A stretch of DNA of 64,000 nt. Source: Persicobacter sp. CCB-QB2. GTDB taxonomy: Bacteria; Bacteroidota; Bacteroidia; Cytophagales; Cyclobacteriaceae. A model generated the notes under the pieces. It was not told the origin of the DNA, made no database searches, and worked only from the letters and a program-made list of their open reading frames with translations. Positions 1 through 64,000 of this stretch are shown here, one piece after another. The translations under genes were made by a program, and so were the position numbers. Numbering within the stretch: the stretch's first letter is position 1; the number at the start of each line of letters is the position of its first letter. The DNA lies in contig NZ_LBGV01000001.1 of the NCBI RefSeq assembly GCF_001274635.1, forward strand, positions 1,674,001 through 1,738,000, given 5' to 3'.

Positions 1-400
1 TAAGGCCCCAACAGGGTGTTCCTCTCTTATCTTCAGGGTTCCCTGTACTCAAGTATACCGCATCAAAGCGCGAGCCTCTGCCTGTCCGATCTCCAAACTG
101 CGCCTCAAGTTCTGCCAGCCGCTGCTGCTTCTTTTCTTCACTCATAAACATGAAGTAATTGTACTGATCGAAGGGCATGTGCTTCAAAAGCGCCTCCTCC
201 CGATTTTCAACATGAAAAGCCATATATTCAAAGTACACCTCTTCACTTCTCCCCTCCAACATCTTGGTCACCATAGCTTCTATTGCCGGCTCTTCCATTT
301 TCACCCACTGCTCAACAGGAGGAAGTTCCTTAATGAAGTCTGCTAAAAATTTCAGGAACTGGTCGTATTTTGTGAAATCTATTTTGTTGTTCATTTTCAT
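1..400 (-). CDS. Hypothetical protein, C-terminus cut by window edge
   Basis: An open frame begins with ATG at 400 (a second in-frame ATG lies at 394) and runs without a stop to the window edge, giving about 133 visible residues. The visible part is acidic and helical-looking with many Glu, Lys and Met residues (for example EEPAIEAMVTKML and EEKKQQRLAELEAQFGD), without signal peptide or membrane segment. I do not recognise the family. It lies on the same strand as the defence genes, 293 bp downstream of mcrC, so it may or may not belong to that island. It is probably a real gene because the frame is long and has protein-like composition. Confidence 0.6.
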   Translation of the reverse strand, partial: MKMNNKIDFTKYDQFLKFLADFIKELPPVEQWVKMEEPAIEAMVTKMLEGRSEEVYFEYMAFHVENREEALLKHMPFDQYNYFMFMSEEKKQQRLAELEAQFGDRTGRGSRFDAVYLSTGNPEDKRGTPCWGL

Positions 401-693
401 TGGGCTAAAAAATATTTATACTCCTACAATTTAGGATATTTACTGATGCTGCTTTCAAATTTATGGAGAATTACTTTCTTCCACCCCTCAATAACCTGAG
501 AATCATTCAGATAATTCATAGACTACTTTTCTGTATATACTCTTTCTTGCGGCTGTACTTAATCAAGCAAGGAACAAGCTGGCTGTAACTGTCTGCATCA
601 TTAGTAACAAAAAGAGTTCCTGTGAAAAGGAATTCCACGACCAATCACCATTTATAACGATAACCAGGTAAGAGATAAAAAAGCTATTTACCT

Positions 694-1980
694 CTATAAT
701 GAATGTAATACTTTAACAACACCACCGGACACCGAGCCTAAACACAACAGACTGAATCCCTTTTCCCAATTACGGAGGTCTTCTCTTGGAGCAATCTGAA
801 CCACCTCACAAACCTTTTCCTCCTGCCCTTCACTAAGTTTCTGGAATTTCCCACAAACACGATTATCCTCTTTTCCTGGATAAACCAATGCCACCCGGCT
901 GGCACCATAGTAATCTGCGTACACATACATTTGGCGTAAGTCTTCCGGACTTGGAGCATTTCCATTAATATTTTTCCACTTGGTATCTAAAACTACAACC
1001 CGCTGTGAATTTCTGTGCCGACAGACAATATCGGCCTTCATATCAGAGGAATTATTACCCCCTGTCCAAAAGAGCTTCGTCACTTGTTCGCGGATCTCCC
1101 AATCCGTGTTTTGTTGAAGGTTGACAAAGACAAAGCGTTCCCAAAGGGCATTCATATCGAATAACAGAGCCAACACATCCTCCTGCCCCGAAACAACATC
1201 CGGATGATAGTTCAACAGTAGCAGTTTCGCAATGTGAATCGCTTTCTGATAAGGAGCCTGCTTCCGGCCAAAACTTAATTTTGAAAAAGTTCCCTCATGG
1301 ACTTTTATACGTTGCTGTGGCGGGAAGTCAAGTAATAGACGTGCAATACGCCCTTGTAAAGCATGGCCTTTACACAAACGCTCTATGAGGATCAAAGCCT
1401 CAAAAAGGATTTCATGCAGTAGATGTTGCTGGTCATAAACCGTATGGCGAGTATAAAAACGCTCCTGATGTATCAGGTTTTGTTGTAGGTGCTGCCCGAA
1501 CAATAGCGCTCCTTTGAGTGCTTTGGTATTCCCTGATTGTTGCCGATACTGCTTTATCAAGCCTAAACGCATGAATGCATCAACCTCTTTCACAAATAAC
1601 TCAAAATAGAGCTCCAGGATATCGTATTGCTGCACGTACAGACTGGAAAAGGATGGGGCCTGCACGGGTAAAGTACCGACGGCACGTAGCATTTGTAGTA
1701 ATTGATTACGCCAATAGTTTGCTTCAGATCCTTCCCCGGCAACCCGGTCTGCCTTGGGCAAGACCTCTATGGTAAGCTCCCCGACCTGTAAAACACCCAC
1801 ATATTGAGCAAACTTCACTGCACCAAAAAGCAGACTAAAATAATCCGTCTTTCCATTTTTGTCTGCTTGTTGGCGCTGGAATTTACCCAAGGCATCGTAA
1901 TGCGCTTGGGTAAACTTCACTCCAGTACAGGTATGGCCAACCTCTAATTGCCCATGTTCAAAAACGGTGATTCTAGCCAT
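694..1980 (-). CDS. mcrC: McrC-like nuclease subunit of McrBC restriction system
   Basis: This 428-residue protein is the nuclease partner of a McrBC-type, modification-dependent restriction complex, in which McrB translocates on DNA and McrC cuts. The family is recognisable from the N-terminal segment around residues 50-80 (GVLQVGELTIEVLPK) and from a PD-(D/E)xK-like nuclease motif near the C-terminus, with D317 in MKADIV and D332-T-K334 after a hydrophobic strand. Length is in the usual McrC range. The ATG at 1980 overlaps the end of the mcrB frame by 8 bp, so the two are translationally coupled. The mcrC frame itself is intact, although its partner mcrB carries a frameshift. Assignment is strong at family level; the recognised modified base cannot be read from sequence. 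Confidence 0.9.
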   Translation of the reverse strand: MARITVFEHGQLEVGHTCTGVKFTQAHYDALGKFQRQQADKNGKTDYFSLLFGAVKFAQYVGVLQVGELTIEVLPKADRVAGEGSEANYWRNQLLQMLRAVGTLPVQAPSFSSLYVQQYDILELYFELFVKEVDAFMRLGLIKQYRQQSGNTKALKGALLFGQHLQQNLIHQERFYTRHTVYDQQHLLHEILFEALILIERLCKGHALQGRIARLLLDFPPQQRIKVHEGTFSKLSFGRKQAPYQKAIHIAKLLLLNYHPDVVSGQEDVLALLFDMNALWERFVFVNLQQNTDWEIREQVTKLFWTGGNNSSDMKADIVCRHRNSQRVVVLDTKWKNINGNAPSPEDLRQMYVYADYYGASRVALVYPGKEDNRVCGKFQKLSEGQEEKVCEVVQIAPREDLRNWEKGFSLLCLGSVSGGVVKVLHSL

Positions 1981-4389
1981 TCATCAACCTTTTTATGGCT
2001 TCAATGAATGCTTCTCCGGTAGGATTCAACAACTCATACTGTTTATTTCCTGCGTGGGAATAGTTCTTTTGACCAGCAAAAACAACCTGATGCTCCTTCT
2101 CTTTGCAAAACCCTTCCCCCAATACCAAAGCAATCTTTTCATAGTCGCTATAGAAATACTCTTGCAACAAAGGGATGATGTTGCGCTGGAATGTATTCTC
2201 AAGGTCCTTTTCAGAAGTACAATTGATCAAATAGGCGTGCCCTATCAAATGATCACGGTCCAGCAATACTGCTATTCGTTCGTTAATGGTTTGGAGCAAT
2301 GAACCTAAATTGTAGCCGGCAATATCTCTGTTCAAGTCGGCTAAATCATACCTTGGAGGCATCTCTTCAAAATGAAAACGGCGACGCAAAGCACTGTCCA
2401 GCGCTTCAACACTCCGATCAGCAGTGTTCATGGTACCAATGATGTAAAGATTGGAGGGAACGCCAAACTCTTTCTTACTGTAGGGAAGCGTTGCTTTCAG
2501 CTCTTCTGATGCTCCCAGCCTTTTATCCGGTTCCAAAAGCGTAATTAGTTCACCTAAAATGGCAGAAACATTCCCTCGATTGATTTCATCGATAATGAGA
2601 ACTTTTGGCTGATTGAAACTTGAGTTCTTCTCACTTGATATGAATTGTAAATGTTTGACCAAAGGATTAATCAAATTGAGATACCCATTAACAATATAGG
2701 GCTCTATTAAACGGTATTGCGCTCTATCAACAAGGTCAGTGCTCTCTTTCTTGACGAACTGCTCTAATCCCTCTGCCTCTAAAAATCGAGAACATTCTTT
2801 GAGTAGGGCCTTGGAAAAAGGGAGTTCTCCACCATTAGACTTTTTTAAATAGATTTCACAATCGTTTTCTCGAATCACTTCATTGCCATTAAACTTGTAT
2901 CCAACAATTGATGGAAATTCTCCTTCGCATATTTTTCGAAAAATGCCAGCCTGCACCTCATAGCTAATTGCACCTTCTTCTGTCGTCGGCTTGATCCCTT
3001 CTACAAAATCCTCATAAGTCATACTCTGGTGGAAGGTGGTGAAAACGATCTGCCCTGCTTCCTTTAACGCCTTAAAGCGCTCGGTTGCTTTAATTCGCTT
3101 TCCGGGAACATGACCATCAATAATCTCCAGGGCTTTGTTGATGGTGTGGTAGGTCTTTCCAGTGCCCGGAGGGCCATAGAGGATTTGATTGAGTGGGTTA
3201 TCCATTAAATGGTCATTTTTTAAGGGAAATTGCATCTTCTTGACATATTCGGTTTCAAATATCCGGGAAATATGCTCTTGATTGGAGAGTTTATGAATGG
3301 TTCGCCCATACCCCCCAATATCAAATGACTGTGAAACTGGTGCTGCCAACCACTTCACCTTTATGCAGTGCCCATAACCCTCAGGATCATAAATATAGTA
3401 ATCGCTTCCATCAACTACCTCTGCAATCCCTACTATGGATAAAAAGCCCATTTTACCTTTCGGACTGCCATCAGCCTTGACCGCAATCTTATCTCCGGCC
3501 TTAATTTTCAAAAAATGCTTCAAGCAATTATAAGCAGCCGGTGCTTCACCTTTCTCCTTTAAAAAATCAACGATCTCTTCTGAAGAACGATCAAGCATGC
3601 CTCCTAAATCTGTTCCATTGGCATAGCCTACACAAACAAAATCCCCGTCCAACATGGCTGGAAACACATCTTGGCTCCCTCCATATTTGGAGCCTAATAT
3701 ATAATAATCACAATTAGGGTTAGCTTCATTTTTCGATTCCTCCTGTTCATACTCTTCTAGATCAAAAGCATGGTACAATACATCCTGAGCCAACACCAAA
3801 TTTCCTTCATCAACAAAACAATCATCTGTTAAATAGGACTGCTTTAAGGATAGTAATTCCTGATCCTGAGCCACTGGCTTGAGCATAAAATCATTTAGAA
3901 GTTCTATATAATGAACGTACTTTTCTCCGGCCTTCTTTTTTTCAATCCCGAGGAATTCGCAAAACTTCCCATAATACGAACTTTTATACAATGGATATTT
4001 ATTCCATCGAAAAACGCCAGATATACAGAAATAGATCGCTCATCTTGAAATGAGCTTTTACCAGGCGTTATTGCCTCAAATAATGAATTAGTTCTCCTTT
4101 TAAATTCATCAATCCGTTGTTGCAAAGGATGTTTTTCATCGAATAAATAGCGGAAGGCCTCTCGCAAATCCTGGGAGCTATACTTCGAAATATCCTTAAG
4201 AACTGCGACAGATAAGTGATATAATAAATTCCCGAAGTTTAAAGAGGCTATCTCAGCCTGGAAATCATCAGCCTCTACATCTGGTTTACCTCTATACTTC
4301 TTCAATAATTCCCATTTGTAGAGCTCGTTTTGATTACCCGATTTTTGAATACGTTTTTTATATCTTGATATTAAATCTAAAGAATCCAT
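1973..4389 (-). pseudogene. mcrB: McrB-like AAA+ GTPase with EVE-like region, frameshifted
   Basis: Two overlapping frames make one gene of about 805 residues. The first (start ATG 4389) ends its meaningful part at ISVYLAFF; the second continues as RWNKYPLYKSSYYGKF. Adding one A to the run at 4010-4014 joins them. The downstream frame lacks a sensible start (only TTG at 3991), which argues against two separate genes. The 672-residue downstream part holds an EVE-like region (its residues about 92-215, with CDYYILGS and later a GDKIAVKA stretch), Walker A YGPPGTGKT (272-280), Walker B VLIIDE (474-479) and the McrB signature MNTADRS (531-537). In McrBC systems the N-terminal domain reads modified bases and the AAA+ part uses GTP. 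It sits downstream of the RADAR accessory gene and overlaps mcrC. The break may be a sequencing error, a true inactivation, or less likely programmed slippage. Confidence 0.85.
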
Positions 4390-4495
4390 CAGCTATTTAT
4401 TTTAAAAAATCTTCTCCCTCACCTCACAAATGGTTGAATTAAAAACAATATTAAAACGGAAACCCTCTATACTCCAACTCTAGTCTCCTAACCAA

Positions 4496-5140
4496 TCAAA
4501 CCGTTTTCTCCGCAACAATCCCTTCTAACTTGCTCAACTGCTGCTGATACTCCTTTATCCAAACATTAGTCTCTTCAATGATGAGCGCATGAGAATCCTT
4601 GTAAAACTTTTCTGTTAATTGAATGAAGGACAAGTCAGAATTCCCCTTTGGGGCGAGAGCATATTTATTGATATCATTGAGGTACTGATCTCTCAGTTGC
4701 TCCAATGCCATTTTGGTCTGGGTAAAACGAAACCAGCTGGAAGAGAAGTTATTGAGATTATCCCAAAGCTTAAAAAAACCAGCCAACACAAATGAAATAT
4801 AACCTAAGGCGATGGCATTCTCCTGAACAACTCCAGGCAACATAACCTTCACTTCCTCCATATTAACCAATAAGGGTAAGAGTACTCCATAGCAAAAAAA
4901 CTCCAACATGGCCCTTCTTATAGCAATTGCCCATGGACGATTAAAACGGATACTATTGCTGTACCAATCAATCGTCTTTTTATTAAATTCAAGGGCATTA
5001 TTGAATACCAGAACCTCCTCTTCCTGAAGTCCAGCAACCACTTCCTCTGAATCTTCGAGGCTTTTATTAAAAAAATAGTTCCAACACCACTGAATCCCCC
5101 TTGCCAACAATTTCACCAATTCCCATAAAAAACTAATCAT
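4496..5140 (-). CDS. SLATT-type two-TM membrane protein, RADAR accessory
   Basis: A 214-residue membrane protein if translation starts at the ATG at 5140; the frame stays open to 5242, but the upstream part overlaps rdrB heavily. There is an N-terminal hydrophobic segment, then two strong membrane segments (around LLPLLV and IALGYISFVLAGFF) separated by a short loop, followed by a charged C-terminal helix region. The layout, together with the FNRPWAIAIRRA segment ahead of the first helix of the pair, fits SLATT (SMODS and SLOG-associating two-TM effector) proteins. RADAR loci are known to carry optional membrane accessories of the SLATT or Csx27 type. The start overlaps the rdrB stop by 8 bp, which supports one operon. 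It probably acts at the membrane as a regulator or effector; the mechanism is inferred only from the family. Confidence 0.8.
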   Translation of the reverse strand: MISFLWELVKLLARGIQWCWNYFFNKSLEDSEEVVAGLQEEEVLVFNNALEFNKKTIDWYSNSIRFNRPWAIAIRRAMLEFFCYGVLLPLLVNMEEVKVMLPGVVQENAIALGYISFVLAGFFKLWDNLNNFSSSWFRFTQTKMALEQLRDQYLNDINKYALAPKGNSDLSFIQLTEKFYKDSHALIIEETNVWIKEYQQQLSKLEGIVAEKTV

Positions 5141-7886
5141 ATTGAATATCCTGTTTAAAACTTTGCTCAATTCCCATTTGGCGGACCCTATCCAGCCAAT
5201 CATATATGGCATCTGGACGGTATTTCGGGCTACCGTCTTCATTTTCCATTTTCTCTAATGCTTTAGCCATTACGGCATACTCATTTTCCAAATAAGTACC
5301 AAAAACACCCTGATCGTCCGTATTAATGGAGACAAAAAGTTGCGCATGCTGATCATCATGCCCGTTTAATCCCCGATTGTAAAGATTCAGCATGGGATGC
5401 TCATCATATCGGTTGAAGGGGCCTATTAACAAGTTGGACGATGGATTACATTCAATCCCCAGGTGCTTTCGTTCTATTTCGAGGGCCATTGCTCTTTGCA
5501 AGGCCTTGATCAATTGTGCATAGCCCCTCGGCACAGAAAACTCCTCAATCTCAGCGCCCTTTCTTTTAGCCTCCCCACTGTAATGATACAATTGGTAAAG
5601 GAATCGGGCGTCCTTACTCGTTTTTCGTATTTGACTTACCTCCTTATCCTCCGAAAGTCTACAACGTTCCCAATAGGTAATATTCTGAGGTTCGGTAAAG
5701 GTATCAATAGCAGTTTGATACAACTCCGGTTGATCCGCCCTTAACAGCCAGGCATCATAATAAGTAGACAGACAGGGCGCCTTGGTCCACTCATCTCCGT
5801 ACAACTCCTGAAAAAGATGTTTGAAGCATTGCTCCAGTCGCATGCATACCCCCTGGTAATCCTGAATCTGATATTCTCTTACCCGAATTAACAACCAAGC
5901 CAGATTATCCAACAACACCTGTTTGGGCAAAGTGATCATGCCCTGCTTTAAGGCATAGAAGCTCTTAACATGCAAACCCAAAGCCATCGCATGCCCCAGC
6001 CGGTCTCCATGTCTTAAATCTAAAAAGCGAATGGCTTCATCAATGGTCCTCAGACCATCCACCAAATCATAAAAATCTTCCCCTGCATGAAAAGTGGCAC
6101 GCAAAAAAGGAACTTTATCATGCTGAATATCAAAATGCGCAAATTTACCGGAAATTCTATGTCCTTTCAGAAAGCGGAAGGCTTGTGCATAGACTTCAGG
6201 ACGACAGGCAAACTCTGAATTTGCTGCATCAATCCCCAGGACTCTTAGCCCCTTCTTTGACATACTATCCCGTAATTTTGCCAATGCCTGTGCTTGCTTC
6301 TTTACCGTACGACGCATATCATAGTTCCGACAATATGCCTCCGACAAGTGACCCTTTCCCCATTTCTTATCCTCAAACAGCTTTATGAAGTGAATGGTAT
6401 AAAAGAAATCATCAAGGGTAGGCTCCGGATATTCCGCTTCCGCCATTCCCTCTGTTGTTACTAAACCCTTCAGTGATGCAGTAGGGACATTCAGCAGTGT
6501 CGCCATATTTGCCAATAGCTCATCACTTACCGCCTGCTCCTTTTTATCCGAATACCGGTGTTCAGACTCAAAGGGGCTTTGAGTAACCGCATGATCAATT
6601 TGGCATAACGTTCTATGCAATTGGGAGGGAGAGACCTGCGGCGCAATGCGAGCTTCAAAGCTTACAATACGCTGATTGCCAAAAGAAGCATTCACTGCCA
6701 AATAATACATTGCCGCCTCGTAAGTGCTTCCCTTAGGCAAAAAACAACCTTTTCGATCCTGATAATCCGCAAAATTCTGGAAACCTATTTTCTCATTCAC
6801 CTGAATGAACTCCTGCCGAAACTCTATCTTGATCAGTAAATAGAGATAAAATAAATCCAAATACTGCCATACCGGATGCCCTATATCATGCTCAAAAATC
6901 ACTTTGAAAATTTGATACAAAAAGGCTCGTTCACCTGTCAGTATAAAGTTTTGGGGCATCAGGCAGTCCTCCGGCTTTTGACGCAAAGCATAGTCAGGGC
7001 AAGGATAACTTAATTTACTCCCCGCATAACGAAAAGCCTCGTATTTCTCTAGGTCAATCTCGGATTGAGCGAAGTTCAAGTACTGATGTTCGTTCCAATC
7101 AGATTGGATAATTTGATGCCATTCTACTTGCTTGGCTGAAAAATCTCCATTAGGGGAAGCATTTAGCAATCTATGCAAAAAAATACGTATCACTCCTGCC
7201 TTACGCACTTTGTCTGCTCCTGAGGCGAAGCCCTCTCCTTGCATGGAAGTGCTTAAACCTACCACTTGCCTTGAATTCTCAAAAAACCAATCCGCATCTC
7301 CCTTAAAGTGCTTTTTCCATCCGGTAAGCTGATTCATTACCGCCATCCATGAAAGCTCAAAATGAGGGGCAGAACCTTTCAGGTGAAAATGATTTTCCGC
7401 CACCCCTTTCTTTAACAAATTACTCAAGCGGACATTGTCCGTAGGCACAATGGGGCGCCATGAAAAATCCGTTCGATTTCTTGTTTGCTCCAGGTCCACA
7501 TGGGCCATGAAGGCAGTGGTGACCAAATCCTCTCCTAAGAGATGAGTAGTCTCTCGCCAGCGAAGTAAATGCTCATACTTTATAACGGGGCTCCCCTCTT
7601 TTTTCAATAAAACTTCCTGAGCGAAATAGCGAAGTGGATCAAAGACATGAGTAGGTTCTTTTTCAGACTTAATCTTAAATTTTGATCGAAAGAGTTGCTC
7701 AACGCACTTCACTTCGTCTTTACTTAAATATGGAATAGTTTCGTTGCCTAAGACATTAAAATGATTTTGATCGTAATTTTCAAAAAGAGGGAGCTTCCTT
7801 AGATTCCCACTTTGGTATAAATAAAATAATTGTTCTGGTTTAGTCTTTTGAAAGAGGATCTTGATGATGTTGCGGAGGCTGTTCAT
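5133..7886 (-). CDS. rdrB: RdrB adenosine deaminase of RADAR anti-phage system
   Basis: A 917-residue divergent adenosine deaminase-like protein. The metal and catalytic elements of the amidohydrolase fold can be read in order: HxH at H166/H168 (ENHFHLKGS), FHAGED with H600 and E603, HGDRLGH with H626 and H632, and NTDDQG with D857/D858. The large insertions between these motifs and the total length are typical of RdrB and much longer than housekeeping adenosine deaminases. In characterised RADAR systems RdrB assembles into large shells with RdrA rings; RNA A-to-I editing was first reported and later work points to ATP/dATP deamination. The gene starts 1 bp after the rdrA stop and overlaps the SLATT gene, so all three form one operon. 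The frame is intact. Confidence 0.93.
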   Translation of the reverse strand: MNSLRNIIKILFQKTKPEQLFYLYQSGNLRKLPLFENYDQNHFNVLGNETIPYLSKDEVKCVEQLFRSKFKIKSEKEPTHVFDPLRYFAQEVLLKKEGSPVIKYEHLLRWRETTHLLGEDLVTTAFMAHVDLEQTRNRTDFSWRPIVPTDNVRLSNLLKKGVAENHFHLKGSAPHFELSWMAVMNQLTGWKKHFKGDADWFFENSRQVVGLSTSMQGEGFASGADKVRKAGVIRIFLHRLLNASPNGDFSAKQVEWHQIIQSDWNEHQYLNFAQSEIDLEKYEAFRYAGSKLSYPCPDYALRQKPEDCLMPQNFILTGERAFLYQIFKVIFEHDIGHPVWQYLDLFYLYLLIKIEFRQEFIQVNEKIGFQNFADYQDRKGCFLPKGSTYEAAMYYLAVNASFGNQRIVSFEARIAPQVSPSQLHRTLCQIDHAVTQSPFESEHRYSDKKEQAVSDELLANMATLLNVPTASLKGLVTTEGMAEAEYPEPTLDDFFYTIHFIKLFEDKKWGKGHLSEAYCRNYDMRRTVKKQAQALAKLRDSMSKKGLRVLGIDAANSEFACRPEVYAQAFRFLKGHRISGKFAHFDIQHDKVPFLRATFHAGEDFYDLVDGLRTIDEAIRFLDLRHGDRLGHAMALGLHVKSFYALKQGMITLPKQVLLDNLAWLLIRVREYQIQDYQGVCMRLEQCFKHLFQELYGDEWTKAPCLSTYYDAWLLRADQPELYQTAIDTFTEPQNITYWERCRLSEDKEVSQIRKTSKDARFLYQLYHYSGEAKRKGAEIEEFSVPRGYAQLIKALQRAMALEIERKHLGIECNPSSNLLIGPFNRYDEHPMLNLYNRGLNGHDDQHAQLFVSINTDDQGVFGTYLENEYAVMAKALEKMENEDGSPKYRPDAIYDWLDRVRQMGIEQSFKQDIQYD

Positions 7887-7887
7887 A

Positions 7888-10254
7888 TTAATTGGAATCT
7901 AAATCCAAATCCAAACCTAAATCTAAATCGAACGCCCTTCCCTCTAACACCTTTTTAAATTCCGAAACATACAATCTAAATGTTTTATTAAATGAGCCTT
8001 TTACACTTAATTTGTTTTTATTTTCGCTCAACCATGAGTCAATCTTGTCATCCCCAAAAGGTATTATTAATTTCTCGAAAAAATTCATCCATGTATTCCT
8101 ATTAGCATTTACACTTTTAGGGATGTCTTCTTCTATATAATTCAATCTCCCTTCGATTTTCTCTCTCAAAGGGACAGGAGAATTTACTTCTGAAAACACC
8201 GATAATGAATTTTGGTAATGCTCCTCCCAGAATTCAACCATGCCATTTCTTATTTCATTTATTTCGTCTGACAAGAACTCATTACTTTTAGAAATGGTAC
8301 CCATAGCCTTTAATGCATTATCATGATAACTACTATAATTCTTCTCATCCTCTGAAAACCCCTTTTTTTCTTTTTCCTTGACAACATTATCAAAAAAGGC
8401 ATTAAGAAGTTGCATACTTTGAAAAGGTAATATACTACAAATTTTACTATCAATTATTTTAATTTTACTGATAGACGGATAAAAGAAGTCATATGTAAAC
8501 TTTTTAACATTGCTTTTGGATGATTTTTCAATAATACTCGAATTAAAAAAAATTGATTTACTCGACCAGACCCCATAATGAAGAATAAAATCATCTGAAA
8601 CACCAAGCTTTCCAATATTTTTAAAGTAGATCCGAGATTCACCTTCTTGAGAACTTCTAATCAACCGATTATCCTCACTATAAATCAAATTCTTCAACAA
8701 CAAGCGAATCCTTTTCTCTTTGAGCCCCCCACTATCTAAAACAATCTTATTTACACTTACTGTATACAAGGACTTTATTAAAAATTTGAATTTAACGATC
8801 CCTTCTAAAGATCTGATTTTCGTCAAATTCGACAAAAAATGACTCACATCACCAAAAGAAACATTTCTTGGATCACCATTTCCATAAGAACTTGGCAAAC
8901 AATCTTCAATTGCCTTTACATCCACTTTTTTTGAAAAATATCGAAACAAGCTATCAATAATGAATCGATTTTTAATTTCATCCTGAGCTAAACAGAACTC
9001 ATGAGCTATTTCACTTAACTTTAAGTCATTCAAGCCCTTTAACCAATCATTTAATAAATACTCTTCAAATAGATTCAGATTTTGAAGTTTCTGCGTGGAT
9101 GTTAATAACTGATTCTCCTTGGGCTTCATATGCCACAACATAGACATTAAATTCACATATCCACGTAAATTGCTTGGGACTAAATAGTGTAAACCATACT
9201 CTGGAATTAAAAAGATTAGTCCGGTAGTATCATATATCAATCTCAATAATGCCGTCTCGAGGGTATGAGACTGATCCCCAGACGAAAACACTGTTTTTTC
9301 GCCAAAAACAAGCTTCAACTTAAATTCCTCATCATTAGAGTACCCTCCCATTTCAGGCATCAAAATCCTTCGATCAATAGGAATTAATTTCTGAATGAAC
9401 TTGTCAGCCATCTCAGAAGGCTTATCAACCAACTCCTCTGTTTTACTAATTTGACTTTTATTTTTCAACTGCACCCAAAAAGCCTGTTCCACAGCCTCAT
9501 GCATCTGCTCAATTTTCACTGCCATTAATACAATGACATTGGAACAGTTCAAATACTTACGAAGCTGTTCAGCCATGTCATATGCCTTAGTAATATTCAG
9601 ATCGAAATCATCAATACTAATAACAAGCACCTGCTTTTCAACAAATTCTAAATACTTCTTGACCAGCTTTTCAAAACGCTCCCTTAATTTTGTTCCAGAA
9701 GCCAGCAAGCTCAATGCTTCCAGACATTCTCCGTCCATAATTGACCCCTTATGAATCGCTTGTAATATTTGAAATACTTCTTCAAACTCCTTCAATAACT
9801 CTCGCTTCAGACTTTGCTTTAAACCAGGGTTTTCCTTTAGTTGCGTTTCAAATTCAGCAAACATATAGGCCAAAACGACCTTGATCAGATCGTCATTATC
9901 CTCCATCATAGTAGGATCAATGGTTGGTAACCCAGTGAACCCTATAGAGCCCTTATTCGAATTCACGGAGAAACTTTCTCGAATGTAATAATCCTTACAC
10001 AGTGCATTTTTCACACTCACCATCACCGAACTTTTTCCAGTACCACGATCTCCACAAAAGGCAATCACGTTATTGGAAAGATTGTCAGAGTTACTGGCCT
10101 TCAAATTTTGTGATAAAATCTCCTGAACATGATGCTCTGCTCTTTGATACAGGTTTAAAAATAAACTATTCTCATTTTTATAATCGTCACCTTCTTTTAC
10201 TACCACACGGTAAGCCTTACTAAGGTCTATAGTTAATGGATTCACGTTACTCAT
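7888..10254 (-). CDS. rdrA: RdrA ATPase of RADAR anti-phage system
   Basis: A 788-residue P-loop ATPase directly upstream of rdrB (1 bp spacing). Walker A is GDRGTGKS at residues 68-75 and Walker B is VISIDDFD at 211-218, a KAP/STAND-like arrangement with a long helical C-terminal half. The C-terminal half has low similarity to anything I recognise and its DNA is visibly more A+T-rich than hsdM or hsdR. The protein ends in an Asp-Leu-rich tail encoded by a hexanucleotide repeat. In RADAR, RdrA forms ring oligomers that dock on the RdrB shell and couple ATP hydrolysis to activation by phage. The start is the ATG at 10254, 51 bp after the hsdR stop, so read-through from hsdR is possible. The assignment rests on the pairing with rdrB as well as on the ATPase motifs. 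Confidence 0.88.
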   Translation of the reverse strand: MSNVNPLTIDLSKAYRVVVKEGDDYKNENSLFLNLYQRAEHHVQEILSQNLKASNSDNLSNNVIAFCGDRGTGKSSVMVSVKNALCKDYYIRESFSVNSNKGSIGFTGLPTIDPTMMEDNDDLIKVVLAYMFAEFETQLKENPGLKQSLKRELLKEFEEVFQILQAIHKGSIMDGECLEALSLLASGTKLRERFEKLVKKYLEFVEKQVLVISIDDFDLNITKAYDMAEQLRKYLNCSNVIVLMAVKIEQMHEAVEQAFWVQLKNKSQISKTEELVDKPSEMADKFIQKLIPIDRRILMPEMGGYSNDEEFKLKLVFGEKTVFSSGDQSHTLETALLRLIYDTTGLIFLIPEYGLHYLVPSNLRGYVNLMSMLWHMKPKENQLLTSTQKLQNLNLFEEYLLNDWLKGLNDLKLSEIAHEFCLAQDEIKNRFIIDSLFRYFSKKVDVKAIEDCLPSSYGNGDPRNVSFGDVSHFLSNLTKIRSLEGIVKFKFLIKSLYTVSVNKIVLDSGGLKEKRIRLLLKNLIYSEDNRLIRSSQEGESRIYFKNIGKLGVSDDFILHYGVWSSKSIFFNSSIIEKSSKSNVKKFTYDFFYPSISKIKIIDSKICSILPFQSMQLLNAFFDNVVKEKEKKGFSEDEKNYSSYHDNALKAMGTISKSNEFLSDEINEIRNGMVEFWEEHYQNSLSVFSEVNSPVPLREKIEGRLNYIEEDIPKSVNANRNTWMNFFEKLIIPFGDDKIDSWLSENKNKLSVKGSFNKTFRLYVSEFKKVLEGRAFDLDLGLDLDLDSN
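7896..7931. repeat. Imperfect hexanucleotide repeat at the end of rdrA
   Basis: Six tandem copies of a hexamer (variants of aatcta, aatcca, aaccta, aatcga on the plus strand) encode alternating Asp-Leu residues in the RdrA C-terminus. Because the unit is 6 bp, gain or loss of units would lengthen or shorten the tail without changing frame. Confidence 0.8.
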
Positions 10255-10305
10255 CCTGAGTATAATTAGTTGTAATGGTTGAAAAAATAAATTAAACAGA
10301 GCAAC

Positions 10306-13300
10306 CTATGCCACTCCAACCCCGCCTGCATTCAGGTTCACCTGCTCCAGAATCCCAATAATATGATCTGCCTGTTGATCGCCAAACACGCCATCAATAC
10401 CATCGGAATGGATATGAGAAAACGGGCTTTCATAGAGCTGACCAATGTCCATCACCCCGTTCTTCTTGAGGTATTGAACAATCATATTGATGAAGTTCAT
10501 CTGCGTGGCCGTGAGTTTTTGGTTGTTCAGGTAGTCCGCAAAAAGGCTTTGGGCTACGGACTGCTCCAAGCCGAGAATGCTTCGAATGAAGGCCCCCAGA
10601 GGTTTGTCCTTCATGGCATCTTTGAGTTCCTCCGGATTGCCACCCAGTTCCTCCGAATGAAGAATACGCTCCAATTGCTCCAGCTCTGCACTGGTGATCG
10701 GAATGTTGTGCGTCAATTTGTGAATGGCCGTTTCATGGCGGTGTTGCTTCAGGTAATGTTCTACCCGCTCTCTGTAAGTCGTCAATTGATGTGCGGTATT
10801 GATAATCCGGTCCGTATCCCGAATCTTAATATCACCGGTTTTCAGTTCATCCTTAAAAGCGGTATAAACAATCTCCTGCGTTTCCTTTTCGATGAACTTC
10901 ACGATTTCCCGTAGCGCCAATCGTACCTTTTCCAGTGCAGGCACCGTCGGTTCTTCCCAAAAAGCTTCCGATAAGACCCGCTCAATAACCGGCATTTGCT
11001 TGCTTACCGCAGGCACATTCCCTTTTTTGCGCAAGCCTTTAGCAATCAGAATCAGCTGTTGGGAATAACGATCCGTGGGCAGTTCTTCGAGCAACGCCAA
11101 TTGATAGTGCAGCATCATTTTATCAAAACGACGGCAATCAATATCCTCCTCCCCTATGCTCGGAATCAATTTGGAGACATGATCATAGAGCTCACCCAAA
11201 TCCACCTTTTTCAACTGCTCCCAAGTGCTGGCTTGTGAAAATCGTGTGACATAACGCATTTCCTGCTTCACCTGAAAACGTTGCGGATCCAATGCTGCAA
11301 TGGCCTGATGCGCCTCTGTCAAAAATTGTTCTCCCAGCGCCAGCCCCGCTGCATCCGCCTCTGGAAACTGTCGCAGGGCATAACCCAGCTCTACCTTGGC
11401 TTCAAAGATCTGTTGGGTCAAAGATTTGGCAATGCGATTCCCCTGACCCTCCCCGATATGCTCATAATATTCAAAGTTGGCCGCACAATCAATGATCAAA
11501 AAGTGATCTTTATCCTGCGAGGGTCCGAATAAGTCCGGACAAAGGCGTGTACCACGACCGATCATCTGCCAATATTTGGACACAGACTTCACCAACTTGG
11601 CAAAGACAAGATTGACCACTCTGGGGGCATCAACTCCGGTATCCATCATGTCCACCGAGATCGCAATTTGCGGAAATTTCTCCTCCTTGTCATAGCAGAA
11701 GTCTTCCAGTACACTTTCAACTTTCTCGGTTTGATTATCAATCACCTGCGCAAATTGCGGATCATATTCCGGAAAAAGCTTATCAAAACGCTCTTTCAGG
11801 AATATGGCATGCCGGTGATTTCGGGCAAAGATGATCGTCTTCCCGATCCTATCTCCCTCTTCCACCTTGATGCCTTTTTCCATCAACTGTTGCAGGATTT
11901 TGTCCTGCGTATCGTTATTGAACAGCCATTTATTCACCGCTCCACCTTCAATTTCCTCCGGTGCCTCCCCCTCTGAAGGATCTCCGAATTTCTCCTCATA
12001 CTCCTCCTTTTCCTTTTCTTTCAGGTCCTTGTATTTGATGCCGTCAAAAGGAAATTTCAGCTTGAGCTCCAACCCTTGGGGTGGGGTCAAATATCCATCC
12101 CGCACCGCTTCCTCCAATTCATAGGCGAAAGTGGGCGCATCATCTTCAATATGAAACAGGGAATAAGTATTCCGGTCAATGTCCTTTCGTGGAGTAGCCG
12201 TAAGCCCGACTAAGAGCGCATCGAAATAGTCAAAAATGGATTTATATTTCTGATAAACTGAACGGTGCGCCTCATCAATAATGATCAGGTCAAAATGCCC
12301 GATGCCATAAAATCGTTCGTCTCCATTACGGAGGCTGTCGATTTTATTCATAATCGTGGGATAGGTAGAAAACACCAGTCGGGTATTTTTATCTTCCTTC
12401 TCTTTGGTCAGGTCAATGCCCGACAAATGCTCCAAGTGTGCCTTGAAAGCTTTTTTGGCCTGAGTAACCAAAGCCTTGCGATCCGCCAGAAAAAGCACCC
12501 GCTTCGCCCAATTGCATTGGGTCATCATATCGACCAAGGCAGCGGCCGTACGGGTTTTTCCCGTTCCGGTAGCCATCACCAAGAGGGTCTCCCTGCGATT
12601 CCCTCTGATGCCTCCTTGAGGATCGTCAGTAATAAAGGATTCTGCAATACGCTGCAAAGCTTCCAGCTGATAGGGACGACCGGCAATATCCGTATTAATG
12701 GCAAAACCCCTCAAATCCTGCCGCTTGGTCCTGCGGTCCACCAGCGTTTCCAATTCGGCTTTGGTATAAAATCCATAAACCTGCCGTGCCTGATAAAAAG
12801 TATCATCCAGCATATAGGTCTCAAAGCCATTGGTATAATAAATGACAGGTCGTTGCCCGAATTGCTTTTCGAGACATTGCGCATACAGGACCGCCTGCGC
12901 ACGACCGGACGCCACTTCCTTGCCGGTGCGCTTGGCCTCGATAATGGCTAAAGGACGACCATTATCCCCCAAAGCACATAATCCACATAGCCCTTACCAC
13001 TCGGATTGGTCACCTCCGGCATGCCGGTAACTTCGTATTCAATGTCCCTACCTTCCACAAAGCTATTCCAGCCCGCTTCCTTCAAGGACTGATCAATGAA
13101 CAGCTTACGGGTATCAGCTTCCGGCACATCATGCGGCAGCACGGCAGCCTTGTCCAGCTCCGATGCATTTACCTTTCGGGTATGGGTGTATTCTTCCGCC
13201 ACAAAAGCCAAGCGTGCCGAAAGCTCCGCATTGAGCTTCTTCTGTGCTTCCAGCTCATTTTTGGCCGCAATAAGTTCATTTGTTTTCTCCTCCTCTTTTT

Positions 13301-13772
13301 TGACCAATGCCTGCAATTCGCCCTTGCTGCGTTCCTCCTCCCTGCCATCAGGAATGAGCTCATCCTGAAAAGCCACAAAATCCTTAACGTCAAAATAATA
13401 ACGACCAATAAAGCGCAATAAGCGATACAGGTATTTGACGGACTTCACCGACTCATTGCGGCTCACCTTTTTACCATGGGCGGCATTATTGCCAATATCC
13501 TTGATCAGCTTGACCTCAGTAAACAGATGAAAAGGCTGCACCAGATTCCGGAAGCTGAAATGGTGGATTAATCCGCTCAGGCTTTGCTGATTTTTGATAC
13601 TGGGCCAGTGCAGCTCCTGATCGTGTTCATACAGCCAGTGTACAGCCAGTTCCAATGCGGTGCGGGATCTTACCGCCGAAGCACTGGGCGATTTAAGGGC
13701 CAATTGTTCCGCATCTACCGCACAGCTGTAAATTTCAGGAAGGTGATCTTGCAGGTATAAAAAATTACTCAT
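10306..13772 (-). pseudogene. hsdR: Type I restriction endonuclease subunit R, frameshifted
   Basis: The motor and nuclease subunit of a type I R-M complex, split in two frames (12948-13778 and 10306-12972). The upstream part has a DUF4145-like N-terminus (RSRTALELAVHWLYEHDQ) and a coiled coil, and reaches the nuclease core as GYVDYVLWG; the downstream frame resumes as DNGRPLAIIEAKRTG. Adding one G to the run at 12966-12970 (C on plus) restores a protein of about 1155 residues with an intact D...ExK site, a helicase Walker A (ATGTGKT), a DEAH box (IIIDEAH) and an EcoEI-like C-terminal region. The ATG at 13772 (MSNFLY) is preferred over the TTG at 13778. A terminator lies between hsdS and hsdR, so hsdR probably has its own promoter. 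The frame loss lies exactly in the nuclease motif. Confidence 0.88.
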
Positions 13773-13906
13773 AGTCAAAAAATACTCAATCCGTATTGCT
13801 CATTTAATCAATAAGCTAATTATCGAATTTTAACATAAAAACCAATATCAATATTTATTTTTGACAGGCTTAATTAGCTATATTTCAACCCCTATCCCCT
13901 CAAAAG

Positions 13907-13939
13907 AAAAAAACCGCTTTCCTCTCGAAAAACGGTTTT
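13907..13939 (-). terminator. Rho-independent terminator after hsdS
   Basis: On the minus strand a perfect 7-bp stem (AAAACCG with CGGTTTT) encloses a 16-nt loop and is followed by a T run (A run on plus at 13907-13913). It follows the restored hsdS stop at 13947 and separates hsdM-hsdS from hsdR. Confidence 0.7.
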
Positions 13940-13946
13940 GATATTT

Positions 13947-15180
13947 TTAGGCAGTCGCCATTTCATTAAGTTGCGCTTCTTTCACCAACTCCCCTTAAAG
14001 GCTCGCTGTAAGAGCGATTGGAAAAGTTCTTCACTCTTCGCAGCGGTCGCCTGCATTTGGGCTTTTTGGGCTTCAATGGCTTCTACTCGCTCCGCAAATT
14101 GGTTTTGAAGGGAGAGAGGGGGGATAGTATAGGCAATTCTCTAACGGCTGTCTTTGTAATTGATTTAGTTGTCGCCCCATTTAATTTAGATTTTATATTT
14201 ATTTGCCCATAATTGGTAGACAAAAAATAATAAAAGTAAAATAAATTAATATCAGTAAGCCTTATAACAAATTGATTCAGTCCTAAAGAAACAGGCTTAT
14301 TTAACTGAGGCATAATCCAAAACTCACCAGCACTACCAATTTTATTCATTATAATTTCACCCCCATACACTTTAGTTTTGCTGAAAAAATTATAAACTTC
14401 CTCAGAAACGTATTTTATATTTTTAGTAAAATCATTTTTTGTGAAGTTCATAGTTCTTACCATGATGGCATAATCTTCTTTGTCTGTCATCTGCAGTTTT
14501 TCCGCAACAGTTTTATTCGAACCATTTGAACCAACATCAGCTAAATAAGAAATAAAATCACCACAGGTCTTCTTCTCCCACCCCTTCGGATTAGTCACAG
14601 GATCCCCAAACATCTCCAAAAACAGCGACTGCGTCAGCTGATCATACTTTTTAAGCATGGCAGCATCCAATTGACGAAGACGATCCGCCTCGTCCAATAT
14701 CGTAGCGATGCGCTTTTGGATTGGGAGTGGTGGAAGGGGGATTTTTATTTTCCTAATGTCTTTAAGATAAATCCCTTTTTGAGCAACGCCTTTAGCTCCT
14801 TCATTTAATTTTATTTGAATTGGAGTAGACCTTAGAATATACCCTAGATATGAGGGGGTTATTAATTCTTTATTAGGTTTTAATACGCCGACTGAACGTT
14901 GAAGGGTAAACTTTGGGTGAGATTCATTAACTACTAGTACTCGTCCAATTGACCCTACAATAGTCAAAAGAACATCGCCAACTTTGACATCTGTTCTTTT
15001 ATTCTCAGTATTAAAATCTTGTTCAGATAAGTACCTAACGTCATCTAGCACTAGGCCATTTGCATTGATGTTTCTCGAACTAAGCATTAATAATCCCTCT
15101 TCAATTCCTTTAGGTGGATTATGAGAACCATCAGTAATTTTTGTGCATATTTCTTGAAGCTCAATCATTGGAAAACTCAT
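13947..15180 (-). pseudogene. hsdS: Type I restriction specificity subunit S, frameshifted
   Basis: The DNA-sequence-recognition subunit of the type I system. The start ATG at 15180 overlaps the hsdM stop by 4 bp. The central conserved region is clear (PPLPIQKRIATILDEADRL, then LTQSLFLEMFGDP), separating an N-terminal and a C-terminal target-recognition domain; the C-terminal one is notably A+T-rich. The open frame stops early at 14083 after ELPILSPL. Adding one nucleotide to the G6 run (plus) at 14118-14123 restores PPLSLQNQFAERVEAIEAQ, and adding one to the C4 run at 13991-13994 restores the usual C-terminal GELVKEAQ ending at TAA 13947. The restored length is about 411 residues, normal for HsdS. 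Two independent one-base losses within 140 bp are suspicious for assembly error. Confidence 0.85.
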
Positions 15181-16655
15181 CTCATAAGCTCCTCCAAAGC
15201 TTTGAGTGCATTGCTACGCTCCTGATCTAAGGTTTTAATGGCTTGAATAATATCGGCAGGAGCATCATAAACCACTTCTTCATACACTATCTCTTTATAG
15301 CGGTTAATGCTCAGGTCCCAGTCGTTGGCTTTGATCTCCGCCAAGGGCACCATGAAAGACTGCTCGGTACGGGCACGCTTTGCCTCTTCCTCCGGCTTAT
15401 GAAAACGGGCAATGATGTCAGGAATGTCATTGGCCTGAACAGCGGTACGTTTATCATCGAGGCTGTAGCCGTCCGCTTTCATATCATAAAACCACACCTT
15501 ATCCGTTCCACCACTATTGGTTTTGGTAAAGAACAAAACGGCAGTACTCACCCCTGCATAAGGCTTAAACACACCGGAAGGCATGGAAACCACGGCTTCC
15601 AGCTTTTGATTTTCAATGATCTCCTTACGGATATCCTTATGTGCCTTGCTACTGCCAAAAAGTACCCCATCCGGAATAATCACGGCACAACGGCCACCCA
15701 GCTTCATCATGCGGAGCATAAGGGCTAAGAAAAGCAACTCGGTCTTTTTGGTTTTTACCGTTTGCAAAAGCGAGCTCTCCACACTATCGGCATCCAAAGA
15801 GCCTTTGAATGGCGGATTGGCGAGTATCAGGCTGTATTGTTCTTCAATCTTATTGTCTTCGCTCAGGGCATCCATAAAATGCAACTGAGGATGCTCAATG
15901 CCGTGCAGTTGCAGGTTCATGGCCCCAATACGCACCATGGAGTTGTCAAACTCCAGACCGTTGAACATGCCTGCATTGAAATGCGTATTGAAGTCGGCAT
16001 CCATAAAGGCCTCCTGATCTTTCTCATGGAAATACTCATTGGCCGCCACCAAAAAGCCCGCCGAACCACAGGAAGGATCACAGATGATCTCATCACGCTG
16101 TGGCTTCACCATCTCCACCATCATTTTGATGATGTGGCGAGGGGTACGGAACTGTCCGTTGGTACCGGCAGTAGCCATTTTAGAAAGCAGGTATTCGTAC
16201 AGATCTCCCTTGGTGTCCCGATCATCCATATTGATTGCGGAGATCATATCCACCACCAAAGCCAAAAGTCTTGGCGTAGGAATCATGAAGGTCGCCCCTT
16301 TCATCAGTTGGGCAAAAACACCCTCCTGCGCTCCAATACTTTTCATGTGCTCAAAGACCGTCAGACCGTCCGCCACTTCCTGCGGTTGCGTGAATCGCTC
16401 AAACATCACCTGCGGCGCATCTTCCTTAAAGGAGCTCCAACGCAACACCTGCTGGTGCTCCTGATAAACAGGCTTATCGATCGGTCGCTTCGTGCGCAGC
16501 GCACGCTTCTCCTTACGGTTCTGCTCCTCATCTAACCTCTTGATAAAAAGCAGATAAGTGAACTGCTCAATTACGGTAAGCGGATTCGATATCCCCCCTG
16601 TCCAGAATGCTTCCCAAATCTTATCGACTTGCGATTTCAACTCGCCTGTGATCAT
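15177..16655 (-). CDS. hsdM: Type I restriction DNA methyltransferase subunit M
   Basis: A 492-residue N6-adenine methyltransferase subunit. The N-terminal helical HsdM domain is followed by the GQFRTPRHI segment (168-176), SAM-binding motif DPSCGSAGF (193-201) and catalytic motif NPPF (280-283), all intact. With HsdS it methylates the host recognition site, and with HsdR it forms the restriction enzyme. It is the first gene of the hsdM-hsdS pair with a 4-bp stop/start overlap. The start ATG at 16655 gives the normal family N-terminus (DKIWEAFWTGG). This is the only Hsd subunit whose reading frame is intact here, so host protection by methylation would depend on whether hsdS is really functional. 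Confidence 0.95.
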   Translation of the reverse strand: MITGELKSQVDKIWEAFWTGGISNPLTVIEQFTYLLFIKRLDEEQNRKEKRALRTKRPIDKPVYQEHQQVLRWSSFKEDAPQVMFERFTQPQEVADGLTVFEHMKSIGAQEGVFAQLMKGATFMIPTPRLLALVVDMISAINMDDRDTKGDLYEYLLSKMATAGTNGQFRTPRHIIKMMVEMVKPQRDEIICDPSCGSAGFLVAANEYFHEKDQEAFMDADFNTHFNAGMFNGLEFDNSMVRIGAMNLQLHGIEHPQLHFMDALSEDNKIEEQYSLILANPPFKGSLDADSVESSLLQTVKTKKTELLFLALMLRMMKLGGRCAVIIPDGVLFGSSKAHKDIRKEIIENQKLEAVVSMPSGVFKPYAGVSTAVLFFTKTNSGGTDKVWFYDMKADGYSLDDKRTAVQANDIPDIIARFHKPEEEAKRARTEQSFMVPLAEIKANDWDLSINRYKEIVYEEVVYDAPADIIQAIKTLDQERSNALKALEELMR

Positions 16656-16845
16656 GAAAAAATATTATTTATAAAGTGTTTAAATACCATTTAGCTGTTC
16701 CCAAAATGCGGTTTATACACGTTTTGGGCCAGTTTGTAAATATAGGGGGATTTTTGGGTTTGGGGGGTAAAGTATGAGTGGATTTAATGCTTATTATTCA
16801 ATTTTCCTAAATGGGTTCGCACTTTATTCTAAGTTAGGGTACAAA

Positions 16846-18207
16846 TCAAATACACCTAAGTAAGAATAAAGCCGCTATGCCATAAAGCAAGCTTAATAAA
16901 ATTGAGGGAAGGATGAGTAATCGCAATGTCTTTTTCCTTTTTTTATCTAACTTCGACTTGATAGTACTGGAAAAGTAATGCTCCTCTTCAATTCTTTTTT
17001 TCAAGAGTTTCGACTGATTACATACACCGTACCAACTACCGGTGAGTTGAAGAATCAACGAGCCGATAAAATACCATGGCAATAGTTTGGCGATCAAATC
17101 TAATTTAACGCTACTTTCTGAAGTGTCGATCAACTTAACCCAATTTACCCCTAGTAAAAATAGGGAAGCTAAAAAATCACGTGTAGTTCCTCTAATGAAT
17201 GAATTAATATTGGCTAGAATTTGGTCATAATAATTACTAACCTCAGTTAAAACCGTACGATACTCCTTATCAAATTCCTCTATTCTTTGGGCAATCACGG
17301 CAAAATATGCATCCTGTGCTCTAACAAGTGCTTCGGCCCCTTGTTCAGCAACTAAGAAAACATAATCCTTATTTGCGTATTTATCATCAAACTGCCTAGC
17401 AAAAATTCGAAGCCTTAAGTCATGGTCATTTCGTTCATATACCCACGAAACGATCGTTAATAGTTTGTTTATATAATCTCGATCATTAATTCTTAGGCCT
17501 GCACCATTATACAACGGAATTTCAATTCTTTTATTCCCTTTAATCAGCACCTCATCCCCAATTCTGGAAGAAAAAATTTCATGCGTCAGTGTAGCTAACA
17601 ATGACAAACACAAAAGCTTGTTAAGCTGCTTGTGAATAGGTTTAGCTACCCCAGTAAGGGTGGTATCTATATAAAACACGTTTGGATTAATAAGTGCCTG
17701 ACAATGAAACTTAATCTGCTGTTGAATCTCGATATAACTTGGTATTGGCTGATTATTATCAATAGCTTCGAAGTCTGAATCAAAATCAATGAGAGGAACT
17801 ATATTTATATTTTTTGCCTTGATTTCTTCATCCAAGTCACCAATAGCAAAAAAAACTTGATGACCACTGAATGGAAGGCTAAGATCCAAAGGGTTAATAG
17901 TCTTTAGGTATGCCACAAAATCATTAATGGAAAAAAAGAAATATTTATCATTCGATACTTTTTCTTTATTTAAATTAACTTTCAGCGAATCAATGTCATG
18001 TTCAAATTCATCTGTAATAGGCTCGTTATTCAGTATATCGATAAACCTAAAACCAAAACCCCCTAAATCCCCATGAGATTCATAAAAAGTCCTTAAAGAA
18101 GAAATAGAACCAATATCATTCGTGGTGGCGGTAAAATATGATAATTGATCGTCAACATCGAACTGTCCTCTTGATAAAATTTCAAGAAAATCAATTAAAA
18201 TTCTCAT
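16846..18207 (-). CDS. Membrane protein with three C-terminal TM segments, unknown
   Basis: A 453-residue protein that I do not recognise. The first 320 residues look soluble; a long helical, possibly coiled region (about 290-340) leads to three hydrophobic segments, around residues 345-360 (FLASLFLLGVNWV), 375-395 (PWYFIGSLILQLTG) and 430-450 (LLILPSILLSLLYGIAALF), with a strongly basic stretch (KSKLDKKRKKT) before the last. Its start overlaps the upstream 388-residue gene by 17 bp, so the two are a translationally coupled pair. The pair sits immediately upstream of the type I R-M genes in the same direction, and its DNA is more A+T-rich than hsdM. A sensor-plus-membrane-effector arrangement is a reasonable guess from context only. 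Confidence 0.75.
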   Translation of the reverse strand: MRILIDFLEILSRGQFDVDDQLSYFTATTNDIGSISSLRTFYESHGDLGGFGFRFIDILNNEPITDEFEHDIDSLKVNLNKEKVSNDKYFFFSINDFVAYLKTINPLDLSLPFSGHQVFFAIGDLDEEIKAKNINIVPLIDFDSDFEAIDNNQPIPSYIEIQQQIKFHCQALINPNVFYIDTTLTGVAKPIHKQLNKLLCLSLLATLTHEIFSSRIGDEVLIKGNKRIEIPLYNGAGLRINDRDYINKLLTIVSWVYERNDHDLRLRIFARQFDDKYANKDYVFLVAEQGAEALVRAQDAYFAVIAQRIEEFDKEYRTVLTEVSNYYDQILANINSFIRGTTRDFLASLFLLGVNWVKLIDTSESSVKLDLIAKLLPWYFIGSLILQLTGSWYGVCNQSKLLKKRIEEEHYFSSTIKSKLDKKRKKTLRLLILPSILLSLLYGIAALFLLRCI

Positions 18208-19357
18208 TCCCCAAATCTGTAGTTGGTACTTGTATTATCAATTTAGATTTCCCGTTACCCTCATCACTACGTTCTATCTTAATCTCATCTGAGTTCCAAT
18301 TAATCGCTAACCAAGGCGTTTTAAATTTTTTATCTAACCTATAAACACTCATCCTATCCACTTCAAACTCTTGACCTAGAACAGCCTGATCCCTTAGGGC
18401 TTGTTTGAAACACCCACTAACTACACCTCGATTTTCCTCGGATACTTCATCACATACCGCTTCTATAAAAGAATCTTCTTGGAAATGGCTATTTGCCAAT
18501 AAACAAATCCTAGCTTTTCTATTAAAATCTATTTTTTTTACATCTTCATCTAACTCCTCAGCCCTCTTAATCGTCCTAACAGCTGACCTTACCCCAGTTA
18601 AAACTTTCTTGGTTAAAGTCCTACCATATTCTGCATCTAGGGCAACATTAAGAAAATTGGAAAAATAGGCAGGGATATAAATACTACTTCTATCCTTTGC
18701 GATTACCCCCCAATTAAATTCTCTCCTTGTACTTATAATAGCCACTTTTTGAATATGTTTTTGACTTTCAGTAATACTAGTTGTGTTATTTTTTAACTTA
18801 ACTTCTTTATCTCCATCCACCTCAATCACTTCATAAGATATGGCTGTGCTACTATCAATTTTTAATAAAAATACCAGATTAACAGACTCAATAGAATCGT
18901 CAAGTTTATATTCAACGTTTGCTTTAGAAAGGATCAACACTCCATCATTGACATTCCCCTGAGCATTATTATGGCTCTTGCAAAAATCTTCAGTCAAACT
19001 AACGGATAAATCAGCTAATGCATCAGTATCAGAAACATCCTGCTCTGAGAAATTTTGAATCACTTCAGGAATCGCTCCTTTGAATTGATAGTACCCCCCT
19101 TTTTTAAGCACTTCCCAAAATATTTTTTCAAAAAATTCTTTATTAGATTCAATCAATCTAACCTTCTTGAAAGAATTTATCACAAATTTGTCGGCTGATG
19201 TGCTGAAATTGTTCTTTTTGAGTTCGTGAAAAATAAACCAATTAATACTGATTTTTTGAACTCTGTCATAAGAAAAGGTCAATGAATTTTGAATTTCCGA
19301 TTCAACCATATTAATAGCTTTGTTGTTAAAAAAATATTTTTGCAAAAAATCCTCCAT
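18191..19357 (-). CDS. Possible NdpA/YejK-like nucleoid-associated protein
   Basis: A 388-residue soluble protein. The C-terminal half shows features reminiscent of the 37-kDa nucleoid-associated (NdpA/YejK) family: a strand ending in PAYFSNFLNVALDAEYG, a helical stretch rich in Arg/Lys, FEVDRMSVYRLDKKF and a final W.INWNSDEIKIE strand followed by a basic turn. The similarity is by eye and remote. It is the first gene of a two-gene unit with the 3-TM protein (17-bp overlap) and diverges from the GIY-YIG gene across 166 bp, which must contain promoters for both directions. NdpA-like proteins bind DNA and occur in some defence neighbourhoods; an anti-phage role here is inference. Alternative: an unrelated conserved hypothetical protein. 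Confidence 0.6.
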   Translation of the reverse strand: MEDFLQKYFFNNKAINMVESEIQNSLTFSYDRVQKISINWFIFHELKKNNFSTSADKFVINSFKKVRLIESNKEFFEKIFWEVLKKGGYYQFKGAIPEVIQNFSEQDVSDTDALADLSVSLTEDFCKSHNNAQGNVNDGVLILSKANVEYKLDDSIESVNLVFLLKIDSSTAISYEVIEVDGDKEVKLKNNTTSITESQKHIQKVAIISTRREFNWGVIAKDRSSIYIPAYFSNFLNVALDAEYGRTLTKKVLTGVRSAVRTIKRAEELDEDVKKIDFNRKARICLLANSHFQEDSFIEAVCDEVSEENRGVVSGCFKQALRDQAVLGQEFEVDRMSVYRLDKKFKTPWLAINWNSDEIKIERSDEGNGKSKLIIQVPTTDLGNENFN

Positions 19358-19523
19358 GGGAAGTGAAACGAATCAGGGAGTACAGTAAATATAATGGGAA
19401 AACTGAAGTAATAAATAGTGACTCATGGATTTTTTTATATAGTAATACAGACCGAAAAATCCATTTTCATTTTTAATCCGATCCCTTAACTTAGCTATCA
19501 TTTTTCATTCATTAGCCCAAACC

Positions 19524-20387
19524 ATGAGAGGAAAGACCATTCAGGTATTTTTAACCGACGGAACACCGAGAGGCATCAAAATAGCCGATATTACCAGTAA
19601 TATTGAACAGGCGGTATTCATTCCCCGAAACAAGATGAAGGAAGCCCAGGAGCGGAAGGAAGTTTACCGCCCTGGACTGTACTTTCTTTTAGGTGAAAAT
19701 GAATCCTCCTCCAAGCCTTTGGTTTACATCGGCCAGTCCAGAAATGTAATGGAGCGCATCAAAACTCATGACCAGAAAAAGGATTTTTGGAATTATGCGG
19801 TAATGATCGTCTCCAAAACCGAAAGTTTTACGCAAACACATATTGAATACCTGGAACAATTGGCTATTCAAAAAGCGGCTGGCATTGGGAGATTCAAGTT
19901 AGAAAACAGTGCAAACCCAAAGGCCTTTAGCATTCCCGAAACCCTTGAAGCGGATCTGCTGGATAATTTTGACACGATTAAAATCCTGCTTTCCACCTTA
20001 GGTTTTACCGTTTTCGAATCGCTAAAGAAGGAGCCATTGACAAAAGGATCAGATAATAAGGAAATATTTTTCTGTAAGGGAAAAATAGCAGATGCTAAAG
20101 GCGAATATCAGGAGGATGGATTTGTAGTTTATAAGCACTCACTGGCCGCAAAGGAATTAAAGCCCTCTGCCGGAGATCCACTACGAAATCAGAGGTCAAA
20201 ATTAATTGCAGATAAGATCCTGATCGAAAAAGGGGATAGTTACGAATTTCAGGAAGACTTTCTTTTCAACTCCCCATCTGCAGCAGCCTCTCAGGTGCTA
20301 GGCAGAAGCGCTAACGGTTGGAGAAATTGGAGGGATCACCATAATTTAACGCTGGACCAAGTGAAACGAAAAGATGATGCATCATGA
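19524..20387 (+). CDS. GIY-YIG nuclease-family protein with DUF4357 domain
   Basis: A 287-residue protein with a GIY-YIG-like domain in the N-terminal half: GLYFLLG (the GIY strand), VYIGQSRNVMERIKTH (the YIG strand with the downstream Arg) and a later acidic helix (IEYLEQLAI) that can supply the metal-binding Glu. The C-terminus is a DUF4357-like module ending in LGRSANGWRNWRD. Such proteins are common as stand-alone genes in bacteria and near mobile or defence loci; their substrate is unknown. The ATG at 19524 is preceded by a divergent intergenic region. The stop overlaps the next start by 4 bp (ATGA), so it is coupled to the small membrane protein. Confidence 0.85.
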   Translation: MRGKTIQVFLTDGTPRGIKIADITSNIEQAVFIPRNKMKEAQERKEVYRPGLYFLLGENESSSKPLVYIGQSRNVMERIKTHDQKKDFWNYAVMIVSKTESFTQTHIEYLEQLAIQKAAGIGRFKLENSANPKAFSIPETLEADLLDNFDTIKILLSTLGFTVFESLKKEPLTKGSDNKEIFFCKGKIADAKGEYQEDGFVVYKHSLAAKELKPSAGDPLRNQRSKLIADKILIEKGDSYEFQEDFLFNSPSAAASQVLGRSANGWRNWRDHHNLTLDQVKRKDDAS

Positions 20388-20680
20388 ATAAAGCAACCAA
20401 AATAAAGGGGTACCTGAAATTGATCACTCCTTTTACCATCCTCGGGACGATATCAATATTACACCTCATTCATAGGTATGTGGTAGGATCAACAATGGGT
20501 GAATGGTACAGACATTTCACCCATTTTCTAACAGCATTTACAATTCTTCTCTTAGTAGCTGAATTCATCTTACAAGCAGCTACCAGGGGAAACCAAAAAA
20601 TCATTTGGTTACTGGAATTAGCTGGAATTTTAGGTTTTTTAGTGTTGGTTATAAAAGTTTTTAATATCACCAGTATTTAA
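20384..20680 (+). CDS. Small membrane protein, unknown
   Basis: A 98-residue protein with three hydrophobic segments, roughly residues 10-27, 44-64 and 74-94, and short charged loops. It overlaps the GIY-YIG gene by 4 bp and so is co-translated with it. No family recognised. A membrane-anchoring or toxin-like role for the pair is possible but there is no direct evidence. It ends convergently with the cyclodipeptide synthase gene. Confidence 0.7.
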   Translation: MNKATKIKGYLKLITPFTILGTISILHLIHRYVVGSTMGEWYRHFTHFLTAFTILLLVAEFILQAATRGNQKIIWLLELAGILGFLVLVIKVFNITSI

Positions 20681-20721
20681 TAATCGGCAAAAGGGCTATA
20701 CTGAGTAAACCACAAAAATGC

Positions 20722-21405
20722 CTACTTATTAAAATTGATTCTGGCAAAAACGATATTCTCAATTCCCTGTGGGGCATCATATTTTTGGCTGGACAATGCC
20801 AAAACAGTTTTGAAGGGTTTTGCGGGATAAGCCTTAAGGTATTTTCCACTGCGGCCCATAATCGTCCAAACACTTAGTTCCTCTAATAAATAATTGACAC
20901 ACCTCCTCTCCAGCTCTTCTCTGGTTAATAAATGGTTCAATTTATCCAGATGAGCATCTGTAAATCGGGCAAGGTCAAGGTGAGCAAGCTCCTGAAAAGA
21001 AGAATTATTTTCATATAGATTGTAATAGCCTTCCAAAACTTCCGGAAAATCGGGATGTAGTCTCCAATGATCCCAACGGGTAACTTTGTAAGGAATTGAA
21101 AGTTTTTCAATATATCGCAAATTATCAAACAACCACTGATCACCCCAACTCAATGCTTCCGAGTAAGCCGCGCTTTCCTCCCGATTCTCCATCATTAAGT
21201 TATGCCGCTGGCTGGTATCAGCAATATTAATCAAACAGTAATCAAAATTTCGATTGGCATAAGCTATGGTAGCTTCCAAATAATCCCCTCTTTGCTGCTG
21301 ATTCCCTATGCTGATCCCAATATGAAGATTCCTGATGTTTTTCCCCTCTAAATAATGGCCGGCAACGTATGCCTTTTTTACTTTTGATGATTTGGTGATT
21401 TCCAT
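20722..21405 (-). CDS. tRNA-dependent cyclodipeptide synthase
   Basis: A 227-residue protein of the cyclodipeptide synthase (CDPS) family, which uses two aminoacyl-tRNAs to make a cyclic dipeptide. The catalytic Ser is S32 in GISIGN, nearly identical to the AlbC motif GISAGN; Y172 and E176 in NYLLEE match AlbC Y178/E182 with almost the same spacing (140 against 141 residues from the Ser); Y193 followed by P194 corresponds to the Y202 position. N35 resembles the NYQ subfamily whereas Tyr-Pro resembles the XYP subfamily, so the type is mixed. The length is typical. No cytochrome P450, oxidase or methyltransferase tailoring gene lies beside it, so the product would be the bare diketopiperazine or is modified elsewhere. 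Substrate amino acids cannot be predicted by eye. Confidence 0.88.
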   Translation of the reverse strand: MEITKSSKVKKAYVAGHYLEGKNIRNLHIGISIGNQQQRGDYLEATIAYANRNFDYCLINIADTSQRHNLMMENREESAAYSEALSWGDQWLFDNLRYIEKLSIPYKVTRWDHWRLHPDFPEVLEGYYNLYENNSSFQELAHLDLARFTDAHLDKLNHLLTREELERRCVNYLLEELSVWTIMGRSGKYLKAYPAKPFKTVLALSSQKYDAPQGIENIVFARINFNK

Positions 21406-21603
21406 ACCGAGTGCTTATATGAAATAAATAGTGGGGTAATCATTCCCTCATATAATAATATAAAATATGCTATAACACTCAAAATCAACTTATAGCTAAA
21501 CCTTAAAGAAGCTAAGTACCATTAACCCTACAAACGCCTAAAAAAATGAAAAGAAAACATTGTTAGTCTGCCGAAATTTGGGATAGCGGCCTGTGGAAAA
21601 CAC

Positions 21604-22344
21604 CTAATGGTGCGTAAATTTTTGACCATCCCACTTAAAGACCGACCCATGCTGCGGCTCATTGTCTAATTGAAGTTCGTCCCTACTTTTAAAACTAATG
21701 GTATTATCTTCCGAATCCACTGCAGCCGCTAGTCTTAATACACCTGTAAGTTGTTGGTTTTGTTGTGAATAAATATAAGTGACATAAACCCTATTTTGCA
21801 CAAGAAGGGCTGCTGCTTCTTCACTTTTACCCAGAAAGTGAGCTACCGGATTAATATTCAGATCACGATTGCCGAAATTATCGAAAACGACCTCTTCGGA
21901 AGTCACTTCTAAGCCCGAATACCTTAAAAGCTTTATGGATTGCTCTATTCCCAATGTTGCGTCTTCAGCAATACGGATACTCAAAACGGAATTGCTATCA
22001 AGTAAGTAATAATTTTCTTCATAGCTTCCCGCTCCTCCTGGAAGCGCTTTTACTTTTAAAAAATGGGATGTGGTGTCATATTCAACCGAATACATCGCTT
22101 CTTCTAAAAACGCCTCATAATGATCATAATCGTCCTGTACGATTGAATATTCGGCACCTAAGCTATTATAAAGCCATTTATTCCAAGTTGGACTATAATC
22201 AACCGAATATTCGCTGATGCTATTTACCATGCTAATCAATTGAGGAAAATTTTCTTTTGGACCTCCCTCTTTTACTTTCCTCCCTTCACATGAGGCAAGC
22301 AAGAAAATGATCACCACAATGCTTAATTTAAGCTGATATCTCAT
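21604..22344 (-). CDS. Lipoprotein, unknown
   Basis: A 246-residue protein with a signal peptide and lipobox LLASC (Cys at about residue 19), then an acidic exported domain. The region after the Cys (EGRKVKEGGP) is a flexible linker. No family recognised. It is the last gene of a minus-strand series of exported proteins following the LysM/lysozyme/M15 gene, so an immunity or envelope role is possible. It could equally be an independent lipoprotein, since 179 bp and a possible terminator separate it from the previous gene. Confidence 0.7.
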   Translation of the reverse strand: MRYQLKLSIVVIIFLLASCEGRKVKEGGPKENFPQLISMVNSISEYSVDYSPTWNKWLYNSLGAEYSIVQDDYDHYEAFLEEAMYSVEYDTTSHFLKVKALPGGAGSYEENYYLLDSNSVLSIRIAEDATLGIEQSIKLLRYSGLEVTSEEVVFDNFGNRDLNINPVAHFLGKSEEAAALLVQNRVYVTYIYSQQNQQLTGVLRLAAAVDSEDNTISFKSRDELQLDNEPQHGSVFKWDGQKFTHH

Positions 22345-22446
22345 AACAAATTTTTAAATAATTCACAAGCTTTACCCTGGCGTTCCCTTTGGTACACATT
22401 ACTGAAAAGGTGCAGACGAAGCCCACCTAAAGTTCAGGGCATGAAT

Positions 22447-22469
22447 AAGGCCAGCAGAACGCCGGCCTT
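22447..22469 (-). terminator. Possible terminator after the 363-aa secreted protein gene
   Basis: A 6-bp GC-rich stem (AAGGCC with GGCCTT) around an 11-nt loop, with only a weak T-rich tail. An overlapping longer inverted repeat (GGCCAGCAG with CTGCTGGCC, 22450-22510) also exists, so the exact structure is uncertain. Confidence 0.4.
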
Positions 22470-22523
22470 TGGATTTTATTAAAACAGAGCATGACTTTCC
22501 TGCTGGCCCTTTTTATCAAACTA

Positions 22524-23615
22524 TTACTTCACCCTGGTAACACTCCATTTTCCACGCTGAAATCCATATACTTTTTGCTCAGGAGAGCCATCCATTTTCT
22601 TTTGATACTCCAAATTCCAGCCCTCCAAAATATCGGTCATATCCATCGGACGTACAGTTTCTACCTCCATGGAATATCCACTTCCACCATTTACGCCGGA
22701 AAGAATTCGGGCAGGATAAACTTTCCCCTCGTTATCTACAGGCACTCCATATACCACTTGACTCCCTAAATCCATTGGGCTCTTCACCAACAATAAAATA
22801 AAGGATTTTCCAAGTGGCCAATAACCTGCCACCTGAAGGTCTTCTTCTTCAAAAGCCGGATAATCCAGGAAAGGCTCCCCTTCAGAGGAAACAGCCTTTA
22901 TACTACTATAGATTTCATCACAGTACATAATAATGGTTAAAGCCTCTTTCCCAATGCACTTGCTGGTCACTACCCGATTACCTTCCATTAATTCCGGCGA
23001 TCCTAAATCGGAAAGTAGCTTTTTTCGTTTGGCATCAATTTCAGGTAAGACATCAAACCTTTCCCGCATATCATCTATCTTCCACTTCCCATCCTCTTTC
23101 ACTACCTTAACCGAAAACAGCCATTCTTTCCCTTCGGGGCTGACATCATATAGATATTGCCATTCTTCATCATGGCCATAAGTTGGCACACTTCCTGGAG
23201 AAGCCACCTTGTTAAAGTCACACAAGTAAAGGTATTCGTCTGGTGATACCTTTACGAAAGATCGATCAATTGGATTATCCTCAATTAGCCGTTTGAACGG
23301 CAGGAAAACCTCGCTAAATATGAACATAAAATTCATATTTATACCAAATTTCAGTTCCTCCCCTCTTTGCTTTTGTTTATCTAAAAAACTTGTAGAAAAG
23401 AAACCCATCTTCATTGATGCTTCATGAATCAAACTGGCATTGACTTTTATATTATCATAATCATAAAAATCCCAGATGCTATCACCCAAGTAGGCAATTT
23501 TCCAATCGCTGGCATCTTTAATTAATTTTGCTACTTCTTGATATTCACCCGTCAATCCTTGAGCTACAGAAATCTGACTAAAAACCAAAAACACAATAAA
23601 TAGTAATCTCCTCAT
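22524..23615 (-). CDS. Secreted protein, unknown
   Basis: A 363-residue protein with an N-terminal signal peptide (hydrophobic core LFIVFLVFSQISVAQ) and no further membrane segments. The mature part has repeated Asp-Tyr, Gly and Trp-containing turns consistent with a beta-rich fold, but I do not recognise a domain. It lies in the minus-strand group of exported genes between the effector-like gene and two lipoproteins. ATG at 23615 gives an ideal signal peptide, which supports this start. Confidence 0.7.
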   Translation of the reverse strand: MRRLLFIVFLVFSQISVAQGLTGEYQEVAKLIKDASDWKIAYLGDSIWDFYDYDNIKVNASLIHEASMKMGFFSTSFLDKQKQRGEELKFGINMNFMFIFSEVFLPFKRLIEDNPIDRSFVKVSPDEYLYLCDFNKVASPGSVPTYGHDEEWQYLYDVSPEGKEWLFSVKVVKEDGKWKIDDMRERFDVLPEIDAKRKKLLSDLGSPELMEGNRVVTSKCIGKEALTIIMYCDEIYSSIKAVSSEGEPFLDYPAFEEEDLQVAGYWPLGKSFILLLVKSPMDLGSQVVYGVPVDNEGKVYPARILSGVNGGSGYSMEVETVRPMDMTDILEGWNLEYQKKMDGSPEQKVYGFQRGKWSVTRVK

Positions 23616-23891
23616 TGCTAACTTTCAAAATCTAACAACTCTTGTTTTGAAGAAGAAACTCTCTTATCTGAACACTCAAAAGGGCATTGTTAACCTGGAG
23701 TTGACCTTACCAAACCGAAAGAGCGCGCGATTAAATGAAAAATAACCATTAGAGTTTCTTAGGCTATTTTTTTGCTTCAATGTAAAGAGCATCTTACTTA
23801 TTTCGTATTACTGAAATACAAGTATCATTGTATTTTCTTCCAGCATAGACGTCAATTAGCTCAATCGCAATTAAATAGTCTTTTGATCTAT

Positions 23892-24542
23892 CTAAGTTCT
23901 CGGAAGATCTAAATCAACATCCTGAAATCCATTAAAATCTTTTAAAGCTATTTGATGAACAGCCACCCTTGTCAGGCCAGAAAATAATTTCCCGTTCTCA
24001 GTATCTTCAGATGAATCAACCTGCAAAACATAAACATTAATGTTATGAGGTCTATTATTTGCAGAGAATAAGCCAGGGGATTTCCCATAACCTGCCCAAA
24101 TCTCAATCGGTTTAAATATGTCCAAAAAAGTAAGTACTATTTCCCCGGCACCGGAACCCTCAACCCCCTCGACCCAAGCTGAATTATGATCAGCCTGAAG
24201 TTGTAAGGGACTATACTTACAGGACCAATTAACAAAATCCCTTCTTTGAGCCTCGAGCTCTTCGATTATATCAGGGTCGTCTAGTTCATAGGCTTTTACA
24301 ATTTCATCCTGGGTTGGATTTTTAGGTGCAATTCCACCAGGCTTCAGATAACTAGTACACCAATTACTCGAGCTTCCATCAAAAGAATAATAGAGGCTAA
24401 TGTCTATATTTTCGAATTCAGATACCTTTTTCAATTCTGAATTACCACAACATTCACATGGTAAAATTTCAACCTCTTGGGCAAATGTACTAAGAGAGAA
24501 AAAATAGCAAATGCTAAAAAATATAACGAGTTTACTTACCAT
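23892..24542 (-). CDS. Secreted protein with NADase-type glycan-binding-like domain
   Basis: Start chosen at the ATG at 24542 because it gives a clean signal peptide (MVSKLVIFFSICYFFSLSTF then AQ); the frame is open to 24575. The mature protein begins with a CECC cysteine cluster and contains, about residues 125-190, SAWVEGVEGSGAGEIVLTF and IEIWAGYGKSPGLFSANNRP. This matches the jellyroll module annotated as an NADase-type glycan-binding domain (discoidin-like). It therefore probably binds carbohydrate outside the cell or in the periplasm. The start lies 6 bp after the stop of the 24548-25105 gene, so the two are coupled. Confidence 0.7.
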   Translation of the reverse strand: MVSKLVIFFSICYFFSLSTFAQEVEILPCECCGNSELKKVSEFENIDISLYYSFDGSSSNWCTSYLKPGGIAPKNPTQDEIVKAYELDDPDIIEELEAQRRDFVNWSCKYSPLQLQADHNSAWVEGVEGSGAGEIVLTFLDIFKPIEIWAGYGKSPGLFSANNRPHNINVYVLQVDSSEDTENGKLFSGLTRVAVHQIALKDFNGFQDVDLDLPRT

Positions 24543-24547
24543 AATAA

Positions 24548-25105
24548 TCAAAGAATGAACTGCTCTCCATTCCATTTAACTTCAATACTTATACGAGGAT
24601 CGTGCTCCACAAAAGCTATTATTTTTGTTCCAAATTGCGGTAATTTTAGCCTTAAACAAAAATCGTTATCTCCAAGAAGCTCTTCTAAAACCTCATTGAC
24701 CTTATCATATGGAAATACATCTTGTCTTCTCCAGGTTCTATTTGATTTATCATAAGTAAAAAAACCATTAACTGGGCTGCAATTAGAGCCTTGCGTGCAC
24801 AATTGCTCAATCGCTATAATATCAATTCCTTTTTTTCTATTTTTAAACAGAACACATTTACCACTGGCCAAATATTCGATATAGCCATTCTTAAGGTCAC
24901 ATTTGGTGATTAATTCCTCCCTTGATTTATAGGTTTCAACTATTTCGCCATCACAAAAAATATGCTCCTTATTGAGCAACATAAAATATGATTCTACATC
25001 ATCTGGATTCACTATTTCTTTTTGCCATTTTTCTTGCGCTTTCGCATCATAAGAAATACAAAAAAATAATGAAAGCATTAAAGTTATCACATCATTTCTT
25101 TTCAT
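24548..25105 (-). CDS. Secreted protein, unknown
   Basis: A 185-residue exported protein if the ATG at 25105 is used, which places the signal peptide (MKRNDVITLMLSLFFCISYD) at the N-terminus; an ATG 12 bp further upstream is also possible. The mature part has several Cys residues and many Asp/Glu/Lys residues, without recognisable domains. It is immediately followed by the glycan-binding-domain gene on the same strand. The position downstream of the cell-wall-hydrolase-like gene suggests periplasmic protection or a secreted accessory role, by context only. Confidence 0.6.
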   Translation of the reverse strand: MKRNDVITLMLSLFFCISYDAKAQEKWQKEIVNPDDVESYFMLLNKEHIFCDGEIVETYKSREELITKCDLKNGYIEYLASGKCVLFKNRKKGIDIIAIEQLCTQGSNCSPVNGFFTYDKSNRTWRRQDVFPYDKVNEVLEELLGDNDFCLRLKLPQFGTKIIAFVEHDPRISIEVKWNGEQFIL

Positions 25106-25282
25106 ATATAACTGCATCGTTTAATCTTTGACACATCCGCCCATTTTCAAATATAATCTTCGCCTTTATCCCCCTCTGCCGTAGTATTTTCGAATATCAA
25201 AGCCTACTTCTCGATAATTACTTTTTCCTTTTCCCTTCCCAGGTCAATGTAATAGAGCGAGCCGAGGAAGCATCACTAAGCC

Positions 25283-25391
25283 TAGGCTGTCGAATATTCC
25301 GGACAGATAGCTGGTTTCTTGCTGAAGAATGGCTCTGGCGTGATTAGAACAGGGGGTGATTTCCTCACATTAAAGGATTTTCGACAACCTA
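25283..25391. repeat. Short element with 17-bp terminal inverted repeats
   Basis: In an otherwise gene-free 473-bp stretch, TAGGCTGTCGAATATTCC (25283-25300) and the reverse complement of 25375-25391 (TAGGTTGTCGAAAATCC) form imperfect inverted ends of a 109-bp segment without coding capacity. This looks like a MITE or the remnant of one. Only one copy is seen in the window, so the call is weak. Confidence 0.4.
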
Positions 25392-25578
25392 CACTAAGCC
25401 CCACCAATAAATCACCCCACGGATTAGATAGATTTGCCTCTGAAATTCAATATTAAACTTTTGACTTCCATGTTCGAAGACGACGATTACTTGCCAGTTC
25501 GGCTAACGGCAGAGGGCAATAAATTTACTTAAAATGGTGAATTTTGGAGATTTATTCCACATTGAAACAACCGACGGG

Positions 25579-26136
25579 CTAGTCCCCTTCATTCACTGAA
25601 AGGACTGTATCGCTGCATTCTCTCCCATTAAATTTAGCAAAATAAAGCATTTCATCACCAGACCACAAGGAAATTTTGGCATCATCAAATTGAAACTTAA
25701 ATCCAGTTTCTTTGCTAAGCTCTATAACATCGGCTTTTAAAGAATCACTATAAATTGGAACAAATTCTTTTGACCAATAGGATTCAAGATTGGAAGCTCC
25801 TCGAATAAAAAATTTCCCTTCTACAAACACTTTAATTGGCCTACTAAAATTATAAATGAAAATCTTTACTTCCCGATGATTCTCATAGACAGCTTGGTGA
25901 TTATAAGGAGAAACGTCACTCATAGGATTGTAGTGACAATAATTAACATGATCCTTTCCTGTAATATCAAAAATTGAATCTGAAGAAATTAAATCTATAT
26001 TTTCATTTATCTTCCAAGTTGAATCTTCAAATTGCATAAACATTTTTGCTTTCGAAAAATCCGATCCGGAAGAACAACCACTTAACAGGAAAAGAAGAAT
26101 AGCTACTTTTAAAAATCTCATAAACATCTTCCTCAT
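25579..26136 (-). CDS. Lipoprotein next to the LysM/lysozyme/M15 gene
   Basis: A 185-residue protein with a signal peptide and lipobox LLSGC followed by Ser-Ser-Gly-Ser. The start ATG overlaps the stop of the 1170-residue gene by one base (TAATG), the tightest coupling in this region. The mature domain is small, beta-rich in appearance and unrecognised. Tight coupling of a periplasm-facing lipoprotein to a peptidoglycan-degrading enzyme is the arrangement expected of an immunity protein, but no immunity family was recognised. Confidence 0.7.
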   Translation of the reverse strand: MRKMFMRFLKVAILLFLLSGCSSGSDFSKAKMFMQFEDSTWKINENIDLISSDSIFDITGKDHVNYCHYNPMSDVSPYNHQAVYENHREVKIFIYNFSRPIKVFVEGKFFIRGASNLESYWSKEFVPIYSDSLKADVIELSKETGFKFQFDDAKISLWSGDEMLYFAKFNGRECSDTVLSVNEGD

Positions 26137-29100
26137 TAGTCTTTCTCAAATTTAAACTCTTGATTTTTACTTTTATCAAAACGAATACTTGAAGACTCAT
26201 CTTTTTCAGGTGCTTCCCCTTTCAAGCTAAAGTCAACATAGGTGTTTTTTGTTTTCATACGCTCTCCTACATACTCCCAATGATGTTTTTCATTTGGCTT
26301 TGAAACAGTAATTGCAAAACCAAAATCGGGTGCATTTTTACGTAGCCACTTATCTATTTTTTTGGTCTTGGCACTCATCCCCTCCGAAGGTAGTTTGTTA
26401 GTTTTATAACCTAAAGACCTAAAATAATCAGCATTACCCAAATCAAAAGCCACTCCTGATTGGTGGTTTGACCTTCCTGCCGGTGCTGCGCCATTAATTC
26501 CAGAATCTCCTCCCTTTTGCCTTACGTTCATTTCCTGTTGTTGTGAAAAAGTCCTGAAACCACTTGAAAAACCTAATATTTCAGGATTTGCTCTCTGAAG
26601 GTCAGAAACCACTTCAAAAACACTATCTTTTTGAGCCTTATCCACCATATTCAAAAACGCCTCTCCTGCACTATTCAGCAGTATTTGGCCAGTATTATGG
26701 ATGGTCTCAACGATATCAGCATGTCCTTGAAATTCTCCCTTCCTCCATTGCGCAGTAGGTGCGTAAATATCAGTCCAATTATTGATGAAATTGGAAACAG
26801 CCGTCCAACCCTTTAGAGAAGTGTCTTCAGAATAAGTGCCCTTTTCCTGGTCATAAATACATTTTACTACATTTGCGTACTCATTTCCCCCACTATCCTT
26901 TTCAGTATTAAGCACCTTCACAAAATCACCCATTGTAAAGTTTGTATTCGTTTTTTTAAAACTAACCACTCCATTCTTATCCTCTCTAATCCTAAGAATG
27001 GGCTTTTTATCAATTATCGTCTTATGGTTTGCTTCTGTCGAAAAAGAATCTTGGGCTTTGGTAACCCCAAAAAATTCATCATTTAATTGGTTTCCAAAAT
27101 TAGCATTTGAAATATTTACCCAATGACTTGTCCCACTAACCTTTCCATAAACTTTTCTAGACCTAAAACTTTTATCTCCCTTTGATAATTGAGTTGCAGT
27201 AGGCTTTTGATGAATAGTTCTGATTTCGGAAATAGAAATTTCACTCCCCTTTGTTAACTTCAACTGCACTCCATCTTTATCTTTGGCTGGTTTTAGATCG
27301 GCAGTTCTTAACCACACGTCCGATCCTTTAACTATAATCAATTTGCCTGATACTGTATCAAAATTCTTCTCCTTTAACGATCTTAAATAATCCGAGTCAG
27401 TATTTCGTATTGGTACTATTAATTCATCTTGATTTTCAAAAATGGAAATCTCTGAATCATTAATCCCCAAATAAGTATTGATAGCCCTTACTTTTGCTTG
27501 TTCTTCTTTTGAATCCCAACCACTCGCTAACTCAATCTTAAATCTGTTTAAAATTGATTTGGAAAAAATACTATAATCTGTAACCCCATCCAAAATAGCC
27601 ATCACCAGATCATCCCTATCCTGAGATTTCTGCTGATCTATAATTTCAAAAATCACATTTTCATGATCCTTTCCATACTTTCTTAACTCCTTTCCAAGTT
27701 TGGAAAAATCCTTATCTAAAAAATTCAGCGCATGGAAACGGGAATTGGTATCATCCAAAAGCTGGTCTGCAGTTTTGGGAACAAATTCCTTTACAGGTGA
27801 CTCATTTTTATTTTGAGGTGTCCAAAGATTTGGCTTCCACATAAAATCAGTCTCGTCTTTTTCCGGAAGTACCACAGGCCCCGGCACAAAATCAGGAGCA
27901 GCCTTTGCCGCCTCATCTGCCGCTAACTGGTCCTGATAAGCTTTTTCCCTCGCTCGTTTTTCCCGTTCCGCCTTCACCTGCGGATATTGCTCAATCCGCT
28001 GCTTCACATATTCCGCGGTGCAAGCGGTGCCATTCAATTCAGCAAGCGTCTTGCTGGAAGCGCCGCCGATATTTCCATCCGAACTAGACCAATGCAATAC
28101 TTGCTGCTGAAATTTATAGATCGCGGCAATGGTTGCTTTCAAATCTTTCTGATCCACTGCGGTCTCAACGGCCTCAGCCTTGGCTTTTTCATCCGCATAA
28201 GCGGTTGGGGAAAGCAATCCTAATGCATGAAGACGTGCCTGAATCAATAGTACATCCGCTTTATTATTGGCCGCGCTTCCGCTTCCCACTCCGGCCGAGA
28301 TGGTTGGAGTGGCCGCCTTTTTAGCAGCGCTTTCAGTGCCGGCTTTTTCTTCTGTCTTATCTTTGGAAGTCTCCAGGCCTTTCACCCGACCTTCCAAAAA
28401 GGCAACCCGCTGATCAAAACGGTCATCCGATACTTTTAACCAACGACTGCGATTTTTCATTTCTTTGGTAAATCCTTCCAGATCGTTTTTCACCACATGC
28501 GGCTGTAAAAACTCCCGTGTATCTCTTTCATAATCCCCTCGGTAAGTCAAATCAAAAAGCATCTCTTTGATCATCGGATTAAGCTTTTCCCAATCCGTTG
28601 CTCCATATTTGGCGGTCACATCCGCCTTAGTCGCCATCCGCTTAGCATCAGATTTCTTCTCTGCAAAAGCTAGTTGAAATAAGGCATTCTGTTGCGGATG
28701 ACTAATGATGGGTAACTTAGCGGCATTTCCTTCCAGCCAGTTTTTTGCGCCAAGCCCTCGCAATCCAATGGCGGATTTCCATGGACTAATCGCGATTCCG
28801 GCCTGTTTGAATTCATTCTCTATCAAAGTACTCGTTCCTCTATGCCCAAGATCATAACCCCTCCCGATGGTCACCCCGGATTTTTTTCCCGGCCAATGCG
28901 CCTTTCTACTAAAATAGAGACTGTCAGGATTATCATCCCCCTCTACCAAATTGGTGAAATCGCCTACAGACTGATCTCCGATGAGCATTTTCATGTCCTC
29001 CGCTTTTTCCTCTTTCTTGCTTTTCGCCTGCGGCTCCTTCACTACCTCTGACAATTTCGGCGCTTCCTGCTCTCCCTGAACTTTAGAAGTAGTTTTGGGA

Positions 29101-29648
29101 ATCTCAATGGTCGCCCCGGCATTAAAGCCTTCAATATTGCCCCACTGTTGTAAAGCATCGGCATTTTCAGCCTTGAGGGCCGAAACGGACACCCCAAATT
29201 TGGCCGCAATCACTTCTAAACGGTCGCCAGCCTGTACTTCATAAGCATTCGGAGTCTGCTTTTCCTGTACCAATTCCTGAGCCACAGCCACTAAGTCCTC
29301 CCGCCGCTCTTCCACAGGAGTAATGGGCGTATGCGGCAATTCCGGAACTTCAATCCCCTTCGCTTTCAACACCTGCGCCCTGCTTTCCGGACTCCCCATA
29401 TAAAAATCTTTAATCTCTTCCAATGGGTAGCGCTGATAATAGGCTGCATCTCGCTCGGCCAAAGGCACTTCAGCCCCGGCCTTATTGGGCTTCCCGCTTT
29501 TATGTGCAGCTAACTCAGCCCGCAAATCCTGCAGCATCGCTTCTTCCGATTGCTGCATTTCCTGATAATCCTGAAAGGATTGCCTTTGAGGCTCCTGATT
29601 TTGACGGACTTGAGGACTATTATGAAGGACGTCTTGCTTGGTACTCAT
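26136..29648 (-). CDS. LysM, lysozyme-like and M15 peptidase multidomain protein
   Basis: An 1170-residue protein without signal peptide. In order: a Gln/Glu-rich N-terminus; a LysM module at about 139-190 (YEVQAGDRLEVIAAKFGVS); a pesticin/T4-lysozyme-like region at about 225-430 (VTIGRGYDLGHRG and a following helical domain with LTYRGDYERDTREFLQPHV); a peptidoglycan-binding-like stretch at about 440-550; an Ala/Glu/Lys-rich linker; SH3-like segments at about 740-930; and a C-terminal M15 D,D-carboxypeptidase-like domain at about 1015-1150 with SSGFRTFSQQQE, NHQSGVAFDLG and HHWEYVG holding the zinc and catalytic residues. It could cleave both glycan and peptide bonds of peptidoglycan. Lack of a signal peptide and the coupled lipoprotein suggest export by a contractile system (type VI or eCIS) as an effector. 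A phage-derived lysis protein is the alternative. Confidence 0.82.
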   Translation of the reverse strand: MSTKQDVLHNSPQVRQNQEPQRQSFQDYQEMQQSEEAMLQDLRAELAAHKSGKPNKAGAEVPLAERDAAYYQRYPLEEIKDFYMGSPESRAQVLKAKGIEVPELPHTPITPVEERREDLVAVAQELVQEKQTPNAYEVQAGDRLEVIAAKFGVSVSALKAENADALQQWGNIEGFNAGATIEIPKTTSKVQGEQEAPKLSEVVKEPQAKSKKEEKAEDMKMLIGDQSVGDFTNLVEGDDNPDSLYFSRKAHWPGKKSGVTIGRGYDLGHRGTSTLIENEFKQAGIAISPWKSAIGLRGLGAKNWLEGNAAKLPIISHPQQNALFQLAFAEKKSDAKRMATKADVTAKYGATDWEKLNPMIKEMLFDLTYRGDYERDTREFLQPHVVKNDLEGFTKEMKNRSRWLKVSDDRFDQRVAFLEGRVKGLETSKDKTEEKAGTESAAKKAATPTISAGVGSGSAANNKADVLLIQARLHALGLLSPTAYADEKAKAEAVETAVDQKDLKATIAAIYKFQQQVLHWSSSDGNIGGASSKTLAELNGTACTAEYVKQRIEQYPQVKAEREKRAREKAYQDQLAADEAAKAAPDFVPGPVVLPEKDETDFMWKPNLWTPQNKNESPVKEFVPKTADQLLDDTNSRFHALNFLDKDFSKLGKELRKYGKDHENVIFEIIDQQKSQDRDDLVMAILDGVTDYSIFSKSILNRFKIELASGWDSKEEQAKVRAINTYLGINDSEISIFENQDELIVPIRNTDSDYLRSLKEKNFDTVSGKLIIVKGSDVWLRTADLKPAKDKDGVQLKLTKGSEISISEIRTIHQKPTATQLSKGDKSFRSRKVYGKVSGTSHWVNISNANFGNQLNDEFFGVTKAQDSFSTEANHKTIIDKKPILRIREDKNGVVSFKKTNTNFTMGDFVKVLNTEKDSGGNEYANVVKCIYDQEKGTYSEDTSLKGWTAVSNFINNWTDIYAPTAQWRKGEFQGHADIVETIHNTGQILLNSAGEAFLNMVDKAQKDSVFEVVSDLQRANPEILGFSSGFRTFSQQQEMNVRQKGGDSGINGAAPAGRSNHQSGVAFDLGNADYFRSLGYKTNKLPSEGMSAKTKKIDKWLRKNAPDFGFAITVSKPNEKHHWEYVGERMKTKNTYVDFSLKGEAPEKDESSSIRFDKSKNQEFKFEKD

Positions 29649-30337
29649 GTAAGGTTGAAGTAATTTTCATAAAGCTAATAAGAAATTAGCTTATTTGAGG
29701 AAAGTATTCCTAGAGATTTTTATTTTTTAATGAAATTTTAAAGGCGAGTCATTTATCCAAACCTAAGTCGTTTTGTGGTTGAATAATAAAGTTCTCAAAC
29801 CCGAATCTCCTTTAATCAAAATTCTTGGTTTTTAGCCAATATCATTTTTTATCGGATGAGTGATGCATTCCCTTAATAACAAAAATATAACCTGGGAATC
29901 AGGTGCTTATCAGATCTGCAATAAATAAATCGAATTAGAAGTCTAGCCACTCATCAGGCCATCAGATGAATCGAGAAAATTCCTATAGTCATAACTCATT
30001 TGACAGGATTGGAGGGGCTATGCACTTTTAGTTCTAAAAAAAACAGGGAATGCCAGAATTTTAAACCTCGCAGAAAAATTAACTACCATAAAAAATGCTG
30101 GTGGGCCCGACTGAACCGACTTTCACTTAGCCGCTACAATTAATGGCCAATGGTATTCCCCACTCGATTGACAAGCCAAATCAACCATTAATTAATCTGA
30201 AGGGATTATCAAATCGCTTCCATCATTACTTCCGTAAAGAATTCAATTTTATGAGATAATTAACATTCAATCCCCTAAAAGGTCTATTTGTCCCAATTTA
30301 AATATTTTTCCTTCGAAAATTTATTTTTACCCCATTA
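29649..30337. other. Gene-free stretch
   Basis: About 690 bp upstream of the 1170-residue gene. I see no convincing coding frame, RNA gene or terminator. It must contain the promoter for the minus-strand effector-like gene, but no clear Bacteroidota -33/-7 pair stands out. Confidence 0.5.
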
Positions 30338-30514
30338 ATGCAACGGCCCTTTTCGCGCCCCATCGAAGCAAAAAATGCCCTGAGAGGCCGTGAAGAGCGA
30401 TTACCCGGGCTGTATCGGGAAGTAAAATGCTACTTTAGCGAGTTATTTTTAGCTGCTAATGTCCACTATTGTGCTTCATTTTTTTCAACACAGGGCACCT
30501 TTGACTCAGACTAA
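30338..30514 (+). CDS. Possible small ORF, 58 residues
   Basis: An ATG-started frame of 58 codons with protein-like composition (LRGREERLPGLYREVKCYF) in an otherwise empty region, ending 26 bp before a repeat copy. No family recognised and no clear ribosome-binding site. It may be a remnant of a larger gene cut by the repeat. Confidence 0.22.
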   Translation: MQRPFSRPIEAKNALRGREERLPGLYREVKCYFSELFLAANVHYCASFFSTQGTFDSD

Positions 30515-30540
30515 ACATATAAAAGTGTATATCAAAAATA

Positions 30541-30763
30541 TTAACCCGGATTATTCATGCTTCAATCCTCGATTAGCCGCTAGGCGGGAAAAATGAAGGA
30601 ATTTTTCCTATTTCGAGTTTTTTCCAACGAAACAGATGAATGAGGAGAAAGCAAGCCTACCCAAATTTGAGCTTTTGATAATTCGACAAAACTAATCGTA
30701 AAATCCTAAAAAATAGCTACTTACAGTAAATCACTAAATCTAGCGGTGAATAATTCGGGTTAA
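30541..30763 (+). repeat. MITE-like repeat family A, copy 1
   Basis: A 223-bp non-coding element with near-perfect 17-bp terminal inverted repeats: TTAACCCGGATTATTCA at the left, and TGAATAATTCGGGTTAA at the right. The interior includes the family-conserved stretches AATGAAGGAATTTTTCC, CGAGTTTTTTCCAACGAAAC and GAGGAGAAAGCAAGC. Its right end overlaps the 3' end of the LRR gene. Confidence 0.8.
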
Positions 30764-31640
30764 ATTTTACAACAACATAAAAAGTTTGACCTCGTCTACC
30801 ACTCCCTATTGAATGCCCTTTCCAGCGAGGAATAATCTCCCCGATATCATCGGCATTAAATCCCTCAAATGGGTTTTGGGAGGCATAAAGATTTTGCAAG
30901 GCAGGAAGGCTAAATACTTCTTTTGGAATGGTCTTTAGGTGATTTTCATTAAGCGAAATTTCTTCCAGCTGCGTCATTTGAAGTAAATACTCTGGAAACT
31001 CCCTAAATTGATTCTGATCCAGAATGATTTGATTCAAGCTACTTAACTCCAACACCTCCTGTGGCAGGGAATTCAGCTGATTACCACTTAAATTCAAAGC
31101 CTTTAGCTCCTTCAGCTTTCCAATTCCCGGGGACAACATCTTCAATTCAAAAGCATGAATTTCTAAATGCTCCAGTTCTTCGATCTCAAATAATTCCATA
31201 GGAATCATTCGCAGGGGTTTATTCCATGAAAAACGTTTCCTTTCCTGCTGAGCCTGTAAATCCCTAACGGCAGCCAGACACTCCCGATACCCTTTCCAAC
31301 GGTTATGCTCCCAGAAAAAGTCCACCGCGGATTGATAATCCATCGGATTATCAGCCAAATCGAAACACTCTAAATATGGCATTTCAATTAACAATTCCGG
31401 GCTAACATCCGTGATCCGGTTATTATACAAATACAAATGTCGCAGATTTTCCAGTTTGCGGATACGCTCCGGTATCCCACGGATTTTATTGTTCATCACC
31501 TTCAATACCTCTAGGGAGGTAATTTCAAAAACCTCCTGAGGAATATCCTCCAGCCCCAAATTGGACAGATCAAGCTCGGTCCAATTTTCTTTTCTGGCCT
31601 TTTCTATATGAGCATATATTTTGGGGTGAAGTTCTTGCAT
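30717..31640 (-). CDS. Leucine-rich-repeat protein
   Basis: A 307-residue cytoplasmic-looking protein (no signal peptide) with two blocks of leucine-rich repeats: residues about 20-115 (LEVLKVMNNKIRGIPERI, LRHLYLYNNRITDVSPELL) and about 150-270 (LKALNLSGNQLNSLPQEVL, LEEISLNENHLKTIPKEVF), separated by a helical insert rich in Arg/Trp. LRRs usually bind proteins; no catalytic domain is attached. The last 15 residues (FNPNYSPLDLVIYCK) and the stop are encoded inside repeat A copy 1, so the original C-terminus was probably replaced by insertion of the element. Start ATG at 31640. Confidence 0.85.
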   Translation of the reverse strand: MQELHPKIYAHIEKARKENWTELDLSNLGLEDIPQEVFEITSLEVLKVMNNKIRGIPERIRKLENLRHLYLYNNRITDVSPELLIEMPYLECFDLADNPMDYQSAVDFFWEHNRWKGYRECLAAVRDLQAQQERKRFSWNKPLRMIPMELFEIEELEHLEIHAFELKMLSPGIGKLKELKALNLSGNQLNSLPQEVLELSSLNQIILDQNQFREFPEYLLQMTQLEEISLNENHLKTIPKEVFSLPALQNLYASQNPFEGFNADDIGEIIPRWKGHSIGSGRRGQTFYVVVKFNPNYSPLDLVIYCK

Positions 31641-31766
31641 AATGGAAGGGGTTCAGCATTTAGACGACTAATTTAGCCAGATTGGCAAAATCATGCAAAT
31701 AGCACAGAAATACTGGAGAAACAGAAAATGTTTTTCAATGCCACAGGCTTGTTTTTGTACTATATT

Positions 31767-32147
31767 TCAAAAAGAAACCCGCACTTTTTGGTCAATGCGC
31801 ATAACGCTTTCCTGCCGGAACAGTCGCTTATAACGTGCCCTCAATGTATCCAAGGCAGCATTTTGGTCACCTTCATGAATACAAATCAATATTCGACTCC
31901 CCTCTTGAGCAGCACTTCCATTTGCTGATGTCCAGTAACCGTCCGCAGAAACAATGCTGTAACCGGATAGTTGAGCATCGATCTGGGAGGCACGAAAGAC
32001 TTCCCAATCCGCATTGGAAATCACTCCCCCATCGGGAACTGACAGTCCGAAATACAATTCAGTCTTTACTTTTTTGTCCCCTTTTAAAAACCACGCTGAA
32101 GATAAAATGGCAACTATCAACAGCGCAATCGAAACTTTTTTCCTCAT
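31767..32147 (-). CDS. DUF3574 domain protein with N-terminal anchor
   Basis: A 126-residue protein with an N-terminal hydrophobic segment (signal peptide or anchor, VSIALLIVAILSSAWFL) and a single small domain starting ELYFGLSVPDGGVISNADWEVF, which is the recognisable beginning of DUF3574; the conserved DGYW and RILICIHEG segments follow. The function of the family is unknown; it is usually an exported single-domain protein. It lies alone between the LRR gene and a repeat-rich gap. Confidence 0.8.
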   Translation of the reverse strand: MRKKVSIALLIVAILSSAWFLKGDKKVKTELYFGLSVPDGGVISNADWEVFRASQIDAQLSGYSIVSADGYWTSANGSAAQEGSRILICIHEGDQNAALDTLRARYKRLFRQESVMRIDQKVRVSF

Positions 32148-32439
32148 TTTTTGTCCTTTTTTCCTCTATTAATAAAAACACACTCGTGTATAAAGTCAAA
32201 ATTCATACTAGTTATTTCCTTCTTACAGAAGAATATAGACAATTTTCAAAAAAAATATTCAACCCCAAATTTCATTACCTAAAGCTGAAATAAAGCTGAA
32301 TTAAATTCTGATTGTTTAAAGTGGATAGTGGCGATATAGTTGAAAATCATTCAAACCCTTTGTCGGCAATTCGGATTTGTTTCGAATCGCATGCTTTTAA
32401 TATTACCGGAATTAATACTTGCCTAATTCGGATTATTTT

Positions 32440-32625
32440 TTCCCAGGAGCATTTCTCAACAATTACGATGCTATTCTCTCAATATAATTCTGTCTCGCTT
32501 CTGCAATACTTAAAAATTACGCTGCAGATTTTGGCATGAAACACGCCTTAAACCCTCGTTTAACTGCACGGCAGTTAAAATTAAGGCATTTCTTTATTTC
32601 TCCTTTTCCCAATGAAACAGATAGA
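32440..32625 (+). repeat. Partial copies of repeat families B and A
   Basis: The segment 32440-32535 resembles the interior of the family B element at 47537-47686 (both contain a TATTCTCTCAA core with matching flanks). The segment 32550-32625 resembles the interior of family A (TTTCCCAATGAAACAGAT and the preceding TTAAACCCTCGTTTA). Both look truncated and diverged; no inverted ends are clear. Confidence 0.45.
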
Positions 32626-32679
32626 GGTATTCATTTAAATATTTTGAGTATATATATAATATTTCGTTTATTGTATTTA

Positions 32680-32889
32680 TTAACCAGATTATTAATGCTT
32701 AAATCCACGTTTAGCTGTAAAGCGGAAAAAATGATGGAATTTTACCTATTTCGAGTTTTTCCCAACGAAACAGATGAATGAGGAGAAAGCAAGCTTGCCC
32801 AAATTTGGGCTATGATAAATCAAAGAAATTAGATTATAAAGATCTAAAAATTAACTTATTACGATTAGTTAGTGAATAATTCGGGTTAA
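32680..32889 (+). repeat. MITE-like repeat family A, copy 2
   Basis: A 210-bp copy with left end TTAACCAGATTATTAATGC and right end TGAATAATTCGGGTTAA. The interior is closely similar to copy 1, including CCTATTTCGAGTTTTTCCC and GATGAATGAGGAGAAAGC. It ends 36 bp before the start of the interrupted lipoprotein gene and may carry or displace its promoter. Confidence 0.8.
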
Positions 32890-33191
32890 ATAATTTGGTA
32901 ATCTCTTTAACTGTCACATTTAATTATGAAAAACCTTACTCTTCTCTGCCTATGCCTCTTATTTATGAGTAACTGTACCCACCGCATGGTCCGTACAGGT
33001 TATGAACCTACCTCCACTGCCTATAACCAGTGTAATGTTGAGGTCAGAAAGTGGATGACCCCCACGGATTCCCTTCAAAAAATTGGACAGCTAAAATTAG
33101 GCGAATCCGGCTTTGCTGTTTCCTGTAATGAACAAAGAGCCCTTGACATTTTAAGGAACGAAGCTTGTTCCATTAATGCGAATATTATCAA

Positions 33192-34387
33192 CTGACCTTT
33201 CGCTACTCAAAAACTTGTTTTTTGACTTTATATGATTTACTAAATATCTTTGGAGCATGAAGAAGTCAGATGCAATAGATCTTTACGTGGATTATTTATT
33301 GGCCAATTCCGGTCAGGCTACAGCTACTGAGTTGTCTGCATTGACTGATAATTCCATGAAGCATGATTACATAAGTGACTGTCTTGCCCAAGAAGGCTTG
33401 GATCAAAAAGTATTTTGGAAACAAGTCAAGCCTTTTGTGCGTGAGCATGAATCTGAAAATGGCGCAATTATAATTGATGACACTATAGTTGATAAACTTT
33501 ACAGCACTATTAATGAGGTGATTAATTATCATTTTGATCACACAAAAGGTATGTCTGTAAAGGGGATTAATTTGCTCAATTTCCTGTACAATATTGAAGT
33601 GGGAGGTGAATTCATTAATTGTCCTATAGCATTTCATGTTATTCGGAAAGACCAACCATATATTGATAAAAATGGGAATAGGAAATTTCGTAGTAGCTTG
33701 ACTAAAAATCAGTTAATGAGGGACATCCTGCGTCGTTTGGTGTTTGTAAATCAAATAAAATGTAAATACATATTATTCGATACGTGGTTTTCTGCAAATG
33801 ATAATTTGAAATTCATTCAGAAAGATTTAAAGAGGACCTTCGTGTGTCCGCTAAAGAAAAACCGTCTAATAGCCTTAAGTTATGAAGACAAACTTGCTGG
33901 TAAATTCATATCGGTAGAATCGTTAAATATGACAGCTAATGAGCTTCGAACGGTGTACATCAAAGGGTTAGATTTTGATGTTCAGTTAGTTCGAAAAGTT
34001 TTTACAAACAAAGACCGCTCAGAAGGGGAACTATTTTTGATTACGAATGACACCTCAATGGATTACGAGCAAATCTCTAAGATCTATCAAGGACGATGGA
34101 AAATAGAGGAATATCATAAGTCACTGAAACAAAATGCCCTATTAGGCAAGTCACCAACAAAAATGGAAACGTCACAATGTAATCACATATTCACTGCAAA
34201 TTTAGCATATCTCCAATTAGAGCGACTAAAAATCAAGGAGCGATTGAATCATTTTGCACTGAAAGCAAAGATTCGACTAAAGATGTTGATGGCAGCATTG
34301 GATGAGGTACATGCCCTCAAAATGTCTTAAATTCTAGGACCTGTAAATTCATGTGTATTATCAAATTTTTGGACAGCGAAAGGTCAG
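33192..34387 (+). mobile_element. Intact insertion sequence, IS4-like superfamily, 1196 bp
   Basis: Both ends and the target duplication can be read. The left end begins CTGACCTTTCGCT and the right end is its perfect inverse for 13 bp, with imperfect matching to about 26 bp. Immediately outside lie 7-bp direct repeats TTATCAA at 33185-33191 and 34388-34394. A single transposase gene fills the element. The perfect duplication and intact gene indicate a recent insertion. Confidence 0.93.
33257..34330 (+). CDS. DDE transposase, IS4-like superfamily
   Basis: A 357-residue transposase. Visible catalytic-region motifs are IIIDDTIVDK (first Asp), KYILFDTWFS (second Asp) and a YREK-like signature YQGRWKIEEYHKSLKQ carrying the catalytic Glu. 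This is the arrangement of the IS4/IS701-type DDE group; the exact family is uncertain, since a 7-bp target duplication is not the textbook value for IS701. The ATG at 33257 is preceded by GGAG at a short spacing. The gene is undisturbed, so the element may still be mobile. Confidence 0.9.
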   Translation: MKKSDAIDLYVDYLLANSGQATATELSALTDNSMKHDYISDCLAQEGLDQKVFWKQVKPFVREHESENGAIIIDDTIVDKLYSTINEVINYHFDHTKGMSVKGINLLNFLYNIEVGGEFINCPIAFHVIRKDQPYIDKNGNRKFRSSLTKNQLMRDILRRLVFVNQIKCKYILFDTWFSANDNLKFIQKDLKRTFVCPLKKNRLIALSYEDKLAGKFISVESLNMTANELRTVYIKGLDFDVQLVRKVFTNKDRSEGELFLITNDTSMDYEQISKIYQGRWKIEEYHKSLKQNALLGKSPTKMETSQCNHIFTANLAYLQLERLKIKERLNHFALKAKIRLKMLMAALDEVHALKMS

Positions 34388-34613
34388 TTATCAATATAAT
34401 AGACGAAAAAAGACCAGATGCCTGGAGTTCCTGCTACCGTTGTACGGCGGAATTTTATCAATATACTCAGCCGGAATTCATTGTTGAGGCAAAAGATGAA
34501 GATTATTATCATCCTGCGGAGGTAAGCCAGCGAGTAAATAAAGACCGGAGTCAAAATACTATCGTATTCGTGATAGCAGGAATAGTGGGCTTTGCGATCG
34601 GATATATGCTGGT

Positions 34614-34783
34614 TCAATAGATTTCCATCCATTTAAGCAAAAGCTCAAATTGGGGCTCCACTTCAGCTTGTGTCATCAAGCGATATGGCGTCCCACTAAC
34701 CCTCACTCTTTTGCTAATTATATCAAAACCATTCCGCAGGAACCAGCCCACTAAAGAGGCAAACCGCTTAACCCGAATAAAAC
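34614..34783 (-). pseudogene. C-terminal gene fragment cut at a repeat end
   Basis: An open minus-strand frame of about 56 residues with protein-like sequence (FASLVGWFLRNGFDIISKRV, ending LLLKWMEIY) but no plausible start codon. Its upstream side runs directly into a family-A-type terminal repeat (TTTTATTCGGGTTAA), suggesting that the rest of the gene was lost or displaced by insertion. The stop overlaps the end of the split lipoprotein gene on the other strand. Family not recognised. Confidence 0.4.
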
Positions 34784-34787
34784 CTTA

Positions 34788-34989
34788 TTAACCTGAATTA
34801 TTTATGCTTAAACCCACCTTTAGCTTAAGTCAGGAAAAATAAAGGAATAATTTTTATTTCGAATTATTTTCATGGAGGTAGAGGAATGGGAAGAAATCAA
34901 ACTCACCCTAAATCATGCGATTTAAAAATCAGGGACAACACCCGCTTGTCTATACTTATGGGATCTGAAAATGCATAATTCAGAATTAA
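34788..34989 (+). repeat. MITE-like repeat family A, copy 3
   Basis: A 202-bp, more diverged copy. Left end TTAACCTGAATTATTTATGC and right end TGCATAATTCAGAATTAA are inverted repeats; the interior retains TTTATTTCGAATT and the GGAAGAAATCAAACTCACCC segment corresponding to the conserved centre. Confidence 0.7.
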
Positions 34990-35081
34990 GCCTCCTGTAG
35001 AACAAGAATTAAACCGTAATTTGAGGGAATTACACTGTAATTAGCCCCTTCGTAGTTTTATAAAAAGGCCGTACCTGGGGC

Positions 35082-35119
35082 AAAAAAAACCACTGCATTC
35101 CCCGAATGGCAGTGGTTTT
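35082..35119 (-). terminator. Rho-independent terminator after the GH16 gene
   Basis: On the minus strand AACCACTGCCATTC pairs with GAATGCAGTGGTT (one bulge) around a short G-rich loop, followed by a run of eight T. It lies 17 bp after the stop of the 298-residue GH16 gene. Confidence 0.85.
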
Positions 35120-35135
35120 CATCAACTATGTCCCC

Positions 35136-36032
35136 TTATTTTTTCGCTTTACTTTTAGATTTTTTATCCGATAATTTCCAGGTACGCACCCAATCATATT
35201 GAGTAGTCCGCTCTTCCCAGCTTCCCATCATGCCACCATCTTCAGGAGCCTTATTCCAATCATAAGTTTCGGTCACCAATTTAATGTACATATCCAAATC
35301 AAATGGAGCCACTGGATTCAAAGTATACTGATAGACCCCATCCAGGTAAAAAAGAATTTCATTTTCACTCTTCCACCATGCCCCATAAACGTGGAAATCA
35401 TCATACACTTTACCGGAAGTGGCCACATTATTCCCCTTGGAACCTTTAGGAATTTCTTCACAGACCATTTGACGGCTATGCGTATTGGAATGCATGGATT
35501 CGTCAAAGTTTTTCGCAAATGGTTTGCTCGTATTCACTACGCCCACGCATTCCTGAATATCCAGTTCTGTTACCCGGCGATCGCAATCCTTCCCTTCATT
35601 TCTTTTATTAATCAACCAAAATGTTGACGAAAGGAAAGTTTTATTCGCCTTCATCCGGCACTCCATATAGTCCCCTACTGTCGCTTTATTCACTGACTCT
35701 ATGTGGCCACAAGCATGTGTGAATATTTTTCCTTTAATCTCCTTGGGCTCGTCCAACAGAAAATTGGTAACACACAACTTGCCACCTTTCATGCTGACGG
35801 TTTCTTTGACGAACAACCCAGGAGGTCTTCCAATCCAGCCGTTTGGAACCGTATTTTTCCATTTCTTTTCATCCAGTTTCTTTCCCTTGAACTCATCCGA
35901 TAATGATTTTTTTAATTCCCAGAAACTTCCCTCAGGTTTTGGATCATTGCCTTCTGTAAAAGTGGGCTGAGCCAATGCGGCAGTGGTGAGCAACAAGCCC
36001 AACAATACTAAAAAATAGTTTTTCTTTTTCAC
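35136..36032 (-). CDS. Secreted GH16 enzyme, agarase/porphyranase type
   Basis: A 298-residue secreted glycoside hydrolase family 16 protein. A signal peptide (LVLLGLLLTTAALAQ) is followed by a single GH16 domain whose catalytic motif ELDIQE (nucleophile and acid/base Glu) is intact in TELDIQECVG; conserved aromatic and Asp residues of the jellyroll cleft follow (HVYGAWWKSENEILFYLDG). The length fits a one-domain enzyme with a basic C-terminal tail (KKSKSKAKK). It most resembles beta-agarases/porphyranases, which act on algal galactans. No T9SS domain is present, so it may remain periplasmic. The start is a GTG at 36032, supported by the signal peptide. The 562-residue GH16 protein at 52944 shares the same ELDIQECVG motif. 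Confidence 0.87.
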   Translation of the reverse strand: MKKKNYFLVLLGLLLTTAALAQPTFTEGNDPKPEGSFWELKKSLSDEFKGKKLDEKKWKNTVPNGWIGRPPGLFVKETVSMKGGKLCVTNFLLDEPKEIKGKIFTHACGHIESVNKATVGDYMECRMKANKTFLSSTFWLINKRNEGKDCDRRVTELDIQECVGVVNTSKPFAKNFDESMHSNTHSRQMVCEEIPKGSKGNNVATSGKVYDDFHVYGAWWKSENEILFYLDGVYQYTLNPVAPFDLDMYIKLVTETYDWNKAPEDGGMMGSWEERTTQYDWVRTWKLSDKKSKSKAKK

Positions 36033-36241
36033 GCTAAGTTGATTTAGTAATCATCAATATTTGCAGGCAAGATATTAGTTCAGGCGCGTTCAAGCGGCCT
36101 AAAAAATAGGGTCATTAGGGGGATATAGTGCTATTTCGGACTTTTATCAGTTTATATTTATTTTTTTTTACCGATATAGCCCCTGTTCACTTCCCGATTA
36201 CTCCTCTTCTATGGTGGAATATAAGGCCGCATAAACTAAGC

Positions 36242-36462
36242 TTAAACCGGAATATGCAATTCTTTAATCCTCGATTAGCTGATGTGCAGGAAATAATGGA
36301 GGAATTTTACATTCTATTCTTTACCATAAAGCAGATGAATGAGGGGAAAGCAAGCTTAGCCCAATTTACGCTTTTCAAAATCTATGGAAATTATTTCTTT
36401 AGAGCTGATGGTGACCACCTTGGCTTAAGTCAATAAATTTCGAGGTGAAAAATTCGGATTAA
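36242..36462 (+). repeat. MITE-like repeat family A, copy 4
   Basis: A 221-bp copy with left end TTAAACCGGAATATGCAATT and right end TGAAAAATTCGGATTAA. The interior has CCTCGATTAGCTGATG and AGATGAATGAGGGGAAAGC, close to copy 1. It sits in the 963-bp gap upstream of the GH16 gene. Confidence 0.75.
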
Positions 36463-36686
36463 GGTTCAACCTCCAACTCAACAAAGCGTCCGGCCCATAA
36501 AAACAATGTGTTTTCTCAACTCCAAGGGCATTGACTTTTAACCAAAGAAGAACCTCTGGCATTATTTAATAAACACGACATAGGTCGTTTTTTGGCGATC
36601 ATATCTTTATTAGTTTTGTACAAAATATAAACTTCCAGACGGGCACTAACCGTAATTTATGGACAATCCTATGGATGAAACCCTCC

Positions 36687-36818
36687 TTACTGTCCAATTT
36701 TGCTGTTAATCTCCAAAAGTCCATAGCGTACCAATTCAGCCATATCATTTGAATGCAAATTCGAATTTTTGGCTTTTTTGCTGACACTTTATGAAAAGTA
36801 AACATGAGCAAATCCTGT
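36687..36818 (-). pseudogene. Remnant of a LuxR/NarL-type helix-turn-helix domain
   Basis: A short minus-strand segment reads, with one frame change, FTFHKVSAKK then KNSNLHSNDMAELVRYGLLE before a stop at 36687. The spacing and the NLHS..AELVRYGLLE pattern match the recognition and last helices of NarL/LuxR response-regulator DNA-binding domains. No receiver domain or start remains nearby. It is a decayed gene end; the assignment is by motif only. Confidence 0.4.
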
Positions 36819-36995
36819 TGCTGTTGCTTTGGTAAAAAAAGTTGAAACGCTACATACTGATTAAAAGCCTGACCATTTCCTTTGGAGTGGAATCAATTTC
36901 AGTTTACAGAAGTTTATGAAAATAAGTGCAAAAGCCTGTGGTGCCCGGAGACCATCCCAGTAACGTTTTGCCAATTGTAGAATAAACACAGTAGA

Positions 36996-38581
36996 ATGTC
37001 AAAAAAGTATTCATTTTTCAAAAAACATTTTGATTTGCACGGGCCGGTTTTTTGGCCCTCCACTATATTCATCCTGCTCTTTATCATCGTTACTTTGGTA
37101 GTGGGTAAACCCATGAATAAAGTTTTCTCGGCCATTCAGGCAGGCATTAGTCATAATTTTGGCTGGCTGTTTATCCTGGCCGTGAATGTTTTCCTGGTAT
37201 TTTGTGCCTACCTCATTTTCAGCCCCTTTGGCAAAATTCGGATTGGAGGGCCGAAGGCCAAGCCACAGTTTAGCCTGGTATCCTGGTTCGCGATGTTGTT
37301 CAGTGCCGGTATGGGAATCGGGATTATTTTCTGGTCGGTGGCAGAGCCCATTTATCATTTCAATAGTTTTCCCGGAGTAGCGCCCGGGACGGAGGCTGCT
37401 GCCAAAAATGCCATGCAATATGCCTTTTAGCATTGGGGTTTTCATACCTGGGCCATTTATGCGGTAGTAGGCCTGGCCCTTGCCTACTTCACCTTTAACA
37501 AGAAATTACCACTGACTTTCCGCTCGGTATTTTACCCTTTATTAGGTGAAAAAATTTACGGTCCTATTGGGCATTTGATTGATATTCTATCTGTTGTGGC
37601 CACATTATTTGGTCTGGCCACTTCCCTTGGGTTTGGCGTGCAACAAGTGGGAGCAGGTTTCAGCACCTAGTCGGCTGGGTCAATGACACTTCTCTTCAAA
37701 TCATCCTGATTGGTTTAATTACCGGAGTAGCCACGATTTCCGTAGTTACCGGCCTTGATAAGGGAGTAAGAATCCTTAGTAACGTCAATCTATATCTGGC
37801 TCTGGCCTTTATGATCCTGATGGTCCTTATTGGTCCTACCTTGTTCATTATCGAAAGCTTTATTGAAAATACCGGAAACTACTTCCAGAAGCTTTTAAGT
37901 ATGGGCATGTGGAACCAGGCCTATGCCGTGGAGAAGTATGTGAGTGATGAATTCGTAGACTGGCAAAGTAGCTGGACCGTGTTTTATTGGGCATGGTGGA
38001 TTTCCTGGTCCCCATTCGTTGGGACTTTCATCGCCCGCATTTCCAAGGGACGTACCATCCGAGATTTCGTTTTGGGCGTATTGGTAGTGCCTTCGCTCAT
38101 TGGTTTCCTTTGGTTCAGCACCTTTGGTGGTTCCGGTCTGTTCCTGGAACTTACCGGCACCGGTGAAATTGTGGCAGCAGTGCAGGCAGATATATCCACG
38201 GCCATGTATGTGATGTTGCATCATTATCCACTGGCCATCTTCACCAGTATCATTTTGGTGATCAACTTCTTTGTGACTTCCTCAGACTCCGGCTCACTGG
38301 TAATCGACAGTATTACCGCTGGAGGAAAGCTGGATGCGCCGGTAGGACAGCGGATCTTTTGGGCTTTGATTGAAGGAGTGGTCGCAGCTGTTTTATTGTA
38401 TGGCGGAGGCTTACAAGCCATTCAAACCGCCTCCATCATTTCCGGTCTGCCATTTGTAATGGTTTTGCTGATCATGGTTTTTTCTCTGGTCAAATCCCTT
38501 AGGAAAGATCAGCGCAAAATGGAGAAAAAAGAAATTGCCCTTTATCGGGTGTTGAGCAAAAAGCGCCCTGCGGGTTATTAA
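36996..38581 (+). pseudogene. BCCT-family transporter, disrupted
   Basis: A betaine/carnitine/choline-type secondary transporter of about 528 residues when restored. Recognisable segments include the N-terminal membrane helices, FSAGMGIGIIFWSVAEPIYH, the [11 protein letters not shown] segment, and WTVFYWAWWISWSPFVGTFI, all family hallmarks. Two lesions break it: an in-frame TAG at 37428-37430 between YAF and HWGFH, and a one-base loss near 37658-37664 (restored by lengthening the TTT run). The last intact piece (37811-38581) retains the substrate-channel helices but could not work alone. The intact family imports compatible solutes, fitting a marine cell. A terminator follows at 38658. Confidence 0.87.
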
Positions 38582-38657
38582 AAAGCACCGAGCACCTTAT
38601 GCCGCGCCGGATTTAGGGAGTTTAAATGCTAAATAAAACTATCTTATCTGATATATT

Positions 38658-38683
38658 AAAGCCCCGATATCGGGGCTTTTTTT
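38658..38683 (+). terminator. Rho-independent terminator after the BCCT gene
   Basis: AAAGCCCCGAT and ATCGGGGCTTT form a strong palindromic stem followed by a T run. It lies 77 bp after the BCCT stop on the plus strand. Confidence 0.88.
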
Positions 38684-39184
38684 GAATATGACGCTCAGGA
38701 AATGATCATTTTTAAGGAAATAGGCTCCCCCGCTGCGAGTGGAGAGAGATCATTTGCTGCGCAACTCACAAATCCTGGGAATAAAAAAAATCGGGGATGA
38801 TGTGATCTTTTTGATTCAATAATAAGGGCAAAAAAGCAATTCATGATTAAAATCTAAGCAAGGTGATTTCAGATAATTTCCCGAATTCATATCCACCAAA
38901 AGGTTTTTGAATTTTTAATGGGCACAACTTGCTTTGTTTATTGAATTCTATAAGCTAATCAGACCTCATAAAATCTTCCCTAAAGAAATCATTCCAAATA
39001 TTTAAAGTATTGACCTCTTCCATCCCAATTGAGGATAAGCCTAAAAAATAAATCTTTCCCGAAAACGAAAGGAGGATTTCAAATAAGACAAAAGACTTAT
39101 TCAGCACGAATTTGCCCTGCCATAAAGAAAGCATCAACACCCGTCCGTATAATATTAAAGATCAATAATTTAATATTAACCGAC
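38684..39184. other. Gene-free stretch
   Basis: About 500 bp between the BCCT terminator and the acyltransferase-like gene. No convincing coding frame, repeat copy or RNA gene was seen; the promoter of the downstream gene must lie here. Confidence 0.5.
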
Positions 39185-40149
39185 ATGAAAAACCTACTTC
39201 AACACCAACAAGATTTAGTATCAAAGTATCTACAAATGAACTTTGAAACCCATAAATTGAAGGATGCGTACCTATCCTCACCAGCTTATTGGCTTATGAC
39301 GCTCAGAAGAGGTATATCTCTTATTACGGAGGGAAAGCATAGTCTTTTGTATGGTATTCATCCCAATCAAAATTCCACGGTAGTGGCTCCCCAATCAGCC
39401 CGAAACAAATAAAACTTTTAGAAAAATGGTATCGGCAGCGGCAGGAAAAAACTCAACTGGTAGAAATAATTCGCTTAGATGCTCACTTAATAAGTCTATG
39501 GCAAAAATACGCAAACCTTCCCTACCAAATTGTGGAAGAGAAAGTACTCGACTGGGCATTCCCCAGTGTCACCATAGATAACAACCAACTCGAAAGTTGC
39601 AGCGGTCAGCAATTCAAGGCCTTTAGAAATAACATTCGATATGCCCAAAAAAATGGCTGTTCGATCATTCCACTTAATAGGGAAAACCAAACCTACCTTA
39701 GCGGTTGTGTTGATTTAGCCAAAATTTGGAGTAAAAATCAGGTGAAAGCGCAAAGGTCACCCATGAGCTATGAGGAACTCTTGGCTCCCTACCGCTACTT
39801 ACTTGATCATTTTTTTGATCTTCAAATTCAAGGTTATTGTATCCTTCTAAAAAATAAAGTGGTAGCCTTCAATTTGCTTGACACCTCTTTGCAGCAAGCC
39901 GACACACTGGTTTCATTGGCATTCTTAGCCCAAAGACCCCAAAAAATGGAAAAGGATTCTGAGGACACCAAAAATTCCTTTCCCAGGGGTATTCCTTCTT
40001 ATTGTAGATATGGCGTAAGCTCCGAAAGTAAGAAAAAAGGCTACCGGTTTATCAGTATTGGGGGATCAGAAACAGGAGGACTAAGCCATTTCAAAGAATC
40101 ACTATCAACCCTTCCCAGCTTAAGTTTAAAAACCATTCGATTATTATAA
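39185..40149 (+). pseudogene. GNAT/DUF2156-like acyltransferase, frameshifted
   Basis: Two frames join into one protein of about 321 residues. The first (ATG 39185) reads to NQNSTVVA, the second resumes as GSPISPKQIKLLEKWYRQRQ about position 39385; adding one base near 39380-39392 connects them. The C-terminal half (FKAFRNNIRYAQKNGCSIIP, then RYGVSSESKKKGYRFISIGG) resembles the acyl-transfer domain of DUF2156/FemAB-like proteins that transfer amino-acyl groups to lipids or peptides. Substrate unknown. The same homopolymer-style lesion recurs in other genes of the window, so this may be an assembly artefact. Confidence 0.6.
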
Positions 40150-40218
40150 TCCCACATGCTCATTAGCCTCTCTGGAGCATTGCCCTTTTGAAAAAGTTGG
40201 TTTCGTTTTGTTTGAAAA

Positions 40219-40347
40219 CTTACCCTGAAGATACTGCTGCATGATATTCGTGTCCCTCAGGCCAGAGACTTGCATTGGATTGCCTTTATATGCCAACACC
40301 CAAGCCTTCTATTGGTGGGGGACATACTACGGCTTGGCACCCATTAG
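40219..40347 (+). pseudogene. Possible short gene remnant
   Basis: An open frame without start codon reads LKILLHDIRVPQARDLHWIA and ends at TAG 40347. The composition is protein-like, but the family is not recognised and no continuation was found. Low confidence. Confidence 0.2.
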
Positions 40348-40367
40348 TTAATCACCATGCACGGTGT

Positions 40368-40407
40368 AAAAAAAAGCAGGCTATCAATAATCATCAATAG
40401 CCTGCTT
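40368..40407 (-). terminator. Rho-independent terminator after the 1910-aa protease gene
   Basis: A perfect 11-bp stem (AAGCAGGCTAT with ATAGCCTGCTT) with a 12-nt loop; on the minus strand it is followed by a run of T (A run on plus at 40368-40375). It lies 22 bp after the protease stop. Confidence 0.9.
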
Positions 40408-40428
40408 AATCTTTATTTATTCACCCAT

Positions 40429-43400
40429 TTATTTGATGAATTTCGATCGTATAACCTCTTTGTCTTCTGAATAAATCTGAATGATGTACAAGCCTTTGGC
40501 CAGATGAGCAACATTCAATTGGACAGGTTCTGATTGAGTTGCAAATTCCATTTCACTCACCAATTTACCGGCTTCGGTATAAATCACTGCTTTGGAAATC
40601 ACTCCCTCTGCCAAACCAGAAATATTCAATACATTATGAACAGGGTTTGGATAAATAAGAAACTTACTTTCCTCCACTCCCAGAATTGCGGATTGACGCA
40701 AATAAACATTGGTGCTGATGTTTTCCCCATGAATGGCAATTACATCATGATCAACGACCTTATACCCATCCTTAATGGCTTGATAGTCGTATTCTCCTTC
40801 CTCTAGCTCAATGGCTGCTTCTCCATTTTCATCAGTAAAAATATCCTCTCCGTCAATTTTCACCATAGCATTTTCCAAAAGTTCACCTTCCTCAGTCAAT
40901 ACTACAAAGGTGGCCATAAATCCTCCAGCTTTCAGTGAGAAGCTGATCTTCACGTCCTTATTCTGAACCACGGCCATTCCCCATTTGGTACGGAAACCTT
41001 CCAAAGAGGCCACATAATTATACCAACCATTGGTTTTAGTAACGGTCGCCATTCCAGCGTCGTCCGTAGTCAGTGTTTCTCCGTCAATGGCTATGTTTAC
41101 GCCTGCCAGCGGTACGGAATTTTGGTCAGTAGCCTCAAAGGTAACCGTATAGATCGCTTTGGCCATTGTGACTTCCATCGTCATATCAGCGCCACTAACG
41201 CTAAGGGTGCCTGTTGCGTCGGGATAATCATAAAGAGACACTTCATAATCGTATTCCCCATTACTCAACTCCATTGACGCTTTTCCTGCTCCATTGGTAT
41301 TAGCGTGTTGGCCATCAACTTTTATCCAGGCATTCTTCAATGCTTTACCATTTTCGTCCGACACCAGGAATTTAACGGTATAAGTTGGAGCTGTGAGGGT
41401 TACTCTCACCACAGGATCGTAGTTTCTAACTACTACCTCTCCTGCAACTGCGTCATAACCTTCCAGGCTGGCAGTGTAAGCATATGTTCCGTTGTTAAAG
41501 ACTTTTGTAGCCTTCCCTGAAGCATCAGTGGTTAGGAAAACCCCGGCAATTTCGATAGTTGCATCGGCCAATGGCTGGTATTTATTGTCCCTTACTTCAA
41601 AAGTAACCAAATGTCCCTTTTGAATCAGATTCACCAATTCTACCTGTCCATTCTCTGCCACGGTCAGATCACCCATAAACTTATAAAAGCCTTCCAACAC
41701 CACCTCATAGGCATGAGCGCCGGCAGTTAAACTGACAATAGCCATTCCTTCTGCATCTGAAGTTACCGCCTTACCATCTACAATGACCATGGCATCGGCC
41801 AGCGGCGCTTCACTTTCATCCTTTACATTAAAATAAACCTCGTACAGACTTTCTTTTAATGTCACCTTTTCGGTATCCGGCTCATCAAATACCGTTAAGC
41901 TTCCCGCATAGAAATCATAGCCTTCCAAACTCACCACATAATCAAATTTACCATTCACCAGCTCGATCTCCGCTTTTCCGACCATGTCCGTAAGCAGGCT
42001 ATCACCGGCAATAAATACATTTGCCCCGGCAAGTGGAACATCATTCTCATCTGTCACCTCAAAGGTGATCAAAGATTGATGGATTAACATCACCGGAATG
42101 GTCAGGTCAGCGTTGTCCACCGTTAAACTATCCGCAACGCCAGCAAAGCCACTTTTTTCTGCTGTGAAGAAGGCGGTACCATTTGGCATTTTTTTAATGG
42201 CTAATCCGGCAGCATCGGAAAAGAGGGTGTCCTCCGCAATGATAATCTGAGCATCAGCCACGGGATTTCTCCTTTCATCTATTACCTCAAAAGTGAGGTC
42301 AAACATCGGCGTATAAACGGAAATGGCATCCAGTTTAATGGCGTACTCATTGTAGGTATCAAAGTGCACCCAGGCGATTCTGATCGTTTGTCCGGCATAA
42401 TCGGTAAGGTCTACCTCTCTTTTGTGGAAATACTGCCCAATTTCACCAACCGTTAAAGTCTCCTCAAATAGAATATTCTCATCCGGGAAATCACTAATTT
42501 CGGTTCCACCGGTAGATACAACGCACTTATAATGTTCCGCCTCCCAAGTTGCGCTATGTGGGGCAACAAAATAGGACAGTCGGAAATCACCAGTTGTCGG
42601 AATGGTTATTTCAGGAGAAATCAACCAGTTATCTGGTCGTAAGGCACCCGTGCTATTGAAAGAATCTGAAGTCATACAGCTAGTACCATCAATGACTTTG
42701 CTGCTATCCCCATAATCTTTCACAAACCATTCCTGACCATCCCCATCTGCATCAATGGTAATCCACTCTGACACCTCTCCCTCAAAGTTTTCATAAAAGA
42801 AGATCCCATTATAAATCAAGGCAACCTGTTTGGAAAGTGGTGCATCTACCACCGTAATGGTATCGGTATAACTATCATACTCGCTAAGCTTAACCGTGAA
42901 GGTATAAGAATCCGGAAGTAGCTCCGCTTTGGCCACCCCATTATCATCACTTAAATATACTTGGCCATCCACCGATAGCTTGGCGCCAGCCAAAGGCATT
43001 TGCTCCTCATTGGTGATATTAAAAGTAACCGTATAGGTCGGTAAAGGCGCCAGTTCTACGGAAATAGCCAAAGGTTCCGAGCCCATCACGAATTCTCCTG
43101 ACAACGCTTCATAGCCTTTTACTTCGATCGAATAATGGTATGTCCCTTCCGCTAAAGCTACGGTAGCCTCTCCGTTTTCATCCGTCACAATGGTTTTCTC
43201 TCCTTCAATAACAATGGGGGCCTCAGGTAAAATTACCCCATTTTGATCCATCACCGTGAAAGTCGCAGGGAAACGAGGGGTTCCTTTATAAATGGCAAAT
43301 TTTAGGGAGGTGGTCGCCTCTCCAATCAGCCCGTTAATGGGAGCCCAGGTATCATCATCGCCAAAAATCTTGGCATTATCGCGTAATTGGGCTTCCTCCG

Positions 43401-46161
43401 CTTTGGTATCCATAACGGTGTACATATTCCACCGCGCACTGCTAAGACTGCTGGCTGTAGGATAATGCCCGGCTATTGTCAGCCAATATTTGCCTGAAGT
43501 CAGATTCATATTATTGAGTGGGAAAACCGGCTCCTCAGAATTTTCGGGCGTCAGAAAATCTTCGAATACTGCACTCCCTGGTTGTCCGGCCTCATCCGCA
43601 TAAATGGCGACATAATAACTACCAGGATAGGCGGAATTAGAAAAACCATAGGCATAAATATCGATATCATTCCAAATAGCCCCGGCAGGAACGATAAAAT
43701 CATCGGCACTTTCTACCAAACCAGAGGGTATTTCACCAAGACCTCCTAAATTAGTAGATACGATACCGGAAGTGGTCGAGACGGTAGAAAAGTTATCCCA
43801 CAAAAGTGGGGTTGCTTCCAGGAGGACTTCTACAAATTCGTCTCCGGAAATGGTCAGACTAGCTGAATAATCAATAAATTCGTTGGCGGTCACTTTGTAA
43901 GACTGTTCCCCCTCATAAATCCCCTGGATAACCACTACTCCTGTAGAATCTGTCAATCCTGATTTTTGATCAATTTCCACCAAAGCATTTTCAATGGGCA
44001 AATCTGTCTCTTCGGCTTTTACCATGAAAGTCACCGAATAAGTAGCCGTTGGGGTTAAAGTAACCGTTTCTGCAATATGATCGCCCTCTACCGTAAATGC
44101 ACCAGTAGCCTCTTCATATCCATAAGCATTGACGGTGTAATCATAAGACTCCTCATCCTGCACCACAAATGAGGCGCTTCCAGTGGAATCCGTCATTTGA
44201 AGTAGGCCATTCAGGTTTACACTGGCACCTTCCACAGGCCCGTCAGTCCCCAATACCTCAAAACTAGCCGTATAAGAACCTTCCAATAAAACCCCTGTGG
44301 CAATTAAAGAAAAAGCCTGACTACCTCCGGTAATGTCACCTTTATGCGTAATAGAAACGGTATAAGTCTCTCCTGCCACCGCATTAGCGATTACAATTTT
44401 CTCCACATTATCGACATCATTGACGCCGGTGGTAGCTGCTGCCTCAGGATTGAATTTATCCAGCTTGTAAGGATAGAAGTCCTCATCATTACCGGTAACT
44501 TTAAGATCCAGATCATTCACCAGCATAATATCTTCAGGATCTAATGCAGGAGCAACAGGGCTGCCGGGTAAATCGGTCCAAACAATGGTCACTACCAAAG
44601 GCTCCGTACCGGAGGCTTTAACCGTAAGTTCTTGAGTGGATCCCGTATATTCCCGCTCCTGAATGATCGATTCAATATCTTTATTCGAAATAACACTGGC
44701 GGCAGTAGCGGTATTCAACAGCCCCCAACCGTACATATAATCCGGTCCCGGCGCAGGTCCGGCCTCATCTGCGGTTTGAATCGCCAAGGCCTTTAGTGTG
44801 GCCGACTTCATATAGGCATTATTCAAATTATAATAATGCTCCTGCAAAAGCATCAGAGAACCCGCCGTAGATGGGGATGACATACTGGTTCCACTCATCG
44901 TGGTGTAGGAATCATCAGCCTCATCCAGGGTAGAGTACACATTCACGCCCTTCGCTACGATGTCCGGTTTAATACGACCATCATCCACAGGTCCCCAGCT
45001 ACTAAAAGAAGACATCACCACATCCGATGGATTTCCCTGATAACCATTAGACAGTTGGTTCACTGCGCCAACCGTTAAAATATTTTTCGCTACACCAGTG
45101 GTTCCCACGCAGTCATAGGGTCCATCCTGAGGATATGTTCCATTTGTTGGCCCATCTCCTCTATCATTTCCTGCCGACTTTACAATCAAATAATAAGGGG
45201 CATTATGCGCGATTTCATCCAGCACTTTTGTTTCTTCAGAATAAAAACCGAAACGATAATCTTCTTCGGTACTGATGCTTGGATCTCCGGCCCATGACCA
45301 GGTGATTCCGGTCCAGTACCAGCCATGCACATAACCATAGGAGTGATTGGAAATCAACAAACCTTCTGCCGCCTCGGCGGCCATTTCTGCATTGTCATTA
45401 TTCCAATCATATGCATTCAGTGTACCATTAAAGGCCATTCCTTTGGCATTGGCATCCAGTCCACCGGCCACCATTGTCCCTGCCACATGTGTTGCATGAT
45501 AGTTAGTGGAAGACGGATTGTCCATTTGCGTCACTCTTCCTCCACCCGTATTATTAAATTCCTGATGACTAACCCGTACGCCACCACCATCCCATATTCC
45601 GGCGTGAATACCACTGCCATCTAAAGCTAAGCCCATTCCTCCATTTGCATAGACTTTGTCGGTGGAAGTGGTTTTGGCGGCTCCCGCATTATGGGTGATA
45701 TAATAAAGGGGTTGCTTATTCTGATCAACACCCTGCAACTCCATGATTCGACCTTCAACCTCTTGCTGAACCAACCAGTTTTTCTCCTTGGCCATCACCA
45801 AAGCTTTGGCCTTATTTTGATCATACTCCTGGCTTAAATCCATAGAAAGCTTATTCAGCACCGCCGTATTGGTAAGCTTCGACTGTACTTTCCTATTTTG
45901 CATTCCTCTGCTTTGAGGACTGCTCATAGTGGATTTTTGAGTAATCACCTTCCCCGATTTTCCTTTTTTATCCACCGCCGTCAGCTTCTCCACTGAGGAG
46001 GTCTTAGATACATCCGGCTTAGATTGATTTTGAGCAATTGCTGCTAAAGGAGCAAAAGCGACTAAAAATAGTAGCCCCCAGCTTAAACATGATTTCCTCC
46101 AACCCCATCCGGGCCTAAAAAAAGGGAAATCCATGCCTTTTCTAATAAAATTTTTGATCAT
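40429..46161 (-). CDS. Giant T9SS-secreted subtilisin-like protease with tandem repeats
   Basis: A 1910-residue protein. After a long signal peptide (cleavage near AIAQ, residue 44) comes an S8 subtilase domain, about 170-490, with D191 in WDGGG, H222 in HATHVAGT and S426 in SGTSMSSP. A P-domain-like beta region follows. The rest is built from 11 modules of about 75-80 residues resembling carboxypeptidase-regulatory/CnaB-like folds (pattern VTFEV.DE...LADA.V.IDG), interrupted by a jellyroll/choice-of-anchor-type domain around residues 1120-1280 (FYENFEGEVSEW). It ends in a type A T9SS sorting domain (FLIYPNPVHNVLNISG). It is probably cell-surface attached or released and digests proteins extracellularly. 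The frame is intact over 5.7 kb and has its own terminator. Confidence 0.92.
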   Translation of the reverse strand: MIKNFIRKGMDFPFFRPGWGWRKSCLSWGLLFLVAFAPLAAIAQNQSKPDVSKTSSVEKLTAVDKKGKSGKVITQKSTMSSPQSRGMQNRKVQSKLTNTAVLNKLSMDLSQEYDQNKAKALVMAKEKNWLVQQEVEGRIMELQGVDQNKQPLYYITHNAGAAKTTSTDKVYANGGMGLALDGSGIHAGIWDGGGVRVSHQEFNNTGGGRVTQMDNPSSTNYHATHVAGTMVAGGLDANAKGMAFNGTLNAYDWNNDNAEMAAEAAEGLLISNHSYGYVHGWYWTGITWSWAGDPSISTEEDYRFGFYSEETKVLDEIAHNAPYYLIVKSAGNDRGDGPTNGTYPQDGPYDCVGTTGVAKNILTVGAVNQLSNGYQGNPSDVVMSSFSSWGPVDDGRIKPDIVAKGVNVYSTLDEADDSYTTMSGTSMSSPSTAGSLMLLQEHYYNLNNAYMKSATLKALAIQTADEAGPAPGPDYMYGWGLLNTATAASVISNKDIESIIQEREYTGSTQELTVKASGTEPLVVTIVWTDLPGSPVAPALDPEDIMLVNDLDLKVTGNDEDFYPYKLDKFNPEAAATTGVNDVDNVEKIVIANAVAGETYTVSITHKGDITGGSQAFSLIATGVLLEGSYTASFEVLGTDGPVEGASVNLNGLLQMTDSTGSASFVVQDEESYDYTVNAYGYEEATGAFTVEGDHIAETVTLTPTATYSVTFMVKAEETDLPIENALVEIDQKSGLTDSTGVVVIQGIYEGEQSYKVTANEFIDYSASLTISGDEFVEVLLEATPLLWDNFSTVSTTSGIVSTNLGGLGEIPSGLVESADDFIVPAGAIWNDIDIYAYGFSNSAYPGSYYVAIYADEAGQPGSAVFEDFLTPENSEEPVFPLNNMNLTSGKYWLTIAGHYPTASSLSSARWNMYTVMDTKAEEAQLRDNAKIFGDDDTWAPINGLIGEATTSLKFAIYKGTPRFPATFTVMDQNGVILPEAPIVIEGEKTIVTDENGEATVALAEGTYHYSIEVKGYEALSGEFVMGSEPLAISVELAPLPTYTVTFNITNEEQMPLAGAKLSVDGQVYLSDDNGVAKAELLPDSYTFTVKLSEYDSYTDTITVVDAPLSKQVALIYNGIFFYENFEGEVSEWITIDADGDGQEWFVKDYGDSSKVIDGTSCMTSDSFNSTGALRPDNWLISPEITIPTTGDFRLSYFVAPHSATWEAEHYKCVVSTGGTEISDFPDENILFEETLTVGEIGQYFHKREVDLTDYAGQTIRIAWVHFDTYNEYAIKLDAISVYTPMFDLTFEVIDERRNPVADAQIIIAEDTLFSDAAGLAIKKMPNGTAFFTAEKSGFAGVADSLTVDNADLTIPVMLIHQSLITFEVTDENDVPLAGANVFIAGDSLLTDMVGKAEIELVNGKFDYVVSLEGYDFYAGSLTVFDEPDTEKVTLKESLYEVYFNVKDESEAPLADAMVIVDGKAVTSDAEGMAIVSLTAGAHAYEVVLEGFYKFMGDLTVAENGQVELVNLIQKGHLVTFEVRDNKYQPLADATIEIAGVFLTTDASGKATKVFNNGTYAYTASLEGYDAVAGEVVVRNYDPVVRVTLTAPTYTVKFLVSDENGKALKNAWIKVDGQHANTNGAGKASMELSNGEYDYEVSLYDYPDATGTLSVSGADMTMEVTMAKAIYTVTFEATDQNSVPLAGVNIAIDGETLTTDDAGMATVTKTNGWYNYVASLEGFRTKWGMAVVQNKDVKISFSLKAGGFMATFVVLTEEGELLENAMVKIDGEDIFTDENGEAAIELEEGEYDYQAIKDGYKVVDHDVIAIHGENISTNVYLRQSAILGVEESKFLIYPNPVHNVLNISGLAEGVISKAVIYTEAGKLVSEMEFATQSEPVQLNVAHLAKGLYIIQIYSEDKEVIRSKFIK

Positions 46162-47060
46162 AAGTATTAAGGTAAAAGATTAAAAATATGTATAACTATA
46201 ACGTTATTAGATAATTTATTAATGTATTTAAGTGATTATTTTAAAATCAAAAAAATTACATCCCTTCATTTATTATCTTGATCTATAACTTATTAGACAA
46301 AAAACACATCCCTTGATGTAAACAAAGGGCATAGGAATAAGCCTGTCAAAAAAGAACGACATTACAGATCCATTCCTGAAATGGAATAATAAATAGCATA
46401 TAATAGCCTATTGAAAAGCCAGAATTGATAATGAAAATCGGATTATTATAGCAGTAAAACTGGAGTGCTTTCAAAAAATAGCGCTGCTATTATTAAAAAT
46501 CACAACCATTCACTTCCAATACTTCAAATCACCTTAGCATTGTATGGCTTTTTCATTCGCCTAGGCAACTGGATATTTCAGGTTGATGTCCGGGAAAACC
46601 CATCAACTCGCTTAATAAGTGGAATTATAAAAAATATAAATCAATACTAACTATACATTTCAATAATACATTCAATTAACCACAAAGTCAACAAGGAAAA
46701 AAGACATAAAAAAAAGAAAGAACGGGCTAAATTGTATGATTCGTTGCCGAAATTATTAAAGTTCTAAAACTTTATGCAATTACTTTTTTTTAACAGGCAG
46801 CAGCCAAGGTGTTATATTTGGTCAGTAAAAAAAGAAATCATATTTAACCCAACCGTTTGGAATAAGGAGGGAAGCACCGGTGGAAATAAATCAAATAATT
46901 GCACTATTTGAATACAGCACTCACTCAATAAAAACTTTCTTTTTTTGTCAAAAATACAAAATTTATTCAGTCAATTGCGTTTTTCGTAATTTAGAGGCCT
47001 GTATCTTTCAAAAATCATTCCATCAGCTATGGGGAAACTGCTGAAAAGAATTTGTTCGCC
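46162..47060. other. Gene-free stretch upstream of the protease gene
   Basis: About 900 bp of A+T-rich sequence. It must hold the promoter of the minus-strand 1910-residue protease. Two direct copies of ACATCCCTT (46259-46267 and 46306-46314) lie about 47 bp apart within 160 bp of its start codon and could be a regulatory site; the perfect palindrome ATAACGTTAT also lies there. No coding frame is convincing. Confidence 0.35.
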
Positions 47061-47476
47061 TCAATATTTCATCGCCCTAACCTGCGATTTTCTTAGTATA
47101 AAATGCTGATCCAAAAGAAATGCCATTCCGACACCGGTGATATAACAAATCAGATCGCTGAACTTAAATCCATAGCCGAGGACCAGCCTCATCCCGGGAA
47201 GATTCCGAATCGCCTCCAGCCAATCCGCGGTAATAAGTTGAGAGCATTCTACCGAAAAAGAAAAGCATATCGCAGCAAGCATTTTCCACTGCCCACTACC
47301 AAAGGGCCAGAGTACCGCAAACATAAAATATACCATCCCGGCCCAAATAATATCCCCAAATGATCATCAATGTACTGAGGAAAATCAACGAAATCCGAGC
47401 GGGAAAGCAGGCCTGCAATAATGGCTACGGTAAAACAAATGATATACTTAATGCGAAATTTATTTTTAGTTTTCAT
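47061..47476 (-). pseudogene. DUF2809/VanZ-like membrane protein, frameshifted
   Basis: Two overlapping frames (47249-47476 and 47061-47336) join into one small integral membrane protein of about 138 residues. The first gives an N-terminal helix and GLLSRSDFVDFPQYIDDHLG; the second continues DIIWAGMVYFMFAVLWPF, then SVECSQLITADWLEAIRN and LGYGFKFSDLICYITGVGMA, typical of DUF2809. Adding one G (C on plus at 47354-47357) restores the reading through HLGDIIWAGM. Function unknown. It is another case of a one-base homopolymer loss. Confidence 0.75.
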
Positions 47477-47536
47477 CGTCTCAGTACTTATATAGCGCGT
47501 TGTCCAGTTTAGGGAGTATTGGAAAATATGAATTAA

Positions 47537-47686
47537 AGAGCCTGTTCAAAAGCAAACCATCCAGCTGTTTATTCAAATTATTGGACGCGATTTTAGAGAA
47601 CTTCTTAACAATACAGATGGTATTCTCTCAAAATAATCGGATATCGTTTCTTCAATGCCGCAAATTTTGGTTTTTAAACAGACTCT
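47537..47686. repeat. MITE-like repeat family B, best copy
   Basis: A 150-bp element with inverted ends AGAGCCTGTTCAAAAGC and, at the right, the complement of AGAGTCTGTTTAAAAACC. Interior sequences TTCAAATTATTG and TATTCTCTCAA recur in diverged form at 52421-52560 and 32440-32535. No coding capacity of note. Confidence 0.6.
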
Positions 47687-47724
47687 AAATCATAAAACGC
47701 GCCCCACCTGCCCAATAACAAATA

Positions 47725-48009
47725 TTACTTCAAGATTATAATATCCTCTGGAGAAGGCCGGACAATTTCACCTTTGATATTTACTTCCGTCCACCTATTT
47801 TGATTATCTGATTCATGATCCTCAATAAGCCGGTATTCAGAGGAAGGAGTGTTTGTTAGGGTTTCAGGCAAGACAACAAACTCTGAAGAAGGATCAATTT
47901 GGAAATCTTCACCTTGTTTCAACCAGCGGATTGCACCAGCCAGTTCGTTTTTCTTTTCAACTAAATCAGCTGATTTATTCAACCTCAGCTGATCGGTAAT
48001 ATGTCCCAT
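47725..48009 (-). CDS. Small hypothetical protein
   Basis: A 94-residue soluble, acidic protein starting at ATG 48009 (MGHITDQLRLNKSADLVEKK). No signal peptide, membrane segment or family recognised. It stands alone between a family B element and a family A copy, so it could be a genuine small gene or a fragment; composition is protein-like. Confidence 0.4.
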   Translation of the reverse strand: MGHITDQLRLNKSADLVEKKNELAGAIRWLKQGEDFQIDPSSEFVVLPETLTNTPSSEYRLIEDHESDNQNRWTEVNIKGEIVRPSPEDIIILK

Positions 48010-48049
48010 TTCCCTTTCCAGGATCTTAATTACTCTATCATATTTTATT

Positions 48050-48242
48050 TCCTTGAAGCCTCTTTGAGCTGCAAGGCGGGAAAAATGAAGGTATTTTTCC
48101 TATTTCAAATTTTCCAACGAAGTAAATAAGGAGAAGAAAGCAAGCTTACCCAAAATTCCGGCTATTAAAAAACAAAGGAAACATCTGTTAATGTAGCACA
48201 TGCAGTGATTCAATAAATCCACCGTAGATTAATTTGGGTTAA
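48050..48242 (+). repeat. MITE-like repeat family A, copy 5
   Basis: A diverged copy retaining GGCGGGAAAAATGAAGG, TTTTTCCTATTTC and GAAAGCAAGCTTACCC from the family interior, and right end AGATTAATTTGGGTTAA. The left end is poorly conserved. The rest of the gap up to 48649 holds no convincing gene (a 60-codon minus frame at 48257-48439 has no support). Confidence 0.65.
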
Positions 48243-48649
48243 AACCCTTTTCCCATTTACAGGAGAGAGAAATTTGCAAGCCTGAAGAAGCCATACCCGG
48301 AAATTTTGAAATCACAGAAAACTATTGCAGCGGATCGTCCGCATTGATCAATAGTCGAAAAGTCATATGTGCTATTGTCGAAGCGCATCCATCTCCTCCT
48401 TATTTCAATGAAACTTTCTGCTTTTTCCCTGATCCTCAAATAACGCCTTGAGGAATTCCGGCAGCCGGTTCAGTGGTTCGTCAAAATTGATTACAGCTTT
48501 AATTATTTGTTTCACTTTTTATCAAAGTAGGTGGAGTGATTAAGCATTAAATAAAGAGCAATGAAAGACCATTCCAACTTTTTATGAAAAGGCTTTGCCC
48601 CGATATTCCACCCAATTAAAATCAAAATAAAAGGAACACCTATCTTTCC

Positions 48650-49753
48650 CTACCGCAACTTTTCTCCAAACTTCATCGCCAATGATGTCGCCACAAAAAC
48701 ATTCTGATTCGTAAAACCGGAAGATTTTTCAAAAATATTATCAGGACTCTGTAGCCATCGACCTTCTAAACGACAAATGATTCGTGGATTAGGTTGGTAA
48801 TCAAAATTGAGGGAAAAACCACTGGTTCGAAAGCCGCCTGTGGCATCGGTGGGAATAATCACGCCTCCTTTATCCTGATAATATTCTAAACGAAATGCCG
48901 ATTGCCATTTAGGATTAATACGGTATTGGCCAATAATGGTAGGAACCCACCATAAGTCATAAGTCGCACCTCCCTTACTTTGCTGTTGAAAGCCAAAATC
49001 AAAGCCGCTGAGGAGCAGGAACTTTTCTGACCACTGAAACTGCCCATACAAATTATTAAAATACCGCATCCGGCGTTCCTCATCGGGGAAATCAGTCCCA
49101 ATAAAAGTACTCCAGTTCAACAACATGCGATCAGAGGCGGCAAATTGTACCTGTGTGCCAAATGAGGGCAGACTGTTTCCTTCCAGCCGCTGAATCCGCT
49201 GCCAGCCATTAACCACCAGCCCGGCCAGCTCCAGACGATCTGTCGGATTAAAAGTCAACTTTGCACCGGTCAAAAAATAGGGAGAGTTTTCTGCCGACAA
49301 AGAGCGGCTAAGGGTTGGGTTTTCAATTCCCAGGGCACTTTCGAAGCCCAAATGAGAAGGTAGCACCCCAACATCCAGCCATAAATTATTCTTCTGATTT
49401 AGGGAAACCCCTATATTGGCTTCAAATATAGTTTTTAATAAATCCTGTTCTGCTGCATAGTTATCCTGCGCATAAGTACCCGCCTGAAAGGCCAGATTGG
49501 CCCGGTATTTTGAATGATCCAAATTCAGGCGAATCATCCCCAAATTCAGGTTGAACTCATTATGACGATTATAATTATAGAAAAAAGGCTGCCGGCTATT
49601 GCCCTCCGGCCGGTTAAAATCATACACGTAAAATACTTCGGCATAAGCTTCCAGGGATAATTGATAATCCTGCTGCCAGTCATCCTGTGCAAAGGTTAAC
49701 AGAGGCCTGCAAACTGAAAAAATAATCAAACAAAGCGTAAAGGGTGCTTTCAT
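48650..49753 (-). CDS. Outer-membrane porin-like beta-barrel protein
   Basis: A 367-residue outer-membrane protein with a signal peptide (LCLIIFSVCRPLLTFAQ) and a series of amphipathic strands with alternating aromatic residues, such as LSLEAYAEVFYVYDFNRP, HNEFNLNLGMIRLNLDH and FLLLSGFDFGFQQQ. It ends in a strand (VFVATSLAMKFGEKLR). This is the pattern of Bacteroidota porin-family (Bbp2-like) proteins. A role in passive uptake is likely; specificity unknown. It is followed downstream by no co-directional gene until the DUF2809 region, and its promoter lies in the 286-bp gap before 50040. Confidence 0.85.
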   Translation of the reverse strand: MKAPFTLCLIIFSVCRPLLTFAQDDWQQDYQLSLEAYAEVFYVYDFNRPEGNSRQPFFYNYNRHNEFNLNLGMIRLNLDHSKYRANLAFQAGTYAQDNYAAEQDLLKTIFEANIGVSLNQKNNLWLDVGVLPSHLGFESALGIENPTLSRSLSAENSPYFLTGAKLTFNPTDRLELAGLVVNGWQRIQRLEGNSLPSFGTQVQFAASDRMLLNWSTFIGTDFPDEERRMRYFNNLYGQFQWSEKFLLLSGFDFGFQQQSKGGATYDLWWVPTIIGQYRINPKWQSAFRLEYYQDKGGVIIPTDATGGFRTSGFSLNFDYQPNPRIICRLEGRWLQSPDNIFEKSSGFTNQNVFVATSLAMKFGEKLR

Positions 49754-50039
49754 TTCATGATATTGGAGAAAGATAAATACCGTGATGGTACAGTCAGGAC
49801 GAGCATTTACCTTTTTTTAAAAAAATATTTAACACCAAAAATTACCATAAAAAATTCACTTTACTCTTGGTTAATCAACATAAAAAACTTTTTATCTGCC
49901 CATTATTTCCATAATTCCACCATTACCCACCGGAACGGCTCATGTCCTGCTCAGAAAACGAACAGGATTAGTGTAAATGGTTCTCCAAATCTGAAAACCC
50001 GTGGTTAACAAGATAAAGAGTAGTTCTAATCCCTCAGCT

Positions 50040-52247
50040 CTAAAAAAACAAGGGACTCAAAGCAATCCGGTAAGCAAAACCTTCCAGCCATAAATTCATC
50101 AGGAAAAAGCCTGGCGGAATGGCAATCAGGATGGCAAAAGTCAGCCAGAGGAGATATTTTTTTAACAGCAGTCCGTACAAATGGAAAAATCCGGCGCCAT
50201 TTATTTTTCTGATACAAACTTCCTTTTTCCGGAGATTAGTGGTAAAAACAATCATGGCCAATAAACCGGAAAAACACATCCAAAGTGTCAAAACCATCGA
50301 CACATAAAAAATAAACCTGCCCGTTTCTTCCTTCTGATATTGCTCCCTGTGGGCATCCTCTAAATACTTATACTGGAATTCCCGCTTCGAATATCTGGAC
50401 CAAATTTGATCCACATATTCAATTCCTGAAGCAACATCCTGATTAAATTTGATCAAAAAACAATCAGAAGGCTGCACTTGGTTCATGATCGTATATATTT
50501 GTGCTTCCTGAGCCTGATAACCAGTATGCAATATATCCGGAATCACCTCCCGCCCTATGAACTTTTGACCATTTACCGTAAAATATAGATCATCATCCGG
50601 AGCTAAATCCAAATAATTCAAAAGCTTTTGATTCACTGCCAGGGTGGTAAAATCCCGATCCTGCTGTTGCAAATCATATTGAAAATAAGTGGGAATTCCC
50701 ATAAATTGGAAATAGTTGGACTTTACCCTGTAGTGATTAGCCCCTACTCGCTTTTCATTCGACATGGTGCTGATTTCAAAAAGTTCCCCGGCTTCAAAAG
50801 GCATCCGGTTACTCACCGTAACCCCGGCTATTGCCGGATGTCTTAACAATTCCTGTTTGATAAAATCATACCGACCGGAGAATTGCTCATGAGGATGAAA
50901 AAATATGGTATTTTCAATCTCATATCCCAGGGGCAATTTCAAAGCATATTTCAGCTGCTTTTCAATAATCAGAATTCCGGAGATCAAAAACAACACCACC
51001 GAAAACTGAAGAATAAGCAGTGCCGCCTGAAAACCATTTACTTTTACCTTTTCCCGACCGCTGTTTCCATTTTGCAAAACGACCCGATTGGCGATAAAAA
51101 CAGCCGGAAGAACAGAAGCCAAAACAATCAATATGCTCATCACCATCAGAGCATTCCTGAAAAATACGGAGAAGCATAATTTTACTCCCAAATGTTGCTC
51201 CATCCATGGACTCCCTGATTTAAAAATAAGGCCGGCCAGTAATAGTGAAAAAATCGTCGTCAGGACTACTTCAGCTAAAACCTCCAGAAATACCCTTTTC
51301 CTGCCTGCACCGAGGATATACTTCACTTCATACACCCTGGTCCGGGCAAGGTAAACAGCATACATCAAATTAATATAGATAATCGCCGAAATGAAAAGCA
51401 TCAATAAACCTACAATGGCAATAATAAGGAGTATGCTTTTTTGCCGTTTTTCCTTAATGAAATCAGAAGGAACATCTGTACTGAACCTGATCTGCGAAAG
51501 CGGCTGCAATTCATACCTGATGCCCATCTTTTCGTATCTCCCTCCCGTTCTGATCCCCCCGATTTTCTTTGCCACCTGTAGCGGATCTGCGGAAGGGGCC
51601 AGTTTAAAATAGATAAGAAAATCTGCATCCTGATCAAACCAATCCAGCCCATAATATGGGATTAAAATATCTCCGGACAGATGGGTGTTAGAGGGGAAGT
51701 CCTGAAACACCCCCACCACCTTCCAGTTCTTTCCAAAAAATGAAAGCTGTTCTCCCAAAGGGTCTGCTCCCTGAAATACCCTTCCTGCAAAACCGGATGA
51801 CACCACCATATCATCAGGGGAGCGCAGGACCATTTCCCTGTCGCCTGAGATCAGAGGAAAATCAAAGAAACTAAAAAAAGCAGAATCCACAAAAGCCAAA
51901 TGAGGAGTACGAAAGCGCTTAGCATTAACATTTTCCACCTCCACCTCAGCCCAATAAGCCGGATTCAAAATCGTTGCAGCCGTAATCTCCGGACACTGGC
52001 TTTTACAGGCCTCAAATAAGGGTAAATTCAGCCCGCTGCCCTTTAGAAATTTCCCATTGACCTCTCCGCCAAAAATCAGCCGGTAAGTATGCTCCGCATC
52101 CTGATGAAAAGTATCGAAATTCATCTCATGACCTACCCACTTAAATAAAAAAGCAGCAGTGGAAAAGCCCGTCGCCAGACTGAACACCGCGATCAATAAG
52201 TAAAATTTATACTTTCTATCCGGACTAAAAAATTGATAAAATCCCAT
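50040..52247 (-). CDS. FtsX/MacB-like ABC transporter permease
   Basis: A permease of 735 residues if the ATG at 52247 (MGFYQFFSPDRKYKFYLLIA) is used; the frame is open to 52349 but the upstream part lacks family features. It has an N-terminal membrane helix, a large periplasmic MacB-type domain (ADPLGEQLSFFGKNWKVVGV), a block of three helices in the middle, a second periplasmic domain, and C-terminal helices, the double-module layout of Bacteroidota putative ABC permeases. These act in export or as mechanotransmission modules together with an ATPase, which is not visible nearby. Probably antimicrobial or lipoprotein related, but the substrate is unknown. Confidence 0.87.
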   Translation of the reverse strand: MGFYQFFSPDRKYKFYLLIAVFSLATGFSTAAFLFKWVGHEMNFDTFHQDAEHTYRLIFGGEVNGKFLKGSGLNLPLFEACKSQCPEITAATILNPAYWAEVEVENVNAKRFRTPHLAFVDSAFFSFFDFPLISGDREMVLRSPDDMVVSSGFAGRVFQGADPLGEQLSFFGKNWKVVGVFQDFPSNTHLSGDILIPYYGLDWFDQDADFLIYFKLAPSADPLQVAKKIGGIRTGGRYEKMGIRYELQPLSQIRFSTDVPSDFIKEKRQKSILLIIAIVGLLMLFISAIIYINLMYAVYLARTRVYEVKYILGAGRKRVFLEVLAEVVLTTIFSLLLAGLIFKSGSPWMEQHLGVKLCFSVFFRNALMVMSILIVLASVLPAVFIANRVVLQNGNSGREKVKVNGFQAALLILQFSVVLFLISGILIIEKQLKYALKLPLGYEIENTIFFHPHEQFSGRYDFIKQELLRHPAIAGVTVSNRMPFEAGELFEISTMSNEKRVGANHYRVKSNYFQFMGIPTYFQYDLQQQDRDFTTLAVNQKLLNYLDLAPDDDLYFTVNGQKFIGREVIPDILHTGYQAQEAQIYTIMNQVQPSDCFLIKFNQDVASGIEYVDQIWSRYSKREFQYKYLEDAHREQYQKEETGRFIFYVSMVLTLWMCFSGLLAMIVFTTNLRKKEVCIRKINGAGFFHLYGLLLKKYLLWLTFAILIAIPPGFFLMNLWLEGFAYRIALSPLFF

Positions 52248-52420
52248 AATGGCTGAGCTTAGTATCACCAACGATTCAGAACCATAAATTGAATGATCCT
52301 CTGCATAAATACAAGCCAAGTTTGTGCCATTCAGATTATCCCCCTGCATTGCTCAACAGCGCATCCGGGCATTTCTGTATTGTAAAAAAATCATACGGAC
52401 AGGTGTAAAATAAATGGACA

Positions 52421-52560
52421 ATTTAAAGCGTGTTTAAAAACCGCAACGTCCGGGACGATTCAAATTATTGAAAACGATTTCAGGCTTTTTTGACCATAGC
52501 CCTATTATTTACTCAAAATTATCTTATACCCCTTTTGCTATAAACATTATCCTGCAAATA
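52421..52560 (+). repeat. MITE-like repeat family B, diverged copy
   Basis: Starts with AAAGCGTGTTTAAAAACCGC and contains GATTCAAATTATTGAAAACG, matching the left half of the 47537 element. The right end is not clear. It lies in the gap upstream of the permease gene. Confidence 0.45.
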
Positions 52561-52648
52561 ATCCTGCCAGCTAAACGCTTTCTTAAATTCGATTTAGTGA
52601 TCAACCAACTGAAAACAACCTCCTTAAGGCACCAGCACTCCCTGGCTC

Positions 52649-52684
52649 AAAAAAAAACCGGAACACTCCTGAAAGTGCTCCGGT
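52649..52684 (-). terminator. Rho-independent terminator downstream of the GH16-ricin gene
   Basis: On the minus strand ACCGGAGCACT pairs with AGTGTTCCGGT (one mismatch pair) around a 6-nt loop, followed by nine T. It lies 260 bp after the GH16 stop, with repeat A copy 6 in between, so the repeat may have been inserted between gene and terminator. Confidence 0.75.
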
Positions 52685-52692
52685 GAAAGCCT

Positions 52693-52939
52693 TTAAGCCG
52701 GATTATGCTACTTAAGCCCTCGGTTAAAGCCTGTTTAAAAAACGCGCTTAGCTTAAGCCGGGGAAAATGAAAGAGGAGTTCCCTTTTTCGGCATTTTTCC
52801 CCAAAAGCGGGTAAAGGAGGAGAAAACAAGCTCACGCCTATTCTGATAATAAAAAATATCAGCAGTTACATCCTCCATGCCCTGAAAATAATTTCCCCGA
52901 GCCGCTTAGTTGCACCAGGCAGTGCATAATCCGGATTGA
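52693..52939 (+). repeat. MITE-like repeat family A, copy 6
   Basis: A 247-bp copy with left end TTAAGCCGGATTATGC and right end TGCATAATCCGGATTGA. The interior contains GGGGAAAATGAAAGAGG and AGGAGGAGAAAACAAGC. It is longer than the other copies because of an internal insertion that resembles the end of family B (AAGCCTGTTTAAAAAACG). Confidence 0.7.
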
Positions 52940-52943
52940 TTTT

Positions 52944-54632
52944 TTACTCTACTAATATCCGCTCAGTATAGCTTTTCGCCTCCACCTGAACATGCACTAA
53001 ATATAGCTGCCCGGACCGAAGCATTCCATTGATTGGCAAATTAAGCTCTCCGGAATAATGCATTTCCTGATACAGTGTCCGCCCTGAGGTATCGGTAATC
53101 GTGATTTGTGCAGGTACCGGACTAGACGGTAAACGCATATGCAGCAAGCCATTTGTCACGGGGTTCGGGAATACCTTTACTTCCTGCAAGCCATAATCCG
53201 CTGACAAAGGAACGGCCGTCCTCAGAGGAGTACCGGTTTGAACGCTCACCAATTGCCATTGGGTCCAGTCACCGGAATAGCTGGTGGGGCGTTGCAATAG
53301 CGGCGAATAATCTACCTCTGATTCCGGGCGAAACCACATGCCCGTCTCCTTATTTTCCAGATAATAATAGCCTCCACTGGCCGCAACAGTTTTCCAACGA
53401 GTGAAATCCCCGTTATAACTATCCGGACGCTGAATAAGCACCGAGCCGTCTGTTTCATCCGTCGGGCGGAAATAGAAACCGGTATCCACATTTCTTAAAT
53501 GGAAATAGCCGTCCCCGGTATCGACTTTCTCCCACTGCGTCGGGCTACCACTCCAACTGGCTGGCACCAGTTGCAAAGGAGCTCCGTCGGTATTATTCCC
53601 GCAACGGATCTTTTTTCCTGTTTCCTTATTGATAATAAAGAACACTTCCTGTGCCTCCCCTTCCAGCTCCCAGACCCGGACCCAGTCAAACTTAGTACTT
53701 CGCTCCGCCCTGGTCTTATTGAAACCCATCGCCTCAGGCTCAATTTCCTTAATCCAGTCGTAAAAATTACTGGACATGATGAGTTTCAGAGGAGCGGTAA
53801 AAGGAACCGCAGGCGTAACGGATTTAATGAAATCCCCGTCAAGGAAAAAGTCCACTCGATTGCCATCCGGGTACCAATAAGCCCCGTAAATGTGGAAAGC
53901 ACTGGCATTGGTTCCACTCTCCAAATTCACCTTACCTCCTACGGTTTGCTGTTCTCCTGAATAACAATTCCAGGTAGTATGACGGTGGGTATTATAATGA
54001 AAAATCCGGTCCCATTTCGCATTCACTGCCCAGTCATCATTGGTCCATTCATCTCCCAGCTCTCCGGTCATCACGCCTACACATTCCTGTATATCCAGTT
54101 CTGATTTCTCCCCATTGTTAGGTAATTCGATACAAGGTTTAGATTCCGACATTAACCAAAAAGCAGCGGACATGGCCGTTTGGCTGGCCTGCATTCTGGC
54201 TTCCATATAATAGCCCGGCTTTGCCAGTGTTTTGCCGTATACATAGGCTCCGCCATATTTCCGGGCAGGCGGATTGGACTGGTCATCAGAAGGGGCATAT
54301 TGCGGGCTTGCAAACATTTTCGCTTCAATGCGCATTTGGCCGTTGGTCACCGTGGCATTTTCTTCCTGAAAGAGGGAGCGGGCTGAACCATACCATCCCC
54401 TATCCTGCCCGTTCCACAGGTACTCGGGATTAGCCGTCCACTTATTAGGATCTAATGTCCCTCCCGAAAACTCATCGGTCAAAGCCTCCACTTTCACCCA
54501 GCTTTGGCCGGTGGATTTGGGGTCATGTCCGGAAGTAAATACAGGCTCCGACTGCGCCCGGACTTCCGGACTAAAATGGAGGAAAAAGGCCACTAACAGG
54601 CTTGTACAGATTGGTAAAAAAATCTGTTTCAT
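52944..54632 (-). CDS. Secreted GH16 agarase/porphyranase with ricin-type domain
   Basis: A 562-residue T9SS cargo. A signal peptide is followed by a GH16 domain (about 30-335) with the intact catalytic motif ELDIQE, then a ricin-type beta-trefoil (about 340-465) with three repeats of the form Y.L.N..TG..FRP (FHLRNVDTGFYFRP, YYLENKETGMWFRP), and a C-terminal T9SS sorting domain (VKVFPNPVTNGLLHMRL). It most likely cleaves agar- or porphyran-type galactans outside the cell, with the trefoil binding carbohydrate. It shares the unusual ELDIQECVG motif with the smaller GH16 protein at 35136. Frame intact. Confidence 0.92.
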   Translation of the reverse strand: MKQIFLPICTSLLVAFFLHFSPEVRAQSEPVFTSGHDPKSTGQSWVKVEALTDEFSGGTLDPNKWTANPEYLWNGQDRGWYGSARSLFQEENATVTNGQMRIEAKMFASPQYAPSDDQSNPPARKYGGAYVYGKTLAKPGYYMEARMQASQTAMSAAFWLMSESKPCIELPNNGEKSELDIQECVGVMTGELGDEWTNDDWAVNAKWDRIFHYNTHRHTTWNCYSGEQQTVGGKVNLESGTNASAFHIYGAYWYPDGNRVDFFLDGDFIKSVTPAVPFTAPLKLIMSSNFYDWIKEIEPEAMGFNKTRAERSTKFDWVRVWELEGEAQEVFFIINKETGKKIRCGNNTDGAPLQLVPASWSGSPTQWEKVDTGDGYFHLRNVDTGFYFRPTDETDGSVLIQRPDSYNGDFTRWKTVAASGGYYYLENKETGMWFRPESEVDYSPLLQRPTSYSGDWTQWQLVSVQTGTPLRTAVPLSADYGLQEVKVFPNPVTNGLLHMRLPSSPVPAQITITDTSGRTLYQEMHYSGELNLPINGMLRSGQLYLVHVQVEAKSYTERILVE

Positions 54633-54931
54633 AAAATTTTACTTATTATGGGTTATACAAACAGCTGAAAAAATATTGATTCCATCTTCAGCTCATTAAT
54701 GCTGTCAAACATCCCTCTCCTGTTAGGAAAGGACATTGAAAACGCTTCATAACGATCTAATGGTATGTGAAATTTACCAGTAAGTTTTGGGGAGAACAGA
54801 ATAAACCAAGGCCTTAAGGAGGGGTAAATGTATAAGCATACAGGTTGTGATAGTGTCAAAAAATAAGACAGCTGACCCGTCTTGCGCTAACGGCATAATC
54901 AACAAAAATATCTTCGGTGCTAATTTTACCC

Positions 54932-55460
54932 TTATGGAGGATTTTATCACATTCCGCACTCACATCGGACCGGAAAAACTGCTGCTGCCGGAATTCAGCC
55001 ATGTTCAGATTTAGAATATGCCTTTCTCCTCATTTCTGCCATCCGTAACCGACACTGAGATTGTAAATGACTCCGAAATCTGTACCCCTTTCCTCAAAAG
55101 GTTATAATGATGATGTGTCAGGTCGTTTTTAACCGCTATTGATCAGGAATTAAAATGGTTCACAAAACCCCTTGGACTAAGTAGTTTTGTTCAAAGCAGA
55201 AAATCGACTACCGGTTATACTGTGGAAGTTTCACCTTCCCCGCATGCAGGGAGGATGATGACAAAGGAGACCTGATTCCGGCTCCTCCGAATAATAAGGG
55301 GTATGACTGGTTCGCTAAAAAATTTTTGAGTTAGCCGCTTTTTCCCTTTCCAGAATTTCAAATATACGTCAATTTAACCGCTTTAGGTGGTACACTTACC
55401 TATTCCACCAGGGATGGATTGGAATTTGAAAAACACCCTAGCCACTATGTTATTAAGCTG
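54932..55460 (+). pseudogene. Decayed gene, unrecognised
   Basis: Between two T9SS genes the plus strand contains several protein-like pieces in different frames: MEDFITFRTHIGPEKLLLPE (from 54932), a piece ending WFTKPLGLSSFVQSRKSTTG (about 55134-55264), IPAPPNNKGYDWFAKKFLS (to 55334), and FQIYVNLTALGGTLTYSTRD (about 55353-55430). Together they suggest one old gene of 150-200 residues with several stops and frame changes. The end runs into a reversed repeat A copy. Family unknown. Confidence 0.35.
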
Positions 55461-55553
55461 ATTCCTTGGAAAAAACTCGAAAGAGAGAATTATTCCTTCC
55501 TATTTCTCTCCGTGCACCTAAGGGAGAATGAAAGCATGCATAATTCGGATGAT
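55370..55553 (-). repeat. MITE-like repeat family A, reversed partial copy
   Basis: Read on the minus strand from 55553, the sequence CCGAATTATGCATGCTTTCA and then GGAAGGAATAATTC and TTTCGAGTTTTTTCCAAGGA match the left end and interior of family A. The other end is not recognisable, so it is truncated or strongly diverged. It is the only copy in this orientation. Confidence 0.55.
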
Positions 55554-55562
55554 GTAAATAAC

Positions 55563-55590
55563 AAAAAAAGCCGATCCTCAAGACCGGCTT
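55563..55590 (-). terminator. Rho-independent terminator after the 2425-aa protease gene
   Basis: On the minus strand AAGCCGGTC and GATCGGCTT form a stem (with one mismatch) followed by seven T (A run on plus at 55563-55569). It lies 65 bp after the protease stop. Confidence 0.75.
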
Positions 55591-55654
55591 CACTAACAGC
55601 AATTACGAAGGTAACTGTATCTAAACTATCATTAAATTATACTCCTCCACTGAA

Positions 55655-58600
55655 TTATTGCTTCAGGATTTTAAAATGATTCACTTTTTGCCCCTGAATA
55701 ATGGTTAAAATATAACTACCCGACGATAAGGGGGCTAAAGACAAGGCACTACGATCACGGTTGGTCCCTTTCATCTGCGAACGACCTGCCATATCCCGAA
55801 TTCTCCATTCAAAGGCACCTGATACTTCCACATTCAGTTGATCTACTACCGGATTTGGGTAGATCCGGGCAAAGCTTATCTGAGGCTTCACCTGAAGGAC
55901 GTGTTCGTCAATTTCCAACTGATAGGTTTTATAAGTCTGCCCATCCTCCGCCAAAACGTGAAGACTTTCCACTTCTGAAAAATTGATAATCGTTTCACCG
56001 GATAAAACTTCTGCATCATCCAGCATTAAACTGGCAGCCTCTGAAACTTCAAAGGAAGGAATTAATTGTAAAGGTGCGCCCAAAAGGGACTTAAGGTCCA
56101 TTTTGATTTTACCTTCTTCCACTTCTGCTTCCACATCTTCTTGCAAGGCATCATTATATTGTGCCTGCAAAGCAAATCGCAATAAGTCAGCTGCTTCACT
56201 CAGGAAGAACTTCACCTTTAAGGTAAAGGAATTTTCCTGCTGCCCATCTTCAGAAATGATATTAAAGCCATCAAAATGATTAAAATCAAAAGGATGTTCA
56301 TCAGATGGATATGACAATCCTTTATAGAATAATTCAGCACCTTCAGACATGGTAAAGTAAGGATATAAGGATTCAAACTGACCAAGAGAGGAAAGGTCAA
56401 GCTGGACTTCATTGCCCTCAATCTGAGCCTGAATCGGGCTTTCCAGTTCCGATTGTCCCTCGGCAGCAATTCCAAAAGTAAATAGATCAGCGGCTGAATT
56501 TTGAGCATAATTCACAAAGACAATGTATTCTAAATACATTTCTTTGAGATCATCATATACCGTATAAATTACAGGGGCACTAAAGTCTACAATATTCTTC
56601 GACGATTGCTGAAGCTTCCCATTTACCAAAACCTGTTTATACTCACTTATATCAAAAGCAGGCACTAAACTCTTCGGACTTATACCTTCCGGTAATTCCA
56701 AATAAATACTCTGTCCTGAAATTTCGCCAATAATATCCTGATCCAATATCGGATTATCCATTACCAAAAGGTCAAAACGCTTAAATTCATTAGAAAAATC
56801 GCCCTTAAAAATATGCATAGCCCAATTATCAGAAGCAGGTAAATTTCCATCTCCCCGATTAAAGGGTACCGACGCCAACCGAGCACTTTCACCTGCTAGC
56901 GCCATGGTAGAAGAAGGCTCCAGTGTTGAAATCCATTCTGATGACCTAAATCCTATATTCCCATAAAAATCTAGAAAGATAAAATTATCCTTTAGTCTGT
57001 TCAGATTAACCGTTTGACCCGACTGAACAAGACCAGAGCTCCGATCGATGAACTTCCCATCGTTCCCCAATTTAAAATCAAGGCGAACACTTTCTTCAGC
57101 AACTTCTTCCGGCAAATAAATCAAAATATTTCCCTTTTCATGGTCAATGGTAGTATGATAAGCCCCCTCAATCTGGAAGGACCTTGGGTGCTGGGTAGCC
57201 CGTATGTAAGATTCGCTGGCAACATGCGTCATTCCGACCAACTGTCGTCCATCCAGCTCAGCAAAATCTTTTAATACCTCAAGCTTTGGTTTTGGACCCT
57301 GTTCATTTAATCGGAATACACGATTGACAACATCTTCCCCGGCCGCCGTCTGTACCACTTCATTGCCATAGATGTACAAATGACCATCCTTTCGATCAAA
57401 ATAAACTCCCTGGCTGGAAAGCAAATTTCTTTCTAAAACACAATACGTTTTTGCTTCATTTAGAAATCCTCCATTTCCATCCGGGCTATAAGTCACAATT
57501 TCATTGTTGATCGCATCGAGCAAATAGAGTGTACCGTCCATATCAACATCCATTCCGGCATAACGAGCCCCCGCATTCATTTGAAGGTTGGCAATCAATA
57601 ATTCAGGTGCCCCATCACTAGTGTTAATCCTGTACATGGTGTACTTACCTGCTGATGATCCTATTGCGTATAGCTGGTCACACTTTGGACTATAGGCAAT
57701 TTCAAAGAGGTTTAAATCTTTAAATGCCAGGGAATCTTCGGCCAATCGTATTACAGCTCCATTATAGGGGTCAATTTCAAAAATCATAGGAGCCGCCAAA
57801 TAAGTCCGTTCGGACAAACCATATAGCTTTGGTTGTACATTTGGCCTGAAATTACTCGCCCAAGTGGTTGAAATAATTTTAGACTTGGCATCAAACAGCT
57901 TCAGGCGATCTCTTTTCAGGGGCTCTTTTCTATCCCATCTAAACAGGATTCCTCCATTAGAGGCTAACAGATAGTTTTTTTGGCTTTTGGAAAGTACTTT
58001 CAAAGACGCCGAAGCGGAATTATTGTCTAAATAGCCATCTTCCTCATTCAAAACTGTTGCCAACAAGGTCATGCTTTTCCCTCCACTCCACTTAAAATTT
58101 TCCGAAGGAATTTGAAAAGCCGTTTCATAAAACATCTCCATGGTGATATCCTTAAGGGTATCATCAAAATAATAAAAGGAATAATCATCATTATGATTTC
58201 TACCCAACTCATCGAAAAGTTGCAGTACGATATCTACATCTTCTTCCGGCTGAATGGTCTGCATCAGTCCGATTTTCACCTCCAGATTTTCGTCTTGAAA
58301 AGTGCTGTGTTTCGTACTTAAATAATCCAGACGAATGTCATGGTTGTAAGGCGTCCCTCGCAAATCGATACGATAGTCATTTGCCACTTCCCCTGAAAAA
58401 TATTCACTCATTGCGGCTATTCTCATCACTTTCACCCCAGTAGCACCGCCAATTTTTTCCGGTTCCAAATAGCCATAGTAGCGATGGTCATAATCATGGT
58501 CCTGATACATGCGCATTTTTTCTTCCATAGAAAAATAGCCATCCTCATTCCAGTCTACAAAAACTACCGGCTTCATGGCTCCTGCCAGATATCCATCCAA

Positions 58601-61600
58601 AATCACCTCCAGCTCTTTTTTCTGCCCATATTCCAGATGGAACATCCGATCGGAAAAATCCTGATAGCCATACTGATCATTGGTAAACTCCTGGTCTGGC
58701 TGGCCGCCATTTTCATTAAAATAGAAATCACCAATACTGGCTTTGGCAATATACACTTCCTCCAAAGTTTCTGGTGCCGGATCATTTTCCATTTTCAACA
58801 CGAAAGTTTTACGGTTATTTTCCGGCACTTCATCCTCTACCATCAATTCCACCATAATTTCATATTCCTCGCCCGGGCTCAGCGCTGGAAGCAAATCATC
58901 CATAAAGGTAAAGCTCGTGGTTCTATTATAATCCAAACCTGCTGATCTTGCGAAATGCGCTTCGCCTTTTTGTACCCCATCAACAAAATATCGGGCATCA
59001 AATTCATATAAATTTTCACTACCACTTACTCCCAAAGTAAATGATACCCGGTATTTGTTTTCTAGAGTAGACTGATAATCATAAAACCACTCTCCGGCCC
59101 GCACAGATTCTACCGAGAAGTCCTTTGTATACATGGGAGGAACCTCGGTCGCTTTGATCACAAATCCCTGAGCAGTTTCCTGTCGCTCCTCCGATAGTTC
59201 AGCGGAGATAAAAATGATGGTCATTTGACCACTGGGAGTGGTAGAAACCACCTGCTGCCCCAGTTCAAAGTCCTGCCCTCCAACATAATCCAATACAATA
59301 TGCTCCTCATATATGCCGTATCGAGCACCATCCAGAATAATCAGTCGGTCACCTTCTGCCAAGTCCAGTTCCTGAACCTCCAGCATGATACGTTTCCCTT
59401 GATTTTTTGGAGCCACTGGGTAGCCTGCCGCATGGCCGGCATCATAATTATAAATCCTGCCTCCTAAATCAGTAATATATAACTCCTGGTTAACTTTCGG
59501 ACTCAAAAGACTTCCAAGAAAATCTTTCACCCCCAATCTGAAATAGTCTCCATAGCGATCCACGGGGCCATAAGTTTCACTTACTGTCCCCAAATTGGAA
59601 GTGACGGAATATCGAATCTGATATGATTCGTCTACCGTTTCCATGTTTACGGGCCTACGGAATTTATGATGATAACCAAAGCCCGGCATAATCACCTGAT
59701 GCACCATTTCATTGTAAGAACTCACCACATTCTCCTGCCGATCCAATAACTCCCATTTAAAATCCAGACTCATGGCAGCCATATCTCCCCAGTTGGTAAT
59801 TTGCATCTCTACCTCCTGACTACTTTCTCCCGGGCCGGAAACCAATCGGGTGAAATCCTCAATTTTAAGGTTATTACCCCCTACAAAATCCTCCAGGATA
59901 ATATTATCTATTTTCACCTCAGCACCATAGTAATCTCCCCCGTCGGTGGCACGCATTGAACGGCAAATAGCCTCAAAACCAATTTCAACTTCCTGCCCTT
60001 TATAAGCCATTAAACTAAAAACTGGTTGTTCGATCTTGAGTACCGATCTAAAATTAGGATTCATCTCCGGCCAGGCCTCATAATCAGCAAAAGACTGTCG
60101 ATGGAAATAACTTTGGCCCAAAGTATTACTCAATGGGTTACCGTTCACCGTCAAACGGAAATAGGTGGCATCCGCATAGGCGGATAACAATAGCAAATCA
60201 AACTTCACCACCGGATTATTGATTTTCTCGGGTACTTTGACTTTTAGCACCGCCTTGCTCAGGAAGGCCTGGTTATTTTCAAAGGCTTTTTTCGCATTCA
60301 GTACCTGATTCTCCAAATCGCCGATTTCCGTTGCCCCCACCCAGGCCTCATTTCCAATGGAAGAATTTCCGGTAAGTAGAAGGATCTTGCTATTGAAAAC
60401 TTCAGGGTCTTGAGCGCCATACAATGCCTGAGCAAAAGGGCCATTTTTTGCATTGCCCAAACCCTGAAAGTAGGGGCGATGCTCCTCGGATTCAAAGTCC
60501 ATCGAAATTGGCCAACTAAGCGTGGTCATAGGTGCCGCATCTTCCACCTGAATGGCCAAAGAGCGAAGGCCTTTAATACCGTTAGATTCTTGTATGGCTC
60601 GCACTGCAAACCAATCCCCGGAAGTAACTTCTTCCAGGCTCAGGCTGAACTTGTCAAAAGCCACCTTCTTATATAACTGAAAGCTATCGGTTTCATATTT
60701 TAATACTTCATAATGACTGGCTCCGCGGATCATTTCCCAGGAAAGCACAGGTTTGCCTTCCTCCCGAATTACCTGTAGTTCCTGCACTCTGCCCATAATG
60801 GTTCCGGAAACCTCCCGAACCTCTCCTGCCTGCACCAACCGTAAATGCATCTGATCACTCACCACATCAGGAAGCACAGCAATGGCCTGCATTTGTCCTG
60901 CAGCAGCCTCTGCTAATAACTCATAATCTTCCCCATTAGCAGAAAAATACAACTTTGTTGGAGCATCATGATTAGTAGAATTCCAACGGAAAAAGGTATT
61001 TGCTCCGGAAGTAAGATTTTCCCCTTCAAAAGGATACACCCAATTCAAGCCACTTTCCACATAATCCATATTAACATAGAATTCCTGAGGACCTTCCGGA
61101 ACGCTATATCCTTTCACCTTAATGGTGTATTGCCCCGGAGCGGGTTGTTGGAGTACTACTTGCTCGATATTATTTATTCTGTCTACACCGGCTTTGGCCT
61201 CAAAATCCGGATTCAGCGGATCCAGCACCAATGGTAGTTGAATTCCTGATGGACCATGGATCTCCAAATCCAGGTCATTCACCAAAGGGTTGCCCAATGT
61301 GGGAATGGAAGCAGGGTCAAGCCAACTCAGCATAATTTTAGCCTCTAATAGGCCTGAAGGAATCGTAAACCGATAAGTCCACTCTTCCCCCTGCTCTACG
61401 GCACCTTGCTCAAAACGGCCGAACTCAATACTCTTCAGCGCCTTTTCTACATTAATTTCTCCAAAACCGGAATAAAAATCTGGTCCCGGCTGGGCAATAT
61501 CATGAGCCGTATTACAAATCAACCCCTTGATGAGAGCAGAAGCAGGCTGCTCCCCATATTGCTGCTTATAGTATTCCATTAAAATGGCAGCACCTCCGGA

Positions 61601-62932
61601 TACCAATGGGCAAGCCATGGAGGTGCCCGTCGCTGGAGCATACTTATCGTATAAGTGTAAAGACCACACATTAGTCCCCAATGCGGCTACATGTGGCACC
61701 AGCATACCATGATGCCCCGGCCCATAGGAACTCGACCAATTCAAGGCACGCGTATAATCCAAATTGGCTACCGAGAGCATATTTTTGGAAGAGTTGGAAA
61801 CCGTGGAATAAGTTTCACTGCCCGCCTGGTCCTTCTGTCGATTACTATTCCCACAGGCGAATACATGTAATAAATCCGCATAATCATTCGCCACCTGATC
61901 AAGGCCGTATTCCGTTGGACCATAAGGAAATTTGACCCCTAGTGGGTTGTTATAACCATAAGAATTTTGGGTAATCTTTATTTCCTTTTCTTTGGCGGAT
62001 ATTGCCATCTCTTCAAATTCACGCAAGCCATTACGACCTACATTAAAATTCCAGCTTTCCACTTTTGCCCCAGGCGCCATTCCTTCAAATGCCGGATTAA
62101 TCACCCCTGCACCAGCCATAATACCGGTAACATGCATTCCATGAAAATTGGTATGATCTTCCAACTCATTCGCATTTACGCGGGAGCCCAGATCAGTATG
62201 ATCCGTCACATTGGTATCCCATACCCCAATATTTATCCCGGTTCCTCTGAGCCCTCCGTAATTCCTTTTGCCATTCATAATTCCGGACATTTTCTGTCCG
62301 GTGATATCCAAAGACTTTCTTTCAGGAGTAAGGGGCATCAGGGTCGTCAGCCAATCAATTGAAGCGATTTGATCCAATTGATTTTCATAAAAACTAATCT
62401 CATATAAGTCAAAGCCCTTCAGTCGCTTGACCTTTTGAACGCCCATCTCTTTAAAGGTGGACAAAACCTGCGCTTCCGGAACGTCTTTAATCACATGCAC
62501 CATTCCCTTTTTCACAAGGTCAAAGGTGTTGGTTTTGAGAGAATCATTCAGAAACTGAGGCGCCACTTTTCGAAGCTGATTACTTTCAAAAGCCGTTCTA
62601 ATATTTTTGTTAGTGTAAGAAGAGCGGAATTGGGCACTGCTCAATTGAACGTAATAGGCATTACCACCAATATAGTTCTTCAGGGAAATGCCATTGGCGG
62701 CTAATTCAACCTTTTCCGCCTGAGTGGGTGGCGTGAAAAATTGCATGACAATATACTGCGGTTCCCCCACTGCCTGTCTGGTATTGGCCTTTTGTTGGAG
62801 AAAATCCATGCCGGTAGCCTCCGGTATGAAATGCTGACCCGGTCGGTCAATAGAAAACTGGGCCTGTCCCATGGCATTGCACGTTATCAAAAGACAATAC
62901 AATGCCAGGACAAATCTGAAAAGATGTGCCAT
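55655..62932 (-). CDS. Giant T9SS-secreted subtilisin-like protease, 2425 residues
   Basis: After a signal peptide (LALYCLLITCNAMGQ) there is an N-terminal propeptide-like region (residues about 50-205), then an S8 subtilase domain with D239 in WDTNVTD, H264 in HGMHVTG and S438 in GTSMACP. Downstream lie a P-domain-like beta region (about 495-625), a jellyroll/adhesin-type region, a GEVED-type domain about 1390-1500 (VVFVDWNEDGYFS), a beta-propeller-like stretch about 1690-1900, three cadherin-like/DUF5018-style modules near the end, and a T9SS sorting domain (RIYPNPVVDQLNVEVSG). Likely a surface or released protease that degrades large protein substrates. It starts 63 bp after the stop of the TrmB-type regulator and is probably under its control. 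The 7.3-kb frame is intact. Confidence 0.92.
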   Translation of the reverse strand: MAHLFRFVLALYCLLITCNAMGQAQFSIDRPGQHFIPEATGMDFLQQKANTRQAVGEPQYIVMQFFTPPTQAEKVELAANGISLKNYIGGNAYYVQLSSAQFRSSYTNKNIRTAFESNQLRKVAPQFLNDSLKTNTFDLVKKGMVHVIKDVPEAQVLSTFKEMGVQKVKRLKGFDLYEISFYENQLDQIASIDWLTTLMPLTPERKSLDITGQKMSGIMNGKRNYGGLRGTGINIGVWDTNVTDHTDLGSRVNANELEDHTNFHGMHVTGIMAGAGVINPAFEGMAPGAKVESWNFNVGRNGLREFEEMAISAKEKEIKITQNSYGYNNPLGVKFPYGPTEYGLDQVANDYADLLHVFACGNSNRQKDQAGSETYSTVSNSSKNMLSVANLDYTRALNWSSSYGPGHHGMLVPHVAALGTNVWSLHLYDKYAPATGTSMACPLVSGGAAILMEYYKQQYGEQPASALIKGLICNTAHDIAQPGPDFYSGFGEINVEKALKSIEFGRFEQGAVEQGEEWTYRFTIPSGLLEAKIMLSWLDPASIPTLGNPLVNDLDLEIHGPSGIQLPLVLDPLNPDFEAKAGVDRINNIEQVVLQQPAPGQYTIKVKGYSVPEGPQEFYVNMDYVESGLNWVYPFEGENLTSGANTFFRWNSTNHDAPTKLYFSANGEDYELLAEAAAGQMQAIAVLPDVVSDQMHLRLVQAGEVREVSGTIMGRVQELQVIREEGKPVLSWEMIRGASHYEVLKYETDSFQLYKKVAFDKFSLSLEEVTSGDWFAVRAIQESNGIKGLRSLAIQVEDAAPMTTLSWPISMDFESEEHRPYFQGLGNAKNGPFAQALYGAQDPEVFNSKILLLTGNSSIGNEAWVGATEIGDLENQVLNAKKAFENNQAFLSKAVLKVKVPEKINNPVVKFDLLLLSAYADATYFRLTVNGNPLSNTLGQSYFHRQSFADYEAWPEMNPNFRSVLKIEQPVFSLMAYKGQEVEIGFEAICRSMRATDGGDYYGAEVKIDNIILEDFVGGNNLKIEDFTRLVSGPGESSQEVEMQITNWGDMAAMSLDFKWELLDRQENVVSSYNEMVHQVIMPGFGYHHKFRRPVNMETVDESYQIRYSVTSNLGTVSETYGPVDRYGDYFRLGVKDFLGSLLSPKVNQELYITDLGGRIYNYDAGHAAGYPVAPKNQGKRIMLEVQELDLAEGDRLIILDGARYGIYEEHIVLDYVGGQDFELGQQVVSTTPSGQMTIIFISAELSEERQETAQGFVIKATEVPPMYTKDFSVESVRAGEWFYDYQSTLENKYRVSFTLGVSGSENLYEFDARYFVDGVQKGEAHFARSAGLDYNRTTSFTFMDDLLPALSPGEEYEIMVELMVEDEVPENNRKTFVLKMENDPAPETLEEVYIAKASIGDFYFNENGGQPDQEFTNDQYGYQDFSDRMFHLEYGQKKELEVILDGYLAGAMKPVVFVDWNEDGYFSMEEKMRMYQDHDYDHRYYGYLEPEKIGGATGVKVMRIAAMSEYFSGEVANDYRIDLRGTPYNHDIRLDYLSTKHSTFQDENLEVKIGLMQTIQPEEDVDIVLQLFDELGRNHNDDYSFYYFDDTLKDITMEMFYETAFQIPSENFKWSGGKSMTLLATVLNEEDGYLDNNSASASLKVLSKSQKNYLLASNGGILFRWDRKEPLKRDRLKLFDAKSKIISTTWASNFRPNVQPKLYGLSERTYLAAPMIFEIDPYNGAVIRLAEDSLAFKDLNLFEIAYSPKCDQLYAIGSSAGKYTMYRINTSDGAPELLIANLQMNAGARYAGMDVDMDGTLYLLDAINNEIVTYSPDGNGGFLNEAKTYCVLERNLLSSQGVYFDRKDGHLYIYGNEVVQTAAGEDVVNRVFRLNEQGPKPKLEVLKDFAELDGRQLVGMTHVASESYIRATQHPRSFQIEGAYHTTIDHEKGNILIYLPEEVAEESVRLDFKLGNDGKFIDRSSGLVQSGQTVNLNRLKDNFIFLDFYGNIGFRSSEWISTLEPSSTMALAGESARLASVPFNRGDGNLPASDNWAMHIFKGDFSNEFKRFDLLVMDNPILDQDIIGEISGQSIYLELPEGISPKSLVPAFDISEYKQVLVNGKLQQSSKNIVDFSAPVIYTVYDDLKEMYLEYIVFVNYAQNSAADLFTFGIAAEGQSELESPIQAQIEGNEVQLDLSSLGQFESLYPYFTMSEGAELFYKGLSYPSDEHPFDFNHFDGFNIISEDGQQENSFTLKVKFFLSEAADLLRFALQAQYNDALQEDVEAEVEEGKIKMDLKSLLGAPLQLIPSFEVSEAASLMLDDAEVLSGETIINFSEVESLHVLAEDGQTYKTYQLEIDEHVLQVKPQISFARIYPNPVVDQLNVEVSGAFEWRIRDMAGRSQMKGTNRDRSALSLAPLSSGSYILTIIQGQKVNHFKILKQ

Positions 62933-62995
62933 AAGTAGTAAGTAAATGGTTAAAATTAGGATATTATAATTCTGACTATTTCAGAATATTAGGCA

Positions 62996-63757
62996 TTAAA
63001 TTTCACTAGACTGTTCCCAATACCGTTCAAAGGTCTCCTGAAGAACCTGACTGAAAACCGGATGGTTGACCAAAATGGCCAGAGTACCAGAACTCCCCGG
63101 ACTATCCAAAGCAATAAAAGCCTTTTCACGGTCAATAATGACCATTTTCATAGGCAGTTCATCATGCAACCGAACCTCTTCTCCTTTTGCCTGAAAGTGA
63201 CTGGCTATCTGTTGCACTTTTTCCTGTTGCTCATCTCCCACTTCATAAATGGCCCGATAATGGAGCCCATTTTTTATGCTCTCCTCGATAGCACTGGGCT
63301 GATGAGCAACCTGATCCAAATCCATTAAATAGGGGCCTTTAATAAAACCAACCCCACCTTCCCTGGCATCCAAAAAAAGCTGATTGAAGGTAGAAACGAT
63401 AGCCGTTTTGGAGGTCACCACCTTCACTACCCGTTCAGATTGCTGTACTCCTTTGGCCTGAAATAGCTCGCGGCCTAAACTTTTTAATTGCTCTAACAGC
63501 AGGCCTTTCTGCCGATACTCCTCTTGCAAGCCCTGGAAACCCTCTGCCGGATCTTTTGCCTGATAAAGGCGCTTTTCCCCCTCCACCTCAAACACTAAGC
63601 CTTTTTCTTTCAGTCTGGCGAGTAAATTATAAATTTTTGAATTGGCGACCCCTGCCTCCTTGGCTAAAGTGGTAGCAGAGGCTTGTTCAAACTGCAATAA
63701 CTTTTCATAAACGGTTATTTCATTGGCTGTAAAACCAAAATTTATTAATTCTTTCAT
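62996..63757 (-). CDS. TrmB-family transcriptional regulator
   Basis: A 253-residue regulator. The N-terminal winged helix (NEITVYEKLLQFEQASATTL, then KIYNLLARLKEKGLV) matches TrmB proteins, followed by a coiled linker and a phospholipase-D-like sensor domain (GVGFIKGPYLMDLDQ, KMVIIDREKAFIALD). TrmB-type proteins bind sugars or related effectors and repress or activate transport and degradation genes. The ATG at 63757 is preferred because GGAGAAG lies 8-9 bp upstream; the frame extends to a GTG at 63775. It lies directly upstream of and co-directional with the 2425-residue protease gene. Confidence 0.88.
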   Translation of the reverse strand: MKELINFGFTANEITVYEKLLQFEQASATTLAKEAGVANSKIYNLLARLKEKGLVFEVEGEKRLYQAKDPAEGFQGLQEEYRQKGLLLEQLKSLGRELFQAKGVQQSERVVKVVTSKTAIVSTFNQLFLDAREGGVGFIKGPYLMDLDQVAHQPSAIEESIKNGLHYRAIYEVGDEQQEKVQQIASHFQAKGEEVRLHDELPMKMVIIDREKAFIALDSPGSSGTLAILVNHPVFSQVLQETFERYWEQSSEI

Positions 63758-64000
63758 TATATTCTTCTCCCCCACAAAGGAGAGAATTTTTTTACAAAGA
63801 CAAAAACATAAAACGCAACATGGTATTCTAACCTTGACCCGAAAGACGAAATATTATTCCATTTTATTATTAAAATTAGATTAACGCACTATACCAGACC
63901 CCCTTAGGGGCCATAAGCAAATTGTTATCGATTATTTTTTTAAGCCCTTTTTAATTTCACGCGACCCGACATTTGATTGATGTTAAATCAAAAAAAAGGA

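Follow-up and report, generated by a model that had tools for sequence, protein, structure and literature searches.

A divergent XYP-type cyclodipeptide synthase gene next to a defence island in Persicobacter sp. CCB-QB2

Family membership, fold and catalytic residues

A 64,000-nucleotide stretch of the Persicobacter sp. CCB-QB2 genome (contig NZ_LBGV01000001.1; hereafter the window, to which coordinates refer unless another locus is named) holds, beside a group of defence genes, a gene that the original prediction took for a stand-alone cyclodipeptide synthase (CDPS) with features of two subfamilies. The locus raises the question of what this protein is: an ordinary synthase, a relative that no longer makes cyclodipeptides, an intermediate between subfamilies, or a component of the adjoining island. 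The gene lies at 20722..21405 (-), starts with ATG and encodes 227 residues and a stop in an intact frame; its GC content is 0.396 (window, 0.410), and the four promoter-like sites found in 20300-21800 are at chance level (mean of 5.0 in shuffled sequences).

The protein matched the NCBIfam model TIGR04539 (tRNA-dependent cyclodipeptide synthase) at 48.2 bits (E-value 9.6e-13), above the curated cut-off of 45, whereas the Pfam model PF16715 gave 16.8 bits, under its gathering cut-off of 27; profile searches thus placed it in the family by one model and not by the other. Because PF16715 also left two clear XYP enzymes below its cut-off (25.1 and 21.2 bits) and was silent in seven of the 15 genomes that had yielded XYP loci, we read this shortfall as a limit of the model. 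A phmmer search of the PDB returned nine rows, the first seven of them CDPSs: 5ocd (5.3e-21), three Nocardia brasiliensis entries (~1e-16), then 6y4b, 9j61 and 5mlp. An AlphaFold2 model built on 22 aligned sequences (mean pLDDT 88.1, pTM 0.84) and its fold matches point to a Rossmann-type fold like that of class Ic tRNA synthetases, with 5ocd as the best Foldseek match (E-value 7.8e-16, TM 0.85). In the VIA comparison Z fell from 25.5 (5ocd) through 25.0 (Nbra-CDPS), 24.2 (9j61) and 21.4 (5mlp) to 19.3 for Porphyromonas gingivalis 9gun and 18.5 for 6y4b, with NYH-type entries at 15.2–17.8, Parcubacteria entries at 14.1–15.0 and the best tyrosyl-tRNA synthetase at 13.3; the subfamily labels in this ranking are drawn in part from papers. 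Family membership is carried by the TIGR04539 match and the fold together with the catalytic residues and the phylogeny described below, and the proposed CDPS at this position is borne out, the TIGR04539, phmmer and fold matches exceeding what chance would give.

A genome scan for relatives of the protein found 49, belonging by their titles to Pseudomonadota and Actinomycetota; with a sponge-symbiont plasmid protein and the window protein added, and a truncated relative (L051) removed, these formed an alignment of 50 rows. The highest identities to the window protein were 37% in a partial sequence (L039) and 35% in L004, the best full-length relative standing at 34–35%. The catalytic residues of AlbC (Snou-CDPS), S37, Y178, E182 and Y202 (PMC7566563), correspond to the nucleophile S32 (21310..21312 (-)), to Y172 (20890..20892 (-)), to the catalytic base E176 (20878..20880 (-)) and to Y193, which with P194 (20824..20829 (-)) makes up the Y202-P203 pair of XYP enzymes. 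All four are present in 50 of 50 rows and the proline in 49. They are separated by 140, 4 and 17 residues in the window protein and by 141, 4 and 20 in AlbC, and in both an asparagine, N35 (21301..21303 (-)) in the window protein, follows the serine by three positions (AlbC numbering as read off the alignment), so that the predicted residues and their near-identical spacing were verified. AlbC, an NYH enzyme, thus has the catalytic tetrad, N40 and the overall fold (VIA Z 15.2–16.5) in common with the window protein, but carries His203 in place of the proline and was not among the phmmer PDB rows at E ≤ 10. The blocks D..QRH, GD.W, RWD and YLLEE are also kept. Where the basic strands of XYP enzymes read K-phi-X-F (beta-2) and L(R/K)FKK (beta-7) (PMC7566563), the window protein has KKAYV, near the first motif, and a C-terminal strand, ARINFNK, with fewer basic residues than the second.

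One of the genomes scanned (G498) contained two such loci. In the first, an alphaproteobacterial CDPS (L049, 6433-8310 of its locus), the frame continues for ~390 residues past the CDPS part, perhaps as a fusion; the second (L057) encodes a CDPS-like protein with SVPS, Tyr-Pro and a Phe at the Y172 position. The latter, with serine at X40, was left out of later sets, and its inclusion would make the Y172 count 50 of 51.

Substrate pockets and proposed activity

The best explanation, to which we assign a probability of about 0.78, is a stand-alone XYP-type CDPS working by the ordinary two-aminoacyl-tRNA mechanism, and by analogy with its relatives the protein probably, with the same odds, makes a cyclodipeptide. 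The steps below are modelled on characterised relatives, whose mechanism and residue roles are described in PMC7566563 and PMC13062777, and they build on the frame, family membership, catalytic residues, predicted fold and XYP placement found here. A first aminoacyl-tRNA would be bound and its amino acid passed to S32, the side chain resting in the P1 pocket; a second aminoacyl group, sitting in the second cleft, would be coupled with E176 as base; and the dipeptide would be cyclised with the help of Y193 and released as a 2,5-diketopiperazine. A Pfam scan of 28 neighbour proteins matched no known CDPS tailoring enzyme, as the original prediction had said of the adjacent genes, and for this reason the product would probably leave the enzyme as it is or be changed by enzymes encoded far from the gene; in the cell it is most likely a small metabolite whose production is an accessory trait. 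Against this explanation stand the PF16715 score, the full-length identities of at most 34–35%, the weak beta-7 motif, an alanine (A151) in place of an arginine, and the chance level of promoter-like sites. Inactivity is also possible, and the odds are lowered accordingly: by our own count of table rows in PMC5816076, seven of the 11 XYP enzymes assayed in E. coli gave a product.

For the pockets we used, in AlbC numbering, positions 33, 35, 65, 67, 119, 185, 186 and 200 for P1 and 152, 155, 156, 159, 204, 206 and 207 for the second cleft as the probable pocket positions. The fourth P1 residue is given as AlbC 119 in PMC5816076; when the AlbC letters are counted in our alignment the fourth residue fits 67 and the fifth 119, and we adopted the mapping we infer from this count because with it two other enzymes fit Table 2 of that source: 9j61 reads FGLGCIFM/FDYKGFS, close to two cLI/cLL rows, and L059 reads NTYRKLT, just as the Gly/Glu row does in its second pocket. 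The window protein then reads HGNAWVWK in P1 and DRFAAPF in the second cleft, neither of which equals a motif printed in that table (PMC5816076). At the putative P1 positions N60 (21226..21228 (-); AlbC 65) and K191 (20833..20835 (-); AlbC 200) asparagine and lysine each occur in one of the 50 rows, and at A151 there is an arginine in 48 of 50; as each of the three is unusual among these relatives, the pockets, which are the oddest feature of the protein, do not allow its product to be predicted.

Among the closest known enzymes, Fdum-CDPS of Fluoribacter dumoffii (5ocd, XYP), the best match by sequence, Foldseek and VIA alike, has the catalytic residues and fold in common with the window protein but is ~26% identical to it and carries Q where the window protein has N at X40, and the Legionella rows related to it have LPLDWVME in P1, unlike the window pocket. 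The next-best structural match, Nbra-CDPS of Nocardia brasiliensis (5mlq/9i5m/9iam, XYP), which makes cyclo(Ala-Glu), likewise agrees in fold and catalytic residues and differs in having A rather than N at X40 and Leu32 rather than Gly30 in P1. Leu32 (AlbC 35) limits P1 in Nbra-CDPS, and the L32A and L32G variants admit Leu (PMC13062777); judging from the sequence, the window protein with its G30 would have a P1 unlike the small pocket for Ala in Nbra-CDPS, perhaps roomier and more polar, and N60 together with K191 suggests a polar side chain. A similar P1, IPNAWVYR, occurs in the CDPS of a genome from the same order (L071, genome G533), which is 23% identical, has different neighbours and has N at X40, N at AlbC 65 and a basic residue (here R) at AlbC 200 in common with the window protein. 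At long odds, these two might form a Bacteroidota XYP branch whose Asn and Lys/Arg in P1 take a polar or acidic first residue, possibly Asp; if so, the branch would yield a cyclodipeptide not yet known from the CDPS family. Asp is among the amino acids that the 2018 survey found used by no CDPS, its NYH enzymes lacking H, D and K and its XYP enzymes R, D and K (PMC5816076).

The same residues bear on a second reading, in which the protein is a CDPS that has decayed or been put to another use, for instance as a tRNA-binding protein, retaining the fold without making a cyclodipeptide. Such a loss of function would fit the long branch of the protein in the 55-row tree, N60, K191 and A151, the weakly basic beta-7 motif (INFNK at the C-terminus) and the lack of a tailoring gene among the neighbours scanned; it is hard to square with four retained catalytic residues, with the D..QRH, GD.W, RWD and YLLEE blocks and with an intact reading frame, and we consider it unlikely, if deserving of some weight.

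Subfamily and the asparagine at position 40

The XYP assignment in the preferred reading depends on how the subfamilies are told apart. Originally, N35 was said to fit an 'NYQ' type and Tyr-Pro (193-194) the XYP type, giving a mixed signature. The separating pair is N40-H203 in NYH enzymes versus X40-P203 in XYP enzymes, X being any residue (PMC13062777), and SYQ, once proposed as a third type, has been merged into XYP (PMC5816076); 'NYQ' is not a subfamily, the correct name being NYH. With P194 at position 203 and N35 at position 40 the window protein falls within the definition of XYP and outside that of NYH, which calls for N40 together with H203. Since X is any residue, Asn with Pro is a legal XYP combination rather than a mixed one.

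Phylogenies agreed with this. As NYH references we used five loci found by PF16715 in the genomes of the relatives. In a 55-row tree, built after removal of the partial L039, the NYH/XYP split received 100/100 support and the window protein came out on the side of XYP, its branch being long and without close kin; in a 37-row tree, from which 25 near-duplicate rows had been removed, the split received 99/94 and the protein was again on the XYP side. There L071 was its weak sister (87/69), and L072, L080, 9j61 and 9gun lay at the base of XYP in no resolved order, all on long branches; the exact place of the window protein inside XYP, on its own long branch, is unsure. The proposed Tyr-Pro fit to XYP therefore stands, with P194 confirmed and both trees in agreement, and the phylogenetic check put forward with it grouped the protein with XYP enzymes against the NYH outgroup, while the mixed signature fails on the definition and on both placements.

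Asparagine at this position is uncommon among the 50 rows (Q in 35, A in 8, K in 5, N in one and a gap in one) but has precedents. The CDPS of Streptomyces sapporonensis (9j61) combines SLEN with Tyr-Pro, as the window protein combines N35 with Tyr-Pro, although the two are 17–18% identical and the 9j61 pockets are unlike those of the window protein; 9j61 may be the bicyclomycin enzyme. Alignment searches in Bacteroidota yielded three more, SLSN in L071, SLLN in L072 (genome G536) and SINN in L080 (genome G893), all with Tyr-Pro. The P. gingivalis CDPS 9gun has H at X40, which speaks against N as a Bacteroidota-wide trait. Mapped on the 37-row tree, N versus not-N takes three changes, with or without the NYH rows, and N40 could be an old state retained in several deep branches or have arisen repeatedly, the data fitting both. 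At any rate N at position 40 alone is no marker of the NYH subfamily.

A third lineage, truly intermediate between the NYH and XYP enzymes, would account for N35 standing with Y193-P194, for the five XYP-type rows that carry N on long, poorly resolved branches, and for the place of three of these (L072, L080 and 9j61) at the XYP base. We find it highly improbable, given the support for the XYP side in both trees, the definition of X, and a VIA ranking in which XYP-type structures stand above NYH-type ones with the exception of the Parcubacteria entries, which stand below; the four Bacteroidota rows with N were not recovered as a single clade, although a single clade was not rejected (p-AU 0.125). 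A mixed or third subfamily was accordingly rejected on the definition, the two trees and the structure ranking. The window protein is a real, divergent XYP-type CDPS, and its family, its mechanism and its Asn-Tyr-Pro combination all have precedent.

Genomic surroundings and distribution

To its left the gene adjoins a defence island, as originally noted. The nearest defence-type gene (19524..20387 (+)) encodes a DUF4357 protein whose GIY-YIG match falls slightly short of the Pfam cut-off, is a PADLOC candidate (PDC-S14) and faces the CDPS gene; between the two, overlapping the DUF4357 gene by 4 nt and ending 41 nt from the CDPS stop, is a 98-residue ORF (20384..20680 (+)), hydrophobic by eye and matching no significant family. 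Farther left are McrBC-like genes (694-3991), a RADAR pair (rdrB 5133-7886, rdrA 7888-10254) and a type I RM system of hsdR in two pieces, hsdS and hsdM. Within the RADAR region (4496-10254) a neighbour protein weakly matches SLATT_2, below the cut-off of that model, and hsdR (10306-13778) is split over two frames (12948-13778 and 10306-12972) as if a frameshift, either real or a sequencing error, had divided it. The RM system and the PDC-S14 gene are separated by two overlapping genes (453 and 388 residues; 16846-19357), for which Pfam, NCBIfam and PADLOC gave nothing significant; the 453-residue protein ends, by eye, in probable membrane helices, and the pair is possibly an uncharacterised two-gene system.

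That the CDPS is an effector of this island, draining charged tRNAs or making an anti-phage or alarm diketopiperazine, is a reading to which we give next to no weight: it has the adjoining PDC-S14, type I RM, RADAR and McrBC-like genes in its favour, whereas PADLOC assigned the CDPS to no family at E ≤ 0.01, the gene faces its PDC-S14 neighbour rather than sharing its strand, relatives were absent from phage records and, by a pattern-limited scan, from viral contigs (none among 65 pattern matches), and a literature search returned no paper pairing 'cyclodipeptide synthase' with 'defense island'. Around three other Bacteroidota XYP CDPSs (L071, L072 and L080) PADLOC gave one weak match (PDC-S41, 19.4 bits) among 10 adjacent proteins, and none of five neighbour proteins scanned at L071 had a defence match; with one weak match in 10, a defence neighbourhood is not a demonstrated shared property. 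The island itself is thus real and adjoining, and a functional link to it drew no support from PADLOC, from the neighbours of other loci or from the literature. What would have been surprising, a hybrid enzyme with a tie to a defence island, is not borne out.

On the right are same-strand genes, mostly of unknown function, the nearest 198 nt away. The gene at 23892-24575 codes for a protein carrying PF25302, the NAD glycohydrolase translocation domain (E-value 1.3e-8); nearby are a LysM/VanY protein (26136-29648) and other proteins that look secreted. One DNA search, which scored no more than 15 candidates in each genome, compared the stretch from 20.4 to 40.3 kb with 18 related genomes, two of the same genus; every match was either to a repeat or short, the longest covering 768 bases at 63%, which fits accessory DNA. 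This region holds a MITE-like dispersed repeat of ~230 bases, its ends inverted as judged by eye (TTAACCCG...CGGGTTAA), in copies at 30535-30772 and 32661-32899, with 16 further places of more than 200 bases in the same genome (76–89% identity) and more partial copies in the window, and a BCCT-type transporter gene (36996-38581) that is interrupted by a stop and also changes frame.

CDPSs had been called sparse in Bacteroidota, and in the genomes sampled this holds. A protein search found no counterpart in 97 other genomes of the same genus, family and order (1 of 98 with its own), which also favours an accessory trait. Counting its own genome each time, the hits were 1 of 395 in a phylum draw, by TIGR04539 and by alignment A4 alike; 4 of 390 in the order by an alignment search, one being the NYH enzyme L073; and 3 of 325 in the class by alignment A5, one a weak fragment. 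G1081, also returned by the class search (8.7e-4, 18.8 bits, a 59-residue open frame), was treated as chance. Kin of the other loci (the family of G533, 1 of 18; the family of G536, 1 of 13; the order of G893, 1 of 5) returned in each case the genome already known. TIGR04539 and our own alignments served as probes because PF16715 was silent in the Persicobacter genome itself and in 14 controls; since TIGR04539 also matched 0 of the 14, neither model showing sensitivity in the controls, these negatives depend on the probes. The earlier scan that gave the 49 relatives used two peptide patterns unfit for the Bacteroidota enzymes found later, so that its lack of Bacteroidota titles is no evidence of absence. 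Plasmids yielded only four records, all of one sponge-symbiont plasmid whose protein is 29% identical to the window protein, and a plasmid search with the L072 and L080 proteins yielded none.

Single Bacteroidota CDPSs have been mentioned before (PMC4159871), as have ones in Kordia (PMC7477175) and Parabacteroides (PMC5767969). In the 2018 survey, Pseudomonadota and Actinomycetota supplied ~82% of the XYP enzymes (PMC5816076). The window locus, with the three XYP-type and one NYH-type Bacteroidota loci, supplies test cases for a pocket type not predicted so far. L072 (7366-10933) and L080 (6781-10125), from distant Bacteroidota, have the same gene order: a ~400-residue protein whose helix-turn-helix match is weak and stays below cut-off, the XYP-type CDPS, and a 491-residue sodium:solute symporter family protein matched above cut-off; all three frames overlap in L080, and the set looks like a conserved CDPS-transporter operon. 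The NYH-type CDPS L073 (8291-9154; genome G819, same order), with SLGN and PYH, adjoins an ORF (6724-8220) that by eye is FAD-linked oxidase-like and another that is hybrid sensor kinase-like.
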